A DNA stretch of 64,000 nt from a virus: the IMG/VR virus record IMGVR_UViG_3300045922_000167, positions 26,889 through 90,888 of that record. The stretch is one strand, 5' to 3'. Under the pieces are notes generated by a model that had not been told where the DNA came from, ran no database searches, and worked only from the letters and a program-made list of their open reading frames with translations. This document shows positions 1 through 64,000 of the stretch, one piece after another. Within the stretch, counting starts at the first letter, position 1. Each line of letters begins with the position of its first letter. The position numbers and the translations under genes were made by a program.

Positions 1-166
1 GATCTAATGGGGCAGGAGCAGCAATAGTACCAGCACCATCTTCAATGATAGTGTTATTTAATTTATCTGGAGATAGTGCAGCAAGTGCAGCTACACCTGG
101 TTTGCTAAGTTGATCTTCAACGTTTACTACAAGAAGATCTAAATACCGTTCTGGTTTGTAAGACAT
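1..166 (-). CDS. Partial CDS, N-terminal 55 residues of an unknown head-module protein
   Basis: The minus-strand frame opens with ATG at 166 and has no stop before the window edge, so only the N-terminus (beginning MSYKPERYLDLLVVNVEDQL) is present. It follows the 254-970 gene in the same leftward transcription unit. The visible part is rich in Ala and Leu with no motif I recognise. Its place after the capsid and connector genes suggests a virion or head-completion role, which is inference only. Confidence 0.6.
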   Translation of the reverse strand, partial: MSYKPERYLDLLVVNVEDQLSKPGVAALAALSPDKLNNTIIEDGAGTIAAPAPLD

Positions 167-176
167 AATGTTATAA

Positions 177-210
177 GTTATTTATTGTTTAGACGTTATT
201 TATTGTTTAG
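177..210. repeat. Tandem direct repeat, 16 bp at an 18-bp period
   Basis: GTTATTTATTGTTTAG occurs at 177-192 and again at 195-210, in the 87-bp gap between two minus-strand genes. It forms the A/T-rich leader of the partial gene at the left edge. An 18-bp tandem period is also seen at 10539-10574. It may be a local duplication within a leader or promoter. Confidence 0.7.
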
Positions 211-253
211 TTACTAAAAGTTTTTCTGTACTCTTACACTTCACTGAGAGATA

Positions 254-970
254 CTACTCATTCAAAGCGTAATCTAATTGAGCAAAAGATTGAGTTCTTG
301 GGTTTTGTATGTATTCTAATAATTTCAACGTAGCTGTATTAACAATTTCTTGATGTAGATGATCTGGTAATTCACAGTCTTTACTTTCTATTAAACTAAT
401 ACGATTAGGATATCTTAAATAAGTAAAATAGTAAGTTAAAGAATTAAAAACACTTAAAGGATCTTTACCAAAATACATTTCTACAAATTCTTCAGAAAAT
501 AACAACTTTGGTTCTTTAGGAGTAGGCTTCCAAAAAGGATCACTCATTAAAGTAGCAAAGTCATCATGTTGCGTTTGTCTAGGCCAAATACTATAAAACT
601 TTCCTATACAATTTTTATCTTCTACAACAAAATAACTTTTTAAGTAAAACATATATCGTTCAGATAATCTTGAATTATCTGATTTTAACACGTATTTACC
701 TAAAGCTACGTTAGATTCATCTTTAATAAACTTATCAAATGGTATTACATCAGTTACAACTAATGTACGTAGGTCATCAGTTCTTTTCTGATTTTGTTCA
801 AATCCTTTTTTATTAGTATTTGGATTACCATTATAATAAGTTTTAACTACAGTTAATTGAGAATCTGTAAGTATATCGTCTAATTCTTTTGTTTGAAAAG
901 ACGGCACTTGAAAACTAGATACGTTATCAAGTTTTAATCGTAATAAATTGTGCATTTCAAGTGCCGTCAT
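254..970 (-). CDS. Candidate head-tail connector (ring) protein
   Basis: About 238 residues. The frame can start at TTG 976, but ATG at 970 (MTALEMHNLL) is more likely; the upstream gene stops at 977. The N-terminus combines a helical Leu-rich segment with a pattern of the type PSFQTKELDDILTDSQLTVV. Small connector proteins of tailed phages often begin with a similar 'few helices then a YxNxxQ-like strand' layout. It lies two genes after the major capsid protein, where crAss-like phages keep ring or connector genes. No catalytic motif is visible. The role is inferred from position; the gene itself is certain. Confidence 0.45.
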   Translation of the reverse strand: MTALEMHNLLRLKLDNVSSFQVPSFQTKELDDILTDSQLTVVKTYYNGNPNTNKKGFEQNQKRTDDLRTLVVTDVIPFDKFIKDESNVALGKYVLKSDNSRLSERYMFYLKSYFVVEDKNCIGKFYSIWPRQTQHDDFATLMSDPFWKPTPKEPKLLFSEEFVEMYFGKDPLSVFNSLTYYFTYLRYPNRISLIESKDCELPDHLHQEIVNTATLKLLEYIQNPRTQSFAQLDYALNE

Positions 971-976
971 TTTCAA

Positions 977-1945
977 TTAAAAATTAGATAGTTTATTGGC
1001 TTCTAACTCTTTTTTCCAATTATCTACATAAGTAGCATTATTCGGATTACGAATAAACTTAATTAATTCCTCTTCGTTTACGAATCTACGTTCCGAATTA
1101 GAATGTTTAATTTCTCCATCTATTCGTATAAATACGTTATAAAAGAACAATTCAGCTAACAATATTTTATTATCTAAATTTGGATCATTTAGTAACTTTT
1201 CTATTTGGAGCATGTTGGTATCAACTTGCGTATAGAAAAATTGACGTAATTGATCTGGTTCTAATTCTAATACATTCATTTCCATTACAATACCCAGTCG
1301 TTTAATTTCTGAGTCTGTAAAGTTTTTAATTCTGTACTTCAATTCAATCTTAGTTTCTTCTCGATAAAGTTGTTTAGTTACTACAGCTTTTTCATCTACG
1401 ACTTTAAATCGTACATTTTGAGAAAGCATGTCAGCATCAACTTCATCTTCAATAAAAGCAACTAAAGGACTATATTTAAGCAACAAATATTTAATTACAC
1501 TTTCTGGATCACTTTCAGTTACGTACAAATCAACTCCGTTATTCTCTATATTCCAATAGTATGGTGTTTTATCTAAATCTTTAGATTTGTACTTAGTAAA
1601 AAATACATAAGGTTCAGATTCATTATATCTTTCTTTTATGTAGTTTTTAACTATAGGATACAATGGATCTCGTTCCATAGCTAAGTACATACCATTATTA
1701 CCAGGCGCTAACGAAGCCGTAATAGTACAGTATCCTATGAACTTATTAGATACTGGACGTACTTTCAACAATTTATTAAAAGGGTTATTTATTATAGAAG
1801 TGATTCGTTCGCTTGCGGGTCGTAATCCTTGTTCAGCGATACTATCTCTTAATGTAATTGTAGCTTCATTAAACGGTGCATGTTGTACGTCTTCAGACGA
1901 AACAGTTTGGGTGTAAGCTGGTGCTGTAAACGTTGATTTAGCCAT
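977..1945 (-). CDS. Unknown head-module protein downstream of the capsid gene
   Basis: 322 residues from ATG 1945; its TAA (977-979) directly abuts the next gene, so the two are probably translationally linked. The N-terminus is Ala/Thr-rich and the middle (residues about 60-180) is a mix of strands with many Tyr and Lys. No signal peptide, transmembrane segment or motif is recognisable. It sits between the major capsid protein and the candidate connector, so a head-tail joining or capsid-accessory function is likely. That is inference from order alone. Confidence 0.45.
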   Translation of the reverse strand: MAKSTFTAPAYTQTVSSEDVQHAPFNEATITLRDSIAEQGLRPASERITSIINNPFNKLLKVRPVSNKFIGYCTITASLAPGNNGMYLAMERDPLYPIVKNYIKERYNESEPYVFFTKYKSKDLDKTPYYWNIENNGVDLYVTESDPESVIKYLLLKYSPLVAFIEDEVDADMLSQNVRFKVVDEKAVVTKQLYREETKIELKYRIKNFTDSEIKRLGIVMEMNVLELEPDQLRQFFYTQVDTNMLQIEKLLNDPNLDNKILLAELFFYNVFIRIDGEIKHSNSERRFVNEEELIKFIRNPNNATYVDNWKKELEANKLSNF

Positions 1946-1977
1946 ATGCGTGTTTAATTAATTAGTTCTTTGTTTTG

Positions 1978-3480
1978 TTAATAGTAAATAGATGGTAAAA
2001 TCATACCAGATGTGTATGGTTGACGCAACACTAACATAGATTCAGTCAAGTGGTGTATTTCCCAACCGTCAACTGAATGTGCAGCGTATGGTAATGCACT
2101 CTTACCACGTGGTTGGTCCATACCTGGAATATAACGTACTATATGTGCTGCATTCTTTTCGTTATCACCACGAGTATACACTTGAAGGTTAGATAAACCA
2201 TTACTTAATGGAGAAGTATCTAAGATAATACCACGATAAGATTCTAATGTTTTACCTGTACGTGGGTGACGTGAATGACCAAACTTAAGTACATTACTCC
2301 ACATCCAGTTTACTTGGAGTTTTAGTTTACAGCCAAATAAACCATGAAATTCCATGTACTCAGCGTAGTCATAAGAATACTTGTTATCTCCTTTATCTTT
2401 AGAGAACTGGTTAAAGTTCAATTTATTTGCAATGACATACCCACGTATAGCATTTACAATTTCTTTGTATAATTCTACACCGCAAATTAAAGTCATTTCA
2501 CGACCATCGTTAGTTTCTGAGTTAGCTAACATAGCGTAAACCATGTCTTGTAACCACTCTACGCTAACCATATTTGAACCAGGTACATAATTGATAATCG
2601 TAGAATATTTTAACTGTTCGATAAGACCAGAACCCATACGTACTGGACGTCCGTCTACGTCATATAAGTGAGTAGAGCCAGTAGCGTCCATTGAAGACTG
2701 ACCGTACAAATAAGCTAATTCAAGCATTTCACGCCATTGGATATCAAACTGGCGCATAGCTTCATATTCCCAAAAACGTTTACTACCACTTTGACCTTTG
2801 AATTCAAGTACGGTTACTTGCATGTCAGCACTACGAGACATACCACGTGCCATACGCATGATAGTAAAGTAGTTCTCAAACGCAGTTGGGTATTGTACGT
2901 AGCTGTAACCTTTGTCAGATAATTCTGGATTAGAGTTGTAGAGTAGCGAAAACTCCGCACCAGGCTGCATATCAAATACTGGGTGAAGACCTTCATTCTT
3001 CTTCAGCATTTGAGCTTTGTAAATGTATTTATTACCACTGCGTTCAGGTTCGCCATAGATGCGGAATTGTCTCTGCATAGGCGACTGAACAATCTGATTT
3101 GGCTTAAAGTAATTGTCTTCAAAAGCAATTTCAAATATCTGACCACCAAATCCGTTAGAGCTAGCGTTAAGTACGCTATTACCATTTGTAGCACGTACGG
3201 GTAAAGAAGTACTACGTACCAAACGACCTAATGGACCTTGAATGAACCATTGTACGCGGTCGTTATTGATTAACGTACCTTTACCTAATGAAGCAGCTCC
3301 AGATACTTTGTTTTTACCAATTGTTAACCCAGTAAGTGGGAATTTGTTTTGGTACATGTACGCCAAAACAGTGTTGATTTCAGGCGCTTTCATCAAATGC
3401 GCCGATAAGTGTTTGTCTTCAGTAAAGTTATCGGTCCATTGAGCGGTACCTACAATCTTACTTTCCATTACATTACTCAT
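1978..3480 (-). CDS. Major capsid protein, crAss-like HK97 fold
   Basis: 500 residues, the usual size for crAss-like major capsid proteins. It carries a Met/Arg-rich stretch near residues 208-222 (RMARGMSRSADMQ), a helix-rich 'FWEYEAMRQFDIQWREMLEL' segment near 238-257, a 'TLICGVELYKEIVNAI' strand-helix near 330-345 and a Tyr-rich end. These resemble the long spine helix and P-domain of crAss-like capsid proteins. Start is ATG 3480; an internal Met at residue 5 is possible. It lies 16 bp after the scaffold-like gene. More evenly GC-balanced codons than its neighbours suggest high expression. Family assignment is from recall, not a search. Confidence 0.8.
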   Translation of the reverse strand: MSNVMESKIVGTAQWTDNFTEDKHLSAHLMKAPEINTVLAYMYQNKFPLTGLTIGKNKVSGAASLGKGTLINNDRVQWFIQGPLGRLVRSTSLPVRATNGNSVLNASSNGFGGQIFEIAFEDNYFKPNQIVQSPMQRQFRIYGEPERSGNKYIYKAQMLKKNEGLHPVFDMQPGAEFSLLYNSNPELSDKGYSYVQYPTAFENYFTIMRMARGMSRSADMQVTVLEFKGQSGSKRFWEYEAMRQFDIQWREMLELAYLYGQSSMDATGSTHLYDVDGRPVRMGSGLIEQLKYSTIINYVPGSNMVSVEWLQDMVYAMLANSETNDGREMTLICGVELYKEIVNAIRGYVIANKLNFNQFSKDKGDNKYSYDYAEYMEFHGLFGCKLKLQVNWMWSNVLKFGHSRHPRTGKTLESYRGIILDTSPLSNGLSNLQVYTRGDNEKNAAHIVRYIPGMDQPRGKSALPYAAHSVDGWEIHHLTESMLVLRQPYTSGMILPSIYY

Positions 3481-3496
3481 AGTTATTGTAGTTTAT

Positions 3497-4663
3497 TTAA
3501 AGTGTTATATCGTTTTTATTACTTAGTTTAAGAGGTGCAAAAAACATATCAACTTCATCTACTTCCATACTTTTTAGATTAGTAGGACGATTGGATGATT
3601 TATCTGCGTATTTACCTAAATTAGATATTGATCTAAACATTTCTTTTTTAGTATTTGTCGTTGCAGACTTAGTTAAATCTTTTTTAAGTTTTTCTATATC
3701 CCAATTGTATTTAGCGCCAATCATACTAATAAAAGCTACTTTTGTAGGATCAGACATATCTATATCTATCATACTCTCACCTTCTTCATTAACTGGTTCA
3801 AATACGTATCTGTAGATATTTTCAGCATCTACTTTTGATACGCTTAATCCGTTAATAGCTTTTACTGCATTTAAAGAATTCCAAAAGTTTGTTTGAAAAT
3901 TTTTAGTTCTTTCTTCAAACTCACGTAATTGAGTCTGACGTTGTCTTTCAATTTCATTTATTCTTTCAGCTTCCGCAGCAGCATACTGTTGACGTATTCT
4001 TTCTGCTTGTCGTTCAAGTAATCCCTGTTCGTCTTGAACAGCTATCATAGTTTCAATTTCTTCAGGTGTAATTCCAGGTTGAGTTTGCGCTAACCACATA
4101 CCATAAACTTCTGCATCACTATAATTCTGAAGCGTATTAGTAGCATTTTGCAAACTCATTATAAACTCTTCTTCACTACCACCATTACGTACAAATTGTT
4201 CCATTCGTTGCGCTAAAGAAGAAGCATATCTAGGTGTAGCACTTGTTTCTATAATAGAATCTAAAACTTTGAATATACCTTCTTCATCTCTAATCATGCT
4301 TTCATAGTTATCATCGTCTATTTGAAGACCATAACGTTCCATGATTGCAGGTATAAAAGTTTTATTAGCTATTACATAATCTTCTTCTTCTACTTCGTTA
4401 TTATTATTTTTAGATGAATATGAGTACTCAGTGGTTGATGAAGAGCTTAAAAAATTTTTAGATTTTTCTACTTCTCGTTCTTTCTTTTCATTTTCATCCT
4501 CATCTTCATCATCTAAACGAATATTATCTAATTTAGGAATTGGTTTACTAGGCGTAAATTCATCATCGTCTACTTCTAATAAATCTGCGCCTTGTTTTTG
4601 CGTTAAAGGGGCAAAGAAATCATCATCTTGCTCTTCAACATTATTTTGTACTAATCTTGCCAT
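3497..4663 (-). CDS. Candidate capsid scaffold or assembly protein
   Basis: 388 residues. The first 75 residues are strongly acidic (runs such as DDEDEDENEKKE), followed by a Ser/Asn linker, then a long Glu/Arg/Gln coiled-coil near residues 210-260 (EAERINEIERQRQTQLREFE). The C-terminal third is mixed helix. Acidic, coiled-coil proteins directly upstream of the capsid gene are typical phage scaffolds. It is placed between portal and capsid in the transcription direction. No protease domain is visible. Alternatively it could be a minor internal head protein. Confidence 0.5.
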   Translation of the reverse strand: MARLVQNNVEEQDDDFFAPLTQKQGADLLEVDDDEFTPSKPIPKLDNIRLDDEDEDENEKKEREVEKSKNFLSSSSTTEYSYSSKNNNNEVEEEDYVIANKTFIPAIMERYGLQIDDDNYESMIRDEEGIFKVLDSIIETSATPRYASSLAQRMEQFVRNGGSEEEFIMSLQNATNTLQNYSDAEVYGMWLAQTQPGITPEEIETMIAVQDEQGLLERQAERIRQQYAAAEAERINEIERQRQTQLREFEERTKNFQTNFWNSLNAVKAINGLSVSKVDAENIYRYVFEPVNEEGESMIDIDMSDPTKVAFISMIGAKYNWDIEKLKKDLTKSATTNTKKEMFRSISNLGKYADKSSNRPTNLKSMEVDEVDMFFAPLKLSNKNDITL

Positions 4664-4688
4664 GTTTGTGTTTGTTAATTGTTGTTAA

Positions 4689-4916
4689 TTAAAATCGTAA
4701 TCCACGCTTAGCTTTTAATCTAGCATTAAACGTTCTTGATAACTCAGAACGAATATAACCACCTGTACGCATTTGAGGTGGAGCTTGTTCGATAGGAGCA
4801 CCTTGTTGCATTCCACCTTGTTGGTGCATTTGTAATACTTGGCTAGCTGCTTGTATTAACATTTGTAATTCTTCAGGCGACATTTGTTGTAACGCCTGCA
4901 TCATTTGTTCTTCCAT
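4689..4916 (-). CDS. Small Gln/Met-rich protein between portal and scaffold genes
   Basis: 75 residues. The first half is a helical Met/Gln/Glu segment (MSPEELQMLIQAASQVLQMH), then a Gly/Gln/Pro linker and a basic tail ending LKAKRGLRF. It is 36 bp after the portal gene and 25 bp before the scaffold-like gene. Codon use matches the neighbours and the frame is intact, so it is likely real. A DNA- or capsid-contacting minor head protein would fit the basic tail, but nothing proves it. Confidence 0.45.
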   Translation of the reverse strand: MEEQMMQALQQMSPEELQMLIQAASQVLQMHQQGGMQQGAPIEQAPPQMRTGGYIRSELSRTFNARLKAKRGLRF

Positions 4917-4952
4917 TTTACGAGTTAATTATGGTAATTTAATTCTGCTAAA

Positions 4953-7349
4953 TTAATCTTCTAATTCTTCATTTTCGTTATCTTCTTCAATTTTTTCTTT
5001 TAATTTTTTCGTATTCTTTTCTAATTTTTTGTTTACTTGTTTATTAATACTATCTTCTTCAGATTGCTTTTCTTTTATTTGTTTAATTGTCTCAGTATAA
5101 TATTGTTGGCGTTCGTTAATTTCCGCAACTATTATTTTCGTTTTGTTATCCTCATTTGTTTTCCAAGTATTAAATTGTATTTCTTTTTCTTTCATTTCTT
5201 TTTCCCAATTAAGTTGTTCTTGCTGTATTTTAGCTTCCATTTCTTGTTGTTTTTGTAACATTTCTTCTTTTCTCTTGAAAATAGCATTCATCTTTTCTTT
5301 CATTCCTGTAATGCTAGTTTCTTGTAAAACTTGTAATATATCAGCTAACGTTACTTGACCTGATTGAACCGACATAGCTATGTATTCGTCAAGTTTTCTT
5401 TGTATTTGAGCTAATCTACTATCATCATCTACATGTACTCCAAAGTCATAAAATGTCATATCACCAGGAAGTATACGTATCATTTTAACATTACCATCTC
5501 CTATCGCATATTGACTTTTATAACCGTACTCATCATAAACTTCTTTAGCTGTATTTAATAATCCAGTTATTACAGATTTTTTAGCTTGTTGATGATGAGC
5601 AAATAAGTACTGAGTAATATAATTAGATTGTTCTCTATTAGATACTGTAGCAGTAGCAGTTTGACCTGGATCATTAGCAGCACCTTGCCGTTCCTTATTA
5701 ACTCCACATAATCTTTCCCATTCTGATAATACATACTGCATTAAAGCTATGTAAACTTCAGCAGATTGACTTAAAGTTAAGTCTACTGTAGTCCATTGGT
5801 TGTACGTACTTGGCATACCAGATTCGCTTATTTGTGTAGTATCTACAAACAAAGCTCCATCTGTGTGAGCATGGTAAAGAATATCCGCAGGAGTCATTCC
5901 CTTAGATGTAGGTATTTGAGCTAAGTCAAGTACTACAAATTTACCTTTAGCTTGAGCTATTGTCATCTCAAGTCTGTACATAAGTATATTGTACAGTATT
6001 TGGTATACTTTTCCGTTATTTACGAAACTAGAAAGAAAGTTATTCTTATTACCTCGCCATATTCCTCTAAATCCTAACTCTACGTCATTAGGATTCATAT
6101 ACTTTCTATTTTGTACTTTTTTAGGACGTATGTATGGATATATACTAGGTCCAATACGAACTCCCTCCCATACTTCATTTAACCATCTTTTCTTCTTTTT
6201 ATCTCCAGGTTTTTCTTCATATTTAGATATATGTTCAAAAGAAGGTACATCTTCTTTAACTTCTTTACCATCGTAATAATATTCACAACTTCCATCTTCA
6301 CGTTCTACTTCAACAACTAATCTTTGTGATACCCATTCTGTACAATGTACTAATACGCTTAATTCGTTATTTTCAATACGGAACATTCCGTTCCAAATTC
6401 CCATAAAATTTGTACTTGCTATTGATCCTCCAGCTGGATACGCATTATTTGGAGAAGTAGCAAAATTCGCTAATTCTTCAACAGCTTCATCATCTAAATC
6501 ATCTCCATATGCTTCCAGTATATCAGACATTGTCATCCATCTATCTTCACATGCCATTAAAGCATCATGGATATATATACTATGTTGAGGTTTAGAACAC
6601 CAGAAATTCGCTGGATTAATTACTCTTAGTACAATATTTTTATCATATACGTCTATTTTATATATTTCTCTAGACGTAATTAAATAATCTAAGAATCCTT
6701 CTGCTGCTTTATATCTAAATTCAGTCTTGTAGTACAAATCGTCTAATAAGTCAGTAGCTAATTTTTCTATAGAAAGTTTACCATTTCCTTTCATGTAGGC
6801 ATTATATTCTTCTATAACACCTTCGTAATTATTTTGTATTTCAATTCCAAACTGTTGTTTAAGTTGTTCAACAGTATTTTTCATATATGCTGCTACTTGA
6901 CCTTGAATTTCAATATTCAATTTCTCATCAGCAACTTCAGGATTAACACCATACGCATAATACGAAAAAGGACGTAATTGTTCTTCACCTACTAGTACAT
7001 CAACTACTGGTTTAATTATATTATAATTACGTAGTTTAGCTGGAAATTGAAATTTCTCTCCTAAAGGTTGCGTTACGTACTTATATTCATCTTGATCAAA
7101 ATCTCCATTGTACAATGAGTACATATATCTAGCAAATAACTTTTCATTTAGATTTAAGTTATTTGACCAAACAGTTGCACTATTTGCAAAACCTATAATA
7201 GCATTTACGCAAGCCTTTTCCCAATCTTCTACACTTCCATATTTATCTATCTTTTGCTTTGTTGTTAACGTCTGAATAGGAAATGATGTAATCGTATAAC
7301 TACTGTCAGTGTTAAACGGATTACCAGATGTACCATATTTAGTAGCCAT
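4953..7349 (-). CDS. Portal protein, crAss-like
   Basis: 798 residues, the length expected for crAss-like portals. The N-terminal core includes 'RNYNIIKPVVDVLVGEEQLRP' near residues 107-127, matching the portal pattern in which a conserved helix contacts the clip and stem. The C-terminal 150 residues are a long Glu/Lys/Gln coiled-coil ending in an acidic tail, a usual barrel-like extension. It overlaps the terminase stop by 11 bp, the classic terL-portal order. It forms the twelve-fold DNA channel at one capsid vertex. The call is by pattern and position. Confidence 0.8.
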   Translation of the reverse strand: MATKYGTSGNPFNTDSSYTITSFPIQTLTTKQKIDKYGSVEDWEKACVNAIIGFANSATVWSNNLNLNEKLFARYMYSLYNGDFDQDEYKYVTQPLGEKFQFPAKLRNYNIIKPVVDVLVGEEQLRPFSYYAYGVNPEVADEKLNIEIQGQVAAYMKNTVEQLKQQFGIEIQNNYEGVIEEYNAYMKGNGKLSIEKLATDLLDDLYYKTEFRYKAAEGFLDYLITSREIYKIDVYDKNIVLRVINPANFWCSKPQHSIYIHDALMACEDRWMTMSDILEAYGDDLDDEAVEELANFATSPNNAYPAGGSIASTNFMGIWNGMFRIENNELSVLVHCTEWVSQRLVVEVEREDGSCEYYYDGKEVKEDVPSFEHISKYEEKPGDKKKKRWLNEVWEGVRIGPSIYPYIRPKKVQNRKYMNPNDVELGFRGIWRGNKNNFLSSFVNNGKVYQILYNILMYRLEMTIAQAKGKFVVLDLAQIPTSKGMTPADILYHAHTDGALFVDTTQISESGMPSTYNQWTTVDLTLSQSAEVYIALMQYVLSEWERLCGVNKERQGAANDPGQTATATVSNREQSNYITQYLFAHHQQAKKSVITGLLNTAKEVYDEYGYKSQYAIGDGNVKMIRILPGDMTFYDFGVHVDDDSRLAQIQRKLDEYIAMSVQSGQVTLADILQVLQETSITGMKEKMNAIFKRKEEMLQKQQEMEAKIQQEQLNWEKEMKEKEIQFNTWKTNEDNKTKIIVAEINERQQYYTETIKQIKEKQSEEDSINKQVNKKLEKNTKKLKEKIEEDNENEELED

Positions 7350-9630
7350 ACTTAGTCGTATTTTTAATAAATTCCAAATTTAATCTATTAACTAATTCTT
7401 GCCTTGTTTCTGCATCATTTTTTTCTAAAATTTCTGTAACGTAAGGTACTCTTTGCAGTACTCCGTTTACAAATTCAAACCTAGAAAATTCTCTTTGAGA
7501 TGGAGCTATTTGTTGGTATTTCTTTATTTGCTCTAAATGCCATTTGTATAGTAGCGTAATACCAGCTGCCATTACAGCATCAAAGTTCTTTGCAGGATCT
7601 GGATCATATTTCGCTAATTCCGATAATAACTCCACAGAATAAATTTTATCACAATGATCTTCTACGTATGCTTGTAATGTAAGTAGTAACTTTTCCTTAA
7701 TTGGTGTAGTCATCGGAAGACCATAACGTTTAGATCTAATAGCTTTTGAATCAGGTACTATTGATTTAATCAATTGTACGGGTTGTACTATTAGTTTATG
7801 TAGCCAACCATGAAATTGAAATCTTTCGTACATATTATTACCTGAATCTTCATGTAATACTCTGGTATTATAGTAGTTTAATAACTTATAGACGTTGTAA
7901 TAAAATTCATCTTGAGTAGGTGGTCTATCTATATATTCTGCTACGATTGCATTTGAAAACTTATCGTCATCAATTCCAGTAGAGTTTTTAAAAATAAACA
8001 AAGCACCTTTCGAATCAGACGTAGACTGATCATAGTTATACGGATCACATCCAGCTGAATACGTAGTTAGCTCTACATTCTTTACAGGATGTTCGTACAC
8101 TTTGAACTTACCTGTACGACTAGGCACCCAGACGTATTGACCGTTTTCCTCTTTTATATCTCCACGCTGTTCCACTGAGTAATACTCCTTCAACGTCTTT
8201 AGCTTAGATAACTGTTCGTTAATCAAAGCTAAGTTGAACATATTTCCTCTCGTAATTAAGAATGCGTCTTTAGGTACGATAGGACGATACTGAAGTTCCG
8301 AGTACAATACTTTCCTATCAGGTTGCTTAGCTTTCTTTTGTCTTGTTTTTACTAAGTAGTCTAAAGCATCCTTGTAGTTTGTTACTTGAATGATAGTATT
8401 CGTTAATAGTTTATTTAACGCTTCAGTGACTATTAAACTCTTTGGGGTTAAGGCCCCAAGACTCATCCTACTATCATCATTCCTACTACTATCATTCGTA
8501 CTACTAGTACTACCATCATTCGTACTCCTATCATTCGTACTATTATCATTTGTAGTACTTAACTCATTTACGTCATTTTCGTTAGCTAACGATTCCAAAT
8601 TTTGTGCTACGTTAGGAACGTAATTTTCATCCTTAGCGTCTTTGAACTTATACTTCGTTATACATAATGAATTTACGTTATTTGACCTCTTGTTCGTTAG
8701 GAACTCCTTTAACGTTTTAGGACTTTTCTTCTGGTTTATACAATATTGTGCGGGAATGAACACACTAAATCTACCACGTTCTTCTACGTCATTCTCATCT
8801 ACAAACCTACTATCAAACGAAATCAAGTTATAATTGTCTGGATTGTAAAACATCGTACAAAAATCAGCTGTACCTTTCTCCATATCACCACCCGTACCTA
8901 TGATAATCGGTATACCTATCTGGGTATCGCCTGACATCCAACATTCCGTAGACGCATTGTAACATTCAATTAGATTTTTGTGCTTACCAGCTTCCTCAAA
9001 TATGTGAATTCTAGGACGTGTACCGTTAGCTGCCATTACGTTATTAGCGTAATTTCGTATCCAGATGATAGATTGATTACCTCTGATGGATTCTACGCCA
9101 CGTTCGTCCTTTACTTTATATCCAGATACTACCTGTTTGTTCCAATCTTCCTTTATATACTGTTGTTTTAACTCAGGCGGTAAGTCAGATAAGCCTATAC
9201 GTAACTTAGTTACAAAATTCACTAAGTCATTTTCTTCTCCAGCTGATATTAAATTCTGCTGATTCGCAAAAAACGTAAAGATATGAGCTATTTTAGCTGT
9301 CATAGAGTACGTTTTACCTGCACCACGTCCAGTAACTAAGCACATTCCTTTACGTTCTCTAGCTGCTTTAGCTACACATTCAAAAATATACCAATCTAAA
9401 TCACGTAAAGTAGGTAATCCTTTTGTCTTACCAGTCATTTTAGCGTTATCTACTTCCATCATCCAGAAGTTTGTGTAGAAAAATAAGTCTCCTGGGTAGT
9501 GGAAGCCATCTATCGTAATACCGTTCCTACAGTAATCTATTACTTCCTTCCAAAAAGGAAGATATTCAATAGATTCCTTAGGAATCTTAGGCAATCCTTT
9601 ATCCTTAAATTCTGTAAATGAATTAATCAT
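7339..9630 (-). CDS. terL: Terminase large subunit
   Basis: 763 residues from ATG 9630; the frame is open to 9681 but the extra 17 residues run through a conserved regulatory repeat and are unlikely to be translated. The ATPase domain has Walker A GRGAGKT near residues 101-107 and Walker B IHIFEEAG with catalytic Glu. The RNase H-like nuclease has acidic motifs at GCDPYNYD (about 526), HEDSGNN and FDAVMAAG (about 685). Between the two domains, near residues 357-390, is a low-complexity Ser/Thr/Asn/Asp insert not usual for the family. It cuts and translocates DNA into the portal. Confidence 0.93.
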   Translation of the reverse strand: MINSFTEFKDKGLPKIPKESIEYLPFWKEVIDYCRNGITIDGFHYPGDLFFYTNFWMMEVDNAKMTGKTKGLPTLRDLDWYIFECVAKAARERKGMCLVTGRGAGKTYSMTAKIAHIFTFFANQQNLISAGEENDLVNFVTKLRIGLSDLPPELKQQYIKEDWNKQVVSGYKVKDERGVESIRGNQSIIWIRNYANNVMAANGTRPRIHIFEEAGKHKNLIECYNASTECWMSGDTQIGIPIIIGTGGDMEKGTADFCTMFYNPDNYNLISFDSRFVDENDVEERGRFSVFIPAQYCINQKKSPKTLKEFLTNKRSNNVNSLCITKYKFKDAKDENYVPNVAQNLESLANENDVNELSTTNDNSTNDRSTNDGSTSSTNDSSRNDDSRMSLGALTPKSLIVTEALNKLLTNTIIQVTNYKDALDYLVKTRQKKAKQPDRKVLYSELQYRPIVPKDAFLITRGNMFNLALINEQLSKLKTLKEYYSVEQRGDIKEENGQYVWVPSRTGKFKVYEHPVKNVELTTYSAGCDPYNYDQSTSDSKGALFIFKNSTGIDDDKFSNAIVAEYIDRPPTQDEFYYNVYKLLNYYNTRVLHEDSGNNMYERFQFHGWLHKLIVQPVQLIKSIVPDSKAIRSKRYGLPMTTPIKEKLLLTLQAYVEDHCDKIYSVELLSELAKYDPDPAKNFDAVMAAGITLLYKWHLEQIKKYQQIAPSQREFSRFEFVNGVLQRVPYVTEILEKNDAETRQELVNRLNLEFIKNTTKYGY
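8460..8560. repeat. Degenerate 12-bp repeat cluster inside terL
   Basis: Five near-copies of ATCATTCGTACT start at about 8476, 8491, 8515, 8530 and 8545, separated by 3-12 bp. They are in frame with terL and encode repeated Ser-Thr-Asn-Asp units. The tract lies in the loop between the ATPase and nuclease domains, where a flexible linker would be tolerated. It looks like recent expansion by slippage. Confidence 0.75.
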
Positions 9631-9644
9631 AGACGTGTTATTAT

Positions 9645-9750
9645 TACTCAGTGGTGTATGAGAGAGGATTAAAAAAAGCAACAGCGTTCGGTTCGTTCCT
9701 TTCGTAGCTTTTTTTTCTTTTTTCCCCCCTCTAATCTACCACTGAGTACT
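9645..9750. promoter_or_regulatory. Inverted pair of CTCAGTG elements between terL and the gene upstream
   Basis: On the plus strand TACTCAGTGGTGTATGAGAG begins at 9646, and CTACCACTGAGTA ends at 9748. The arms are inverted copies flanking about 75 bp that contains a poly-T/poly-C tract (9709-9729). As RNA from the minus strand the arms would form a long imperfect stem directly before the terL start at 9630. It could be a transcription attenuator, a processing site or a paired protein-binding site. Confidence 0.6.
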
Positions 9751-9752
9751 AG

Positions 9753-10352
9753 TTACTCATTATTTTGCTTTTCTAACATTCCTAATATACCAGATTCTAT
9801 TAACGATAATTCCGCATTACCTCTAGATTTACCTGTTTTCTTATTTTCTACTTCAGCTTTAAGTTTCTTACCTAATTCTATTACTTTATCTAACTTAGTC
9901 ATTACGGTAACTACTGCATCTATGTTTTCCATAGTACATACATTATTATCTAATACCATCTGAATTTCCTCTATTTTCCTAAAGTAGGAATCTACCATTC
10001 GTTGTTCAGGTGTTACAAGTAAAGGTTTAACTATTTCACAAAAAGATTTGTACGTAGGATTCGTCAAGTACTCTTCTAATTTCTGATTATTTTGAAATAG
10101 TATCTTCTTTACTTCGTTACATCTACTTTCGTACGGGTATTTATAATACGGAGAATCTGGATCTTCAGTTAACGCAAAGTACTGAAGTAACTTATATCCA
10201 ATTTCTTTTTGATTCCAAGTAATTGGTTTAGTTATATTAACTTCGTTATCCTTTAATTCTTTAGGTAACGCCAATAACTTGTGAGTTATAGGTAGCAATC
10301 TAAGTTGATACGTTAACTCCGCTTCTTGTGTGTGATTAAATTCAAATATCAT
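9753..10352 (-). CDS. Protein upstream of terL, candidate small terminase
   Basis: About 199 residues from ATG 10352 (MIFEFNHTQE); an in-frame ATG at 10367 is also possible. The protein is mostly helical and charged; residues 130-185 form a probable coiled-coil (VVTVMTKLDKVIELGKKLKA). It is the first gene of the leftward late unit and immediately precedes terL, the usual place for the DNA-recognising small terminase subunit. A clear helix-turn-helix is not obvious, so function is positional inference. Confidence 0.5.
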   Translation of the reverse strand: MIFEFNHTQEAELTYQLRLLPITHKLLALPKELKDNEVNITKPITWNQKEIGYKLLQYFALTEDPDSPYYKYPYESRCNEVKKILFQNNQKLEEYLTNPTYKSFCEIVKPLLVTPEQRMVDSYFRKIEEIQMVLDNNVCTMENIDAVVTVMTKLDKVIELGKKLKAEVENKKTGKSRGNAELSLIESGILGMLEKQNNE

Positions 10353-10633
10353 ATTACAAATATACATAAGTAAATGAATTTATGTATACGTCTCCCCGTA
10401 CAGTACCGTCTTTGTATTTACACCCCCGTACTTAAATACTATTATTTACGTCCCCGTAGGGGTAGTACAAAAATTTATTTCTACGTAGGATTACGTTAGC
10501 TTACGTTCCTAACGTAGGATTTCGTAGGATTTCGTAAAAAATGTAATGTACGCAGAAAATGTAATGTACGCAGACGGAGGTTGACCCCTTAACAACCTCC
10601 CCCCCGAGCTTTAGCGGTAATTAAAATTAAGGT
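10353..10633. promoter_or_regulatory. Divergent repeat-rich intergenic region, promoter and/or origin candidate
   Basis: No gene is encoded. CCCCGTA occurs at 10394, 10424 and 10452 (the last within CCCCGTAGGGG); CGTAGGATT occurs at 10484, 10513 and 10523; an 18-bp unit ending ATGTACGCAGA is tandemly repeated at 10539-10556 and 10557-10574; GGAGGTTG/CAACCTCC forms a hairpin at 10576-10600. The leftward head genes and the rightward arm both start here, so promoters for both must lie in it. The three sets of direct repeats resemble operator or iteron clusters. Confidence 0.6.
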
Positions 10634-10930
10634 ATGAACCAAGAACCACAACCAAAAGTTGTGTTCAACGTGGAAACCTTGAATAAACTTCTCGCTGTAA
10701 GCGAGAGGTATACTCAAGGCGTTCCCGTGAACGCAGAAGTGGTAATTCGTGGTAGCAGGGGGTTCAAGATGCTGTCTGCGGACGGCATTTTGGCGCTCCC
10801 AGCGCCCACAATGCCACAGGAGATGTTGATCGCAGGGGAGACCCTACCCTGCGTATTTAAGGAAATTGGGGGCACGATTCGTGCCTCCCTTGATGTAGAG
10901 GCAGCACGGGCTGCTACATCAAGCAAGTAG
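10634..10930 (+). CDS. Small protein of unknown function, hairpin-rich gene
   Basis: 98 residues, first gene of the rightward arm. The sequence is soluble, with no signal peptide or motif I recognise; residues 38-70 look like paired beta strands (VVIRGSRGFKMLSADGILAL). The gene is markedly more G+C-rich than its neighbours. It contains at least eight perfect inverted repeats, for example 10647-10663, 10690-10706, 10719-10734, 10792-10806, 10831-10853, 10871-10885 and the 10-bp stem 10889-10898/10914-10923. It is followed at once by a strong terminator, so it is probably a monocistronic early transcript. Confidence 0.6.
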   Translation: MNQEPQPKVVFNVETLNKLLAVSERYTQGVPVNAEVVIRGSRGFKMLSADGILALPAPTMPQEMLIAGETLPCVFKEIGGTIRASLDVEAARAATSSK

Positions 10931-10943
10931 CCCGTGCATTGTC

Positions 10944-10975
10944 AACCCCCCGAGCTTCGGCAAGGGGGGTTTTTA
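10944..10975 (+). terminator. Intrinsic terminator after the 98-residue gene
   Basis: AACCCCCC (10944-10951) pairs with GGGGGGTT (10964-10971) around a GAGCTTCGGCAA loop and is followed by TTTTTATT. GC-rich stem plus T-run is the textbook rho-independent form. Confidence 0.9.
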
Positions 10976-11158
10976 TTGTTAACATCATAACATGTGTTCA
11001 CCACATTCGTTATGATGTTCGTTTTCGTAGCAATTAAAATACATATCATAACATGTATTTTAATTGGCCACCAAACACACGGGATGTGTGTCGTTACTCT
11101 TACGTAAAAGAGAGTTTATGCCAAGTTCACTTAAAACTGGCAATAAAATCTACCATTA
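10976..11158 (+). ncRNA. Non-coding run of successive stem-loops
   Basis: No ORF is present. Stems are AACATCATAAC 10981-10991 with 11009-11019 (11 bp, with a smaller ATGTG/CACAT stem inside), CAATTAAAATACAT 11031-11044 with 11053-11066 (14 bp perfect), CACAC/GTGTG near 11085-11100, CTCTT/AAGAG near 11097-11112, and TGCCA/TGGCA near 11119-11142. They fill the leader of the lipoprotein gene at 11159. This may be a structured leader, a small RNA, or DNA structure. Confidence 0.5.
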
Positions 11159-11488
11159 ATGGCTAGATATTTATTAATCATCGCTGCCATGTTGCTGATA
11201 GTTGCATGCGAGTCGGAGCACGAACTCCGCTTGCGTGAGCTGTCGGCAGTAGCTGACAAGCTGTCAAGTCTCGACAGCGCTGAGTTTCAGACTGAGATTA
11301 CAAATCTCAAGTCCGAAATGTGGCGCTACGAGGCAAAGGCGGAAAGGCTCGACTCTTTGTTCGAGCACACGCCTAATGACAGAGCCAGAGTCGAGCTTAG
11401 AGAAGAAGCTGAAAGGCTTCGTCTCGAAGCCAGCTATTCAAGGTATCTCCTTGATTTAGCTGAGACTCGCTGGGCTATTCGTCAGTAG
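11159..11488 (+). CDS. Small lipoprotein with coiled-coil
   Basis: 109 residues. A hydrophobic signal (LLIIAAMLLIVAC) with a lipobox ending at Cys17 marks export and lipidation. The rest is a charged helix with heptad-like Leu and Glu spacing, likely a coiled-coil. Phage lipoproteins of this size can be outer-membrane spanin parts or superinfection-exclusion proteins; neither is shown. The gene is G+C-rich compared with most of the window and contains many hairpins, such as GCTCGA/TCGAGC near 11346-11365 and GGCTTCG/CGAAGCC near 11416-11432. Confidence 0.6.
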   Translation: MARYLLIIAAMLLIVACESEHELRLRELSAVADKLSSLDSAEFQTEITNLKSEMWRYEAKAERLDSLFEHTPNDRARVELREEAERLRLEASYSRYLLDLAETRWAIRQ

Positions 11489-11719
11489 CGTAGCAGCGGA
11501 GTCCTAACTAAGCCTGAGGGATTCGGGTGAGGGTTAGGTGCAGTGAGCGACCACTGTATAAATCAGAGTCGCAACGGAGCAATGACTCCATCCAACAGCC
11601 CACCACACGTAAGTGTGGTGGTGCGATGTTGGTAGCTCTCAGTGGTAGATGAGAGAGCATAAAAAATTCGTCTCCCAGCGCTGGACTGATTTCCAGTAAT
11701 TATTTTTAATTAAAAAAAA
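11489..11719 (+). ncRNA. Structured non-coding RNA candidate with a 9-bp GC-rich stem
   Basis: No ORF of note. CCACCACAC (11600-11608) pairs with GTGTGGTGG (11613-11621) inside an outer CCAAC/GTTGG pair. CCTAAC/GTTAGG (about 11503-11541) and CAGTG/CACTG (about 11543-11557) form further stems; GCTCTC/GAGAGC (11635-11640/11653-11658) contains a CTCAGTG element; CTGGA/TCCAG lies near 11682-11695. It ends in an A/T-rich leader with nine A residues before the ATG at 11720. No known RNA family was recognised. Confidence 0.5.
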
Positions 11720-11914
11720 ATGAAATATATCTTCAAGTCAAACTTTGGGTGCGATGACACGCACCTAACATACGAGAAAGCCCTTGAATACTTAAAAGAA
11801 TGCGGAATAGAAAAGCCGCAAATGGAATTAAAAAATTTGAGGCAAAGAAAAATAAGGTTTATAGCACTAAGCATAAGTGACTTTTTTGGTCACCTTCGCA
11901 ATATAGACGATTAG
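11720..11914 (+). CDS. Small unknown protein
   Basis: 64 residues, MKYIFKSNFGCDDTHLTYEK at the start. Composition is ordinary, with an amphipathic helix near residues 17-30 and no export signal. The start is supported by the A-rich leader also used by the gene at 12141. Hairpins occupy the gene: GGTGCG/CGCACC near 11749-11766, GTGAC/GTCAC near 11877-11893 and ATAGACG/CGTCTAT spanning the stop. Function unknown. Confidence 0.55.
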   Translation: MKYIFKSNFGCDDTHLTYEKALEYLKECGIEKPQMELKNLRQRKIRFIALSISDFFGHLRNIDD

Positions 11915-12140
11915 TAACCGTCTATGTTGCAGGGAGTATTTTAATAGTTTTCACTCTCTAAATCAAGAAAACTATTCAAGGTTGGTGAATGCCCCGCAAG
12001 GGGCTAACCTTGTAAATATCTCACCATCTTGACGTAACGTGCAAGCGTCAAGATTATAAAGCACAACCCTGTATCAGGTTTAGGGGTGTTTACTGGTACA
12101 GGGTTCATCAAAACACCCATTATTTTAATTTTAAAAAAAA
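11915..12140 (+). ncRNA. Structured leader with pseudoknot before the 12141 gene
   Basis: Four stems follow each other: ATAGTTTTC 11944-11952 with 11967-11975; CAAGGTT 11977-11983 with 12006-12012 enclosing GCCCC-GCAA-GGGGC (11991-12004); ATCTTGACG 12026-12034 with 12046-12054; AACCCTGTA 12065-12073 with 12097-12105. The loop of the last stem contains GGGTGTTT (12084-12091), which is complementary to AAACACCC (12111-12118): an H-type pseudoknot ending 22 bp before the ATG. This is the layout of a cis-acting regulator or a processed small RNA; the class is unknown. Confidence 0.6.
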
Positions 12141-12419
12141 ATGGAAAAGACAATAAAACTTACTTCAGATGATTTGGTGGAGCTAATCCACCAAACCCAA
12201 ATGGACCTGCACAAACTCCATCTGGGAAAAGTCCTGAAATTGGAAATTATTCCGTTCAAACAGGCTTGCGAAGGCGAAAGGATAGCCTTCGAACCGTACA
12301 AAAGATACGGAAATTCGCTTATTTTATTGACAGAAGTAAACCAAGAAGAGGTCCACCTCACAATAAAAAAGCGAACCAAACTAATTCGCTTGGTGTACGA
12401 GCGAATTATTATAGACTAA
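12141..12419 (+). CDS. Small unknown protein downstream of a pseudoknot
   Basis: 92 residues, charged and probably helix-strand mixed (TIKLTSDDLVELIHQTQMDL near the start). No motif recognised. It starts after nine A residues at 12132-12140. The gene holds several inverted repeats: TTTGGTGG/CCACCAAA near 12173-12195, CCCA-ATGGA with TCCAT-TGGG near 12198-12229, GAAGGC/GCCTTC near 12270-12290 and AATTCGCT/AGCGAATT near 12384-12408. Function unknown; regulation by the upstream structure is plausible. Confidence 0.55.
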   Translation: MEKTIKLTSDDLVELIHQTQMDLHKLHLGKVLKLEIIPFKQACEGERIAFEPYKRYGNSLILLTEVNQEEVHLTIKKRTKLIRLVYERIIID

Positions 12420-12426
12420 AATAAAA

Positions 12427-12480
12427 TCAAGTACGTTAATCAGCTCTCGGTACTACCGCAGAATTGATTAACGTGCTTGA
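12427..12480 (+). other. Long stem-loop between two small genes
   Basis: TCAAGTACGTTAATCA (12427-12442) pairs with TGATTAACGTGCTTGA (12465-12480): 16 pairs, one of them G-U. A smaller CGGTA/TACCG stem lies in the loop. No T-run follows, so it is less like a terminator than a processing or regulatory element. Confidence 0.75.
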
Positions 12481-12499
12481 CGTTTATTTAATTTAACAT

Positions 12500-12703
12500 A
12501 TGCAAACCTTTAGTATAGATTTAACCAAATTCTTGAAGGAATTTGGGATTATTGAAAAAAAAGAAATTGCTGAATTCGAGAATTTCAGCAATTTCTTTTT
12601 TAACTCTATGGCTGGGGATGGTTTTTCCATCTCAAGCCAAAATGAGTTGGAGTCCCAAGTCAAAGCCCTCGTGGCGGCTTGGGCTTATCTGAAGCAACAG
12701 TAA
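12500..12703 (+). CDS. Small unknown protein
   Basis: 67 residues with Phe-rich and Leu-rich helices (FLKEFGIIEKKEIAEFENFS). No motif or signal peptide is recognised. Inside the gene AAAAAAGAAATTGCTGAA-type sequence near 12559-12576 is mirrored by its complement near 12585-12602, a stem of about 16 bp, and CCAAATTC/GAATTTGG lies near 12526-12547. A terminator hairpin starts five bases after the stop, so this may end a transcript. Confidence 0.5.
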   Translation: MQTFSIDLTKFLKEFGIIEKKEIAEFENFSNFFFNSMAGDGFSISSQNELESQVKALVAAWAYLKQQ

Positions 12704-12707
12704 AAAA

Positions 12708-12749
12708 CTACGCTAACAGTGACAGGGTTAGCGTAGTTATATTTTTTTT
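12708..12749 (+). terminator. Intrinsic terminator
   Basis: CTACGCTAAC (12708-12717) pairs perfectly with GTTAGCGTAG (12727-12736), then TTATATTTTTTTT follows. It separates the 12500 gene from the 12756 gene. Confidence 0.85.
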
Positions 12750-12755
12750 ACAGCT

Positions 12756-13067
12756 ATGAAAAAACTGATAAACCTTACTGGACATGACGTAGTCATTAAC
12801 GGTGAGATAATTGAACCTCGATTGAGATTAAGAGTAGAATTTGAAAAAACCTACGTTGACGGCTTATATGTCTTTCAAATTAAAGACAATACGCCTAAAC
12901 AACGTGAGGGTGTGTTATACATAGTTAGCGAAAAATACGCTAGTGTATTTAGGAGAAAAGATATAGTATTTCCAGTCAACCAATTACGTGACATTAACAA
13001 TAAAGTCATAGCGTGTGGGGGATTAGGATACTATAAAAGAATGAGACCAGAAAAAACATCTGGTTGA
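12756..13067 (+). CDS. 'INLTPH' family phage protein, copy 1
   Basis: 103 residues. The pattern INLTGHDVVI at the start, GVLYIVSEKYAS in the middle and NKVIACGGLGYY at the end matches two other proteins in this window (13747 and 14709) and a widespread uncharacterised family of phage and actinobacterial proteins. It is predicted to be a small mainly-beta domain. No catalytic residues are conserved between the three copies that I can point to. This copy is the most divergent, lacking the GLPEP segment. Function unknown. Confidence 0.6.
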   Translation: MKKLINLTGHDVVINGEIIEPRLRLRVEFEKTYVDGLYVFQIKDNTPKQREGVLYIVSEKYASVFRRKDIVFPVNQLRDINNKVIACGGLGYYKRMRPEKTSG

Positions 13068-13069
13068 TT

Positions 13070-13216
13070 ATGTTTGATAAATCTCTATCATGCAGAGATG
13101 ATAAATGTATGACGTGTCGGAACAACGAAAGAGTTCTATGTGTTATCTTAACCCCTCAACGTAGTGCACGGCGTTGGGGGATTTTTAATCCTCTCTGTGC
13201 AACCACTGAGTGTTAA
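13070..13216 (+). CDS. Short Cys-rich protein, possible zinc ribbon
   Basis: 48 residues, ATG 13070 to TAA 13214-13216, starting two bases after the previous stop. Cys residues occur as CRDDKCMTC, then ERVLC, then PLCATTEC; four of these could bind zinc. The frame is intact and closely spaced like its neighbours, and hairpins ATCTCT/AGAGAT and CAACG/CGTTG occur within it as in adjacent genes. Its last codons overlap a CTCAGTG element, so coding status is moderately supported only. Confidence 0.4.
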   Translation: MFDKSLSCRDDKCMTCRNNERVLCVILTPQRSARRWGIFNPLCATTEC

Positions 13217-13228
13217 TATCTTATTTCT

Positions 13229-13741
13229 ATGTGTGTAAAGATAAATAACAGATTAAGTTCCTACGAAGCCTACGTTAGGAACGTAAGGAACTTACTAATA
13301 GCTATACTCATCCTGTGTTCTTGTCGCCCATGCGAAAGGAACGTCAGGAACGATGTTATTCCTGTTAGTACTCAGTGTGAGATAAGAGAGATTAAAAATT
13401 TTATAGAATTAAAACATATCCTACAACGTTATGATATACCTTGTCAGGATATGTTCGTGAAAATAGCTATGTACGAAAGTGCATGGTTAAGTAGTAGTTT
13501 ACATGTTACGTACAATAATTCATTCGGTTGGTGTTATACTGAACATGAAGATATTTGTGCTAACGTGTATGGTAGCGCTCATTTTGCTTCTTACGAAAAG
13601 CAATTTGAGTTCATGGTTAAATGGGTTAACTTAAATCCTAAACGTCCCACCGAATCGTGTGAGGACTACTTTAGGAGAAGACATTACAATGTCGTTAACC
13701 CTAATTATTACAACATTTTAAGTAAAATCATAATCAATTAA
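13229..13741 (+). CDS. Peptidoglycan hydrolase, glucosaminidase-like, membrane-anchored
   Basis: 170 residues. A hydrophobic segment LLIAILILCSC (residues about 22-32) ends in Cys and looks like a signal anchor or lipobox. Residues 75-135 have the glucosaminidase pattern: IAMYESAW with the catalytic Glu, then NNSFGW (family NNLFGI), then a YGSAHFASYE segment and a conserved Trp. It would cleave the glycan backbone of the cell wall. A CTCAGTG element lies just upstream and another, inverted, inside codons 45-55. Repeated VRN/ERN codons come from repeats of AGGAACG. Endolysin or entry-associated lysin are both possible. Confidence 0.65.
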   Translation: MCVKINNRLSSYEAYVRNVRNLLIAILILCSCRPCERNVRNDVIPVSTQCEIREIKNFIELKHILQRYDIPCQDMFVKIAMYESAWLSSSLHVTYNNSFGWCYTEHEDICANVYGSAHFASYEKQFEFMVKWVNLNPKRPTESCEDYFRRRHYNVVNPNYYNILSKIIIN

Positions 13742-13746
13742 ATAAA

Positions 13747-14085
13747 ATGGAAAATATTCACAAAATAATCAATTTAACTCCCCACGTTATAAACGTGGTG
13801 GAGGATGACAAAATTATATTAACGTTACCACCTAGCGGCACTGTCGCTAGGGTTAAAACCGAAGAGTACGTCATAGGCGTACTCAATAAAACGGTATGTA
13901 TTTATGAGATAGAATTAGAGGAAGTCTACGGACTTCCTGAACCAGAAAAGGACACATTTTACATTGTGTCCTTAATAACGGCACAAAGCTTGAAAGGCGT
14001 CAGAAATGACATTTTAGTCACGCACGGAGCAATCCGTGATAGTAACGGCAATGTAATTGGCTGCAAGGGCTTTGCTCGTGTGTAG
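13747..14085 (+). CDS. 'INLTPH' family phage protein, copy 2
   Basis: 112 residues; the clearest member: INLTPHVINV at 8-17, LPPSGTVARV at 27-36, GLPEP, FYIVSLITAQ and GNVIGCKGF at the end. These are the family's characteristic blocks. Function is unknown in the family. The gene is six bases after the hydrolase stop. It contains six perfect short-loop hairpins: 13782-13798, 13831-13851, 13864-13884, 13919-13938, 13948-13973 and 14023-14038, with stems of 6-9 bp. A terminator follows. Confidence 0.65.
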   Translation: MENIHKIINLTPHVINVVEDDKIILTLPPSGTVARVKTEEYVIGVLNKTVCIYEIELEEVYGLPEPEKDTFYIVSLITAQSLKGVRNDILVTHGAIRDSNGNVIGCKGFARV

Positions 14086-14105
14086 CCTATATATATGATG
14101 TATAA

Positions 14106-14147
14106 AATAAGCCAAAGGACTTTACGTTCTTTGGCTTATTTGTTTTT
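14106..14147 (+). terminator. Intrinsic terminator
   Basis: AATAAGCCAAAG (14106-14117) pairs with CTTTGGCTTATT (14129-14140), a perfect 12-bp stem followed by TGTTTTT. It ends the transcript of the 13747 gene. Confidence 0.9.
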
Positions 14148-14158
14148 AAAGTGTTAAG

Positions 14159-14311
14159 ATGAAAGAAAACAAAAATAGTAAGTTTTTCAACTTACTTGTG
14201 AAAAAATACCCTAACGTACCCAGGAGTGTACTTAGGTGTATTTACGATTACTCCTATAACATAAAAGAACAATTAATCTTAATTTACAATATTTACAATG
14301 ACAGTCATTAA
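14159..14311 (+). CDS. Short basic protein of 50 residues
   Basis: ATG 14159 to TAA 14309-14311, overlapping the next gene by 14 bp. The product begins MKENKNSKFFNLLVKKYPNV and is rich in Asn, Lys and Tyr. It fills an otherwise empty 200-bp gap, has gene-like overlap with its neighbour and includes a TAAGTT/AACTTA hairpin like the surrounding genes. No function can be suggested. Confidence 0.4.
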   Translation: MKENKNSKFFNLLVKKYPNVPRSVLRCIYDYSYNIKEQLILIYNIYNDSH

Positions 14312-14537
14312 AAAAATTAATTTCAAAAAACAACAAATTGTAGCTTCAAACGTAAGCTACACGTTGTTTGAATACCACAACGAGGTGTGCAACATAATGG
14401 GCGCTGCTGGCTGCCCCAAAGCAGAATTACCAGCGCTTGGTGATGTTGTGTCCTACTTCGATCTATACGAACTATATGGATCGTATGACCCACAAAAATG
14501 TGCAGTAATTTTGTTAAAAAAGAAACTTTACATATAA
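14298..14537 (+). CDS. Small unknown protein
   Basis: 79 residues, starting MTVIKKINFKKQQIVASNVS. The centre has CNIMGAAGCPKAELPALGD with two Cys six residues apart, and the end is hydrophobic. No family recognised. Its TAA overlaps the next ATG by one base (TAATG), so the two are translationally coupled. GTAGCTT/AAGCTAC (near 14340-14360) is one of several internal hairpins. Confidence 0.5.
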   Translation: MTVIKKINFKKQQIVASNVSYTLFEYHNEVCNIMGAAGCPKAELPALGDVVSYFDLYELYGSYDPQKCAVILLKKKLYI

Positions 14538-14749
14538 TGGGTCTGTATCTGTGGAATGTAAAAAAAGAAAACAATACTTACGAAACCAAGTATTGTGATC
14601 TGCGACACATAGTATCCTTAGTAAAAAAGGAACTAATCTTAAAAGCTCAAACCGTTTTAGACGGTGTGATAGTTACAGTAAAACATGAAAATGATGAAAA
14701 CGATGAAAATGATAAATCTACTCCAGCACAACATCAAAATGCTGGATGA
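14537..14749 (+). CDS. Small unknown protein with acidic Asn/Asp/Glu tail
   Basis: 70 residues from ATG 14537, chosen because it overlaps the previous stop; an upstream ATG at 14498 in the same frame is less likely. The end contains HENDENDENDK encoded by a 9-bp repeat (GATGAAAAC-type). The last 41 bases overlap the start of the 14709 gene. It contains CAATACTT/AAGTATTG near 14563-14586. Function unknown. Confidence 0.45.
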   Translation: MGLYLWNVKKENNTYETKYCDLRHIVSLVKKELILKAQTVLDGVIVTVKHENDENDENDKSTPAQHQNAG

Positions 14750-15038
14750 AAATCTGCAAATAAGACAAGAAATCCCATCTGAGGGATTAGCATGGGTAGA
14801 GCAACGTTATCTGATTAAAGATAACGTTGCTGGTGTTCCCGTACTTGATGTTGAGTACGGTAATATTAGCGGCCTTCCAGAGCCGCAAGATGGCGTTGTG
14901 TATATCGTTAACGGATTAGTAGCAGCTGTTGCTGCTGCTAGAGGTCGGAATGACGTGTATTCTGTACACGTTCAGAAAAATAATAAGAAGATTATCGGGG
15001 TTAAAAGCCTCGTACTACCGCAAAAACTAATATTTTAA
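14709..15038 (+). CDS. 'INLTPH' family phage protein, copy 3
   Basis: 109 residues from ATG 14709 (MINLLQHNIKML); the frame is open back to ATG 14685, but the 14709 start aligns with the other copies. It keeps GLPEPQDGVVYIVNGLVA and the closing KIIGVKSLVL. It replaces PPSG with IPSEG. Inside are the 12-bp perfect stem 14801-14812/14819-14830 and 7-bp stems at 14839-14860, 14920-14940 and 14953-14971. Family function unknown. Confidence 0.6.
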   Translation: MINLLQHNIKMLDENLQIRQEIPSEGLAWVEQRYLIKDNVAGVPVLDVEYGNISGLPEPQDGVVYIVNGLVAAVAAARGRNDVYSVHVQKNNKKIIGVKSLVLPQKLIF

Positions 15039-15046
15039 TTAATAAC

Positions 15047-17512
15047 ATGTTAAAGTTTAAGAGTAAAAAAGAGGCGTACGAATGGAGACGCCAATACCAG
15101 TCGATCTATTACGAGCATACTGGTAATAAATTTTATACAAAAAACCCCTTACATTCAAGGGGATACGTAGGTATAGAGGTGAGATTTTATGCTCACCATA
15201 GTCACGGATTAAATGTAAGAGGGTTATTCAAAAGTAAAATAGAGGAATGCCCTCTATTGTTTAATAACATTCCCAAAATTGAATTAGATTATAAAGATTT
15301 AGAAATATCTAAATCTTGGAACTTGGAAAGAAACCAATTAAGTATTGGTTTCAATCCAAGACAAATTATTGAATTATTAGAAAACCATCAAATAACTCGA
15401 GATGATCTCGAGTTTTTAATATTCGAGGTAGAAGTAGGAGCTGCGTTCTCTCGAGAATATAGTTTCTATTACAAGGACAAAAGTGAACAAGAATTTGAAG
15501 ATCAAGCAATCAAAGATTTTCAAAACCAATTACCAAAAGCATGTTACAACATGAAACCCATGTTGCTTGCTTTACGTGATACTGACCGTGTAGCTTTATT
15601 TAAAACCCCAGACAGAAATAAGAATGGGGAAAAGAAGAGTTATACTTATATGGAGATATGGCATAACCATTGCCATTTACTCCCTAAAGCTAGCAAAGGG
15701 GAGCTGAGACAATGTAATTATGACCAAATGAATTCTGATGAAAAAGAATTCGTAAATCATGTAAGTAATATTGTAAGTAAAACTTACAACATAGACGAAA
15801 CAAAATCGTCTATAGTAAGGTATGGTAATCGTATATTTAGTATTGCCTTCAAGGTAAATGTTGAAAGCAATCCTAACATACTAGTTCTTGCGGATGATTC
15901 TGCTATGTATAATCATCATAGCTACGATGTATCATTTAACGGTATAACTAAAGCTATGTACAGTCAACATGCTGTACTTAAAGCTGAGTTAGGTAGTCTG
16001 AAAGAACATAACAAAATTTCAGATAGTTTTATTTATGAAGCCTTAATAGGGCAAATTAAAACTAGCTGTTTTAACACACTTAGTAGAATATCTGAGTGTA
16101 AATATCAAGGAAGAGAAAATATCCTAAACTTAAAAGGATATCGTTCCATTGATTACAACCTAGCCAATCATGGAATTGCTATCCCTATGAGAGAAGACAT
16201 AAAAGACGACTTCATAGAAGAAGTCATCAAAAAAGTGTGCTTCTTTTCTTTGAGTAATAAAGCTGCTAGTACGATGTATTTAGCTCCTTACCAAAGAGAA
16301 GGTTATCAGAATTATAAAGTTATTGAAATAGAGGGCAGTAATGCTGTCTTAGGGTTTAAACATCAACCTACGCTTAACAAGAAATTGTTAGCGACAGACA
16401 ATTACAATCCTCTGGTAGACTTAAAAAACAGCGGTATGCTGTTTGACCTGGAGTATAATATAAGTTATTTACCAGATCTATGGTCAATAACTCATTATAT
16501 TATAAACTACTTGGTGAAACCGATATCTTTAAAACATTTTAAGAAAATGTTAAAAAAGGTATCCAACCAATTCAACATAACTAATGTTGATATAATTAAA
16601 GAATTCAACATTGGTAATGTTAATGCAGGTTTAATGTACAAAGCAATGTATTGGCTTTGTATGTTAGAAATACTAAAAGATCAAGACATTAAACCCATAA
16701 GTGTAAGCAGGCTAATAAATGACGTTGAATATTTTGAAGACGTCATAAATTTACCTCGTAATTCAAGCAATTTAGAAATTTATGCTCTAAGTGAAACAAG
16801 TTCAGAAAAACGCAAACAGTTTATTAAAGCTGCGTTTGAAAAAGAACAAGAATCACTTAAAGCAGAGTATGAAAAGTATATTGTACATGCTAGAATCAAA
16901 ATCTTCAACGAAGTTGTAAGACTTCAAGCAAAGAATGATTATAATAGCAGGTATAATGATCCAGTCCTAATTCTTTCCAACGGTAAGAATTTAGAAAAGT
17001 CAAACAATAAGTACAAAATAACCGAAGAAATACAAAAAGCCTATCAGGTGTATTTAGATAAATTTGGTTATTTATTGGAAGGAGAGTACGATATAGAAAC
17101 TTTAATTAATACCCACTACACAAACACTCACAATCCGCTATTAGACCATAACGAGTCTTATACGGATTTAAGTGAAGGTATAAGGTTTCATATTGACTAT
17201 GAGAACAAACGTGCGGTAACATCTAAAGGCATTATCGTAACGTTTGACAAGTTAAGGGAATACATCAAAAGTTTTTCTCAAAACCAGCCTATCGTAACAA
17301 CGTATGGCGTAGGTAAGATTGAGAACAACTATATTGCTATTGGATGCCATTTAATTCATTCCAGCCAAATAAAACATCTGTACGACAACATTCCTGACGT
17401 ACAAAACGTAGAGATCGACTGGAGTTTGTATGAAACGAAGTTCCCTATTCCTACTCTAATGTCTCTTGAAGAGTACATAGAGAGGAATAGTAAATACGCT
17501 AAATTGTTATAG
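15047..17512 (+). CDS. Large orphan protein of 821 residues
   Basis: I do not recognise this protein. It is soluble, Asn/Lys/Tyr/Ile-rich, with no signal peptide, transmembrane segment, Walker motif or metal-binding motif that stands out. The N-terminus has many His and Tyr (RFYAHHSHGLNVRG; MEIWHNHCHLLPKAS). Residues about 590-660 are a charged coiled-coil. It is by far the largest gene in the hairpin-rich arm, and its first 1.4 kb is itself full of perfect inverted repeats, for example 15238-15258, 15771-15789 and 15791-15813. Position before lysis and replication genes gives little clue. Confidence 0.55.
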   Translation: MLKFKSKKEAYEWRRQYQSIYYEHTGNKFYTKNPLHSRGYVGIEVRFYAHHSHGLNVRGLFKSKIEECPLLFNNIPKIELDYKDLEISKSWNLERNQLSIGFNPRQIIELLENHQITRDDLEFLIFEVEVGAAFSREYSFYYKDKSEQEFEDQAIKDFQNQLPKACYNMKPMLLALRDTDRVALFKTPDRNKNGEKKSYTYMEIWHNHCHLLPKASKGELRQCNYDQMNSDEKEFVNHVSNIVSKTYNIDETKSSIVRYGNRIFSIAFKVNVESNPNILVLADDSAMYNHHSYDVSFNGITKAMYSQHAVLKAELGSLKEHNKISDSFIYEALIGQIKTSCFNTLSRISECKYQGRENILNLKGYRSIDYNLANHGIAIPMREDIKDDFIEEVIKKVCFFSLSNKAASTMYLAPYQREGYQNYKVIEIEGSNAVLGFKHQPTLNKKLLATDNYNPLVDLKNSGMLFDLEYNISYLPDLWSITHYIINYLVKPISLKHFKKMLKKVSNQFNITNVDIIKEFNIGNVNAGLMYKAMYWLCMLEILKDQDIKPISVSRLINDVEYFEDVINLPRNSSNLEIYALSETSSEKRKQFIKAAFEKEQESLKAEYEKYIVHARIKIFNEVVRLQAKNDYNSRYNDPVLILSNGKNLEKSNNKYKITEEIQKAYQVYLDKFGYLLEGEYDIETLINTHYTNTHNPLLDHNESYTDLSEGIRFHIDYENKRAVTSKGIIVTFDKLREYIKSFSQNQPIVTTYGVGKIENNYIAIGCHLIHSSQIKHLYDNIPDVQNVEIDWSLYETKFPIPTLMSLEEYIERNSKYAKLL

Positions 17513-17564
17513 GGTTGTAGTCCTGAGCATGACTTTAAAAGGCTCATTTTTTTATTTTAACAAC

Positions 17565-18110
17565 ATGAAGCATTTAATTTTCCTCCTCTTACTCATCTCA
17601 CTGAGTTCTTGCGGAGTATTAGAAAAACGTTACTATAAAAGCTTAGTAACGTACGACAATTGCCTAAAGGTAGTTAATCCAGTTGTACTGGATATACCTT
17701 GTAAGGATACGATTATTACGCTGCCTACGTACAGTACGTTAATTAACGTACCTTTAAGAGATACGTTTATTGATAATACAATATGGTATCAATTACTAGA
17801 TTCTATTTTTACTTACAAAGATAGCTTAACTGAAGCTAAGTTATTGTATGATAAAACTACTAATAAGTTTAATCTATATGTACGACAACAGGAAAAAGCA
17901 TTTAAGGTAAAAGTAGCTGATGAATTAGCGTTATTAGACCAATACAACAGATTAAAACGTAACTATCAAATTTTATTAAACGATAGGAACGATTTAATCG
18001 CTCAACAAGCAAAAAAAGATGAAAAAAAGCTAACTAATTTAATTTATATAGCTGCTTTCATCTTGTCTTTGCTGATTATAGCTTTTATAACGTTTTACTT
18101 AAAACAATGA
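17565..18110 (+). CDS. Unimolecular spanin
   Basis: 181 residues from ATG 17565 (MKHLIFLLLL); the upstream ATG at 17529 would add 12 residues before the signal peptide and is unlikely. The N-terminus is a lipoprotein signal with lipobox LSSC (Cys near residue 16). The C-terminus, about residues 155-180, is one transmembrane helix (NLIYIAAFILSLLIIAFITF). A lipid anchor at one end and a membrane helix at the other is diagnostic of u-spanins, which fuse the two membranes in the last step of lysis. The middle has a coiled-coil near 125-150. It ends four bases into the polymerase gene. Confidence 0.75.
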   Translation: MKHLIFLLLLISLSSCGVLEKRYYKSLVTYDNCLKVVNPVVLDIPCKDTIITLPTYSTLINVPLRDTFIDNTIWYQLLDSIFTYKDSLTEAKLLYDKTTNKFNLYVRQQEKAFKVKVADELALLDQYNRLKRNYQILLNDRNDLIAQQAKKDEKKLTNLIYIAAFILSLLIIAFITFYLKQ

Positions 18111-20161
18111 ATTATTTGATTACAAACACAAAAACGTTATTTGATGAAAATAACGGTTGGAAAATACTAAACGTAATTTCTCAAACAGAAACTACGATTA
18201 GTAGATTAGTAAATGTGTTACAATCTAGTAATATATATTATTTAGATACTGAAACTACTGGATTAGATCCACACCTTAATAGATTACTTTTAGTAACTAT
18301 TAGATCAGGTTACGATACCATAGTAATTGATTTTTCTAATTTAGGAGATAAACAAGAAGCTATTAAAGTCTTGTTAAATTCATATCTAACTAAAGAAGAA
18401 AAAACAATTGTATGGTTTAATGGTAAGTTTGATTACAAGTTTATGTTAAAGAACTTTGGTATTCATTTAACTAATCATTATGATTTGTTTTTAGCTCATA
18501 AAGCTATAACAAATGGGTTAGATGAACCAAATAGTCTTAAGGATGTAGTTAACAAATACTTAGGATTTTATATGGCTAAAGAAGAACGTACTGAATTCCT
18601 AAAGTATGATAAATCAACTTATTTACCTAAGTTATCTCATATACAGTACGCTGCAAAAGATGTAGACGTTCTTGAAGATTTGTACGAAATATTACGTAAG
18701 GAAGTAAGAGACAAAGAATTAACTCAAGTAGTTGATTTAGAAAATTCTGTTATGCCAGCATATGCTTTTATGGAATATACTGGAGTTCCTTTGGATATTA
18801 CGTATTGGCAAGAAAATATTATATCTAAATACCAAGCGTTAGCTGATATATGTTTAGATAATTTAACTAAGATAGCTCTCAGTGACCCTGCACTCTCCAA
18901 ATATAAAATAAAAAATCCTATCGTAAATTTATTTGGAGAACCAGATTACGCTATTTCTAGAAACGGTAAACCTTTAATAAGTAAGGAAGCCATATATCAT
19001 AGCATTAACTGGAATTCTAACCAGCAAGTGTTAGAAATAATGAAAAATGACTATGGTATTGAATGTAGTTACAAAATACAAGGTCAAGTAAAACAAGGCG
19101 TTAATGCCGATGTTTTACTTGCACATTGTAGCGAAGAATTTAAACACTCAGTGAGTGATGGAGACTTAAAAAAAGGTACAGAGACTGCGAGTAGTATATT
19201 TGAATGGTTGTACCTTTTGAAGAAAACTGAGAAGCTCTTGAGAACGTATGGACAAAATCTAATAGACATAATTAACCCAGTTACTAAACGTCTCCATTGT
19301 GAATTTAACCAAATGGGTACAGACACAGGAAGGGTATCTTCAAACAACCCTAACCTTCAAAACTTACCACGTTTGCAAGAATTTCGTTCAGGTATTAGAG
19401 TACATGGAGATGATAAATGGTTGATAACATTAGATTACGATGGTGCTGAATTACGAATCATAGCTGATGGAGCTGAAGAGCCTACTATGATTAGAGCTTT
19501 TAATGACGGTGAGGATGTTCACGCTTTCTTAGCTACTAAAGCCTATGGCGTTACAGTAACTAAGAAAGAAAACAAACATCTAAGAAATAATATGAAGACA
19601 GTGAACTTTGGATTAGCTTATGGGGCTGGTCCGTCTAAGTTTGCTGATATATTTGGTTCAGTAGAAAAAGCTAAAGACTTCTTGGATAACGTTTACTACA
19701 AGAACTTTCCTAAACTTAAAACGTTTTTTAATTCCTTAGCTGAATTCGGTCAAACTAACGGCTACATAACTACTTTTCCTCCAATAAGTAGAAAACGATT
19801 TTTTCCTAATCACGAAGAAATCGTAGAAAAAGCTAAAACGGACAAAGAATATCAAGCTAAGTTAGCTGCGATAGGTAGAGAATCTAAAAATACTCCTATT
19901 CAAGGTACTTCAGCTGATATAATCAAATTAGCTACTGCTACGTTATTTAACGAAATACTACGTAATAATATGTTAAATAACGTTAAAATAATTAACCAAG
20001 TACATGATGAATTAACTATTGAATTAAATGGATATTCATTAGAAGAAGCTAGATCTTTTGCTACTTGGATTAAAGGGGTTATGGTATATGCTGGCTCTTT
20101 ACAAATAAAACATGTCGTTATGGAAGTATCATACGACATAGACAAAATATGGGTTAAATAA
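18107..20161 (+). CDS. DNA polymerase, family A, with 3'-5' exonuclease
   Basis: 684 residues. The exonuclease domain has YYLDTETTGLD at about 44-54 (Asp and Glu of motif I), NGKFDYKF (motif II) and YAAKDVDVLEDLY (motif III). The polymerase domain has motif A LDYDGAELR near 441 (usual DYSQIELR), motif B RNNMKTVNFGLAYG near 495-508 and motif C VHDE near 632. There is no 5' nuclease domain. It overlaps the spanin gene by four bases. It is the replicative polymerase. Several CTCAGTG elements (18878, 19147) are inside the gene. Confidence 0.95.
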   Translation: MNYLITNTKTLFDENNGWKILNVISQTETTISRLVNVLQSSNIYYLDTETTGLDPHLNRLLLVTIRSGYDTIVIDFSNLGDKQEAIKVLLNSYLTKEEKTIVWFNGKFDYKFMLKNFGIHLTNHYDLFLAHKAITNGLDEPNSLKDVVNKYLGFYMAKEERTEFLKYDKSTYLPKLSHIQYAAKDVDVLEDLYEILRKEVRDKELTQVVDLENSVMPAYAFMEYTGVPLDITYWQENIISKYQALADICLDNLTKIALSDPALSKYKIKNPIVNLFGEPDYAISRNGKPLISKEAIYHSINWNSNQQVLEIMKNDYGIECSYKIQGQVKQGVNADVLLAHCSEEFKHSVSDGDLKKGTETASSIFEWLYLLKKTEKLLRTYGQNLIDIINPVTKRLHCEFNQMGTDTGRVSSNNPNLQNLPRLQEFRSGIRVHGDDKWLITLDYDGAELRIIADGAEEPTMIRAFNDGEDVHAFLATKAYGVTVTKKENKHLRNNMKTVNFGLAYGAGPSKFADIFGSVEKAKDFLDNVYYKNFPKLKTFFNSLAEFGQTNGYITTFPPISRKRFFPNHEEIVEKAKTDKEYQAKLAAIGRESKNTPIQGTSADIIKLATATLFNEILRNNMLNNVKIINQVHDELTIELNGYSLEEARSFATWIKGVMVYAGSLQIKHVVMEVSYDIDKIWVK

Positions 20162-20194
20162 TCAAATTTTTTCAAACATCTAATTTATACAATC

Positions 20195-20713
20195 ATGCAA
20201 GAAACTAGTAAAAACATTATGGACGAAATCTTGAATAGTATTTACAGTCCAAAACCTAAAAATGAACAACAAGATCCTACTACTATTAAAGAGTTACTGG
20301 ATACTTGTTATAAAATGGTGTATAATGAATTAATTCAACATTATACTCCAGATGAATTAAGTAATCTATTTATGTACTTTGTTGTCAGCATTTACAATTA
20401 CAGAGTAAGTGTTAGACATATTTTTAAAAGCGAAGAAGGAGATAAATTAGCTAACGAACTTAGGTTCATTAGCGTAGGATCAGCTTTTACTAAAGTTAAT
20501 GATTATATTAATAAGCTGTCTAATATTAAGCCTTTATTAATAGACTTAGCTACGAACTATGAAGACTTGTACGATTTAGATTCGTATTTCTATGGTACGT
20601 ATCATGTAGTGCATTGTTACAGTATTCAAGATACATTTATTAAAATAATATCTAAATACATTTTTAACGCAATACAAGATAAATTAACTTTTGATAATGA
20701 AAATGACAGGTAA
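20195..20713 (+). CDS. Unknown protein after DNA polymerase
   Basis: 172 residues, helical, with Tyr, Leu and Asn common. No motif is recognised. It overlaps the next gene by 17 bp, and lies in the replication cluster between polymerase and helicases, so a replication accessory role is possible but unsupported. Confidence 0.45.
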   Translation: MQETSKNIMDEILNSIYSPKPKNEQQDPTTIKELLDTCYKMVYNELIQHYTPDELSNLFMYFVVSIYNYRVSVRHIFKSEEGDKLANELRFISVGSAFTKVNDYINKLSNIKPLLIDLATNYEDLYDLDSYFYGTYHVVHCYSIQDTFIKIISKYIFNAIQDKLTFDNENDR

Positions 20714-21356
20714 ATTAAAATTCAATCAGTACGTTCCTCTAATGCAGGAACTACTTGCTTCTCCTGTATTTCTTAAGTTTAAACGTTTCAAAGAAACGTT
20801 TGTACGAAGTGTAGAAAATAACGTAGTTTATCTTAACAACGAAGATAACTTAGTAGGTATAGTAACAATAGACTGTAATAACTGTGAACATCCTTTAAGA
20901 GATTATGATATTATAGGTAAGTTTCTTAGCGATGAGATAGATAATCCAACAAAACTATCTGATTTTAAGAAAAGAATAGAAGATGATGAATTTTGTCTTT
21001 TATTACCTGTATATATGTATAATCATGGGGACGTAATGGTGTCAACTTCTCCTTTTGAATGTCAGTTTGACTCAGGTGTATTAGGCTATTGGGTGTTTAC
21101 GCAACAAGAGCTAGATGAACATTTTAAAGGAAATAGGGAAGAAGCTAATAAATACGTAAAACATCGTATTGAAGAATATTCTGAGTATTTACAAGGTAAC
21201 GTCTATACGTTACATACATTTGATCAGGAAACTTTTCAATACGAAGATAGCGTATCAGGCATCTACAATATCAAAAAAGACTTTAGTACAAGTTTTTCCG
21301 AACAATTCGGTGGAAACTGGGAAAAAGAAACCATTAATATTATTTGGGTAATTTAA
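20697..21356 (+). CDS. Phage protein of the 'MYNHG...FDSG' type
   Basis: About 219 residues from ATG 20697; ATG 20703 and a TTG at 20691 are alternatives. The middle has LLPVYMYNHGDVMVSTSPF followed by CQFDSGVLGYWVF. An uncharacterised phage family shares the same blocks (Y-x-H-S/G...S/T-x-PF...DSG-x-x-G). Conserved His and Asp could be catalytic or structural; no activity is known to me. It lies between replication genes. Confidence 0.5.
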   Translation: MKMTGKLKFNQYVPLMQELLASPVFLKFKRFKETFVRSVENNVVYLNNEDNLVGIVTIDCNNCEHPLRDYDIIGKFLSDEIDNPTKLSDFKKRIEDDEFCLLLPVYMYNHGDVMVSTSPFECQFDSGVLGYWVFTQQELDEHFKGNREEANKYVKHRIEEYSEYLQGNVYTLHTFDQETFQYEDSVSGIYNIKKDFSTSFSEQFGGNWEKETINIIWVI

Positions 21357-21365
21357 TGACAAGTA

Positions 21366-22586
21366 ATGACAAGAGATGAACTGCAAATGGAAGCACTTCA
21401 GTCCTGGATAAATTCAGGATGTGTAGGGAACATAATATTACCTACTGGTACAGGTAAAAGTAAATTAGCTCTAATGGCTGCTGGTTCGGTCATAGAGCAT
21501 TTTTATTCTCTCAATATGCTCACTGAGAGTTCGCAAGTATTAATTGTAACAAGTCGTATTAACCTTAAAATAAACGAATTTCCAAATACTATTAAGAAGT
21601 TTGGTTACGAAGCTTGGGCTAAGTACATTAAAATACATTGTCTACAATCAGCTTACAAGTTTTCAGGTAACCATTACTTGTGTATAATAGTAGATGAAGT
21701 ACATAACATGTATGGAACTAATTATACTGCTCTTATTAATAATAATAGCTATTATTATTACCTCGGATTAACAGCTACGTTATCCAAAGAAAAAGAAATT
21801 CATTCTTTGTCACACAACATTCCTATTGTTTACAAAAAGACATTTAATGATGTTGTACGACATAAAATAGTAAATCCAGTTACAGTAATTAACGTAGCAA
21901 TTACGTTAAACGAAACTGAATTAAACGCTTACCAAGAAATTAACTTGGATATAGAAAATCTTGTTGATGCTTTAGTACCTAACGGTACTGCATTTGATGC
22001 GTTAAAATTAGCTACGAAATATTCTAAAGACACAACTAATGAGTTTATGCAAAAGTTAAGTCTTAGATATTTTAAACTAATTAAAGAAAGACTAAGAATA
22101 CTACAATGGGCTGAAAGTAGATACTCGTGTTTACTTTCTATATTATCTAAACATCAAGATGAAAAAATAATAGTATTTACTGGTTCTATTGGTCAGTTAG
22201 AAACATATTACGTTAACGTTACAAACTTAAAAACATTTAAGACTTTTAGGTATCATAGTCAAATGACTAAAAAAGAAAGATTACAAGAATTAGATAAGTT
22301 TGCTAAAGAACCTAAATCTGCTATTATTTTCTCAGCTGAAGCGTTAAATGAGGGTGTCGATATACCTGATTGTAGTGTAGCTATTGTATTATTTGGTACT
22401 ACAAGTCAACTTGTAGATACACAAAGAAAAGGAAGAATTGCACGTTTCGCTGATAACAAAAATGCTATCATGTATAACGTGTATGTAAGTTCTAGCATAG
22501 AACACAAATACGTACTAAATCGCACAAAAGAAAACAAAGAATATTCATCATGGATAACAATGGATCAATTACAAAAATCAACGTAA
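21366..22586 (+). CDS. SF2 DNA/RNA helicase
   Basis: 406 residues. Walker A PTGTGKS at 26-32, DEVH at 110-113, GLTATLS at about 134-140 and the motif VI pattern QRKGRIARF near 362 are all present, so both RecA-like domains are intact. It is close to phage UvsW- and RadD-like helicases that act on branched DNA in replication and recombination. It starts 9 bp after the previous gene and overlaps the next by 37 bp. A CTCAGTG element at 21521 falls in codons about 52-54. Confidence 0.85.
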   Translation: MTRDELQMEALQSWINSGCVGNIILPTGTGKSKLALMAAGSVIEHFYSLNMLTESSQVLIVTSRINLKINEFPNTIKKFGYEAWAKYIKIHCLQSAYKFSGNHYLCIIVDEVHNMYGTNYTALINNNSYYYYLGLTATLSKEKEIHSLSHNIPIVYKKTFNDVVRHKIVNPVTVINVAITLNETELNAYQEINLDIENLVDALVPNGTAFDALKLATKYSKDTTNEFMQKLSLRYFKLIKERLRILQWAESRYSCLLSILSKHQDEKIIVFTGSIGQLETYYVNVTNLKTFKTFRYHSQMTKKERLQELDKFAKEPKSAIIFSAEALNEGVDIPDCSVAIVLFGTTSQLVDTQRKGRIARFADNKNAIMYNVYVSSSIEHKYVLNRTKENKEYSSWITMDQLQKST

Positions 22587-23071
22587 GTCATCTGCATTAT
22601 TGCTTGACTATATTAGCAAGCGGATTACAAACTGACATTCATAATGCTTTAGACCTAATATTAAACTTAAAAAAAGAGTTTGATACTAAAGAAGTAATGT
22701 TAGGATTAAATAATTATGAAAAAGTTAAAGAATATGCTGATAACTATTTTATATTTCAAGATATAGATATATCAGCATATGCTATGTATCACATGTTAGT
22801 AAGAATATATCCTCAGACTACAAGTCAAGGTAGATTACTAATTACAGACTATGAGAAGTGTATAGCATTATTAAATAATATCATTAATAGCGGAACTATA
22901 TTGCCTTTAGAACTTGAAGAAAAATGTAAAAAGTACATAAGATACATGCTAAACACTCCAGGTCAAGAAGTTTACATAAAATCATTATACGAATGGCTTA
23001 AAGGTAAACATTATAATGATGTAATACCTGAAGTAAAACGTTCAGTTTCTGGTTTTGACAATGCCTTGTAA
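22550..23071 (+). CDS. Unknown protein before the DnaB-type helicase
   Basis: 173 residues, alpha-helical, with no recognised motif. It overlaps the SF2 helicase by 37 bp and the DnaB-type helicase by 11 bp. The following helicase lacks the N-terminal domain of DnaB, so a separate loader or N-domain-like partner could be encoded here; that is speculation from position. Confidence 0.4.
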   Translation: MDNNGSITKINVSHLHYCLTILASGLQTDIHNALDLILNLKKEFDTKEVMLGLNNYEKVKEYADNYFIFQDIDISAYAMYHMLVRIYPQTTSQGRLLITDYEKCIALLNNIINSGTILPLELEEKCKKYIRYMLNTPGQEVYIKSLYEWLKGKHYNDVIPEVKRSVSGFDNAL

Positions 23072-24011
23072 ATCTTTACACGAAATATTAACTGATACGT
23101 ACAATTCGTTAACTTACTACCGTTCAGGTAATCCTTATTGCTTTGTAACGAAATTTAACTCACTTAATGATGCTTTAGGTGGAGGTATTGAATTTGGTAC
23201 TACAATGGTGATAGGAGCAAGACCTGGTATGGGCAAGTCAACGATTGTAATGCAGTTAATCTTAGACATTCAAGAAGTAAATCACTTTCCTTTAGAGATT
23301 CATTTCTTGAATTGGGAGATGACTACTAATCAATTGGGTATTAGAGTATTAGCCAATCAAACTAATATGAATATATCCAAGATAAGAAGTTTAGATACGA
23401 TGAGTCTTTATGAAAACGTTAGTACTATTCAAAATAAAATACCAAATAAAATTTACGTAAATGATAATGCAATGACTTTACAAGATTTAGATTCGTATAT
23501 TAGTACTCAGTGTGACCATAGAGAAGAAATAAAAAAACTATTCGTTATAGACCATACACGTTTATTACTTCCATCCGATGAAAGAACAGAAGAAGAAAGG
23601 CTATTCAATCTATGCAGGTATATTAATCATTCGAATAAGTTACATGGAGCATCCTATATTTTGCTTTCTCAATTGAGTAGAGAAAGTGAAAGGGAAAATT
23701 CATCACTTAAGACTGAAGGATACCGAGAGCCTATAATGGCTGATTTGTTCGGAGCATCTGCATTAGAACAATTCGCTCATAGTGTTATTTTGCTTTACGC
23801 TCCTAAGCTAAATGAGCGTGAAACATATCCTATGCACTACAATAACGTTACGTATCAAATACCGACTGATAACTTAATAATCGGTAAGCTCGTAAAAAAT
23901 CGTAATGGTCCAATAGGTAAATTATATTTTGTAACAGAAAGCTCTACTTTTGTAATAAAAGAGTTTGATAAATCAACACTACAAAACCCATTTGAGTTAT
24001 ATGGAAAATAA
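23061..24011 (+). CDS. Replicative DnaB-type helicase (RecA domain only)
   Basis: 316 residues from ATG 23061 (a TTG at 23055 is in frame). Walker A GARPGMGKST is at about 52-61, Walker B LFVIDHTRLL near 175-184, and ILLSQLSRESE (sensor-like) near 209-219. The protein corresponds to the C-terminal ATPase of DnaB/gp4 helicases, without the N-terminal collar domain. It acts as a hexamer at the fork. The primase at 27920 is its likely partner. Confidence 0.85.
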   Translation: MPCKSLHEILTDTYNSLTYYRSGNPYCFVTKFNSLNDALGGGIEFGTTMVIGARPGMGKSTIVMQLILDIQEVNHFPLEIHFLNWEMTTNQLGIRVLANQTNMNISKIRSLDTMSLYENVSTIQNKIPNKIYVNDNAMTLQDLDSYISTQCDHREEIKKLFVIDHTRLLLPSDERTEEERLFNLCRYINHSNKLHGASYILLSQLSRESERENSSLKTEGYREPIMADLFGASALEQFAHSVILLYAPKLNERETYPMHYNNVTYQIPTDNLIIGKLVKNRNGPIGKLYFVTESSTFVIKEFDKSTLQNPFELYGK

Positions 24012-24609
24012 TTTAGAGATTATAAGCACCGAACCAAAAGACGTAACTATTTCGTCTAATAGAAAAGAAAGATCTGTAGAATACTACCAATCAGAGTCTG
24101 AGATTCTTCAAGCTCTTATTGATAGTAAAGCATTACCAGCTTGGTGTGATACCAAAGAAAAAGCGTTTGTAATCGCTCAGAAAGCCAAAGAATTAAACAT
24201 TGGTATTATGGCTGCCTTTGACTATCTAATCATGGTACAAGGCAAAATAACGCTAAATGCGAATGGTATTAACTCCTTAATACAAAAAGCTGGTTACGAA
24301 ATTGAGATGGTGTACGACTACGAACCTCAGTTTGATAGCAACGGTGAAGTAATAGATTATATTACTACTATTAATTTGTATATGCCAAGTAAATTAAGAC
24401 CTGGTGTAATCAACAAATACACAGATACTTTTAGATATTCTGATGCCATAAGAGCTGGTATTACTGGTAATCCTACTTGGCAAAAATATCCAAAACAAAT
24501 GATGTTTGCTCGCTGTCTTACAAATTTATGTCGTAGATTTGCACCTAACATACTTGGTGGTTTATATACAAACGAAGAAATCCAATCAATCAATGCCGAA
24601 GAAAAGTAA
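24001..24609 (+). CDS. RecT-like single-strand annealing protein
   Basis: 202 residues from ATG 24001 (MENNLEIIST), overlapping the helicase by 11 bp. The C-terminal part carries GNPTWQKYPKQMMFARCLTN followed by CRRFAPNILGGLYTNEE, matching the W-x-x-Y-P-x-x-M-x-x-x-R-A...G-x-Y-T-x-E-E signature of phage RecT-family proteins. These anneal complementary single strands in recombination. A RecE-like nuclease lies at 29638, completing a likely exo/annealase pair, though not adjacent. Confidence 0.7.
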   Translation: MENNLEIISTEPKDVTISSNRKERSVEYYQSESEILQALIDSKALPAWCDTKEKAFVIAQKAKELNIGIMAAFDYLIMVQGKITLNANGINSLIQKAGYEIEMVYDYEPQFDSNGEVIDYITTINLYMPSKLRPGVINKYTDTFRYSDAIRAGITGNPTWQKYPKQMMFARCLTNLCRRFAPNILGGLYTNEEIQSINAEEK

Positions 24610-24796
24610 TAAACATAGAGTTCCTGTAGCTGTTGTTCGTTTTTCTTTTGAAAAAGAAAATGAAGCAAATTTCGATATAACTTTACAAATTATCGAAGAA
24701 ATAATGTACATGGAATCTATGAAATACGAACCAGATGTATTTGATGATTGGGTCAATCAGGAATTAGAAAAACAAACAACTTCCCACCCTGAGTAG
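24593..24796 (+). CDS. Small acidic protein
   Basis: 67 residues from ATG 24593 (MPKKSNKHRV), overlapping the RecT-like gene by 17 bp; a longer reading frame back to 24506 is not needed. The N-terminus is basic and the rest acidic and helical (YEPDVFDDWVNQELEKQ). Function unknown. It ends the transcript before the double hairpin at 24801-24876. Confidence 0.45.
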   Translation: MPKKSNKHRVPVAVVRFSFEKENEANFDITLQIIEEIMYMESMKYEPDVFDDWVNQELEKQTTSHPE

Positions 24797-24800
24797 TTTT

Positions 24801-24876
24801 GCTCATTTACTACGCTTACAATCATAAATGAGCATATTCTTCAATTACCCTTGCGTGTTAATGCAAGGGTTTTTTA
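24801..24876 (+). terminator. Two hairpins, the second an intrinsic terminator
   Basis: GCTCATTTA (24801-24809) pairs with TAAATGAGC (24825-24833). ACCCTTGC (24847-24854) pairs with GCAAGGGT (24863-24870) and runs into TTTTTTATC. The second is a good rho-independent terminator; the first may stabilise the 3' end. Confidence 0.85.
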
Positions 24877-24903
24877 TCTTACAAACCTTAAAGTTTAATT
24901 AAT

Positions 24904-25509
24904 ATGTCAGTATTAAGTAGAAACAGAATTTTAGAAGAGTTAAAAAAAGGTTCTATTGTCATAGAACCTTTTGATATTGAATTGTTAAGTGAAAATAGTT
25001 ATGATGTAACGTTAGGTAATAAACTTAAATTACAAGTATGTAACGATAATTACAAACTTAATATGGAAATAGATTTAGATGATGATAAGTCTATTCCTGA
25101 TATGTACAAACATCAAGATGGTGGACTTTTAATGACGCCTGATATGACAATATTAGGCGTTACGCAGCAATATACCGAAACATACTTATTCTATCCTAAA
25201 ATGGAAGGGAAAAGTAGTTTAGGTAGACAGTTTTTAGGTTCTGTTGATTTAGCTGGTAGCGGAGATATAGGCTTCAAAGGATATTGGACTCTTGAATTAA
25301 CTACCAGACGAAATGTTAGATTATTCACAGGTATGAAAATAGCTCAACTGCTTTATTATACCGTTGATTGTACTGAAAGTGAATTGAAAAGATTTACTGA
25401 AGCTATGAAAAGTAAAAGTAACACAGGTTACTCTAAAAAAGGAATTGATTCTAGATATAACAATAATGAACAAATTCCTATCGAAGCAAGAAAAAACTAC
25501 GATAAGTAG
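24904..25509 (+). CDS. dCTP deaminase/dUTPase family protein
   Basis: 201 residues. The Dcd pattern is clear: IEPFDIELLSENSYDVTLGN at the N-terminus, then KSSLGRQFLGSVDLAGSGDIGFKGYW and TLELT with the Glu that activates water in deaminases. Dcd enzymes turn dCTP into dUTP (or straight to dUMP), supplying ThyX. A perfect 12-bp stem with a TGTC loop lies in codons 14-23 (24945-24956/24961-24972). It follows a terminator, so it starts a new transcript. Confidence 0.8.
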   Translation: MSVLSRNRILEELKKGSIVIEPFDIELLSENSYDVTLGNKLKLQVCNDNYKLNMEIDLDDDKSIPDMYKHQDGGLLMTPDMTILGVTQQYTETYLFYPKMEGKSSLGRQFLGSVDLAGSGDIGFKGYWTLELTTRRNVRLFTGMKIAQLLYYTVDCTESELKRFTEAMKSKSNTGYSKKGIDSRYNNNEQIPIEARKNYDK

Positions 25510-25570
25510 TTTGTTATGAAACTAAAATTTTTTTAATTTAGCACTTTATTAACCATTTTATTTAAATATT

Positions 25571-26266
25571 ATGTTTAAACCTATCATCACTCCAAAACTA
25601 AGAAAAAGTACAAAAAAGACTATTTTACCTAATGGTCATTTTGTACTAGGCCTAAAAAACATGAAGTTTAATAAGGCCTTTTTAAGAAACGTTATTCAAA
25701 CTGATGAGAACGTAAAAAATGACCCAGTAGCGTATTTTACTATAGCTAATGGTACACAAGGTACGGTTCTTGTTTGTAATCCTATTATTAATAACCCTGT
25801 TAATTATGTATCTCCAACAGTAGTACGAGATGTTTCTCAGAACTACGAACTAGAAGATACAGACTTAGTGTTATTAATGTCTAAGCAACCATTTGCATTA
25901 ACTACTATGAAGTGTTTTAACATTTCAAGTATTGGTGTATCAAATGGTACTGCTGAAGTTATTGACCAACTTATTGGTAAGTATGGTCGTGAAATTCCTA
26001 CAAGCTCTACTGAAGTAGCACTTCGGGATAGCAATGGGAAACTTCAATTAACGCCAAATAACGAACCTATATTTGTTAAGAAAGCAACGTACAACAAGGC
26101 TGTATTTGAATGCTATGCCGTAGCTGTTGTAACTAGTCAAGTAGACGCTAACGCTAAAAGTCCTATTTACGCTTTGTTATTTAAGTTAGTTGATGCAAGT
26201 CAACCTCAAGACAAAGAAAGAATTAATTTAACTAAAACTTTAAGTGCGTTATCTATTCGTAAATAA
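25571..26266 (+). CDS. Unknown protein in its own transcript
   Basis: 231 residues, largely beta-strand by eye, with VKKATYNKAVFECYAVAVV near 166-184. No family recognised. It is bounded by a 60-bp A/T-rich leader and a terminator, a setting often seen for abundant DNA-binding phage proteins, and it is next to a candidate SSB. Single-strand binding or another DNA-coating role is a guess only. Confidence 0.4.
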   Translation: MFKPIITPKLRKSTKKTILPNGHFVLGLKNMKFNKAFLRNVIQTDENVKNDPVAYFTIANGTQGTVLVCNPIINNPVNYVSPTVVRDVSQNYELEDTDLVLLMSKQPFALTTMKCFNISSIGVSNGTAEVIDQLIGKYGREIPTSSTEVALRDSNGKLQLTPNNEPIFVKKATYNKAVFECYAVAVVTSQVDANAKSPIYALLFKLVDASQPQDKERINLTKTLSALSIRK

Positions 26267-26295
26267 ATTAATCTTAAATTAGTCATTCACAACTT

Positions 26296-26321
26296 AGGGC
26301 AGCATTACACTGCCCTTTTTT
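26296..26321 (+). terminator. Intrinsic terminator
   Basis: AGGGCAG (26296-26302) pairs with CTGCCCT (26310-26316) and is followed by TTTTTT. Confidence 0.85.
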
Positions 26322-26364
26322 ATACTCTAATCTTTTAATCTTTAACCTTTATATACAAAATTTT

Positions 26365-27057
26365 ATGTCTAATCAAAACTTTTTCGCAGGCTTTGACGCC
26401 AACAAAATTGAGGAACAATCTGTTTCTATGGTTCCAGGTTTGTACAACAATATTATCGTAGATAATATTCGTTTGTACCCAGCTAAGGATGGTACGTTGA
26501 ATAACGGTGCTAGCATCAAGCTAGTATTTTACCGTTACAATGCAGATGGTATTAAGGAGAAAGCGTATGGTACGTTATGGTTGTTTGCTAAGAACCGTAA
26601 GACACAGCAACCTGAACCTAACAGTTCGCAAGTGTTATCTGTAATAGGTAACTTACTATTACTTATAGGCTTTGACGCTAACAAGGTAACTGAAGAGGTA
26701 CGTAAGTGTACGAATTGGGAAGAGTACGTTAAGTTAATTAATGGATTTATTGATTCGTTACCTGAAGACAGACGTTTAATTCAGCTGTTAGTAATGAACG
26801 CTTATTCTGATAATGAAAAGCGTTATGTAAGACCTGAGGTTAACGTTAACAAGCCTTTCTGTGCGAAGAATAACTCTCAAGAGACTTTACATTTTGATGA
26901 GAGTAAGTTAGTTGCGCCAATTACTACATCTACGGTAGTATTACCACAAGCTGGTAAAGGTATATTACCTACAATGCCTGGTATTCCTAAGCCTGCTGCA
27001 ATACCATCTATGCCAATAATGCCAAAACCTCTTGGAAATACTGGTGAAAGTAAGTAA
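26365..27057 (+). CDS. Candidate single-stranded DNA-binding protein
   Basis: 230 residues. A folded N-terminal part (about 1-180) has GASIKLVFYRYN and YGTLWLFAKN, looking like an OB-type barrel, and the last 45 residues are a Pro/Met-rich disordered tail (MPGIPKPAAIPSMPIMP) of the kind found on phage SSBs and their partners. It stands alone between terminators in the replication arm. The assignment rests on layout rather than sequence motifs. Confidence 0.45.
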   Translation: MSNQNFFAGFDANKIEEQSVSMVPGLYNNIIVDNIRLYPAKDGTLNNGASIKLVFYRYNADGIKEKAYGTLWLFAKNRKTQQPEPNSSQVLSVIGNLLLLIGFDANKVTEEVRKCTNWEEYVKLINGFIDSLPEDRRLIQLLVMNAYSDNEKRYVRPEVNVNKPFCAKNNSQETLHFDESKLVAPITTSTVVLPQAGKGILPTMPGIPKPAAIPSMPIMPKPLGNTGESK

Positions 27058-27140
27058 ATTTGCTACTCGTTTTACCATAATAGTTTTTGTCCATAATTTT
27101 AGAATGAAAGCATAAAGTCGTGATGATTTTAAGGCTTAGC

Positions 27141-27177
27141 CTCCCCTTGATTAACTTCAAGGGGAGTTATTTTTTAA
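27141..27177 (+). terminator. Intrinsic terminator
   Basis: CTCCCCTTGA (27141-27150) pairs with TCAAGGGGAG (27157-27166), then TTATTTTTTAAT. It ends the 26365 transcript. Confidence 0.9.
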
Positions 27178-27265
27178 TGTTATTATTTACTAAGATACAC
27201 TACGCCGTAGTGCAGCGAGTCGCTACCGCTGAGGACAGGGCAGGATTAATTTCCTGCCCTTTTAT
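27178..27265 (+). ncRNA. Possible small RNA between two terminators
   Basis: After the terminator at 27141-27177 there is a GC-richer stretch with CACTAC/GTAGTG (about 27198-27212) and AGCG/CGCT (about 27216-27225), then a second terminator GGGCAGGA (27238-27245) with TCCTGCCC (27252-27259) and TTTTATTT. No gene lies between the two terminators. A short transcript of about 80 nt would end at the second hairpin. A reading frame across this region would have to run through both hairpins and is not credible. Confidence 0.4.
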
Positions 27266-27297
27266 TTATTTTCTTTTAACCTTAAACTATTTTAGTT

Positions 27298-27606
27298 ATG
27301 TACATATTAAAAGACATTACACCTGGAAGTTCGTTTAATAACTTTCCTAAATCAGGTAAGCAATTTCGTAGCTTACGTGATATTAAAAAGTACTTTGATG
27401 ATTCTGAATGTGTTTACGTAGTTGAAGAAATGACTAGTGATTTTGAACCTTCAGACTACTTGATTACAGTATCGTCTGGTGATTGTAAATATAGCGGTAT
27501 GTCATTCAAGGCTATATATAACGTAGATGACTTTGATGATGACTTTGGAGAAGAAGACTATTTAGATTTTGACTATGATAATTACGATGCTGAACATCCT
27601 TATTAA
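27298..27606 (+). CDS. Small acidic protein
   Basis: 102 residues with a strongly acidic C-terminal third (NVDDFDDDFGEEDYLDFDYD). The N-terminus is a mixed alpha/beta domain with no recognised motif. It starts a new gene group after the double terminator and is followed by another acidic protein. A DNA-mimic or anti-restriction role is conceivable from charge alone. Confidence 0.45.
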   Translation: MYILKDITPGSSFNNFPKSGKQFRSLRDIKKYFDDSECVYVVEEMTSDFEPSDYLITVSSGDCKYSGMSFKAIYNVDDFDDDFGEEDYLDFDYDNYDAEHPY

Positions 27607-27617
27607 TTATATCCAAA

Positions 27618-27917
27618 ATGAGACATTTAACTAACGAAGAGTTAACTAGTATTGTAACGAATTTATTCGAGAATTCAGAAATAGAATCTTATTACTTGTA
27701 TTATGATTTTTCTCCTTATGATGATGATGACTTAGTTTTACCAGAAGGGTTACCAATAAGTATTATAGGCTGTACTAAGTACATTAACGAATCTATTATT
27801 TTACTTGCCTCTCCTACTGAGGAGTACGTTTACACCAACAAATGGGGAGTAGAAGTAACCTTAGATGAAGTATTGGAACTTACTACAGACTATATTGGTG
27901 TTAAAGATGACAATTAG
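27618..27917 (+). CDS. Second small acidic protein
   Basis: 99 residues, net acidic, with YYLYYDFSPYDDDDLVLPEG near the N-terminal third. It is 11 bp after the previous acidic gene and 2 bp before the primase gene, so the three are co-transcribed. No motif recognised. Confidence 0.45.
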   Translation: MRHLTNEELTSIVTNLFENSEIESYYLYYDFSPYDDDDLVLPEGLPISIIGCTKYINESIILLASPTEEYVYTNKWGVEVTLDEVLELTTDYIGVKDDN

Positions 27918-27919
27918 TT

Positions 27920-29011
27920 ATGACCGATGAATCTCTAACAGAACAAAAGTTATTTGACGCTGTTACTGAGCTAGAGATATTTAGTTTCGTAATGGGTGTT
28001 GATGTTGTTGTAGGAAAGGCTTATTCATCTCCTTTACGTATAGACATACACCCATCATTTTATATATTTAATTCTGTACGTGGTAGTAATAAACTTATGT
28101 GGAAAGACCACAGTACAGGTGAGTCTGGTAATGTATTTAAGCTCATTGCGTTACTGCATGGGCTTAAATACCCAGATTCGCTTAGATGGGTTAATAGGGA
28201 GATGGGTATAGGTTTACCTGATGACTACATAGATATTTCCGAAAAAGGGTACGCACGTAACGTTCCTAAACGTATTTTTTCTCCTTCTTCATTACCCACT
28301 GAGTACTCACAGAAAGTTAATTCCGTTAAGGAATTTAAATTCGTATATAGATTCTGGGAAATGTACGACTTTGATTATTGGAGTCAATATTGCATCACAC
28401 CAGAAACTCTTACGTTTTATCACGTCAATGCAGTAGATCAAGTTTGGATGAATGACAAGTTCCTATTTAGAAGTACTAAATACGAACCTGTTTATAATTA
28501 TGTATTCGTAAACGAAGTAGACAATACTTTAAGGTATAAAATCTATAAACCTTTAAGTCATAGATCTAGAAAATGGTTAAGTAATTGTAATGTAGATGTT
28601 TTACCTGGATACATACAATTATTATATTTGCAACAGAATGGATACGTATTCGATTCTAATTCATTTCTAGTTATTACAAAGTCTTTGAAAGATACTATGG
28701 TATTACATGAATTAGGTATACTATCTATATCAGTTAATAGTGAAACTTCTGGTATTCCTAAATATCATTTAGAAAATATTATGAAGCTTGGTATTAATAA
28801 ATTTCTAATATTGTACGATAATGACGAAGCTGGAAGATCAAACGCATTAAAATTATCTCAGCAATATTCTATACCAGCCATAGAAATACCTGAAGAATAT
28901 CAAGTAAAAGACATTTCAGATTTAATTAAATATTATGGAAAGAACACGACAAAAGAATTTACGCAATACTTCAAAGAATACGCAGGTTACCCTAGATTAC
29001 AATTACGATAA
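27920..29011 (+). CDS. DNA primase, DnaG type
   Basis: 363 residues. The N-terminal part has HPSFYIFNSVRGSNKLMWKD then GNVFKLIALLHG, the CHC2-like fold of phage primases but without a visible Cys zinc cluster. The TOPRIM domain shows VITKSLKDTMVLHELG and FLILYDNDEAGRSNA (DxD). It would lay down primers for lagging-strand synthesis with the helicase at 23061. A CTCAGTG element lies at 28297. It overlaps the next gene by 77 bp. Confidence 0.8.
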   Translation: MTDESLTEQKLFDAVTELEIFSFVMGVDVVVGKAYSSPLRIDIHPSFYIFNSVRGSNKLMWKDHSTGESGNVFKLIALLHGLKYPDSLRWVNREMGIGLPDDYIDISEKGYARNVPKRIFSPSSLPTEYSQKVNSVKEFKFVYRFWEMYDFDYWSQYCITPETLTFYHVNAVDQVWMNDKFLFRSTKYEPVYNYVFVNEVDNTLRYKIYKPLSHRSRKWLSNCNVDVLPGYIQLLYLQQNGYVFDSNSFLVITKSLKDTMVLHELGILSISVNSETSGIPKYHLENIMKLGINKFLILYDNDEAGRSNALKLSQQYSIPAIEIPEEYQVKDISDLIKYYGKNTTKEFTQYFKEYAGYPRLQLR

Positions 29012-29636
29012 AAGTTTATTTCAAATTAGCTATGTATGTAGAAAAATAGACGATAAAAAAACAAGTATATTTTTTATTATTAATAACTTTCCTATGTGGT
29101 TTGTATTAAGTAAAAAACAAAAAGCTAAGTACAAACCAATTGTAGAAGTATTAGAAGACGGTAGTACAAAACTAGAATACAAACTAGCTAATGCTAACAA
29201 AGTAAATAAACCTAAGTATTGTAAGTTTAATATGCAGCAATTGTATTCAGGTAATTTACATTATAGTGTTAGAGCTAAAATAGTAAAAGAACTTCACGAT
29301 TTGCTAATGCCTACACTAAGACAAGCTGCCAAAGAATTTCCTAAGTTTAATTCAGGAAGGTTTCATATTGAATACACTATGAATCAAATTCCTAACGCAG
29401 CTTCCGTAAGATTAAATAACGAAACTTATACGTACAATACACAGGAAAATAAATCTCGTTGGGATTTGTTTAATACAATAACGCCTTGGATTAAAGTATT
29501 TGAAGATTGTTTGGTGGAATCAAATATACTACCAGACGATTCAGTAAAATTCTTAGTTCAAACAACATATAATTATAATTCAATTAACAGATTAGACAAA
29601 CGCTTTTTATCAGTAACTTTAACACATATATCATAA
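28935..29636 (+). CDS. Candidate RusA-like Holliday junction nuclease
   Basis: 233 residues if the ATG at 28935 is used, which overlaps the primase by 77 bp; a later start is possible. The C-terminal block RWDLFNTITPWIKVFEDCLVE then NILPDDSVKFLVQTTYNY resembles RusA, whose active site uses Asp residues spaced as D...D-x-L...DD. The overall length is greater than RusA (about 120). The family call is tentative. Confidence 0.5.
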   Translation: MERTRQKNLRNTSKNTQVTLDYNYDKSLFQISYVCRKIDDKKTSIFFIINNFPMWFVLSKKQKAKYKPIVEVLEDGSTKLEYKLANANKVNKPKYCKFNMQQLYSGNLHYSVRAKIVKELHDLLMPTLRQAAKEFPKFNSGRFHIEYTMNQIPNAASVRLNNETYTYNTQENKSRWDLFNTITPWIKVFEDCLVESNILPDDSVKFLVQTTYNYNSINRLDKRFLSVTLTHIS

Positions 29637-29637
29637 C

Positions 29638-30693
29638 ATGGAACAAAACATAGAAATCTCATTTGATGTTGATGATTTGTACGATGAGCAGTATTTCGCA
29701 CATCCTAACATTTCGTCATCAGATTTAACTATCTTCAGAGAAGGTGGTTTAACTAACTTCATTTACAAGAAGTATTATAAGAAAACTAATTTAGATACCG
29801 AGTCATTAACTTTAGGTTCGTTAGTACATTGTTTAATACTAGAACCTCAAAAGTTTAATGACAGGTATTACATAATTAGTGGACAAAAGCCGATATCGTT
29901 TAATCAAGAAAAGTTCGCAAGTTTAGTAGCAGGCGGTATGGACGTAATTGAAGCCTATACTAACAGCTATTCTGTTAAAGGAAAGTCTGAAACTAAGATT
30001 AAAGAAGAAGCTGATAAGCTGGCTATGGATTTATTAGCTTATATACAATCTTTATCTCAAGCGCAAGGTAAAATAGTAATAAGCCAAGAGCTATCTTCAT
30101 TAGCTATATCTATGTATAACGAAGGGTATTTAAGACATCCTTGGATACAACAAAATGTAATAAATGCTTGTGGTTGTAGAGGAGATGTAGTACATGTAGA
30201 ACGAGCTGTGTTTTGGGATTGTCCTGTTACGTTAGTACCGCTTAAAGCTAAAATTGATAAGTTAATTATTAACGATAGGTCAAGAACAATTACTGTGTTA
30301 GATTTTAAGACTACTAAAAACGCTGGATTTGGATTCTTAGAATCAATTGAGAAATATCATTATGTGCAACAAGCTGCGTTTTATACGAAAGCATTAAAAG
30401 AATCTAACTTATTGAATGAAGATGAAAAAACGTATAGTATGAGTTATTATCTTATTCCAATTCAATCATCAGAACCAATTCATGCTAATGTTGTACAAAT
30501 ACATAATGATAGTATTCAATATGAAATTGCAAAAATAAACAACACATTAACTCAGTTACAGTCAAAAGGAAATATTCGTATATTTATTAACGAAATATTA
30601 AATAATCCAGAAGATAAACCTGAGTTTAGTACTCTACCTCTTATAGGTTCTGATAATGATGTAAAGGTTTATAATTATGGAGAATATATTTAA
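29638..30693 (+). CDS. RecE/exonuclease VIII-like PD-(D/E)XK nuclease
   Basis: 351 residues. LTLGSLVHCLILEP (about 60-73) is the N-terminal helix pattern of these nucleases, KAKIDKLIINDRSRTITVLDFKTTKN carries the D...(D/E)-x-K active site, and YHYVQQAAFYTKAL is the usual Q-x-x-x-Y motif IV. It would resect double-stranded ends to make 3' tails for the RecT-like protein at 24001. It starts one base after the previous stop and overlaps the next gene by 17 bp. Confidence 0.8.
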   Translation: MEQNIEISFDVDDLYDEQYFAHPNISSSDLTIFREGGLTNFIYKKYYKKTNLDTESLTLGSLVHCLILEPQKFNDRYYIISGQKPISFNQEKFASLVAGGMDVIEAYTNSYSVKGKSETKIKEEADKLAMDLLAYIQSLSQAQGKIVISQELSSLAISMYNEGYLRHPWIQQNVINACGCRGDVVHVERAVFWDCPVTLVPLKAKIDKLIINDRSRTITVLDFKTTKNAGFGFLESIEKYHYVQQAAFYTKALKESNLLNEDEKTYSMSYYLIPIQSSEPIHANVVQIHNDSIQYEIAKINNTLTQLQSKGNIRIFINEILNNPEDKPEFSTLPLIGSDNDVKVYNYGEYI

Positions 30694-31108
30694 GCTTTAT
30701 GATGAGTTCTTTGCACAGTTCAAACCTTATTTAAATGGCGATGTTTGTTTACTTTTTCCTTACAGATTTATATTAGTTACGTACGAAAAAGAAAATATTA
30801 CGCATAAAGCATCTGTATTATTAGGTTATTTTGATGCCAAAGCTGATAATATTTGCAGACTTCAAGTAATATCTCAAGTAGAGTATACAGATGATAGGGA
30901 ATTAGATATACAAGCAGTTGCTTACATCTTATTAACCCTTCTACGTAAAACTGTTTTCGTAGAAGGGTTTAAATTTTTCGCTAAAATGAACTTGCAATTC
31001 GGTGGAGACGAAGATGACTACCTATATAATCTTTGTTTCTCTATACCAGCCACTGAGTTAGAGCGTTATACGCTATTTTACAGTTACACATTTCAACCTG
31101 AAGGTTAA
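30677..31108 (+). CDS. Unknown protein with a long hairpin in its gene
   Basis: 143 residues, no recognised motif; Phe/Leu-rich and acidic. The gene contains AACCCTTCTACG (30934-30945) and its exact complement at 30958-30969, a 12-bp stem extended by A/T pairs, and a CTCAGTG-type element at 31051. It is packed between nuclease and small genes with overlap or one-base spacing, so it is expressed with them. Confidence 0.45.
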   Translation: MENIFKLYDEFFAQFKPYLNGDVCLLFPYRFILVTYEKENITHKASVLLGYFDAKADNICRLQVISQVEYTDDRELDIQAVAYILLTLLRKTVFVEGFKFFAKMNLQFGGDEDDYLYNLCFSIPATELERYTLFYSYTFQPEG

Positions 31109-31402
31109 ATGGAAAATTACATTATACTAATTACAAGTAATACAACTGGAAAAGATAATGAATGGAATACACAATACCATAAACTACCATTCAGTTGTAT
31201 TGAGGAAGCATATAAAGAAGCTGAACGTTTGTGCAAAGAATTAAACAATACGTCAAATTACGAAAGACTTATTGTAGATTGTTTTGTGACAAGCGAAAAG
31301 GCTTTAGAACATACTTTTAAGTGTAACAAGTTTGGTGAGTACTACTATACAGTAATCTTACCAGCAACCCTTAGACATATGAACCGATTAAAACCTATTT
31401 AA
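31109..31402 (+). CDS. Small unknown protein
   Basis: 97 residues, begins at the base after the previous stop. Mixed alpha/beta, with four Cys and no spacing typical of a zinc site. Pattern WNTQYHKLPFSCIEEAYKEA suggests a short ferredoxin-like domain. Function unknown. Confidence 0.45.
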   Translation: MENYIILITSNTTGKDNEWNTQYHKLPFSCIEEAYKEAERLCKELNNTSNYERLIVDCFVTSEKALEHTFKCNKFGEYYYTVILPATLRHMNRLKPI

Positions 31403-31406
31403 AACT

Positions 31407-31994
31407 ATGTATATAATGCAAAGAACTTTAAAAGACTTCAAGAAGCCAACGGCTTCTGATGATCATCCAAATTACGTAGAAGACTACGATTGGACAGCAT
31501 TTGCTACTTCTCCGTTAGTGGAATGGACGCCTGAATTAGTAGAGAGCTATGTAGATATAGCTCCATACTGGTTTTATGGATTATTAGAACTGTTCTTTTA
31601 TACAAAATCTAATAATAAAGATTTAATAGCAGCTGCAAAAAAATGTAAAATAATTAAAAATAAAAGAGTTAATTACTTAAGTTATTTAATTAACGAAGTA
31701 ATAAAAGAAGTTAAAGAAAACTATAAACCTAATCAAGAAGATGAAGAAACTTATCTTAATGATTTAATACATGACGTAGTAGACAGAAACATGCCTATAT
31801 ACTTTGAAACTACTTTAAGTTGTGTACAAAACTTAGACATACAGTATTTACGAGATACTGAATTACATGGTAATGGTAAGTCTCTTATTGATATGATAAA
31901 CGCATGTATTTCAGAGCAGATAGTTAATGAAACTCAAGACGCAATTGAGTCGTGGAAGAAAAATTCAAAATTTAATATAAGCAATCTTTCATAA
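31407..31994 (+). CDS. Unknown acidic helical protein
   Basis: 195 residues from ATG 31407; ATG 31416 is equally possible. The protein is acidic and mostly helical. No motif recognised. It follows four bases after its neighbour in the recombination and nucleotide cluster. Confidence 0.45.
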   Translation: MYIMQRTLKDFKKPTASDDHPNYVEDYDWTAFATSPLVEWTPELVESYVDIAPYWFYGLLELFFYTKSNNKDLIAAAKKCKIIKNKRVNYLSYLINEVIKEVKENYKPNQEDEETYLNDLIHDVVDRNMPIYFETTLSCVQNLDIQYLRDTELHGNGKSLIDMINACISEQIVNETQDAIESWKKNSKFNISNLS

Positions 31995-32004
31995 TTTAAA
32001 AGCT

Positions 32005-32769
32005 ATGGGTACTTCAAATAAATTTACAGAAGTTCAAGTTAATGAGCTTAAAAAAAGACACGAATATTTTAAAAAAAAATATTCGATGAAAGGTGATAAA
32101 ATAGAACGTCTTAGATTATTCGCAGAAGATGAAGAAGTATGTTTTGTATATTTTATTGATGATTTTTGTACAAAATATGTAGTAAAAAAAGCTAAAATTA
32201 GTAAGGTAGAAGAAGCTACATATGGAATATCTAGCACTTATTATAGTTACACCGTAGATTTAGGTTCAAATTTTCATTTTACTTTTGTTGATTATAATTC
32301 TGATATTTATTACTTAGTAGGTAAAAATGAAGATATTATTGCAAGATATCTTACTAAGTATTTAAAACCTTATAACTTAGCTGTTTATTATGAATCTGAT
32401 AACGAAGAAAACAAAGTTTTCGTTATATCAGAAATTGTTGAAGAAAAATTAATAAAACAAAATAATAAAAAACTAATAGGAGTAAAAGATGATGAAAGCA
32501 AGCTAAAGTACACACTAATTCCACACGAAGTAGTTACAGCTTTAGCTAAAGTATTTCATTACGGAGCTACTAAATATCAACCAGATAACTGGAAGCACAT
32601 AGAAGATAAACATAGAATATTAGATGCTCTTTGGAGACATTTAATAGCCTATCTATCAGGTGAGGAAATTGATCAAGAGTCTGGCTTACCACACATAGAT
32701 CATTTACTTACAAATGCTGCGATGTTATCGTATTTTCACACTAATAACAAGAAAGAACAACATGATTGA
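32005..32769 (+). CDS. Two-domain protein with DUF5664-like dNTP pyrophosphohydrolase
   Basis: 254 residues. The first 150 residues are unknown. The C-terminal 90 carry FHYGATKYQPDNWKHI, then DALWRHLIAYLSGEEID and ESGLPHIDHLLTNAAML, which match the all-alpha DUF5664/MazG-like family that hydrolyses dATP and dGTP. Members assist nucleotide-pool shaping and in some phages modified-base synthesis. It shares an eight-base overlap with the helicase gene. Confidence 0.65.
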   Translation: MGTSNKFTEVQVNELKKRHEYFKKKYSMKGDKIERLRLFAEDEEVCFVYFIDDFCTKYVVKKAKISKVEEATYGISSTYYSYTVDLGSNFHFTFVDYNSDIYYLVGKNEDIIARYLTKYLKPYNLAVYYESDNEENKVFVISEIVEEKLIKQNNKKLIGVKDDESKLKYTLIPHEVVTALAKVFHYGATKYQPDNWKHIEDKHRILDALWRHLIAYLSGEEIDQESGLPHIDHLLTNAAMLSYFHTNNKKEQHD

Positions 32770-34264
32770 TTACTCAGAATATCACGAAGAAGACGTATTT
32801 GATTACGTTGAAGAAGAAAACGTAGAGTCAGCTAATAAAGCTGAATACGCAAAAGATCCTTACTACATATTAGAATGTAGAAGAGAAGATATTATCTATA
32901 CAGATGATCAACAAAATACATTAATAGACATAGCTAAACATATTAAAAAGTTTAGCGAAGAATATGAAGAAATTGATGATTTACCAAATAAGTATTTACT
33001 TGTAGAAGGTTTCGCTGGTACAGGTAAAACTACAATAATTGAGAACATCATCAATTATATTAATTATTTGATGGATTTTAGTCCAGTGGTACTAACACCT
33101 ACCAACAAGGCTGGAGTCGTTTTACAAGAGAAATTAAGAGGAATTGAGGGTACTTATGAACTAAGTACCCTTCATTCCAAAATCTATGGGGGTCCTACGG
33201 TAGATAATAAATGGATACCTAAACAAGAGATAATTAAGAACGAGGTTATCTTAATTGACGAATGTTCGATGGTAGATACTCAAGTACTTAACGACCTTTT
33301 AAGTTTGGCTACAAGTAATTGCTTGATTATTATGTTCGGTGATAGCTTCCAGCTAGAACCAGTAGGCGAGAATCCTAATTTATTTACACGTCAAGACTTT
33401 TGGGCTGCTCATTACAAACTAACTCAAGTACGTAGGCAATCGGTAAGTGAGCTACTTAACGTATGTACAGATGTTAGATTAAATAATTCAATGACTGTAA
33501 AGTCTGAATTTTTAGATAATACAATAAGCTATATAGAAAGAATTGATACTTTTACTGAAGCCTACATACAAGCATTGCAGCTAAACGCTGATGCTATGTA
33601 TTTACTATTCAATAATCAAAGTAGGGTAATGTTAAATAACTACGTTAGAGAAAGATTAGGATATACCTCATATGTAGAAGATGGAGAAAAGCTCATATCC
33701 ATAGCAAACAGTTCTTCCTACGGAGACTTTATAGCGAACGGTGAGATAGTAAGAACTTCATATGTAGAAGTAGAAAATATGGAAGTGTTGTCTAAAGCCT
33801 TAGCTGAGATTAAAGTATTTACTCTCAGTGGTCTAGAAGAAAACAAAAAAACTACTGCGGTATTTAGGTTCTTAGCAATTAAAGGTACTGTACATTTATG
33901 TCTAATATTTCCTGATTTAGAGTTATCTTCGTTGCCTCATCAAGTACTTAATAGATGGATTAAAGATAATCCAGACGATGAATTCACTAAGTATTTAATT
34001 AGTATTCGTGCAGTAGCTAACAGTAAGTATGGATTATTTTTAATAAAGGAAGTAGTTATATTAACGTATACTTACGCTATTACTGTACATAAAGCACAAG
34101 GTAGTCAATTTGAATTTGTATGGATTAATACGAATGAAGTACCTAAATCTCCTTATCGTTGGTTTTATACTGCTCTTACAAGAGCTACTAAGAAAGTTTA
34201 CTTACATGGAAATAATATTAAAGTAATTAGAGATAACTTATTTACAAATGAATTACAACGTTGA
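32762..34264 (+). CDS. SF1B DNA helicase, RecD2/Dda type
   Basis: 500 residues from ATG 32762, overlapping the previous stop (ATGATTGA). Walker A FAGTGKTT, motif Ia LTPTNKAG, motif II LIDECSM, motif III GDSFQLEPV, motif IV QVRRQ, motif V AITVHKAQGSQF and motif VI YTALTRATKK are all present. Dda-type helicases move 5'-3' and remodel forks and recombination intermediates. A CTCAGTG element lies at 33824 and a 10-bp hairpin at 33147-33171. Confidence 0.88.
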   Translation: MIDYSEYHEEDVFDYVEEENVESANKAEYAKDPYYILECRREDIIYTDDQQNTLIDIAKHIKKFSEEYEEIDDLPNKYLLVEGFAGTGKTTIIENIINYINYLMDFSPVVLTPTNKAGVVLQEKLRGIEGTYELSTLHSKIYGGPTVDNKWIPKQEIIKNEVILIDECSMVDTQVLNDLLSLATSNCLIIMFGDSFQLEPVGENPNLFTRQDFWAAHYKLTQVRRQSVSELLNVCTDVRLNNSMTVKSEFLDNTISYIERIDTFTEAYIQALQLNADAMYLLFNNQSRVMLNNYVRERLGYTSYVEDGEKLISIANSSSYGDFIANGEIVRTSYVEVENMEVLSKALAEIKVFTLSGLEENKKTTAVFRFLAIKGTVHLCLIFPDLELSSLPHQVLNRWIKDNPDDEFTKYLISIRAVANSKYGLFLIKEVVILTYTYAITVHKAQGSQFEFVWINTNEVPKSPYRWFYTALTRATKKVYLHGNNIKVIRDNLFTNELQR

Positions 34265-35102
34265 ATTACTTAAAGCTACGTTACCTGCTTCGCAAGAAGC
34301 AGGTAACGCTTATAATATTCTAATTTCAATGAAGCTAACGTATCCGTTATGTATTCATTCAGAGTTTATGACGTATCGTAGGTTTGCACGTAATAGCGCT
34401 AGCTTACGTGCTATACCTACAAAAAAATTAATAGATATGGTACGTCAATATCCTTTTATACCTAAGTTTACTAAGAATCAAAAAGGAATGGAATCTAACG
34501 CATTACTCAGTGAGCAATTGGAAGCAGAAAATATTTGGCTAAAAGGACGTGACGAAGCTATTAAAACAGCTGAGAAATTAGATGCGTTAGGTGTAGCTAA
34601 ACAAGATGTAAATAGAGTATTAGCTCCTTACTTGTGGAATACTATAATAGCTACTGCTCCGTTCTTTGATTGGCTTCATTTACTTAACCAACGTCTAAAA
34701 CCTGATGCAGATCCTAAGTTCCAAGAATTGGCGTTACATATTAAAGATGCCTTAAGGTCATTTACGTTAGAACGAAGTAACTTTCATTATCCTTTTGGTA
34801 GGTTTGGTAATAAAGTACACGATACTATCGTACGTAACGTAGCTGCTTGCGCTAGGATTAGTTATCTAAGTAGAGGTGAGTTTACGTTAGAACAAGACCA
34901 AGAACTTTATGATCGTTTGTTATCTAATGGTCATTGGTCTCCGTTTGATCACATAGCGGAATTTAACGAATCAGAATCTAACGATAGTATTTGGAAATAC
35001 TGGATACCATATCGTAATAGACTACCTCAATGGGAATCATATAAAACAATTGGTATATACATAGAATCAATCGATCACAATATAAACATATCCATGCTAT
35101 GA
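34248..35102 (+). CDS. thyX: FAD-dependent thymidylate synthase, permuted order
   Basis: 284 residues. The ThyX motif appears near residues 43-57 as YRRFARNSASLRAIP (canonical RHR-x7-S). NRVLAPYLWNTIIATAPFFDWL follows, then the substrate-binding helix. The segment normally N-terminal in ThyX, CARISYLSR...NGHWSPFDHIAEF, is at the C-terminus (about 205-245), so the order is circularly permuted. Forms like this occur in some phages. It makes dTMP from dUMP. It overlaps the helicase by 17 bp and the next gene by four. Confidence 0.8.
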   Translation: MNYNVELLKATLPASQEAGNAYNILISMKLTYPLCIHSEFMTYRRFARNSASLRAIPTKKLIDMVRQYPFIPKFTKNQKGMESNALLSEQLEAENIWLKGRDEAIKTAEKLDALGVAKQDVNRVLAPYLWNTIIATAPFFDWLHLLNQRLKPDADPKFQELALHIKDALRSFTLERSNFHYPFGRFGNKVHDTIVRNVAACARISYLSRGEFTLEQDQELYDRLLSNGHWSPFDHIAEFNESESNDSIWKYWIPYRNRLPQWESYKTIGIYIESIDHNINISML

Positions 35103-35536
35103 TAGAATACATAAACAACGTACAAACCGATAACTCACAAGAAGATGAGTTACGTGTACAAAAAATGCTAAAAGCTAAAAAACCTAAAAAAATACCTAAA
35201 AAATACGATCCTATCTATATTAAGTACATCATTCAGTATTTCGGTGGATGGCAAAGACGTACAACAGGTAGATATAATACTATTATTAGAAGTTTTTTAA
35301 GTTTATATTACAAACATTGTGGGTACAATAATACGGATATAGCGTATGAATTAATGTGTGATGTTACTACTGTACGTGATAGATTAAAAACAATACATAC
35401 GGATTATCATGTTAACAAAATAAAAGATATTGTTAACTTTTTAGATTTACACCCAGAACTAAAAGAGACGTTAGATTGTTATGTAGATGAATTAAAAAGA
35501 AAACAAGAAAAAAGATTAAAAAAGAACGAAAGTTAA
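35099..35536 (+). CDS. DnaA domain IV-like DNA-binding protein
   Basis: 145 residues. Residues about 55-105 read GRYNTIIRSFLSLYYKHCGY then NNTDIAYELMCDVTTVRDRLKTI, matching the DnaA C-terminal helix-turn-helix (R...A-R...IG...H-x-T-V). The ATPase domain of DnaA is missing. The ends are Lys-rich. As the last gene of the replication arm it could recognise an origin or recurrent site in the genome. A strong terminator follows. Confidence 0.6.
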   Translation: MIEYINNVQTDNSQEDELRVQKMLKAKKPKKIPKKYDPIYIKYIIQYFGGWQRRTTGRYNTIIRSFLSLYYKHCGYNNTDIAYELMCDVTTVRDRLKTIHTDYHVNKIKDIVNFLDLHPELKETLDCYVDELKRKQEKRLKKNES

Positions 35537-35546
35537 GGTTAAAAGT

Positions 35547-35582
35547 AAAGGCTATTAGGGTAACACCTAATAGCCTTTTTTT
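35547..35582. terminator. Bidirectional terminator between convergent arms
   Basis: AAGGCTATTAGG (35548-35559) pairs with CCTAATAGCCTT (35566-35577) with T-run after it on the plus strand and A-run before it, so it can act in both directions. The minus-strand gene ends at 35622. A CTCAGTG element in CACTGAGTG form lies at 35597. Confidence 0.9.
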
Positions 35583-35621
35583 AGTTAACACACTCTCACT
35601 GAGTGTTAATATTAACATAGG

Positions 35622-36119
35622 TTAGTTTGCTTCTACTTTGTAAAAAAATTTATGATATAAAATATCTTTAGGGTTTACTTTCCACCAGTTAGGAATATTG
35701 TACAATAAAGCTACGTATTCAGAACAAAATAGTTTACGTTGATCATTTCTACTTCTTGTAGGTTCTATCCATTTACCAGTTAGTAAGTAAATAGGATAAT
35801 ATACAAATAAGCTAAGAAAATCGTATTTACTTCCTAAATAAAAGTTAGCTTTAATAGCAAAGTCTCTTTCAATAATTGGATGTATACAGCGTAACACTAC
35901 GTATTCTTTGTTTTTTAATCTTTCTTCAACAGGTACAGCTATTATTCCTTTTTCATCAGCCTCATTTAAAAATAGTCTACCCCAGTTACTTACTATCACA
36001 CCTACGTGATTATATCTTGTGTTTAAAAATAGTCTAATAAATACTGGTATCCAAGTAAGTGGTTTCGTAATCTTAAATTTGGTATGAAACAAGATTACAT
36101 CACCTGTTTTAAGTTCCAT
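35622..36119 (-). CDS. Permuted NlpC/P60-type (YiiX-like) hydrolase
   Basis: 165 residues. GDVILFHTKF near the start, NHVGVIV with the putative catalytic His near residue 38, and KLFCSEYVALLYN with Cys near 130 match the permuted papain-like fold, where His precedes Cys. Such domains act on peptidoglycan peptides or lipids. It is the last gene of the leftward tail arm, and may be a tail-borne wall-opening enzyme. A hydrophobic stretch near 108-118 may sit on the membrane. Confidence 0.6.
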   Translation of the reverse strand: MELKTGDVILFHTKFKITKPLTWIPVFIRLFLNTRYNHVGVIVSNWGRLFLNEADEKGIIAVPVEERLKNKEYVVLRCIHPIIERDFAIKANFYLGSKYDFLSLFVYYPIYLLTGKWIEPTRSRNDQRKLFCSEYVALLYNIPNWWKVNPKDILYHKFFYKVEAN

Positions 36120-36120
36120 A

Positions 36121-37881
36121 TTATCTATATCTAGTTGCGTCAGGTTGGCTAATATATCTTTGTTGCATCATCTTGTCTTTTAAGAATCGCTGTGCTTGTG
36201 AAGAGTTTGCTGCTGTTGGTGGTAACGCACCCATTTGTCTCATTCTGTATCTATCCATAGCAGCTTTTTCAGCTTGCATTTTATTCCATTGTGCTTGTCT
36301 TGCTTTAGCACCAGTAACCGTAGCATCACCCGCAGTAATAGGACTAGTTGCCATTAACACACCTCCAGTAACTGGATTAAATCTAGTAGCTGTTCGTAAA
36401 CCAGCTGATACGCCTCCTTTAAGTGTAGAACCTACGGTTCTTGCCGTTCTTAACGCATTACTTGTAGCTCCAGGAAATCTACTAGATACATCACCATACA
36501 TATCTATTATATCTACAAAATCAGCAATAGCTTGACTTATTCTATCATAGTTAATTGATCCAGGCGATTCACTCTCTTCGTTATTATTACTTCCAGCTGC
36601 ATACGCACCAGCTGCGCCACCAAGTAACATTAGTCCAGCTAATCCACCTATTTTTATTGACTTATTGTTAATAAGGTTTTCATGTTTTTTTATAACTTCT
36701 TTATATTTTGAAAAATCAGTTTCGTTGGCTCTTGGGGCTGCGTCTGCTAATTCGTCTATTATTTTATCTGCTATGCTTTGGTTTTTACTATTTTTAATTA
36801 TTTCATTGCGAAGTTTTATTTTAAAGTCTTTTAAATCGTAATCATTTAAACTTTCTATAGGATTTGAATTATAAAGTACTTTAACTGACTTAGGATTATT
36901 AGTTTGAGTATTTATATTAGCATTAAGAGTAGGTGTAGGCGTTGATGTAGGTGTAGGCTTAGTTACATTAGTATTAGGGGTAGTAGCAGACGTAGTAGTA
37001 GGAGTAACATTAGGAGTAGCTGCAGAAGCAACATTATTAGGTAAGTTAGTAGCATTAGGTGTATTAGCAACTGGTGTAGGCGTAGGTGTCGGTGTAGTAG
37101 AAGTAGTTACAGTAGGTTTAGAAGAAGTACTTTGCGAAATAGACGGATTGGTACTTTTTCCAGATATTTTTCTAACTAATGGAGGTAAAACATATTTGCT
37201 AAAACCCCATCCAGCTCCAATAGTCCCTCCAACTATTCCAGCTTGCGCTAAAATAGATAACCAATCATTATTATCTTCTTCACTTTTATTAGTAATTTTT
37301 GGTAAAGTGTTAACTTTATCATTAGTTTGTTTATTTACAACATTTAAAGTATCAGATTTATTAACTTTTTCCGCAGTATTAGAAACTTCGGTTGTTGTAG
37401 GTTGATAATTAGCTATAACAGAAGGAGACTGGACGTTGTTAAATTGTGCATTAGGATTTATAGAACGATAGGCAGCTAAATCTCTTTCAAAAGAATTAGG
37501 ACCATAAAACTGATCGTAAAATCTTTTGTTAAATTCTAAATAACGCTCACCTTGTTCTAATATAGCGTTTAGCCTATCTATTCTAGTTTTATTACCGTAT
37601 CTACCAACTCTTGCTTCATTTAAGTAATCTGGCATTGTAGGTGGTGTACTCACACTAGCTGCACCATCTCCTGAACCACCAGCAAAAATATTATAAGACT
37701 GTTTTGAAGTTACTTCTTCCCCTGGCTCTCCAAATAAAGCAGACAAAGCTTCTAATTCAGCTCTCTGACGTTCCATTTCATTTTGTCTTTCTTGCATTTT
37801 TTGATATAAAGGAAGACCTCCAGGATTATAATACTGAATAGGATTATATCTTCTGCTATCTTTATTACCGTTAATTATCAT
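36121..37881 (-). CDS. Candidate ejected cargo protein with two membrane segments
   Basis: 586 residues. N-terminus QYYNPGGLPLYQKM, then a Glu/Arg coiled-coil, NIFAGGSGDGAASVS (about 66-80) and a RLNAILEQGERYLEF...RFYDQFYG block (about 103-128) that recurs in the 39577 and 42343 proteins. The middle is Thr/Pro/Asn low complexity (TSTTPTPTPTP). Gly-rich hydrophobic segments lie near 215-235 and 415-432. Low complexity, membrane-active segments and shared motifs fit proteins stored in the capsid and injected. Function inferred. Confidence 0.5.
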   Translation of the reverse strand: MIINGNKDSRRYNPIQYYNPGGLPLYQKMQERQNEMERQRAELEALSALFGEPGEEVTSKQSYNIFAGGSGDGAASVSTPPTMPDYLNEARVGRYGNKTRIDRLNAILEQGERYLEFNKRFYDQFYGPNSFERDLAAYRSINPNAQFNNVQSPSVIANYQPTTTEVSNTAEKVNKSDTLNVVNKQTNDKVNTLPKITNKSEEDNNDWLSILAQAGIVGGTIGAGWGFSKYVLPPLVRKISGKSTNPSISQSTSSKPTVTTSTTPTPTPTPVANTPNATNLPNNVASAATPNVTPTTTSATTPNTNVTKPTPTSTPTPTLNANINTQTNNPKSVKVLYNSNPIESLNDYDLKDFKIKLRNEIIKNSKNQSIADKIIDELADAAPRANETDFSKYKEVIKKHENLINNKSIKIGGLAGLMLLGGAAGAYAAGSNNNEESESPGSINYDRISQAIADFVDIIDMYGDVSSRFPGATSNALRTARTVGSTLKGGVSAGLRTATRFNPVTGGVLMATSPITAGDATVTGAKARQAQWNKMQAEKAAMDRYRMRQMGALPPTAANSSQAQRFLKDKMMQQRYISQPDATRYR

Positions 37882-37893
37882 AGTAATTAAATT

Positions 37894-38862
37894 TTATTTG
37901 AGGTCGAGATATTTTAAATATATATTTGGATTACGTAAACTATCTAATACTTCTTTTCTTCTTTCTTCAGATGAATATACAACTCCTGGTATTCGTTCTC
38001 CAGTTTTTTTATTAATAAAATAACTACTATCAGGATTAAAAATAGATGCAAGTCTATGTTCTTTAAATCCAAAACCTCCTTTATCTATTGGTAATGTTTC
38101 TGCAAAAAAATCATCAGCTATTTTTAATTTTTTTATTCTTTCTGGTGCATTTGCAGGTAATTGTTTCATACGAGTATTAATTGATCCTTTAAGCGCTTTA
38201 TCAGCACTTAAGTCTTTTATTATATTTTTATCTACTTCAGATTTTTTAAGATTATTTGTAACTGAAACAAGTTGTTGATTTTTTACTTCATGCTTTGTTT
38301 GATCTATATCTAGTGGTATTGTACCTTTGAATTTAAGTAACCATGAATTTATTACTGGTGCAACATATGTTGGTTGTCCTGATTCTGTGATATCTTCTGT
38401 AAGAGTTACACTTGAGTATGATAATGGAGTAATTTCTGACCACTCTCTAGGTTCATTGTTTTTTTCTTTATTTTTACTAATTGGAAAAGTTTTAAGTCTT
38501 GATATATTTTCTTTACTAGTTAACTGTTTCCAAGTAGTATCAGCTGGTGCAGTGTAGGGTTTAATTGTTTGTATAGGTACTGGTTCTAATCTTTTACTAG
38601 TAGCTTTTAATGTAGTTGGTCTTGCTTGATTAGTCCACATATCTATTAAATTAGTACCTCCTTCAGGATTTACTACATCGTAAAGCTCTCCTTTTTTGTC
38701 TATGTATTGGTTATTATTAATATATGTATATCCTTGTTTTTCATATTGTTGATGTTGTTTATTAAATCTAGGATCTTTATTTAAATCAGTTTTTTTACCA
38801 GTAGGTGGATCAGTTTTTACACCATATCGTCCCAAAATCATTCGTTGTGTTATTTTACCCAT
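37894..38862 (-). CDS. Unknown protein of the cargo group
   Basis: 322 residues, Lys/Thr/Asn-rich and likely partly disordered. Starts MGKITQRMILGRYGVKTDPP. Residues 60-75 (GELYDVVNPEGGTNLID) and the end (NKKTGERIPGVVYSSEERR) look folded. It has no recognised motif. It lies among the cargo-like genes and is spaced 11-12 bp from both neighbours. Confidence 0.4.
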   Translation of the reverse strand: MGKITQRMILGRYGVKTDPPTGKKTDLNKDPRFNKQHQQYEKQGYTYINNNQYIDKKGELYDVVNPEGGTNLIDMWTNQARPTTLKATSKRLEPVPIQTIKPYTAPADTTWKQLTSKENISRLKTFPISKNKEKNNEPREWSEITPLSYSSVTLTEDITESGQPTYVAPVINSWLLKFKGTIPLDIDQTKHEVKNQQLVSVTNNLKKSEVDKNIIKDLSADKALKGSINTRMKQLPANAPERIKKLKIADDFFAETLPIDKGGFGFKEHRLASIFNPDSSYFINKKTGERIPGVVYSSEERRKEVLDSLRNPNIYLKYLDLK

Positions 38863-38873
38863 AGTAATAAAAA

Positions 38874-39575
38874 TTAATAATAACCGTCTTTCATTATAGT
38901 AATTAATTTATCAGAAATTTGCTGTAAAGTCAATACGTAAGGAGTAAAGTTTTCTTCTAAGAATCCGTTGTTTTCGTAACTGGTATTTGCAGCTGAAGTA
39001 AGATAATCAAATAATCCTTCTACCCCATCTGATGCTTTATCTTCAACTCCTTGTACATATTTTATATTAAGTAAATACGTTTTATCTATTAGCTTAATAC
39101 AATCACCAATTGGTAAATTACTAAAGACAAACGGTCTTGCAGCTTTTATTCTTTGGTCTCTTGCTTCTTGAGATAATAAATCAAAGTTTATTGAAATATT
39201 TGCTCTATCTAAAGGATTCGTTACCGTAGCTATGAATAAAGTTAGAGGTACTTTGTTTGGTAGGTAGTAACAAGCTAAATATTTTTCTTGTTCGGTTAAC
39301 GTATCCCATCCAGACCAATCTACCCCTACTATTGGTGCTACTAAAGCCCATATTTCTCTACGTAATGATTTCCAGTCCTTACATCCAAACTGACCTTCTA
39401 CATACTTCCAGTAGTTATGCCAGTTTTCTATGCTACTTACGTCTTGATAGTCAGTAGGTGGTGTTTGGTTATCTAATAGAGCTACAAAAGCTAATCTATT
39501 ATTTATTTGTTCTGGTGTATATGCGACAGATAAATCTACTAGTTGATTATCTATTAGTAATTGGTATAGTTTCAT
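38874..39575 (-). CDS. Unknown structural protein
   Basis: 233 residues. VGVDWSGWDTLTEQEKYLAC resembles a segment I associate with uncharacterised virion proteins. The last third is rich in Asn and Tyr. Start ATG 39575 is directly after the previous stop region. A tail or cargo role is inferred from the neighbours. Confidence 0.4.
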   Translation of the reverse strand: MKLYQLLIDNQLVDLSVAYTPEQINNRLAFVALLDNQTPPTDYQDVSSIENWHNYWKYVEGQFGCKDWKSLRREIWALVAPIVGVDWSGWDTLTEQEKYLACYYLPNKVPLTLFIATVTNPLDRANISINFDLLSQEARDQRIKAARPFVFSNLPIGDCIKLIDKTYLLNIKYVQGVEDKASDGVEGLFDYLTSAANTSYENNGFLEENFTPYVLTLQQISDKLITIMKDGYY

Positions 39576-39576
39576 A

Positions 39577-42342
39577 TTATTTTAATTTAGAATTTCTATA
39601 TCCTTCATCTAATTTTTTTCTTAATTGATCTTTAGAATATGGAGATTTATATGTGCTTATTGGTTGGTACGCTTCTTCATATTCTTTTGTTTTACTATCA
39701 AAAGTTATATTATCTTTTGCATAAAACTGATCATATAAACGTTTATCAGAATCTCTTTGATTTGATTGTAAAATAGCTAAATATCTACTTTCAGGTGTAC
39801 GACCAGATTGTGTTAAAGCAAAAGGATCTATATTAGTTTCTGGTGTTATTTTAAATCTAGATATATAATCCGATACTTCTGTACCTCTATGTAAGTAAGG
39901 TCTAAACTTATCTATTTTTTTAATACGTTCTATATTTTCTATTTTTTCTGGTTGATTTAAATAATTATAGTTAAAATCTTGATTATTTTTGTATTGAGTT
40001 AAAAAATTATAATGTTCTGGACTAAATCCATTTACATCTCTTAATGGTGTTTTGTATCTTTTAAGTTTAAAAGCGTTTATAATTTTTTGTAACGCATTTA
40101 CTTTATATCTTGGTTGTGTTGTTGTAGGTTCATTAATAGAACTAGTTTTATTTACTTTTTCTGGAAAACTTTCGTAATTAAATTCTTGTAAGAAATTAAT
40201 ATTATCTTCTGGTGAAACGTAAGTTGTAGGTTTTGTTATATTAGTTTCTTGATTAGGATTATTTACAACTTCTGGTGTAATGTTTGATTGTACACTTGTA
40301 TTTTTATTTGGATTTTTATTAGCTACACCAACGTAATTTGATTGATTTATTTTACTATTATTAACTGATGGAATTTTTATAGCTGTTTCTAATGATATGT
40401 CTTTTCTATAAGGTGTTGATGTTTCTGGTGTATTAGAATAATTTACTGCACCCATTGGTAGTGTACCCATACCTTGTTCAGTTATTGGTTTTAATCTTGA
40501 ATTAACAGTTTGGTTACTTTTTGTGCTTTCAACACCAGTTACATAATTTGGAGATTTAATTATTGAATTTACATCTAAATTTAATGTTGTAGACGGTTTA
40601 GATGGAGATACGAACGACTCGGTTATATTACCTGCTAATCCTTTGTCTTGATTTTTTAACAGTAATGATTTAATTAATAAATTTTTACTAGGTTCTGAGT
40701 AATATGGATTAGTAGTAGGAACATTATAGTTTCCTTGATTAGCATTGTTTAAAGAAGCGGTAGTAGATGGTGTTGGCGTATTGTACAAAGGGCTTGCAGC
40801 GTTAACTGAAGACTCAGTGAGTGTATTGGGTCTATAAAAAATTGAAGATGAACCATCGTAACTTCCGCCTGCAAATATGTTTAGTACTTTACTTAATGGG
40901 TTTTCTTGGAGTGTAGGTTTTATTGTAGGATGTGCTGTGCTTGAGTTTTGAATAGGTGCTTGAGTACTTTGTGCAACAGCTTCTTGTTGTTGATTGTAAA
41001 CAGGAGAGTTAAAAGGTTTATTTTCTATTTTTTCAGGTTTTGGTATATCTAGTTTAGGAAAATTTAGTGAAGTTGAACTTGGAATAACCTTAGGTTTTAT
41101 TGTAGAAATTGGGCTAACCAAATTTGGTAATGTTGTAGCTGTTGATGTTGTTGGGGTATTTAGATTTTTTACAGTTGTTTCTTCATTTTTAGTACTAATT
41201 TGATTGTCTGGGTTAATAAAACTATTGTTATTGTTACTTTTTATATCAGTTGACTTATTATTTTTATCTTCTTCGTCAGCAACCGCTTCCATAGTTGTAA
41301 GATGCTCATCGTCTTCATATATATAATATCCAGTATTATTTGGGTTAGGAATAACTTTTGAATATTTATTTTCTTTTGTGTTGTAATAAAGTTCAGTATC
41401 TTCTCCTAGCTCACTTTTTAATTTTTTTTTAAGTTCATTAATTCCTTCCGTTATACTTTCTGACCTTTCATCATATAGTACGTCAACAGTTTTAATTCTT
41501 TTTGATTTATCTTTTTCTTTACGGTCTACGTACGATAACTGAAATTTAAATTTTTTATTTTTTTTTGTATCGTTATCTTTTGGTGTATTTAGTGTTCTTT
41601 CTTTATTATCCTTATTTATTTTTAATTTTACAAATTTATACCCATCTGGATTTGGGTCGTATTCTGAATAGTCGTAATTATCAGCAGGTGGCTGTTTTGC
41701 TCCGCCATACTCACGAGGATCAAATACATAATAATTATCTTCCTTCACAAGATAAGGTACTCTTGTAACATAGTCATAATGATGATCGTTTTGGTCGGAG
41801 TAAATAAATTTATCGGAATAAGTAAATTTCTCGGGAAAAGCACCAAATTTATCTTTTACTTCTTTTTTAGCCTTATCAAATGCTTTTTTTATAGAATCTA
41901 ATTCATAAGGATCAAATTCTACGTCAATTACGCCTTTTTCGTTATTTACGTGAAAAGTATACTTAAAGATTTTATTTTTACTGTTTTCTTTATTTTCTTT
42001 GTTATTTGTATTATTTAAATTTTTTGTGTTTTCCAAGCCCAATGGATTAGGATAAGTATAAAATTTTTTATCATATAATTGATTAAATCTTTGTACGTCT
42101 TCATCTGTTAAATTTTGTTTTTTGTATATATCCCTTAATTCTTTAAGAACAGATGGAGAATAAGTAGCTTGATATAATTTATTATTAAAAAAGTTATCAT
42201 CGTTAAATTTAGAAATATCTTCAGCTGTTAATTTTTTACGAATTAACTTTTCAAATAGGTCACCAAAATTAGATTTAGTACCACCGTTAATCTTACCACC
42301 ATCTTGGTATTTTAGCATGTTGAAGAACAATGGGCGTTTCAT
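39577..42342 (-). CDS. Large low-complexity cargo-like protein
   Basis: 921 residues. N-terminus FNMLKYQDGGKINGGTKS has the 'Y-Q-x-G-G' element often found in large Bacteroidota phage virion proteins. Residues 110-330 are Lys/Asp/Tyr-rich and repetitive; 330-720 are Asn/Thr/Ser/Pro-rich. NIFAGGSYDGSSS (about 490) is shared with the 36121 protein, and RTPESRYLAILQSN...KRLYDQFYA (about 850) with both 36121 and 42343. Probably an injected protein. Confidence 0.5.
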   Translation of the reverse strand: MKRPLFFNMLKYQDGGKINGGTKSNFGDLFEKLIRKKLTAEDISKFNDDNFFNNKLYQATYSPSVLKELRDIYKKQNLTDEDVQRFNQLYDKKFYTYPNPLGLENTKNLNNTNNKENKENSKNKIFKYTFHVNNEKGVIDVEFDPYELDSIKKAFDKAKKEVKDKFGAFPEKFTYSDKFIYSDQNDHHYDYVTRVPYLVKEDNYYVFDPREYGGAKQPPADNYDYSEYDPNPDGYKFVKLKINKDNKERTLNTPKDNDTKKNKKFKFQLSYVDRKEKDKSKRIKTVDVLYDERSESITEGINELKKKLKSELGEDTELYYNTKENKYSKVIPNPNNTGYYIYEDDEHLTTMEAVADEEDKNNKSTDIKSNNNNSFINPDNQISTKNEETTVKNLNTPTTSTATTLPNLVSPISTIKPKVIPSSTSLNFPKLDIPKPEKIENKPFNSPVYNQQQEAVAQSTQAPIQNSSTAHPTIKPTLQENPLSKVLNIFAGGSYDGSSSIFYRPNTLTESSVNAASPLYNTPTPSTTASLNNANQGNYNVPTTNPYYSEPSKNLLIKSLLLKNQDKGLAGNITESFVSPSKPSTTLNLDVNSIIKSPNYVTGVESTKSNQTVNSRLKPITEQGMGTLPMGAVNYSNTPETSTPYRKDISLETAIKIPSVNNSKINQSNYVGVANKNPNKNTSVQSNITPEVVNNPNQETNITKPTTYVSPEDNINFLQEFNYESFPEKVNKTSSINEPTTTQPRYKVNALQKIINAFKLKRYKTPLRDVNGFSPEHYNFLTQYKNNQDFNYNYLNQPEKIENIERIKKIDKFRPYLHRGTEVSDYISRFKITPETNIDPFALTQSGRTPESRYLAILQSNQRDSDKRLYDQFYAKDNITFDSKTKEYEEAYQPISTYKSPYSKDQLRKKLDEGYRNSKLK

Positions 42343-43617
42343 TTATGCTTTTTTTATTAATTCGTCTACTATATCTTTGTAAAATTTGTAAGTTCCTTTA
42401 CCATACAACTTTTCAAACATTTTAATATCATTAGGATTTTCTCCTTGATTTAAAATTGCTAAAAATCTAGATTCTGGTGTTCTAGAATGTTGTGGTATAG
42501 TATCTGGAGCAGTTTTTGTATAGTCAATACCACTTTTAAAAGGATTAAATCCAGTTGCTGATTGTAATTTGTTGTAATCTATTTTTGGCGTTGTAGGTTT
42601 TGTAGTGTTAGCTATAATTGGAGTTTGTGGTTTTTCGGGTAGTCGTTGTGGGTTTTTAACTGATGGTTTTGTAGTTGGTTGTATTTGTCCTGATGTATTT
42701 TTTTTATATCCTTGTAATACATCATTTATTAACATTTGCGGATATGCAAAATCAGGTATTCTTGTATTATAGCTATTATCAAATTGATTATCTTGTATTA
42801 TATTTTGCATTGAATTCAATTCATGTGCTAAAATTTCTTCTTTTGTAGGTTCGTATGCAGGTACAGGTTGCGGTCCGTATAGTTTTTTTGCTAATTCTTC
42901 GTCAAATAAATGTGGATAATATTTACGCATTAATTGCTCTCTATGAGCATCACTTGTGACTACATGTGTTATTTGGTCTGGTCCAAATTTTTCCTCCATT
43001 GGGTAGGTAACTCTACTTATTTCTTCAGCTGGTGGTTTTTTATACGTTACATTATGAGGCCCTTTTGTTTGATACTTACCTGTATAAGGATTATAATATA
43101 AATTAGGATCCTTAAAATTAACGTTTGATCGAAGCGCATCATAATCTCTAAAAGACATACTTCTTCTTATTCTTTCCTTTCTTCTATTCTCTACAACAGG
43201 ATCTTTAAATTGTATTACAACATATTTATCTTTATAAATAGTTCTATTTTTGTCGTGTGGGTCAAAAAAAGGCAATTTGAAATATATATCACGTGGTTGA
43301 TATCCTAATTTAACATTAGGATTATCAGAAGATCCAGAAAAGGTCTCTAGAATATCAGGATAAAAAAATGAAGCTCTCCACTGTCTTACGTCTTTTGGAT
43401 CTTGCATTCTAACAAATGTTTCCCACTCTTTATCAGTTATAGGTTTTAGTAAAGACTGTGAAGGTTTTACCCATTTTGGGTTATACCATCTATGAAAATA
43501 AGCGTGACTATAAGGATTAATTGGTATTTCATGTGGTTCTAAAGGCTTATTCAAATAATCTACTTTTGGGTTACGTTTTCCAGTAGATCCAGAAGGGTTA
43601 CTATTTTTGTTATCCAT
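42343..43617 (-). CDS. Cargo-like protein sharing the RTPESRFLAIL motif
   Basis: 424 residues, starting directly after the next gene in order with no gap (43617-42343, then 42342). The N-terminal half has many Pro, Tyr and His with a basic stretch; the C-terminal half is Pro/Thr/Asn linker ending in RTPESRFLAILNQGENPND, the shared block. No enzyme motif was seen. It belongs with 36121 and 39577 by motif and position. Confidence 0.5.
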   Translation of the reverse strand: MDNKNSNPSGSTGKRNPKVDYLNKPLEPHEIPINPYSHAYFHRWYNPKWVKPSQSLLKPITDKEWETFVRMQDPKDVRQWRASFFYPDILETFSGSSDNPNVKLGYQPRDIYFKLPFFDPHDKNRTIYKDKYVVIQFKDPVVENRRKERIRRSMSFRDYDALRSNVNFKDPNLYYNPYTGKYQTKGPHNVTYKKPPAEEISRVTYPMEEKFGPDQITHVVTSDAHREQLMRKYYPHLFDEELAKKLYGPQPVPAYEPTKEEILAHELNSMQNIIQDNQFDNSYNTRIPDFAYPQMLINDVLQGYKKNTSGQIQPTTKPSVKNPQRLPEKPQTPIIANTTKPTTPKIDYNKLQSATGFNPFKSGIDYTKTAPDTIPQHSRTPESRFLAILNQGENPNDIKMFEKLYGKGTYKFYKDIVDELIKKA

Positions 43618-43624
43618 AACGTTA

Positions 43625-44266
43625 TTATTTAAAATCTGAATATTTAAGTAATGTATAAGTAAAAGAATTTCCTAATCCATTTGCTACTTGTAGTTCACAA
43701 GCCTTAATTATTTGATCAAATATACGTGGATTTTGAACTACTTGACAGCCTGCACTCCAATTATCTACAAATTCAAACTCTTGCGAGCTATGTGCTCTAT
43801 GAAAGTTAAGTCCGTATAATCCAGTACTTACTTTACTTTCATCTATGTCAATTAATCCATTCCAGTTATTGTCTCTATAACATGTAATAGGTCTAACTTG
43901 AATAAGTGCTTTATGTCTAAAGTTACCTGTACCATGCCAACCTAATTGATATACGCCTTTGTATTGTCCTGGTTTTACTATCGCTGCTCCAGTCATTTTT
44001 ACGTAATCTGAAAAAGGAGTAGTTAAATAATACTTACCAGGATCTGTTGTACCTCTACCTTTAATTACGTTATACTCAGTGGCAGTGGTGCTACTTTTAA
44101 AAAAACAATAAAAATAGTCATCAAATCTATTATCCTGAGGGTTTATATCGTTACGTATCCCTACAAGATTAATATTGTAAGGCGGTAAATCAAATACAAG
44201 ATAGCCTTTGTCTTTCATAACATTGGCTATCTTGTATGTTGGTATTATAGCTATAGGGTACATCAT
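43625..44266 (-). CDS. L,D-transpeptidase-fold lysin candidate
   Basis: About 213 residues from ATG 44266 (ATG 44275 also in frame, overlapping the fibre gene by 8 bp). The C-terminal half has NFHRAHSSQEFEFVDNWSAGCQVV; the H...SxGC order is that of YkuD-type L,D-transpeptidases and of phage endolysins that reuse the fold. KGVYQLGWHGTGNFRH lies before it. It would act on the peptide part of peptidoglycan. Neighbouring holin and fibre support lysis or tail-wall contact. Confidence 0.55.
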   Translation of the reverse strand: MMYPIAIIPTYKIANVMKDKGYLVFDLPPYNINLVGIRNDINPQDNRFDDYFYCFFKSSTTATEYNVIKGRGTTDPGKYYLTTPFSDYVKMTGAAIVKPGQYKGVYQLGWHGTGNFRHKALIQVRPITCYRDNNWNGLIDIDESKVSTGLYGLNFHRAHSSQEFEFVDNWSAGCQVVQNPRIFDQIIKACELQVANGLGNSFTYTLLKYSDFK

Positions 44267-44267
44267 A

Positions 44268-45395
44268 CTACACAACTGTTAAGCCTATTAATTGAACGTT
44301 ACGTACTCTAAAAGAACCACCGTTACCTCTAGCTGAAATAGTAACAGTACTACCTCCTATAGCGAAACCAAAGTTTATAATCTGCATGTGTGTAAATTGT
44401 CTCCAAACACTATCGTTAGGAAAATTTAGACTTTCGTACATAATAGGATTACTTCCTGGAGGAGGGTTATTAATAATATTGCTTACATTTACTATTAATG
44501 ATAAATTCCTATTTGCTCCAGGTGAAACTTGTCTAGCCTCAAAAGAAAGTATAAGAACAGTAGGTAAAGAAGTTACATTAAAACCTAAAGGATTAGCTAC
44601 TAAAGTAAATACACCTGTACCTATGTCAGATAAATTCCCTTCAAACGTTACTGGAGCAAAAGATGATATTACATTAAAATTAGATAAAGGTGTTTGCCAT
44701 ACTACGTTACCTAAGTTATTTGTAGTTAAGACTTGTCCTGATGTACCTGGAGTTATACTCAGTGGGTTGGATGTAGTACCAGAACCTGAAAGAGGAGTAG
44801 TAGTATTTACATTTAATTCTAACGGTAATGAAGGTGTACCATTGCCTGATAATCCCCCACCTGGAGCTATTTGTACTTGACCGTTACCAGTCTCATCAGC
44901 ACCCCATTGTACTACACCGCCTATTGTCTTTAGTACTTGCCCATCGCTACCTGGCTCTATGTATAAAGGATTAGTAAACGTACCTAAACCTTGTAAAGGG
45001 CCTAGAACATATTGATTGAGTATGAGTGGATTAGTTGGCGTACCTAAGCCTATTAATCCGTTATTAGCGTCTTCAAAGAGTATTCCTGCTTCACCAGGAG
45101 GTCCTTGCGGTCCCTGAGGTCCAGGAGGACCATCATTTCCTGGAGGTCCTTGCAGTCCAGGAAGTCCTTGAATACCTTGAGGACCTTGAGGTCCAGCAGG
45201 TCCAGGCGGTCCTGGATCTCCCTGTGGTCCTTGTGGTCCTTGTGGACCAGGAGGTCCTACACCACCTCCACCTTGTTCTAACGCTGAGCTTATGTAATGA
45301 AATAACTTAATTAATACATTACGCTCAGGTGTATTAAAGGATGCAAGTTCGTAGGCTTCAGACTTAATCTTTCTTATTAGATCTTGTAAATTCAT
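44268..45395 (-). CDS. Collagen-like tail fibre protein
   Basis: 375 residues. Residues about 40-105 are Gly-X-Y repeats with many Pro and Gln ([26 protein letters not shown]), forming a triple helix. A region of [14 protein letters not shown]-type repeats follows, then a beta-rich C-terminal head (about 230-375). This is a trimeric fibre for attachment. It overlaps the holin gene by 32 bp. CTCAGTG at 44758 falls within it. Confidence 0.75.
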
Positions 45396-45927
45396 CTTTT
45401 AATTCTTTAGCTTGTTCGTTTTGTAACTCTTCAAAATCTTTTCTCTCTTTCTCTCTCTCCACTGAGTCTTTCTTATACAAATCTATTTTACTTGTAAGAA
45501 ACCTAGCTAGTTTATTATCTATATATCCAAGTAACGAAAGATTTACTATAAACGAAATCATCAGTATAACTACAATAGGAACAAATACAGCACCTGGTAG
45601 CCAAGCTAAGTAATCATTTCCTTTGCTAAATTGAAAGGATAACGTTAGCAGAATAGTATAAGCAAGTAACTTCTTAACTATTCTAAGTACTTTACGTGTT
45701 TCATAAATACCTTGCTTCCAAGCGTACATACTACCCGTAATAAAATCACATACTATTAACGCAATTAGCGTATAGTAATGCCCAGATGGAGACCAAACAT
45801 ATAAATCTATTTGGTCATTTAACCAATAAAAGAATCCACCTAGTATAGCAGCTAAGCTATCTATAAGTAGCCAATTTTTTCTATGGAATCCAAAAATTAT
45901 GTCTAATTCTTCGTATAGGTATTTCAT
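45364..45927 (-). CDS. Phage holin, Bacteroidota type
   Basis: 187 residues. Hydrophobic segments lie near residues 22-36, 49-66, 85-100 and 108-135. The loop [20 protein letters not shown] matches the D-x-x-T-G...K-x-G-x-x-x-T-R-K motif of the toxin-secretion/phage-lysis holin family. The C-terminal tail is charged. It permeabilises the inner membrane to start lysis. It overlaps the fibre gene. Confidence 0.8.
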
Positions 45928-45929
45928 AT

Positions 45930-46967
45930 TTAATCTAAATAAATAATTCCAGGTAGTTTGTAGCTATCAGGTATTTTTTTAATACTACCGTTTTCATTAA
46001 AAGAATTTTGAATTTCTTTAACTTTATCAGTTAATTTAAAACTCATACGTTTTTGAGTATCAGGAGCTTCTTGAAAAGATAATACTTGGTCTCTATTACC
46101 TAAATTTACAACGCAATAATTTTTACCATCTGTGCATTCTAATGCTCTAGTTACTTGAAAAGAATGTAAAATTAATTCTACTACTTTTTTATTTTTCGTG
46201 CTTGGATTAAGCTTTAGCAAAGATAAAGCACGTGATAAATCTTTCTCTACAACATCAACAATAGTTTCTTCACCTACAAATAATTGAACAGTTAAACCTT
46301 TAACATCAGATATTTTAGGAAAAGATTTTACTGTTTCGTAATTCATAGTTAAAAATCCATATTGCGAATTATCGTCTAATTTTAAAGAATATAATACGCT
46401 TACACTTAAAGAAAAATAACAAGTAGGCGGTTTTAAATTAGACAATTGTTTCTTTTGGTTATAACTAAATACAAACTCAGCATTACGATAGCTGTCTGTA
46501 AACGGTCTATAAGAAATATTACTTGCTTCTATTAATTGACAAGGACTTAAAGTACTAGTTAAAGGTGTAGCTTTAAATTCTGTAGTTACAGGAAGTATAT
46601 TAGCAACTAAAACTTGAGGATCAGCACAGCCAATAGCTTCTACTTTAAATCTTTCTTGAACTTTATAAAGAAAAACTGGACTAACCAGACCTTCAAATAC
46701 ATCTACTAAAATAGTATAATTATTAGGTAATAATCCTTTAACTACACTATTTATAGTAGTTGTTGTTTGCGTTCTATTATAGGTTACTTGAAAAGTTAAA
46801 CCAGGAATTTCAGCATTATTTTCATTAACAACACGAACTCTTGCTGTTAATGTAGGGCTGCTATTATCTTTAAAAACAAATTGAAGTTCTCCTTTATTTC
46901 TTATGGAGTTGCTGTTGCCAAAACAAGAAGCATTTTTTACGGTTTTAGATATAAGTTCAAAAGCCAT
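45930..46967 (-). CDS. Virion protein with SprB-like N-terminal domain
   Basis: 345 residues. The first 100 (KNASCFGNSNS...GELQFVFKDN...GLLPNNYTILVDVFEG) have the C-F/x-G...G-x-L/I-x-V...L-x-P/N-G/N-x-Y-x-I-x-V pattern of SprB repeats. The rest has LVANILPVTTEFK and a beta-rich centre with no recognised motif. It begins the run of Cys-containing surface proteins. Tail or fibre role inferred. Confidence 0.5.
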   Translation of the reverse strand: MAFELISKTVKNASCFGNSNSIRNKGELQFVFKDNSSPTLTARVRVVNENNAEIPGLTFQVTYNRTQTTTTINSVVKGLLPNNYTILVDVFEGLVSPVFLYKVQERFKVEAIGCADPQVLVANILPVTTEFKATPLTSTLSPCQLIEASNISYRPFTDSYRNAEFVFSYNQKKQLSNLKPPTCYFSLSVSVLYSLKLDDNSQYGFLTMNYETVKSFPKISDVKGLTVQLFVGEETIVDVVEKDLSRALSLLKLNPSTKNKKVVELILHSFQVTRALECTDGKNYCVVNLGNRDQVLSFQEAPDTQKRMSFKLTDKVKEIQNSFNENGSIKKIPDSYKLPGIIYLD

Positions 46968-46998
46968 AGTATTATTTAATTTAAGGTTTATTTAATAA

Positions 46999-47397
46999 TT
47001 AGTTGTTACAAGTTTCACAAGTGTGTTTATATCTACATACTTCAAAGCATTTGTATATACATGTAATATCCATACCTGCACATAAAAATAACTTTCTAAT
47101 ACATTCAAGTTCGTTACATTTAATATAACATTCGTTATCTTCAGGATTTAACTTTTTTTGAACGTATTGCAAATATAGTAAATTAGTTAAATGAGTCATT
47201 ACTAACGAATAGTGTTGAGCTTGTACTCCTACAACATCGTTATTGTGTTTTTTAACTTCAAATATTTTATTATTTAATTCTTTTTGATAGTTCCATGTAC
47301 CAGATATAGCACAAGCATACACCCTACGTATATCTGGTATAGGTTCAATACACGTATTAAATTTACATAAATCTATTGCGTATCTTTTTATTTCCAT
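46999..47397 (-). CDS. Small Cys-rich virion-associated protein
   Basis: 132 residues, starting at the base where the previous stop ends (47397). It has about 14 Cys, most in the second half (CYIKCNELECIRKLFLCAGM; CIYKCFEVCRYKHTCETC). These suggest disulfide bonding or zinc binding. The N-terminus is ordinary. No family is recognised. It is flanked by SprB-like proteins. Confidence 0.45.
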   Translation of the reverse strand: MEIKRYAIDLCKFNTCIEPIPDIRRVYACAISGTWNYQKELNNKIFEVKKHNNDVVGVQAQHYSLVMTHLTNLLYLQYVQKKLNPEDNECYIKCNELECIRKLFLCAGMDITCIYKCFEVCRYKHTCETCNN

Positions 47398-48176
47398 TAT
47401 AACGATGTAGTTAAATAAAGTATTCTATTACAATTTGTACCACAACTTACTCTTAAAAAAATATCAAAAGTATGACCACCGCTACCAAAATCATTTAAAT
47501 TGATAGTAGAGACGTTGTTTGCTGTAAAATAAGCTGCAGCATTTTGATTCTGACATACAGAATCTTGGTTTAATATCCACCAAAAATAAGTTGGATTCTG
47601 ACATCCATTAAATCCTGATAAACTTACATTACTACCATTTTCAATTAGTTGACCTTGAATACTACATGGGCAATCATTTAACGGTACATTAATTACAGGT
47701 GCACAATCAGGACAAGGAGGACAAGGTGGTATAGTTGGACAAGGAGGACAGCTTGGACATGGAGGGCAATTAACAACAGGCGGTGGGCATGTATTATTTA
47801 TAACTGATGGGGGACATTCTGGACAAGCAGGACATTCTGGACAATTACAAGGAGGGCATTCAAATTTTTGACAATTACACTCAACTACAAATGTTTCAGA
47901 TTTAACACAATCATATGTATCATCTCCATTCTTATCTATTTGTATCCTAATAATGTAAGCCCCTGGAGCTAAATCATTTCTTTTAAGACTAAAACTTTTT
48001 TTATTTCCTACTGTTATAGGATTAACATTTGTTTGCTCAACATCATTTATGTACACTTTTATGTTCTCTGAGCTTGAACACGCATCGTATACAAATACAA
48101 GCTCACCATCATTATTACATGTTGGTTGTCCATTTTGAGGATAGTTACAAGTTGTATGTTTTATACTTAAACCCAT
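47397..48176 (-). CDS. Cys/Pro-rich protein with SprB-like ends
   Basis: 259 residues. Residues 1-95 resemble an SprB domain (CNNDGELVFVYDACSS...LAPGAYIIRIQI). Residues about 100-165 are an extraordinary run of CPPC, CPECPAC and CPSC units. The last 85 residues (CSIQGQLIENGSNVSLSG...) form a second beta domain. The Cys-Pro section would make a rigid, cross-linked stalk, or a metal site. It lies in the leftward fibre cluster. Confidence 0.5.
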   Translation of the reverse strand: MGLSIKHTTCNYPQNGQPTCNNDGELVFVYDACSSSENIKVYINDVEQTNVNPITVGNKKSFSLKRNDLAPGAYIIRIQIDKNGDDTYDCVKSETFVVECNCQKFECPPCNCPECPACPECPPSVINNTCPPPVVNCPPCPSCPPCPTIPPCPPCPDCAPVINVPLNDCPCSIQGQLIENGSNVSLSGFNGCQNPTYFWWILNQDSVCQNQNAAAYFTANNVSTINLNDFGSGGHTFDIFLRVSCGTNCNRILYLTTSL

Positions 48177-48186
48177 AGTTACAATA

Positions 48187-48211
48187 AAAAGGGGAGACTT
48201 GCTCCCCTTTT
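48187..48211 (-). terminator. Hairpin terminator between fibre genes
   Basis: AAAAGGGGAG (48187-48196) pairs with CTCCCCTTTT (48202-48211) with a five-base loop and a T-run on the minus strand. It follows the 50189-48231 gene. Confidence 0.75.
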
Positions 48212-48230
48212 ATGCGCGGTTATGATTTTG

Positions 48231-50189
48231 TTATCCTACATTTACTACTTTTAATTCTTGTGGACATGGTATATCTACACAGAAATTAATAACACATTCA
48301 CATTTTCTAGAAACTAAGTTATTATCTGTTAATTGACCAGCTTCGTCATTAATAACTTGCTCAGTTACTATTGATAGCTCGTAGCAGTATTTTCCTGAAC
48401 ATAAATTAGAAAACAAACCTAATTCAATTAGTTGAGTAAATAAACTATGCCATTTGTTATTAATTTGATTCCACGTACCTAAAATTTTAGGAGTTATTAA
48501 AGGACCTGGATTTCTAAAATTGCTAGGATGTTCTGTAAGTCTAACTAAAAATTGAGATTGTAAAGACGGGTGTAGATTGTAAAGTCCACATAATTCTGGT
48601 CTATTTTGATAATTAGGTAGTAAAGTATTCTCATTTGGGGTAGTAAAATTTATACCATTAGTACTAAACTCAAAAGTTTGTAAATTTGGACTAACCCTTT
48701 CTGCGTATATAAGTCTGTTGAATTTATTGTAATACTCTATTCTAGTAATATAACTATCACAACAGTTTATACAACTAGCCTCACTTGGAATTAACTGAAT
48801 ATAATTAATTTGCCTATCTTCAAAAGCGTTAAAAAATCTATCGTCTTCTCTTAGTTCATTAACTACTTGAATATCGCGACTTTGATAAAATTCAGTTGTA
48901 GTACCTACTGCTTCAGGCGAATGTTTATTGTTGTCAGCTACTCTTTTTATAGGACAACCAAATTTGTCAAATACTTGTACTTTCCAAGCAAATGGAATAT
49001 CATTACTGCTATTTTGCTCATTAATTGCACATGTGTTCATCTTAATAGAATAACCACAAGACTCATCACATTTTGCACTTAAAGGTTTAATAGCTTTAGT
49101 AACAGCTTTGTTAGTTTCAGTATCTATTACAAACGCATTTACCGAATAAGGTGCATAAAAATTATTTTCTCCTATTAACGAAACGTTAATAAATCCATCA
49201 CAATTTGATTTACCGCAACTAAAGCTACCTGGATGAATAGCCACAGTGTACTCTGGTTTAATAAATTGATTTGTATTTACTTCTCCTATTTTTATAGGAT
49301 CGCAATTATCTTGCCTAACCCAAATATCGTATCTAAATTTAGCACCACCAGGACCAGCCCAAGAATCAAACGGTAAATCTGTGTTTGTAGCAGTTTCAAC
49401 TAATGTAAAGTTGCCTGTATTTTTTACTTGGAAAAAATTATTAGGTACTGTGTTTGATCCATCATAAAAATTCCCATTGTTAAATACTGTTGGTGCAGTT
49501 GTATTATTAAAAATATTTGTAATAGAAGCCAAATCAAAATTAGGATCTTCTACAACGTCTGCACCTCTTAGTAAATATCTAAACCTATTCCCATACCCTT
49601 CTGCATGTATTTTTACGTTTATTATTTTATTATTACAATCCCCGCTTAGTTCAATGTCATAAGAAGTTTTTATGGCGCTTAAGTCTTTTATTTCAAACTC
49701 ATAAGAATCAACACAAGCATTAGGTGTAACATCTGAAGCTAAATACAATTTATATTTACCAGGAGGCACTTGGTTAAACGTATAAGTAGTAAATGGTACA
49801 TGTTGTACATCATTGATAGTACTAACAACATCAAAACCAATGCCTTGAATGTACACTAATGGGTAAGTATTATTATCCCAAGCTGTTTGGGTGTCACTTA
49901 ATCCATTATTACCTAAATTAGGAGTAACTACTACAGATTCTAATGGTGCGGGGTATACTGGACCAAACTCGTGCCATCCTGGGTTAGGAAAAATTCTTTC
50001 TAATCTGTAACCAAATCTAAAATGACGATCTAAGTATCTTGGTGGGTTTTGTAAATTATTTGGATTACCTAATTTTGGTAATTTACATGGGTATATACCA
50101 AAAGAAAAAGAACCACCAGCACCTGGACAATATTGATGAGTAACCCGTATAGGGTTATTCTTATTACTTTTATCTATTTTGCAGCTCAT
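48231..50189 (-). CDS. SprB-like virion surface protein, paralogue A
   Basis: 652 residues. It starts MSC then NNPIRVTHQYCPG, a pattern shared with the next protein upstream. Domains include GKYKLYLASD...CVDSYEFEIKD (about 150), a FRYLLRG block with surrounding strands (about 200), SFSCGKSNCDGFINVSLIGE (about 325) and CINCCDSYITRIEYY (about 475). It resembles a chain of SprB-type beta domains used in Flavobacteriia adhesins. Likely part of the tail or fibres. Confidence 0.5.
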   Translation of the reverse strand: MSCKIDKSNKNNPIRVTHQYCPGAGGSFSFGIYPCKLPKLGNPNNLQNPPRYLDRHFRFGYRLERIFPNPGWHEFGPVYPAPLESVVVTPNLGNNGLSDTQTAWDNNTYPLVYIQGIGFDVVSTINDVQHVPFTTYTFNQVPPGKYKLYLASDVTPNACVDSYEFEIKDLSAIKTSYDIELSGDCNNKIINVKIHAEGYGNRFRYLLRGADVVEDPNFDLASITNIFNNTTAPTVFNNGNFYDGSNTVPNNFFQVKNTGNFTLVETATNTDLPFDSWAGPGGAKFRYDIWVRQDNCDPIKIGEVNTNQFIKPEYTVAIHPGSFSCGKSNCDGFINVSLIGENNFYAPYSVNAFVIDTETNKAVTKAIKPLSAKCDESCGYSIKMNTCAINEQNSSNDIPFAWKVQVFDKFGCPIKRVADNNKHSPEAVGTTTEFYQSRDIQVVNELREDDRFFNAFEDRQINYIQLIPSEASCINCCDSYITRIEYYNKFNRLIYAERVSPNLQTFEFSTNGINFTTPNENTLLPNYQNRPELCGLYNLHPSLQSQFLVRLTEHPSNFRNPGPLITPKILGTWNQINNKWHSLFTQLIELGLFSNLCSGKYCYELSIVTEQVINDEAGQLTDNNLVSRKCECVINFCVDIPCPQELKVVNVG

Positions 50190-50215
50190 GTGGATAAATC
50201 TTAATAGTTAAGAAA

Positions 50216-52195
50216 TTAAATAATATTTACTGGTGTTGGGCAAGCTATTTCTACACAAAATTGCACTACACAACTACATTCTCTAATAGTATGCTGTTGA
50301 TTGTTATTAGACCCTAAACCAGAAATTGACGCTCCTCGAGAACTAACAGATAATTCATAGCAATATTTTCCTGGACACAAATTCATAAATAGTCCGTTAT
50401 TTCTTAATTGTTGAAATAAAGAAGTTGTATTTGTAGTTCTTATTCTGTTTAATACAATAGAATTAGGACCTTTGTAACCACTTGGATGCTCTATAACTCT
50501 AATTAAAAAATTAGGGGCGTTATTGATAGCTGTAGTTACGTCATCTATACCGCAAAGTTCTATTTGATTAGCAATATTAGACTCAGGAAGAAATCCGTCA
50601 CTCCACACATCTGGTGTTGTTGAGTACCTGTATCCTGGTGTAGGAAGATAACGAAACTGTTCTGCTACTATAAGATTTTTATATTTATCAAAATAGTGCA
50701 TTTCCAATATCTCACCATCACAGCAATCGGGACAGTTAGTTAACGATGGTACTAATCTAATGTAATCAATTTGATTTTTATGTCTAGGATTAAACCATGA
50801 AGCATGTACTTGTTGTTCTATATTTCCATTGTTATTTGCATCTCTTGTCCAAAAATTTGGAAAGTAAGTATGCGAGTTTTGAGTATTTATGTTTGCTGGA
50901 GAATGATCAGTATTATTAGGATTTCTATTAACTGGACATCCAAATTTGTCATAAACATTTACTACATACCTATATGGAAATGAAGCATTAGTAGCTACTG
51001 TACTTTCTAATGCACATATTGGAATTTGTACAAAAAAGCCACAACTTGCATCACAAGAAGAACTTTTTGATATTACATTTTGGCTATTATTAAATATTTC
51101 GTTAGTAGCTCCTGGAGAATTAGATTCTGGTTTTATGTGTACCGAGTAAGGTGCAAACGCATTACTAGCTCCTTCTAATTGAACATTTACATACCCATCA
51201 CAATTACTTACACCGCAAGAAAAAGTAGATGGTACCATAGTTACTGTATAAGTAGGTTGAACAAATTCTGCTGTGTTTATAATACCTACTTTAACATAAT
51301 TATTTTGTGAATCAGGGCAAACTGATTTCTTAGGTCTAATCCATACTTCGTAACCAAATTTAGATCCATCAGGACCATCCCAAGAATCAAATGGTAATTG
51401 ATCAGGTTCATTACCAATAGTAAACTGGTTAGTACCCTTCCATTGCATTATATTTTGAGATGTAGGCGTAACACCATTAAAAAAAACACCATTCGTAATT
51501 ATTGTATTTTGGTTGGCATCTACAAAAAGATTAGGTACTTGATTGAATGGAAAATTACCTCCGTTTATATCTACACCACGTAACGCATAATCAAACACAC
51601 CACCGCTACCTTCCGCATTAATTGTTACATTTATAGTTTTACCATCGCATTGTTCTGAAACGTTTATATCTAACCAAGCATTTATAGCAGATTTGTCTTT
51701 TATTTCAAATTCATAAACTTCAACACAAGATTCAGCTTCTATATCTCTTAAAGTTAGTCGATATCTACCTGCTGTTAAATTAGGAAAACATAAATTAAAC
51801 GTATTTACAGTAACATTTGAATGACCTGAGGTATTCCAATGAATTCTATCATACGTTGTATTATCAACTGGATTAGGATCAGGATCAGCTAAAATTAAGT
51901 ACTGAGGAGTTCCACTAAGAGAACCACCTGCTTGTACAAGTGGACCGAAAGGATATGCAGTAATAACACCTTCGTTAGTACCAGTAGGTGCTGTGTAAGA
52001 AATTAAGTTAGTAATATCTATACGTGATAACTCTCCGTTAGCGTTGATTCTAGATAAATTTATATCTAATGTAATATTATTATTACGCCTACAACCTATC
52101 CAAGTAAAACACGCTTTTCCCAGAGTACCTGGGCATAAAATATCGGTAACCCGTATAGGGTTTGTTTTTTCTAAAGCATTTGCGGCACAGCTCAT
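50216..52195 (-). CDS. SprB-like virion surface protein, paralogue B
   Basis: 659 residues from ATG 52195 (MSCAANALEK); the ORF is open to 52252 but the shorter start matches paralogue A. It has TNPIRVTDILCPG, GRYRLTLRD...CVEVYEFEIKD, FDYALRGVD, STFSCGVSNCDGYVNVQLEG and CPDCCDGEILEMHYF in the same order as paralogue A. The two are clear duplicates with diverged loops. Likely part of the same virion appendage. Confidence 0.5.
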   Translation of the reverse strand: MSCAANALEKTNPIRVTDILCPGTLGKACFTWIGCRRNNNITLDINLSRINANGELSRIDITNLISYTAPTGTNEGVITAYPFGPLVQAGGSLSGTPQYLILADPDPNPVDNTTYDRIHWNTSGHSNVTVNTFNLCFPNLTAGRYRLTLRDIEAESCVEVYEFEIKDKSAINAWLDINVSEQCDGKTINVTINAEGSGGVFDYALRGVDINGGNFPFNQVPNLFVDANQNTIITNGVFFNGVTPTSQNIMQWKGTNQFTIGNEPDQLPFDSWDGPDGSKFGYEVWIRPKKSVCPDSQNNYVKVGIINTAEFVQPTYTVTMVPSTFSCGVSNCDGYVNVQLEGASNAFAPYSVHIKPESNSPGATNEIFNNSQNVISKSSSCDASCGFFVQIPICALESTVATNASFPYRYVVNVYDKFGCPVNRNPNNTDHSPANINTQNSHTYFPNFWTRDANNNGNIEQQVHASWFNPRHKNQIDYIRLVPSLTNCPDCCDGEILEMHYFDKYKNLIVAEQFRYLPTPGYRYSTTPDVWSDGFLPESNIANQIELCGIDDVTTAINNAPNFLIRVIEHPSGYKGPNSIVLNRIRTTNTTSLFQQLRNNGLFMNLCPGKYCYELSVSSRGASISGLGSNNNQQHTIRECSCVVQFCVEIACPTPVNII

Positions 52196-52269
52196 ATGTT
52201 TATTTTTTAATAGGTGGGTATTTAACTTGGTTAGAACCGTTTTGGCAACCACAAAATATTATTCCGATG

Positions 52270-52431
52270 TTATTTAGCTTTGTCATATTTTACGTGATTT
52301 TTATTTTTTTCAGATTTACCATAAATTACTAAAGCATATCTATTAAACCCAATGTTGGTTTTATTATTTTCAATTTTTATATTAATTGTGGATGTAGGTT
52401 GACTACATCCACAATCATTAGCAGCTTTCAT
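52270..52431 (-). CDS. Short protein of 53 residues
   Basis: ATG at 52431, TAA at 52270-52272. The product begins MKAANDCGCSQPTSTINIKI and is otherwise Asn/Lys-rich. It fills an otherwise empty 280-bp gap. A perfect 12-bp inverted repeat (52386-52397/52403-52414) sits in codons about 7-16. Coding is likely from the clean frame; function unknown. A second stem (about 52452-52475) follows before the next gene start. Confidence 0.4.
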   Translation of the reverse strand: MKAANDCGCSQPTSTINIKIENNKTNIGFNRYALVIYGKSEKNKNHVKYDKAK

Positions 52432-52477
52432 TTCATTATAAATTTTGTGGAGGTGGAAGCATTGGAGCTTCTACCCT

Positions 52478-53743
52478 TCAGTTAATCTGAATTCCAGGTG
52501 TTTTAAGAATACCTACTTTAAATTCTTTGTAACACCCACAACCATCTTCTATACGTACTGTGTAATTACCTGGTTTTAATAATTCAGCTTCCCAAGTATG
52601 AGGACCCTCACCAGCGTAAATTAACGGAGTAGGAATAATCTGACCTTCAGGAGCTTGAACTATACCTACGGTGTAATCACCACCGCAACCACCTCCAATA
52701 TTACTAATTTGAATAGAACCATCACAACATTCAGAGCAGCTAACTGCGTTGTTTGCTGTAACTACACCAGTTAATTCTGTACCTCCAGCTAATACCACAG
52801 TATCTGAACCGTTTGGTACGGCTTTACAACCATCTGCGTCATATACTTCAATTTTATAACCATTGGCATCTGATGCACACAAATTTTTAAAAGTATATGA
52901 GGTTTGACAATTATCATCGTCACAGTCATTACTAGCAGCAAATGGTGAACCATCTGCTTTGTTACCTGTTAAAATAAATTTGTAAGGAGCAGAGCCAAAC
53001 CCAGAAACTACTACACCTATTTCCCCATCACATATACCAAAACAAGATGGATCTGTTTTAGATAAAATAAATTTTAAGCTTACTGGGTATTCTACGTCTA
53101 CTGTGTAACCAGGATTAGTTGTGTTTTGAATATTAGGCGTTACAGCGTTTTCTTGGTACCAGCAACCATTTGCATCTTGTACATACACATGATATTTACG
53201 ATTCGCACCAGTATCTGAAGCAGGTCGTACAGGAATATTTGTAAAAATACCAGTACTATTACTAAAGTAAGTTTCCCAAGGTGCTCCGTCTGTTTCGTTA
53301 CTACGAATAAAATACTTATATGGTGGTACTCCACCTGCTGCTTCTACAATTACTGTTGCGTTACCTGTACATTTAGCAATAGATACATCAGTACTAATTG
53401 TAATAGATTCAGGTTCAATAATAGTAAATTCAGTTGTTTTGGCACATTCGCCATTAGCATCCCAAATAATTACAGTGTAAGTATCTGGTCCTAACTCTCC
53501 CCAAGTAAAAATACCATTAGACTGAAATCCTATGGCGTTAGGGTCAGGTGGAGTACCAGTACCTATTGCATTACCAGTAGTTGGAGTACCCAAATTAGGA
53601 ATTACAGTACCACTGCTATTTCTGATTAATATCCAGATTCGAGCCGCCCCCATACCAGGTGCTGGAACTGGGCTATTAATAGAAATAGTAAATGTACCGT
53701 TAGGTGGTGTTTGATTAAAACATGAAACATTAGTAGTAGCCAT
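52478..53743 (-). CDS. SprB-repeat virion protein
   Basis: 421 residues with four to five SprB-like repeats: NVSCFNQTPPNGTFTISINS (start), IAKCTGNATVIVEAAGGVPP (about 122), DPSCFGICDGEIGVVVSG with APYKFILTG (about 235-262), and SCSECCDGSIQISNIGGGC (about 340). Each carries the Cys-x-G...D/N-G-x-I...G-x-x-P-Y-x-x pattern of the Flavobacterium adhesin family. The end is GNYTVRIEDGCGCYKEF. It is four bases from the next gene. Confidence 0.65.
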   Translation of the reverse strand: MATTNVSCFNQTPPNGTFTISINSPVPAPGMGAARIWILIRNSSGTVIPNLGTPTTGNAIGTGTPPDPNAIGFQSNGIFTWGELGPDTYTVIIWDANGECAKTTEFTIIEPESITISTDVSIAKCTGNATVIVEAAGGVPPYKYFIRSNETDGAPWETYFSNSTGIFTNIPVRPASDTGANRKYHVYVQDANGCWYQENAVTPNIQNTTNPGYTVDVEYPVSLKFILSKTDPSCFGICDGEIGVVVSGFGSAPYKFILTGNKADGSPFAASNDCDDDNCQTSYTFKNLCASDANGYKIEVYDADGCKAVPNGSDTVVLAGGTELTGVVTANNAVSCSECCDGSIQISNIGGGCGGDYTVGIVQAPEGQIIPTPLIYAGEGPHTWEAELLKPGNYTVRIEDGCGCYKEFKVGILKTPGIQIN

Positions 53744-53746
53744 TGT

Positions 53747-55024
53747 TTAAATATTAAATGTTAGTATATGAGGTTTAACTTGAAAAGCAGTAGAAGTAGA
53801 GCAACAATTACAATCTTTTATCCATAGTCTGTATAAACCCTCAGTGAAAGTGTCTATATAAAAAGGATTAGTAGGTAATTCTTCATACTCATCCATTATA
53901 GGATCTATTTTATATTTATATCCCGTAGGTGAATTATCACAATCTTTGCATCTCTCACTACCACCAGTAACTACTATTTCTACTGTAATTTTATCTGTAC
54001 AACTAGGACATTCTGGTGGTAGTACATTAACAACTGCGCTTAACTCGCTTGCTTCTAATATAGTATATGTGCAAGTACTTTTACACCCCACAGGCGAAGT
54101 TATCGTTAAGTTGTAAGTTCCTGGTTCTAAATTAGTTATGTCTTTATCGTTGGAAATGAATCCATTAGGTCCAGTCCAACGAAAGGAAGGATTTTCTCCG
54201 TAGTTAAGTATTGGATTTAATGTAATAGTACCATCTTTCTTTTGGTAGCAACTTTCGTGAGAAATAACACCACCACAAGGCGGAATTAAAGGATTTGGTA
54301 CTACAATAGTAAAAGGAGATACGTTATTATTCGCATCTCTAATTTGTATTATGTATATACCAGGACGTAAAGTAGTAGAATATTCTGTGTTACTACCCAC
54401 AGTAGTTACTGAACTTACGTAAAGATAACCTGGAGGTGGTGTTATAGGCGTTATATTACTTAATAAATCTTTAGGTTGAACATAAATAGGTGGACAACAC
54501 GATACTAATTCTTTGTAAGGAAGGGTAACTAATGAAGAAGGTGATATTGAAGTAGTAAGCGTTGCACAACATCCAGCTATGTTTTTATCCACCATTAATG
54601 TTATTATAGGACTTGGTAAAGAAACATCGTCTACAAACAATATAGACATAGGTTTGTATCCTAATGCTATTAACGCTGGGTTAGTAACGTTTTCTATATA
54701 TGACTTTAACGCTAAAGCGAAGTCCCTACCAGTAGCGTAACTAGCAGTTGGATGTGGTGCAAATTGACCTAAGTTTAATTCAGGAAAGTATTTTATCGCA
54801 CCACAATCTATACGTATACCACCTGTTATTGTATCTGGTGGTGTAGGTGTTTCTACTTTGAATATAAAAGAAGTATAATTCTCATCACATGCTGTTACAG
54901 GATTTAACGATGATTGTACATATATTTCATATGTATAAGGAGGAGAACCACCAAACGGACCAAGAAAAGTCAATATCCCTAAATCATTAGGACATCTTGG
55001 AGTACTTAATTTTAACTCAGCCAT
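53747..55024 (-). CDS. SprB-repeat virion protein with classical repeat
   Basis: 425 residues. The best SprB match is ESCYQKKDGTITLNPILNYG followed by FRWTGPNGF and LEPGTYNLTITSPVGC (about 245-300). A shorter domain at the N-terminus (SPPYTYEIYV) and one at the C-terminus (CPSCTDKITVEIVVTGGSERC) resemble it. An N-terminal region of about 170 residues is different. It starts two bases after the preceding gene. Confidence 0.6.
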   Translation of the reverse strand: MAELKLSTPRCPNDLGILTFLGPFGGSPPYTYEIYVQSSLNPVTACDENYTSFIFKVETPTPPDTITGGIRIDCGAIKYFPELNLGQFAPHPTASYATGRDFALALKSYIENVTNPALIALGYKPMSILFVDDVSLPSPIITLMVDKNIAGCCATLTTSISPSSLVTLPYKELVSCCPPIYVQPKDLLSNITPITPPPGYLYVSSVTTVGSNTEYSTTLRPGIYIIQIRDANNNVSPFTIVVPNPLIPPCGGVISHESCYQKKDGTITLNPILNYGENPSFRWTGPNGFISNDKDITNLEPGTYNLTITSPVGCKSTCTYTILEASELSAVVNVLPPECPSCTDKITVEIVVTGGSERCKDCDNSPTGYKYKIDPIMDEYEELPTNPFYIDTFTEGLYRLWIKDCNCCSTSTAFQVKPHILTFNI

Positions 55025-55025
55025 T

Positions 55026-56405
55026 TTACTTACAAGGTTTGTCTTTAATTACGTCAGGACCAAAAGTAATACCAAAACACTCGTATTTATATAAACCGCA
55101 TGGTAGGTTATTCTTTACCACATAATCAACATATAAAGAAAACTTTTTAAGTTCTTCTTGTTGAAATAACAAAATATTTTGGCTTCTAATTATATTATCA
55201 CGAACTTCTCCAAAATATTTTATACAAGCAGCTGATTGATTAGTTACACGTAGAGAATCTAATGTTTCTTGTATTTGTTTTATGTTAGCATTAACAGTTG
55301 CATTCGAAAGAAATGCTTCTTTTGCAGTTTCAAAAGTTTCAGCAGTATTTACTACAATAACTGCTTCTTTAACTACTTTAAGACTATTTCCATACTCACG
55401 TACAAAATCATTATATTGATTAGCAGCATTAGATTCTTTAATAGCATTAAATACCGTATTTGTAGATATTACTACGTTTTTATTTGGTGTTGGGGAAGTA
55501 GGGTTTAATACACTACTAATTGGGGTTAGTATTGTCGTTAAATTAAACCCATCAGCAAGTCTTAATAAAACAGGTTCATCAGACACAATAGGTTGTATTT
55601 TTTGAGTTACTTTAATCCATTTAGAACAAGTTTGATTAAGACCATCCGTTACTTCTACGTATATCCATCCCCAACTTTGGTTAGGTACAAATTTTAATGC
55701 TACTGTGTTTAGCGTTTTATCTCCTGATATAAGAACTGGATTTTGTGGAGGTTTTGGAGAAGATGATACAGCTGGTGGAGGTAGATCAAAATTAGTAGTA
55801 GCTAACTTAGCTGAAAAGGCTGTATCCTCAGGGTCATACCATTTAATGGTATAAGGTGGATACCCATATACAGGTTTTATAGTTAGTTTTGGTGAGTTAA
55901 TGGTTACGTAACTATCACCTGTAATAGGTGGTCTATCGTAAGGTAGTGTTTCGTAGTACTCAGTGTTAGTATTTGCGTAATTTATTGATGGATGATTTAT
56001 ATTGTAGCCAACAGGACGTTGAGTTAAGTATCTTTGTATATTATCCTCTGCCACTGAGTACACCATACAAGACATAGGTACGTAAGCAGATACAGAAAAC
56101 GTAGCTACCCATTGGCATTCACCATCTTTTTTATTTGATATTAATATACTATATCCAGTACCTATTGGATACGTCTCTTCTGCACCTGTGTCAGTTGTAC
56201 CTTCTAATCCAGTAGACCATTGATAGTAATACGTTCTACTATTGTTAGCGAATTTTAATATGACCTTTGCTGGTTGATTATTTAATGAAGGTTGTGCTTC
56301 AATTGTAAATTCAGGTTTTATCCTATTACAATCTAAACCAGAAGGTTCTCGAAATTCACTAGGTTCTAAGTCTGGGCAGCAACTATTTAATGAAAATGGA
56401 TCCAT
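55026..56405 (-). CDS. Virion surface protein, SprB cluster
   Basis: 459 residues. GYPPYTIKWYDPED (about 180) and AKVILKFANNSRTYYYQWSTG (about 42-62) are Ig-like or SprB-like beta domains. Residues about 320-420 are helical and coiled-coil-like. It ends with a Cys-containing tail (CGLYKYECFGI). It overlaps the next gene in order (56383) by 23 bp. Fibre or tail role inferred. Confidence 0.5.
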   Translation of the reverse strand: MDPFSLNSCCPDLEPSEFREPSGLDCNRIKPEFTIEAQPSLNNQPAKVILKFANNSRTYYYQWSTGLEGTTDTGAEETYPIGTGYSILISNKKDGECQWVATFSVSAYVPMSCMVYSVAEDNIQRYLTQRPVGYNINHPSINYANTNTEYYETLPYDRPPITGDSYVTINSPKLTIKPVYGYPPYTIKWYDPEDTAFSAKLATTNFDLPPPAVSSSPKPPQNPVLISGDKTLNTVALKFVPNQSWGWIYVEVTDGLNQTCSKWIKVTQKIQPIVSDEPVLLRLADGFNLTTILTPISSVLNPTSPTPNKNVVISTNTVFNAIKESNAANQYNDFVREYGNSLKVVKEAVIVVNTAETFETAKEAFLSNATVNANIKQIQETLDSLRVTNQSAACIKYFGEVRDNIIRSQNILLFQQEELKKFSLYVDYVVKNNLPCGLYKYECFGITFGPDVIKDKPCK

Positions 56406-58467
56406 TGTTATTCGAGCTATTACAAGTTATATACGATTTAGATTTAGGTATAGGTGTAATACCACAACCATTACATAGGTCAACCATGCGTTTAATTCCT
56501 ATTTGAGTTTCACGTAGGAATTGCAAATACTTATCATCAAAGTAAAATCCACCATTTGTACCATTTTCATACAATAAAATGTTAGTAACGAAATTACTTG
56601 CAGCTATTAAGTACTGGTTTAATTTATGAAATTCAGCTTCATTAACTATATGATTTTCTTGTTGACTACAAGGATCTGGACATGGTACACATAAAGATTT
56701 CGTTAACATTTCTTTGTAGCATCTTAATACAGTACAGAATTCATACAATACTAATTTTCTGTTTATAACTATTACTTCCTTACCTGTAATTGGTTGTATA
56801 TAAGACACTACGTAGCTTACTATATAAACATTATCTATTGGTAAGTCTATGTTAAAACTAGAATTACCTGAGTAGTTTTCAATAATTAATGTATTTATTA
56901 ACTGTTCGTCTGGAGTAAATACTTTTATTTCTACTTTACAGTTATCAACGTAACTTTGAACATCAGATAGTAAAAACTTTCTACAATCCGTACGACTCAG
57001 TGAGACTGAGTCGCCTACATAAACTTCTAAGCAATCAATACACGTTCCGCAACAATTAGAAACTTCTATACATACAGTATGTTTACCTTGTTCTTTAAAT
57101 ACGTAATTTAAGGGAACGTTAGAAGCGTTTGTTCTTGGTATAGTTTCTACTACACCACTAGGACTTGTTACTTTATATACAGTAGATAATTGAGGATTAT
57201 TTAATTCAGGACAACAAGTAACTTTAGGTGCGGTTACAGAAATAGGTTGAATTAAAGCGCTAGTATAATTTTTATCTTTATTTAATAGTTCAAATCCTAT
57301 ATAAATATTTTTTGGATTTAACGAAGCTGCATAACTTGGTTTTAATAAAGCAGTATTATAATTGTCAGCAAAGCTTAAATTTGGTCTTGGTGTTATGTTA
57401 GATTTATCTATTTTTTCTAAGTTAGGGTCACAATCTAAGCAAGTAAATACTTGTCTTGGTAGCGTTATTCGCATTTTGCGTTCCCTAGTTGCTGGGTTTA
57501 TAATATCTGGTTCAGAAATGTCATCTATAATTATTCCAGGTATTAAGTTTAAACTGGCTTTTATTGTTTCATAAATATGGTAAGTATTAGCTACTGCGTT
57601 TGCGTCACTAATAGGAACGTCAGGAAAATAATAAGGTTGATAATTAATTACGGTATTTCCACAAACACTAATACCAAAATAAAGTTTATACGCTATGTTA
57701 TTTAAACTGTTCCAAATACTACTAGATTTAATAGTTAAATCAAGTACTATGGCTGAATCATCCATAGTACAATTATCTACTGCTGCACAATTTACATTGT
57801 CATGTTTTATATTAGGTATTATTTTCTGGGTAGAATTTACAGGTACACAAATAGTATTTACTTCAGCTTCGTTACAACAAACATTATTTTTTTGAAATGA
57901 AATAGACGCTTTAGGTAATGGATCTTCAACAGTAATTACTTTACTCGTTTGTACTGTACCTAAATCGTTACTTACTATTTGAGTTATTAACTGATTGCCA
58001 GAAGCTGGTAAGTTTACAGTAACAGATTCTTGATTTACAAATTCTCCTGGATATGCAGGTTGTACTAAATAGCTAACACGCATAAAAGAAGAATTTTGCG
58101 TGTTATAGATTCTAATTGTAAGACTACAAGGATCACGTATAACGTAAAATGAACTAACTATATTAGGTTGATTTTGAACGTAATTTTGATAAACAACCCA
58201 ATTAAAGTCATTAAGTACAAAACTATTCCCACTAACAGGACAAGGTATAAATACTTGACGATTTATGTATATGTTCGAGTTGTGGGATATACGAATGACA
58301 TAAGACACACCACATTGTATGTCTAACCCTTGCAATGTGTAACTACCTGTAACACCTGAAGTAGTAGAGTCTATTAGCGTTCCGTTAATAGTCAATAATT
58401 CAACCGTACATGGGACTGGATTGTTTAGCTCATTTAAAACAGATCCATTGATTATTAGGTTAGACAT
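56383..58467 (-). CDS. Large virion protein with carboxypeptidase-regulatory-like domain
   Basis: 694 residues from ATG 58467. The first 85 residues (LIINGSVLNELNNPVPCTVELL, STTSGVTGSYTLQGLDIQCG) are a CNA-B/CarboxypepD-regulatory-like beta domain, common in Bacteroidota surface proteins. Later segments are beta-rich with many Cys (CCPELNN, CCGTCIDCLEVY). The ATG is preceded two bases upstream by a CTCAGTG element, and the palindrome at 56993-57013 lies inside the gene. Confidence 0.55.
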   Translation of the reverse strand: MSNLIINGSVLNELNNPVPCTVELLTINGTLIDSTTSGVTGSYTLQGLDIQCGVSYVIRISHNSNIYINRQVFIPCPVSGNSFVLNDFNWVVYQNYVQNQPNIVSSFYVIRDPCSLTIRIYNTQNSSFMRVSYLVQPAYPGEFVNQESVTVNLPASGNQLITQIVSNDLGTVQTSKVITVEDPLPKASISFQKNNVCCNEAEVNTICVPVNSTQKIIPNIKHDNVNCAAVDNCTMDDSAIVLDLTIKSSSIWNSLNNIAYKLYFGISVCGNTVINYQPYYFPDVPISDANAVANTYHIYETIKASLNLIPGIIIDDISEPDIINPATRERKMRITLPRQVFTCLDCDPNLEKIDKSNITPRPNLSFADNYNTALLKPSYAASLNPKNIYIGFELLNKDKNYTSALIQPISVTAPKVTCCPELNNPQLSTVYKVTSPSGVVETIPRTNASNVPLNYVFKEQGKHTVCIEVSNCCGTCIDCLEVYVGDSVSLSRTDCRKFLLSDVQSYVDNCKVEIKVFTPDEQLINTLIIENYSGNSSFNIDLPIDNVYIVSYVVSYIQPITGKEVIVINRKLVLYEFCTVLRCYKEMLTKSLCVPCPDPCSQQENHIVNEAEFHKLNQYLIAASNFVTNILLYENGTNGGFYFDDKYLQFLRETQIGIKRMVDLCNGCGITPIPKSKSYITCNSSNNNGSIFIK
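56993..57013. repeat. Perfect palindrome built from two CTCAGTG-type halves
   Basis: CGACTCAGT (56993-57001) and ACTGAGTCG (57005-57013) are exact complements with a GAG loop. Two CTCAGT/ACTGAG cores face each other, unlike the single cores elsewhere. It lies inside the 56383-58467 gene. Confidence 0.8.
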
Positions 58468-58509
58468 ACTCAGTGGTAAATGAGATAATAGAAAAACAAA
58501 TATACGTTA

Positions 58510-58785
58510 TCAGTTGTCGTTTTTTACGTTAGCTTCATCATTTATAGCTAACCATTTGTCAATAGGGCATTTTTGGTTTTTCCATTTAGCCTTACTTTCA
58601 AGCACACACTTACAGACACCACATATAGCGGTATCTAATACAGGTAAATGTTCAATCTTATCACACGAGTTACAGGTATTCAACCTTTCTTCGTATACAG
58701 CTTCACTAACGTATTCTGCGTTAGTAGCTACGTCTTTAAGCAGCTGAGTAAAACTCGCTAAGGATTTTTTAATGTCAAAGTTCAT
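58510..58785 (-). CDS. Small zinc-ribbon protein
   Basis: 91 residues. CNSCDKIEHL...CGVCKCVLESKAKWKNQKCPIDKW carries the C-x2-C...C-x2-C-x-C...K...CP-x-x-K-W pattern of a small uncharacterised phage zinc-ribbon family. The start is helical. It sits between the giant protein and the fibre cluster, with a 42-bp gap to the CTCAGTG-containing leader. Nucleic-acid binding is possible; function unknown. Confidence 0.6.
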   Translation of the reverse strand: MNFDIKKSLASFTQLLKDVATNAEYVSEAVYEERLNTCNSCDKIEHLPVLDTAICGVCKCVLESKAKWKNQKCPIDKWLAINDEANVKNDN

Positions 58786-58807
58786 AATTTGTAATATTTA
58801 AATTGTA

Positions 58808-61800
58808 CTACTCTTCGTTTGTATCAGACTTTTTCTTTTTACTGTTTAAATCTTCATCTTGTAGTATAGGTTTTAATATAGACCTAGCAGGTAATACTTG
58901 AACTAAATGTTGAATATTATCTCTCTCAATAGATTTCTTCAAAGAGTGAATAATTTGACCAAAATAAGAAAAAGCGACAGGTGTTGCTTGATTTCCTAAA
59001 CCAATAAAATCTTCAGGATCATACCCAAAACCTACCTCAGCTTTTAATCCTTTCATTAAATTTTTAAGTAGTATGTTTTCTTCCTCATCATCATCATCAC
59101 TTTTACTTGTCATCCAAAATACAATTAAAGCAAACAATCCTACATTCATACTAAACTTATACAAGTTATAATATTGATATTTAGTTAAAGGTTTTCTATC
59201 ATCTGTATGTAATCCACGAATTCTTCTTATTAGCTCTACTATATTATGTAACATAGGTAATTGTGTTACAGCATCATAAATTGAAGCAATTTGACCTTCT
59301 TTTATTTCTATGTTATATAGATATTCAATTTCACCTTCAATTTCTTTTTCGATTAGCTTAGCACTATTTAAATCTAAGTGAGCAGGTCTTATCAGTGCGT
59401 TTAATGCAGGTACTAACCATTTTTTCATTGCAGATACATATCTAAAGAAAGCATGTTTTACGGCAGCAGATTGGTCGTCTAATCTTTGCGTACCATGTAA
59501 TCTTCCTAAGTTAGTAGTTATTCTGGTTACGTCTTGAGAGTTTAATCCGTAATGACTTAATAACCCTTGTTTAGATTGAATAGAAAAGTTGTATGACTTA
59601 TCTCTTGCATTTCTGAATTGAGGATCTTGAGATCTTCCATTACCAGTAAATACTAAAGCACCATCTTTAAATTCATAATCATCCCATATATTTTCATGCT
59701 TTAAGGCAGCAATCATATATGCTGGTTGTACAACCAAATCAAAGTAATGGTTTAGTACAAACAACCAGTTTAGATTTATTTTATTATCTATATTTCTTTC
59801 TTTAGCAGCTGTTAGCAATTTGTAATCAAAAGATACACCTATTATTTTAGCTAATTCCACAGTTTTATTAGTCTCACCAGTAAATATATATTTTAACATA
59901 TCTCTTACTGCAATAGTTTTAGCTTCAGCATATTCTGATGCAGTAAATACTAATCTATCTTTAGTACCTACATATGCGAAATGATCTGTATCGCCGTATC
60001 CAGCTAACTTTTCAGCCACAGATGTAGATATATTATAATATATACCAGTTAGTAAGTTTTTAACAGCATTAACAGGGTTACCACCAAGAAAAGAACTAAT
60101 ACCAGCTATAGTAGTTATACGTAAAAATTTATCAATTCCTTCGTCTACTCTTTGCGCTAAAGATTTTCCAGAAGAATCTATTTTTTCAGAACCAAACAGT
60201 TGTAAAGTACTTTGATAAGCTGTTTCTTTAAAGTGTACGCTAATTAAGTCTTGAACGTACTCTCTAAAGTTTTTAAATATTGGGTTACCATTTATATCTT
60301 TTTCTAAATTGAACACAATACCAACAGCTTCATACAAGTTTGCAATAGGTTGTAAATGTATTTTGTGTACGGCTCTACCTACAAACGCATCAAAAATATC
60401 TGCTACGTTTCTATCGTACATATCTAAGTTGTCATTTTCTTTAGCACTTAGATAAAACAACGGTATCTGAGACCCAGCTTCTTCATCGTAATAACCTATG
60501 TTATGTGCATTACCAAATCCTACATTAATTATATTAGAAATTACGTTCTTTTTATATTTTTTTGGTGCAAAAGATGGAACTAAATGTTCTGCTTTAAGAC
60601 CTTTTAATTTACCCCCTATAGAAATAGTTGATACATTACCATTTATGGTAAACTGAATAGGTTTATCCTCTTTAAGTCCTTGCAATACACTTGTTATAAA
60701 TTTATGGTATTCTTGCTGAGCTGGAGACCAAGTAGCTATAATATCAGGATCAGTTTCAAATTCAAGTAACTTAACACCGTTAGAAACTTTCCACATAAAG
60801 TCAGTTAAAGCTACGCCATAGTCTTCTCCATATTTAATAAATTTAGCGTTTTCTGAAGTCTTGTATTCTTGCTCTAAGTTTTTTAGAAGTTTTACATGAG
60901 CATTTTTTATCGTACTTAAAACACTATTTCTTTGTAATTCAGCATTTACTTTTCTTTGAGATAATTGTTGAATTACAGCGTTATCAACTACTTTTGGATC
61001 AAGTAATTTAGACCAAAAACTAATGTCTAGTCTGCTGGCAGTTCTAACTTTTCTAGACTGCCCTGCATCCATTTCTACAAACTTACCAGTTTTTGGGTTA
61101 TATACCACATTGTCATTTAATATTTTAAATAACTCTTTATGTAATCTTGTGTAGTAAGCTAAATCTGAGCTATGATCATGTAAAGAATGTGCTAAACTAT
61201 TTATAGTTGCTGTGGTTTTATGTAATAAATCTGTAAGTAATTCAGTTAATAGTTGTGGGGTTTTATCTTCGTCTTTACTTTGATTATAAAGTTTAACTAC
61301 CTCAGCAATTTCAGGATTCATATTAAAAAAAGATAAAGAACTTAGATTATCTTTTTTTAATGCAATAAGCGCAGTATCAAGATTTATTGATTCTATATTA
61401 AAACTTACTTGTTTTTCACTTTCATGGAATGCTATAATACCTATATCGTTAAATAAAAGATCTGGATTAGCTTCTTTCATTTCTGTAGCTAAAGACGCTA
61501 AATCAAGACTTACTAAATTATGTATTGTTAATGGTATGTTAGTATTTCCAATTACACCATCAATTAATAAATCATTAGCAGAAGAAGATTCTAATAACGT
61601 ACTATATAAAGAAACAGTACCATTTTTAAAAGTTATTTTAATTATACTTCCTTCCGTATCATTAACTGTATTAATTAACTCTACTGAACTAATTTCAGAA
61701 TCGTAATTTCTGTAAGAAATAGATTCTAATAGTTTTTGTCGTTTATCAGAATTTAAGAAATTATTTAAATTAAAACTTTTTATTTCTAAAACTTTATTTA

Positions 61801-64000
61801 AACTTTCTGATAGCTGAAGACTATTTGTTGATTCTTCATTTTCAGTAGGTACTGGTACATTATTTAATTCTACCGAAATATTAGATGTAGGATATAAAAT
61901 ACTTTCAACAATAGCAGAGTTTAAATTAGAAGAATTCAAACCGCTTGTTAAGTAAGTCATTATAGTACTTGAAGAAAAATTGTTCTTAACTATAGTTCGT
62001 ACACGGTTGTCTATTATTTTCCTAAAGTCTGTAATGTTAGTTATTTTAGCTGTTTTACCTAAATGTACTGGTATATTTAATTTTGGTACCATTTGAACTT
62101 TGCTGCTAAAATAATTAACAGTAGAACCATTAGCAAACATAGCATCTGCTCCTTTCATGTAGCTTACCTCTACGTTGTAGCTAGCTTTTCTATTTACTGA
62201 TGGTCTTGCAATAGGCTTTTCTTTTAATATAGCTTTAGCTAACCCATCAGCGAATTCTTCTAATGTCAAATCTTCTGCATTATACTCATCCCAAAAGTTA
62301 TTGTAGCTTTTATATCCAAACTTGTTAAATAAATCCTTAAAGAAATTCCAAACAGACTTAACTATTCTCAGTATAAACTTGTCAGATTTATTTTCTAGTA
62401 AATACTCTTTCACTGAGTCATCCTGCACAGCAAAAAAGCCAATAGCAGTTACCATAGCTTCTTCTACTTGTGCTTCATAAGTCAGTTCGCTATAATTTTC
62501 TTGAACTGTTTTAAAAAAGTTAGTTGTAACTACTTGAGAAGCTAACTTTTCATAAAGTTTAGGATTCAGATTTTTTAAAGAATCAACAACTACGTGAGCT
62601 ACTTCATGTATAGGAGTTTCTAAAGATACAGTATCTGAGTTTAAATAAATAACACCTTCTTTTCTAGAATATAATCCTTTTACATTAGGATTGTAATTAT
62701 GTTTTAGTAAATAGTCTGTATCTACTGTAACAATAAGAACTCCAGGTATTAACTTATTTAACTTTTCAGATAGTTTTTGTAGCTGAACTTTGTTTATTTC
62801 TGGATCTCTAAAAGTCTCATCTACAAATATTTTTTGTGCAGATGTTTCTTTTTGATTTTCTTTAGATTTTTCTTTTTCTTTATTTTTAGCTTGTTCTTCT
62901 TTACCGTTATGATAAGCTAAACCTTTTCCTTTATATTTAGGATTTCTAAATATTGCATCTTTAATATCTTTAAAAGTCTTTTTAGTATAAGTAGCTCCTT
63001 CTTTGTAACTATAATTAAAAAGACCAGTTTCAAATGTTGCAAATTGAGAAGCAAAATCTTCTAAATACTCGTCTTTAAATCTGTCTCCTTCAAACGCAAT
63101 TTTTTTACCTTCTTCTAAAATAGTAGATAAAAACTCTGCGTATTCACCATGAAAGAATTTAGTAAAATTAGTTTGTTGTAAACTAGTACCTTGAGTTAAA
63201 ATACCATAGTAATATAAAGCTTTAGGAAAATTATCAAGAACATAAAGTTGTTTTTCAGTTAACTCATTTCTTAAGTCTAAATATTTTGGGTCTTCATTTG
63301 TTCTTAAATCATCAAGCTTTTCTTTAAGAGATTCAATACTAGCAGCTATAATATTTTCATTTGCCTTACTACGAATTTTACTCTTAAAAATAAATATATC
63401 TTGTCTGTTAAATTCTTTGTTAAAATCAGAATCTAATTTTTGTAAATTGTTTAAGAAGTAATTACCTAAATTTAAATCTTTTAATTTATTTATAACTACT
63501 TCTACGTTATGTAAAAAGTTACCTTCACCATGAGTTTCACCAAAATCGTTTACGTCTTTATTTTGTACTAAACTAATTAGATAATTATTTATTGATGAAA
63601 TATATCTATGATCAAATTTAGCACCTATACCATGTTTAACTTTTACATTTAAGTTTCCTAAAGCTTCTATTACTCTTCCGTAAGTATTAGAATTTGGTAT
63701 CACTTTACCATCTTTAATTTCATTTTTACCAAATACCCATAATTCTTGTAATGGTAATAACGAATCCATCATACCAGCTAACATTTCTGCATATTCTGGA
63801 GTTTTTATTGGCATTTCTTTACCATCTATTATAGTAGGAGTAACTTCATGTTTACCTGTTTTTGGGTTATAAGTTATTTCACCAAAAATAATTTTAAATA
63901 TTTTAGATAATTGTGGGTTTTCAATTAAAATTTTATTGTATTTTTCTATCATTTTTATTTGATCTGTATAACTAGGGGAATACCCATTAGTTAAAGAGAA
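58808..64000 (-). CDS. Giant virion protein with metallopeptidase motif, 5' end outside window
   Basis: At least 1,730 residues. The frame stays open from the first ATG (63952) to the window edge, with 16 more codons and no stop, so the true start is beyond the window. IHEVAHVVVDSL (HExxH) with EEAMVTAIG about 60 residues later fits a zinc metallopeptidase with a third Glu ligand. The region near 300-430 before it is coiled-coil and charged. Near the C-terminus is a transmembrane helix (SMNVGLFALIVFWMTS) followed by an acidic stretch. It is likely a large injected protein. The RNA polymerase DxDGD motif is not visible here. Confidence 0.55.
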   Translation of the reverse strand, partial: FSLTNGYSPSYTDQIKMIEKYNKILIENPQLSKIFKIIFGEITYNPKTGKHEVTPTIIDGKEMPIKTPEYAEMLAGMMDSLLPLQELWVFGKNEIKDGKVIPNSNTYGRVIEALGNLNVKVKHGIGAKFDHRYISSINNYLISLVQNKDVNDFGETHGEGNFLHNVEVVINKLKDLNLGNYFLNNLQKLDSDFNKEFNRQDIFIFKSKIRSKANENIIAASIESLKEKLDDLRTNEDPKYLDLRNELTEKQLYVLDNFPKALYYYGILTQGTSLQQTNFTKFFHGEYAEFLSTILEEGKKIAFEGDRFKDEYLEDFASQFATFETGLFNYSYKEGATYTKKTFKDIKDAIFRNPKYKGKGLAYHNGKEEQAKNKEKEKSKENQKETSAQKIFVDETFRDPEINKVQLQKLSEKLNKLIPGVLIVTVDTDYLLKHNYNPNVKGLYSRKEGVIYLNSDTVSLETPIHEVAHVVVDSLKNLNPKLYEKLASQVVTTNFFKTVQENYSELTYEAQVEEAMVTAIGFFAVQDDSVKEYLLENKSDKFILRIVKSVWNFFKDLFNKFGYKSYNNFWDEYNAEDLTLEEFADGLAKAILKEKPIARPSVNRKASYNVEVSYMKGADAMFANGSTVNYFSSKVQMVPKLNIPVHLGKTAKITNITDFRKIIDNRVRTIVKNNFSSSTIMTYLTSGLNSSNLNSAIVESILYPTSNISVELNNVPVPTENEESTNSLQLSESLNKVLEIKSFNLNNFLNSDKRQKLLESISYRNYDSEISSVELINTVNDTEGSIIKITFKNGTVSLYSTLLESSSANDLLIDGVIGNTNIPLTIHNLVSLDLASLATEMKEANPDLLFNDIGIIAFHESEKQVSFNIESINLDTALIALKKDNLSSLSFFNMNPEIAEVVKLYNQSKDEDKTPQLLTELLTDLLHKTTATINSLAHSLHDHSSDLAYYTRLHKELFKILNDNVVYNPKTGKFVEMDAGQSRKVRTASRLDISFWSKLLDPKVVDNAVIQQLSQRKVNAELQRNSVLSTIKNAHVKLLKNLEQEYKTSENAKFIKYGEDYGVALTDFMWKVSNGVKLLEFETDPDIIATWSPAQQEYHKFITSVLQGLKEDKPIQFTINGNVSTISIGGKLKGLKAEHLVPSFAPKKYKKNVISNIINVGFGNAHNIGYYDEEAGSQIPLFYLSAKENDNLDMYDRNVADIFDAFVGRAVHKIHLQPIANLYEAVGIVFNLEKDINGNPIFKNFREYVQDLISVHFKETAYQSTLQLFGSEKIDSSGKSLAQRVDEGIDKFLRITTIAGISSFLGGNPVNAVKNLLTGIYYNISTSVAEKLAGYGDTDHFAYVGTKDRLVFTASEYAEAKTIAVRDMLKYIFTGETNKTVELAKIIGVSFDYKLLTAAKERNIDNKINLNWLFVLNHYFDLVVQPAYMIAALKHENIWDDYEFKDGALVFTGNGRSQDPQFRNARDKSYNFSIQSKQGLLSHYGLNSQDVTRITTNLGRLHGTQRLDDQSAAVKHAFFRYVSAMKKWLVPALNALIRPAHLDLNSAKLIEKEIEGEIEYLYNIEIKEGQIASIYDAVTQLPMLHNIVELIRRIRGLHTDDRKPLTKYQYYNLYKFSMNVGLFALIVFWMTSKSDDDDEEENILLKNLMKGLKAEVGFGYDPEDFIGLGNQATPVAFSYFGQIIHSLKKSIERDNIQHLVQVLPARSILKPILQDEDLNSKKKKSDTNEE

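Follow-up and report, generated by a model that had tools for sequence, protein, structure and literature searches.

Densely spaced hairpins in the early arm of a Crassvirales-like phage genome suggest selection for locally folded mRNA

The DNA analyzed in this work (the window, 64,000 nucleotides) spans positions 26889-90888 of a virus contig 90,888 bases long. The genome carrying the hairpins described below is that of a Crassvirales-like phage: its portal, large terminase and major capsid proteins match crAss-type PHROGs (8.9e-91, 3.8e-85 and 9.2e-43, respectively), the Crassvirales Pfam families crAss_MUZ (muzzle; 3.9e-50) and CrAss_Ring_1 (ring; 1.7e-40) are present, and tblastn matches of the TerL protein are mostly to crAss-like phages, with identity of 23-33%. 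No close relatives were found among viral contigs and phages using peptide patterns of the 821-aa protein, the DNA polymerase and the capsid protein, and no DNA-level similarity to phage records was revealed. The nearest portal relative (L009) is not hairpin-saturated in its available sequence, a short contig.

The genes are organized in two opposed arms. The leftward arm (1-10.4 kb) contains the capsid, portal and terminase genes, and the rightward arm (10.6-35.5 kb) contains small orfs of unknown function, an orf of 821 aa, and the genes for DNA polymerase, helicases, primase and nuclease. The GC skew changes its sign near 10.4 kb, at the divergent intergenic region, and the GC content is raised in the hairpin-bearing arm (0.42 at 10-12 kb). 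A search for the DxDxD site of a giant virion RNA polymerase (RNAP) revealed an orf of 5133 aa carrying SDFDVDK (the DFDVD motif), for which Pfam, PHROG and PDB searches gave no noteworthy match. The main features are listed below, with hairpin numbers given as observed versus expected.

4953..9630, - strand: portal and terminase genes directly to the left; no clear excess (internal control)
10200..18500, + strand: initial, hairpin-saturated portion of the rightward arm (early/replication), defined by stem counts, shuffles, change point and folding z
10368..10633, no strand: intergenic region separating the divergent leftward (structural) and rightward arms, where the excess starts (orf map, GC-skew switch, change point)
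10634..10930, + strand: 98-aa orf without Pfam or PHROG match; 7 hairpins versus 1.6 (codon shuffles)
11159..11488, + strand: 109-aa orf; 5 hairpins versus 1.7 (codon shuffles)
11489..11719, + strand: non-coding, strongly structured, folding z -5.3; no Rfam match
11915..12140, + strand: non-coding, strongly structured, folding z -4.2
12141..12419, + strand: 92-aa orf; 3 hairpins versus 1.6 (codon shuffles)
12756..13067, + strand: 103-aa orf; 3 versus 2.3, no clear excess (codon shuffles)
13229..13741, + strand: 170-aa glucosaminidase-like orf; 4 versus 3.0, no clear excess (codon shuffles)
13747..14085, + strand: 112-aa orf, phrog_30542; 6 hairpins versus 1.8, mRNA folding z -6.1
14685..15038, + strand: 117-aa orf, product paralogous to that of 13747; 6 hairpins versus 2.0, including the 13-bp stem at 14800-14831
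15047..17512, + strand: 821-aa orf without family match; 37 hairpins versus 16.6 (z 7.8), sparser in the last ~400 nt
18107..20161, + strand: DNA polymerase (A family); residual excess, 20 versus 13.3

Hairpins were defined as non-overlapping perfect stems of at least 6 bp with loops of 3-9 nt. An earlier note on this DNA had described the interval 10570-16400 as saturated with perfect stem-loops. We found 65 such stems in it, and the saturation proved to be both stronger and longer than described (z 6-14 per 2 kb). The four 2-kb segments at 10, 12, 14 and 16 kb contain 22, 19, 23 and 16 stems versus 3.6-4.8 in dinucleotide shuffles (z 13.6, 10.8, 8.8 and 6.2, a 3-6-fold excess); elsewhere in the 64 kb, the 2-kb segments stay at or below z 4.5, mostly within about z 3. 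The profile along the whole 90.9 kb agrees with these counts, and the excess over the rest of the genome is clear. According to a three-segment change-point fit, the dense region extends from ~10.15 kb (range 9.5-10.75) to 18.5 kb (17.7-19.2), i.e., further than the end at 16400 given before, with a density of 13 stems per kb versus 5-6 on either side. The excess begins at the divergent region and is restricted to the + arm, where it persists weakly through the remainder beyond ~18.5 kb.

The longer the stem, the stronger the enrichment: stems of 4 bp are enriched 1.2x, those of 6 bp 2.8x, of 7 bp 5.8x and of 9 bp more than 20x. At 10.4-18.1 kb we counted 37 stems of at least 8 bp, while 200 shuffles gave a mean of 3.56 and a maximum of 9. 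Exact inverted 7-mers are 10-13x enriched at spacers of 3-25 nt and 3x at 26-50 nt, with no excess beyond, and direct repeats reach at most a ~2-fold excess, in some spacer classes. When 8-kb segments were compared (n=1104), the top value, 3.3x, fell in the window.

In total, 110 hairpins were found at 10.4-17.6 kb, with a mean spacing of 65 nt. Their stems are mostly 6-9 bp long, rarely exceeding one helical turn, their loop lengths are evenly distributed from 3 to 9, and no common stem or loop sequence was detected among them. Since the stems are unrelated in sequence and the loop lengths are flat, it appears that structure rather than a motif is favored. For 100 hairpins, T-runs after the stem were counted 10 times on the + strand versus 5.6 expected, and 18 times on the - strand versus 13.3 expected; as this is only slightly above chance, most hairpins are not terminators; candidate terminators lie between genes at 13153-13180 and 14105-14141. 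The Rfam search revealed nothing at the gathering score and only weak, chance-level matches below it. All ten hairpins for which coordinates had been given exist, at positions right to a base or two; the one placed at 14801-14830 with a 12-bp stem has an exact span of 14800-14831 and a stem of 13 bp. In the 10634 gene we found six hairpins with loops of 3-9 nt, or seven with loops of up to 25 nt, instead of the eight claimed.

To locate the signal within codons, we used shuffles that keep the protein and its codon usage; they do not keep dinucleotides at codon boundaries, but the dinucleotide shuffles agree with them. The codon-shuffle z is 5.8 for gene 10634, 3.6 for 13747, 3.1 for 14685 and 7.8 for 15047, and mostly near 0 for the structural genes. 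Genes 12756 and 13229 have z 0.6, i.e., the small genes are not uniformly enriched. The stem excess is present in all three codon registers. Because it survives codon-preserving shuffles in the main genes, synonymous sites carry the signal, as the earlier note had proposed. Its argument that the encoded proteins are unrelated fails for the products of 13747 and 14685 (its gene 14709), which are paralogues with 31% identity, both belonging to phrog_30542; most of their hairpins are at different positions. We rejected a property of one gene family, since in four other phages the genes homologous to 13747 show no clear enrichment (1, 2, 0 and 5 hairpins versus 1.8, 2.0, 1.0 and 3.1 expected).

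Folding energies gave a similar picture. The mean z of the arm is -2.7 in 120-nt segments relative to sequence-order shuffles, and 60% of the segments are below -2. The sense strand of the arm folds better than the antisense strand (z -2.70 versus -2.38, p=0.03), and the same is true for the rest of the + arm (p=0.03), while the late arm shows no difference (p=0.57). Of ten start-codon regions, nine are weakly structured. Per 40 nt, starts average -2.1 kcal/mol versus -5.5 kcal/mol inside genes (p=0.002), a difference that is not significant (p=0.15) after correction by the starts' own shuffles for their A+T-rich composition.

To learn whether this organization extends to related phages, we analyzed 19 Crassvirales-like genomes, in part or whole, assigning the early and late arms manually by strand and by the location of DnaB and portal, not by RNA-seq. 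The observed/expected ratio (codon shuffles) was higher in the early (replication) arm than in the late (structural) arm in 16 of the 19, with medians of 1.47 versus 1.18 (Wilcoxon p=8e-5), and the contrast was essentially the same for orfs of at least 150 aa. No clear hairpin gradient from the early start was revealed in these relatives. No early excess over late was seen in phi14:2 and crAss001 (ratios of 0.97 and 0.89), the two cultured members of Crassvirales for which transcription data exist, nor was an arm contrast obvious in N4, another phage with a virion RNAP. Thus, transcription by a virion RNAP alone does not predict hairpins. Overall ratios in other phages were 0.71 for T7, 1.19 for lambda, 1.33 for T4 and 1.50 for N4. 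A mild excess by itself is therefore common; what stands out is the contrast between arms and how large the excess is in the window.

Whether the structure acts in RNA or in DNA can be judged from helices with a single G-U pair, which hold only in the RNA of that strand, because the opposite strand reads A-C at this place. In the early arms of the relatives, sense helices with one G-U numbered 204 versus 103 expected (1.97x) and those with one A-C 137 versus 101 (1.35x), other mismatches being at ~1.25x; in their late arms the values for G-U, A-C and other mismatches did not differ (1.24, 1.21 and 1.16). Thus, weaker but RNA-type selection operates in the same arm of the relatives. In the window arm, helices with one G-U numbered 10 versus 1.9 expected, those with one A-C 3 versus 1.4, and all others 23 versus 7.0. 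The G-U preference there is suggestive, based as it is on ten helices, and A-G mismatches are nearly as enriched (9 versus 1.9). In the relatives' early arms G-U is tolerated on the transcribed strand and much less on the other one, which favors selection on early mRNA over mutation templated by DNA. In addition, the excess ends at the divergent region although the DNA runs on, and therefore the hairpins follow the direction of transcription.

The earlier note had offered either selection for RNA structure or a process in which hairpin arms template each other, and the former is favored by the relatives' sense G-U pairs, by the slightly better folding of the sense strand in the window arm, by the open starts and by the edge that follows transcription. 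Templating would occur by quasi-palindrome correction, in which one arm of an imperfect inverted repeat is copied from the other while DNA near an origin in the divergent region is replicated or repaired, producing perfect hairpins without benefit to RNA. Perfect Watson-Crick stems are indeed very strongly enriched in the window arm (91 versus 16.6 expected), and the limitation to short spacers, the peak near the GC-skew switch (a possible origin) and the excess in all codon registers agree with this mechanism. However, it predicts equal G-U and A-C values, contrary to those of the relatives' early arms (the window itself being only suggestive); moreover, there is no excess to the left of the same skew switch, start regions are mostly spared, and reading frames are preserved, the excess residing at synonymous sites. 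Although we consider quasi-palindrome correction an unlikely general cause, templating may have contributed within this one genome, where the G-U test rests on few events. Chance, base composition or an assembly artefact can practically be dismissed: GC is higher in the arm, but shuffles that keep composition, including dinucleotide- and codon-preserving ones, leave the excess and refute this explanation, the orfs are intact, and elsewhere on the contig no comparable excess is seen.

Two further explanations concern the function of the hairpins. A virion RNAP structurally closest to the RNA/DNA-dependent QDE-1 could need its nascent RNA folded at once to avoid a hybrid with the template. Such a role has an analogy in RNA-phage replication, where local structure keeps the plus and minus strands apart. 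The hairpins are local, dense and present in both coding and non-coding RNA, they are located in the arm assigned to the virion RNAP in Crassvirales (PMC10136315), and the phi14:2 RNAP resembles QDE-1 (PMC10770324). Nevertheless, this requirement for strand separation seems quite improbable, given that phi14:2 itself lacks the early/late contrast and that the RNAP of the present phage is recognized only by the DFDVD motif, without family or PDB support. It is very unlikely that every hairpin is a separate regulatory element (a terminator, protein-binding site or riboregulator): the few real terminator candidates between genes fit this idea, but T-runs are only slightly above the expected numbers on both strands, and stem and loop sequences are not shared.

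We consider it probable (about 0.6) that selection favors local folding of the early transcripts over most of their extent, which would shield the RNA and keep it off the template. This reading draws directly on the excess, its synonymous basis and arm specificity, the early/late contrast of the relatives and the G-U tolerance of their sense strand. Synonymous codons would be chosen so that approximately every 65 nt closes into a hairpin of 6-10 bp, in coding and non-coding sequences alike, with start codons left mostly open. The polymerase making the early mRNA would work uncoupled from host ribosomes; when folded, this mRNA would be a poor substrate for single-strand-specific attack by host RNases, nuclease toxins or RNA-targeting defence, and would hybridize less with the DNA template. 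A role in dsRNA sensing, suggested before, found no support. According to a review of Crassvirales (PMC10136315), early transcription by the virion RNAP of phi14:2 is resistant to rifampicin, this enzyme drives early and middle genes in Crassvirales, and late genes are likely transcribed by the host RNAP. Because early and middle genes are attributed to the virion RNAP, the hairpin-rich arm is the one expected from it, and we infer that this polymerase makes the folded transcripts and that shielding or template release is the benefit. As an example of RNA-targeting defence, Cas13 shows a preference for unpaired RNA (PMC7360764). Because the contrast is missing in both phi14:2 and crAss001, we find a hazard specific to the host or lineage likelier than an obligatory trait of the polymerase.

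More tentatively, and with considerable doubt, it can be hypothesized that Crassvirales early arms in general, made by an injected QDE-1-like RNAP, are selected for continuous self-folding hairpins, so that the product leaves the template and survives uncoupled from ribosomes; this would be an ordered structure like that of RNA viruses, with the present lineage as its extreme. If selection for folded early mRNA is confirmed, early mRNAs of phages would be exposed to a particular danger against which folding helps; this bears on why silent sites differ between early and late phage genes and provides a testable handle on the cellular handling of crAss-like virion RNAP transcripts. We found no earlier report of such hairpin saturation in the open-access literature, which does not prove its absence.

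The hairpins can be compared with several known systems. The N4 virion-RNAP hairpin promoters are few, have a defined sequence and are located at transcription starts; the present elements are likewise short stem-loops in DNA early in infection but comprise ~110 unrelated stems, mostly inside genes. Phages phi14:2 and crAss001 share the opposed replication and structural arms, with early and middle genes on one strand, but their replication arm is not enriched in hairpins relative to the late one. Pervasive RNA structure at synonymous sites is a hallmark of some RNA viruses, from which genome-scale ordered RNA structure (GORS) is known, and dense local structure is found in ssRNA phages. As in these systems, local folding here pervades coding sequence, involves synonymous sites and has no conserved motif; folding is below that of shuffles over many kb, but it does not span a viral RNA genome, since it concerns the mRNA of a dsDNA phage and is confined to one arm, bounded at the divergent region. 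Finally, reduced mRNA structure at start codons of dsDNA viruses was reported by Zhou and Wilke (2011; PMC3072339), and the start regions of the present phage are weakly structured too; their work deals with relaxation at starts, and not with structure gained along genes.

Perfect stems in excess of codon shuffles, which preserve protein and codon usage, were also revealed in other phages. The early-arm ORF sets L116, L127, L128 and L089 of three Crassvirales-like relatives (G013, G010 and G004) displayed a 1.6–1.8-fold hairpin excess, and these are the next best loci, after the window, for studying the hairpin effect. By the same measure, phage N4 (L137–L140) showed a 1.5-fold excess across its genome, compared with 0.7 in T7, and no obvious arm contrast was detected in the N4 genome.

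Two non-coding stretches of the window (11489–11719 and 11915–12140) are predicted to form very stable folds. An Rfam search with both gave no match; they may represent structured RNAs. Degenerate direct repeats (ACGTAGGATT..., AATGTAATGTA) were observed at 10483–10568, within the divergent intergenic region, and are possibly promoter or origin elements. Two intrinsic-terminator candidates suggest that several short transcripts are produced from the small early genes:

13153–13180, + strand, intrinsic-terminator candidate between small early genes
14105–14141, + strand, intrinsic-terminator candidate between small early genes

The small proteins encoded at 13747–14085 and 14685–15038, in the same early arm, are paralogues (31% identity, both phrog_30542). 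Paenibacillus, Microcystis, Pararheinheimera and Thermobifida phages, as well as phages of archaea, carry homologues. A glucosaminidase-like gene (PF01832) lies at 13229–13741 among small early genes, an unusual location for a lysin-type enzyme.

Each end of the contig (G000) falls within a very long leftward ORF:

G000 1–15400, leftward, ORF of 5133 aa with a DFDVD motif
window 58808–64000, leftward, ORF of about 1730 aa

This arrangement agrees with a genome that is circular and permuted, and with a putative giant RNAP-type polyprotein.
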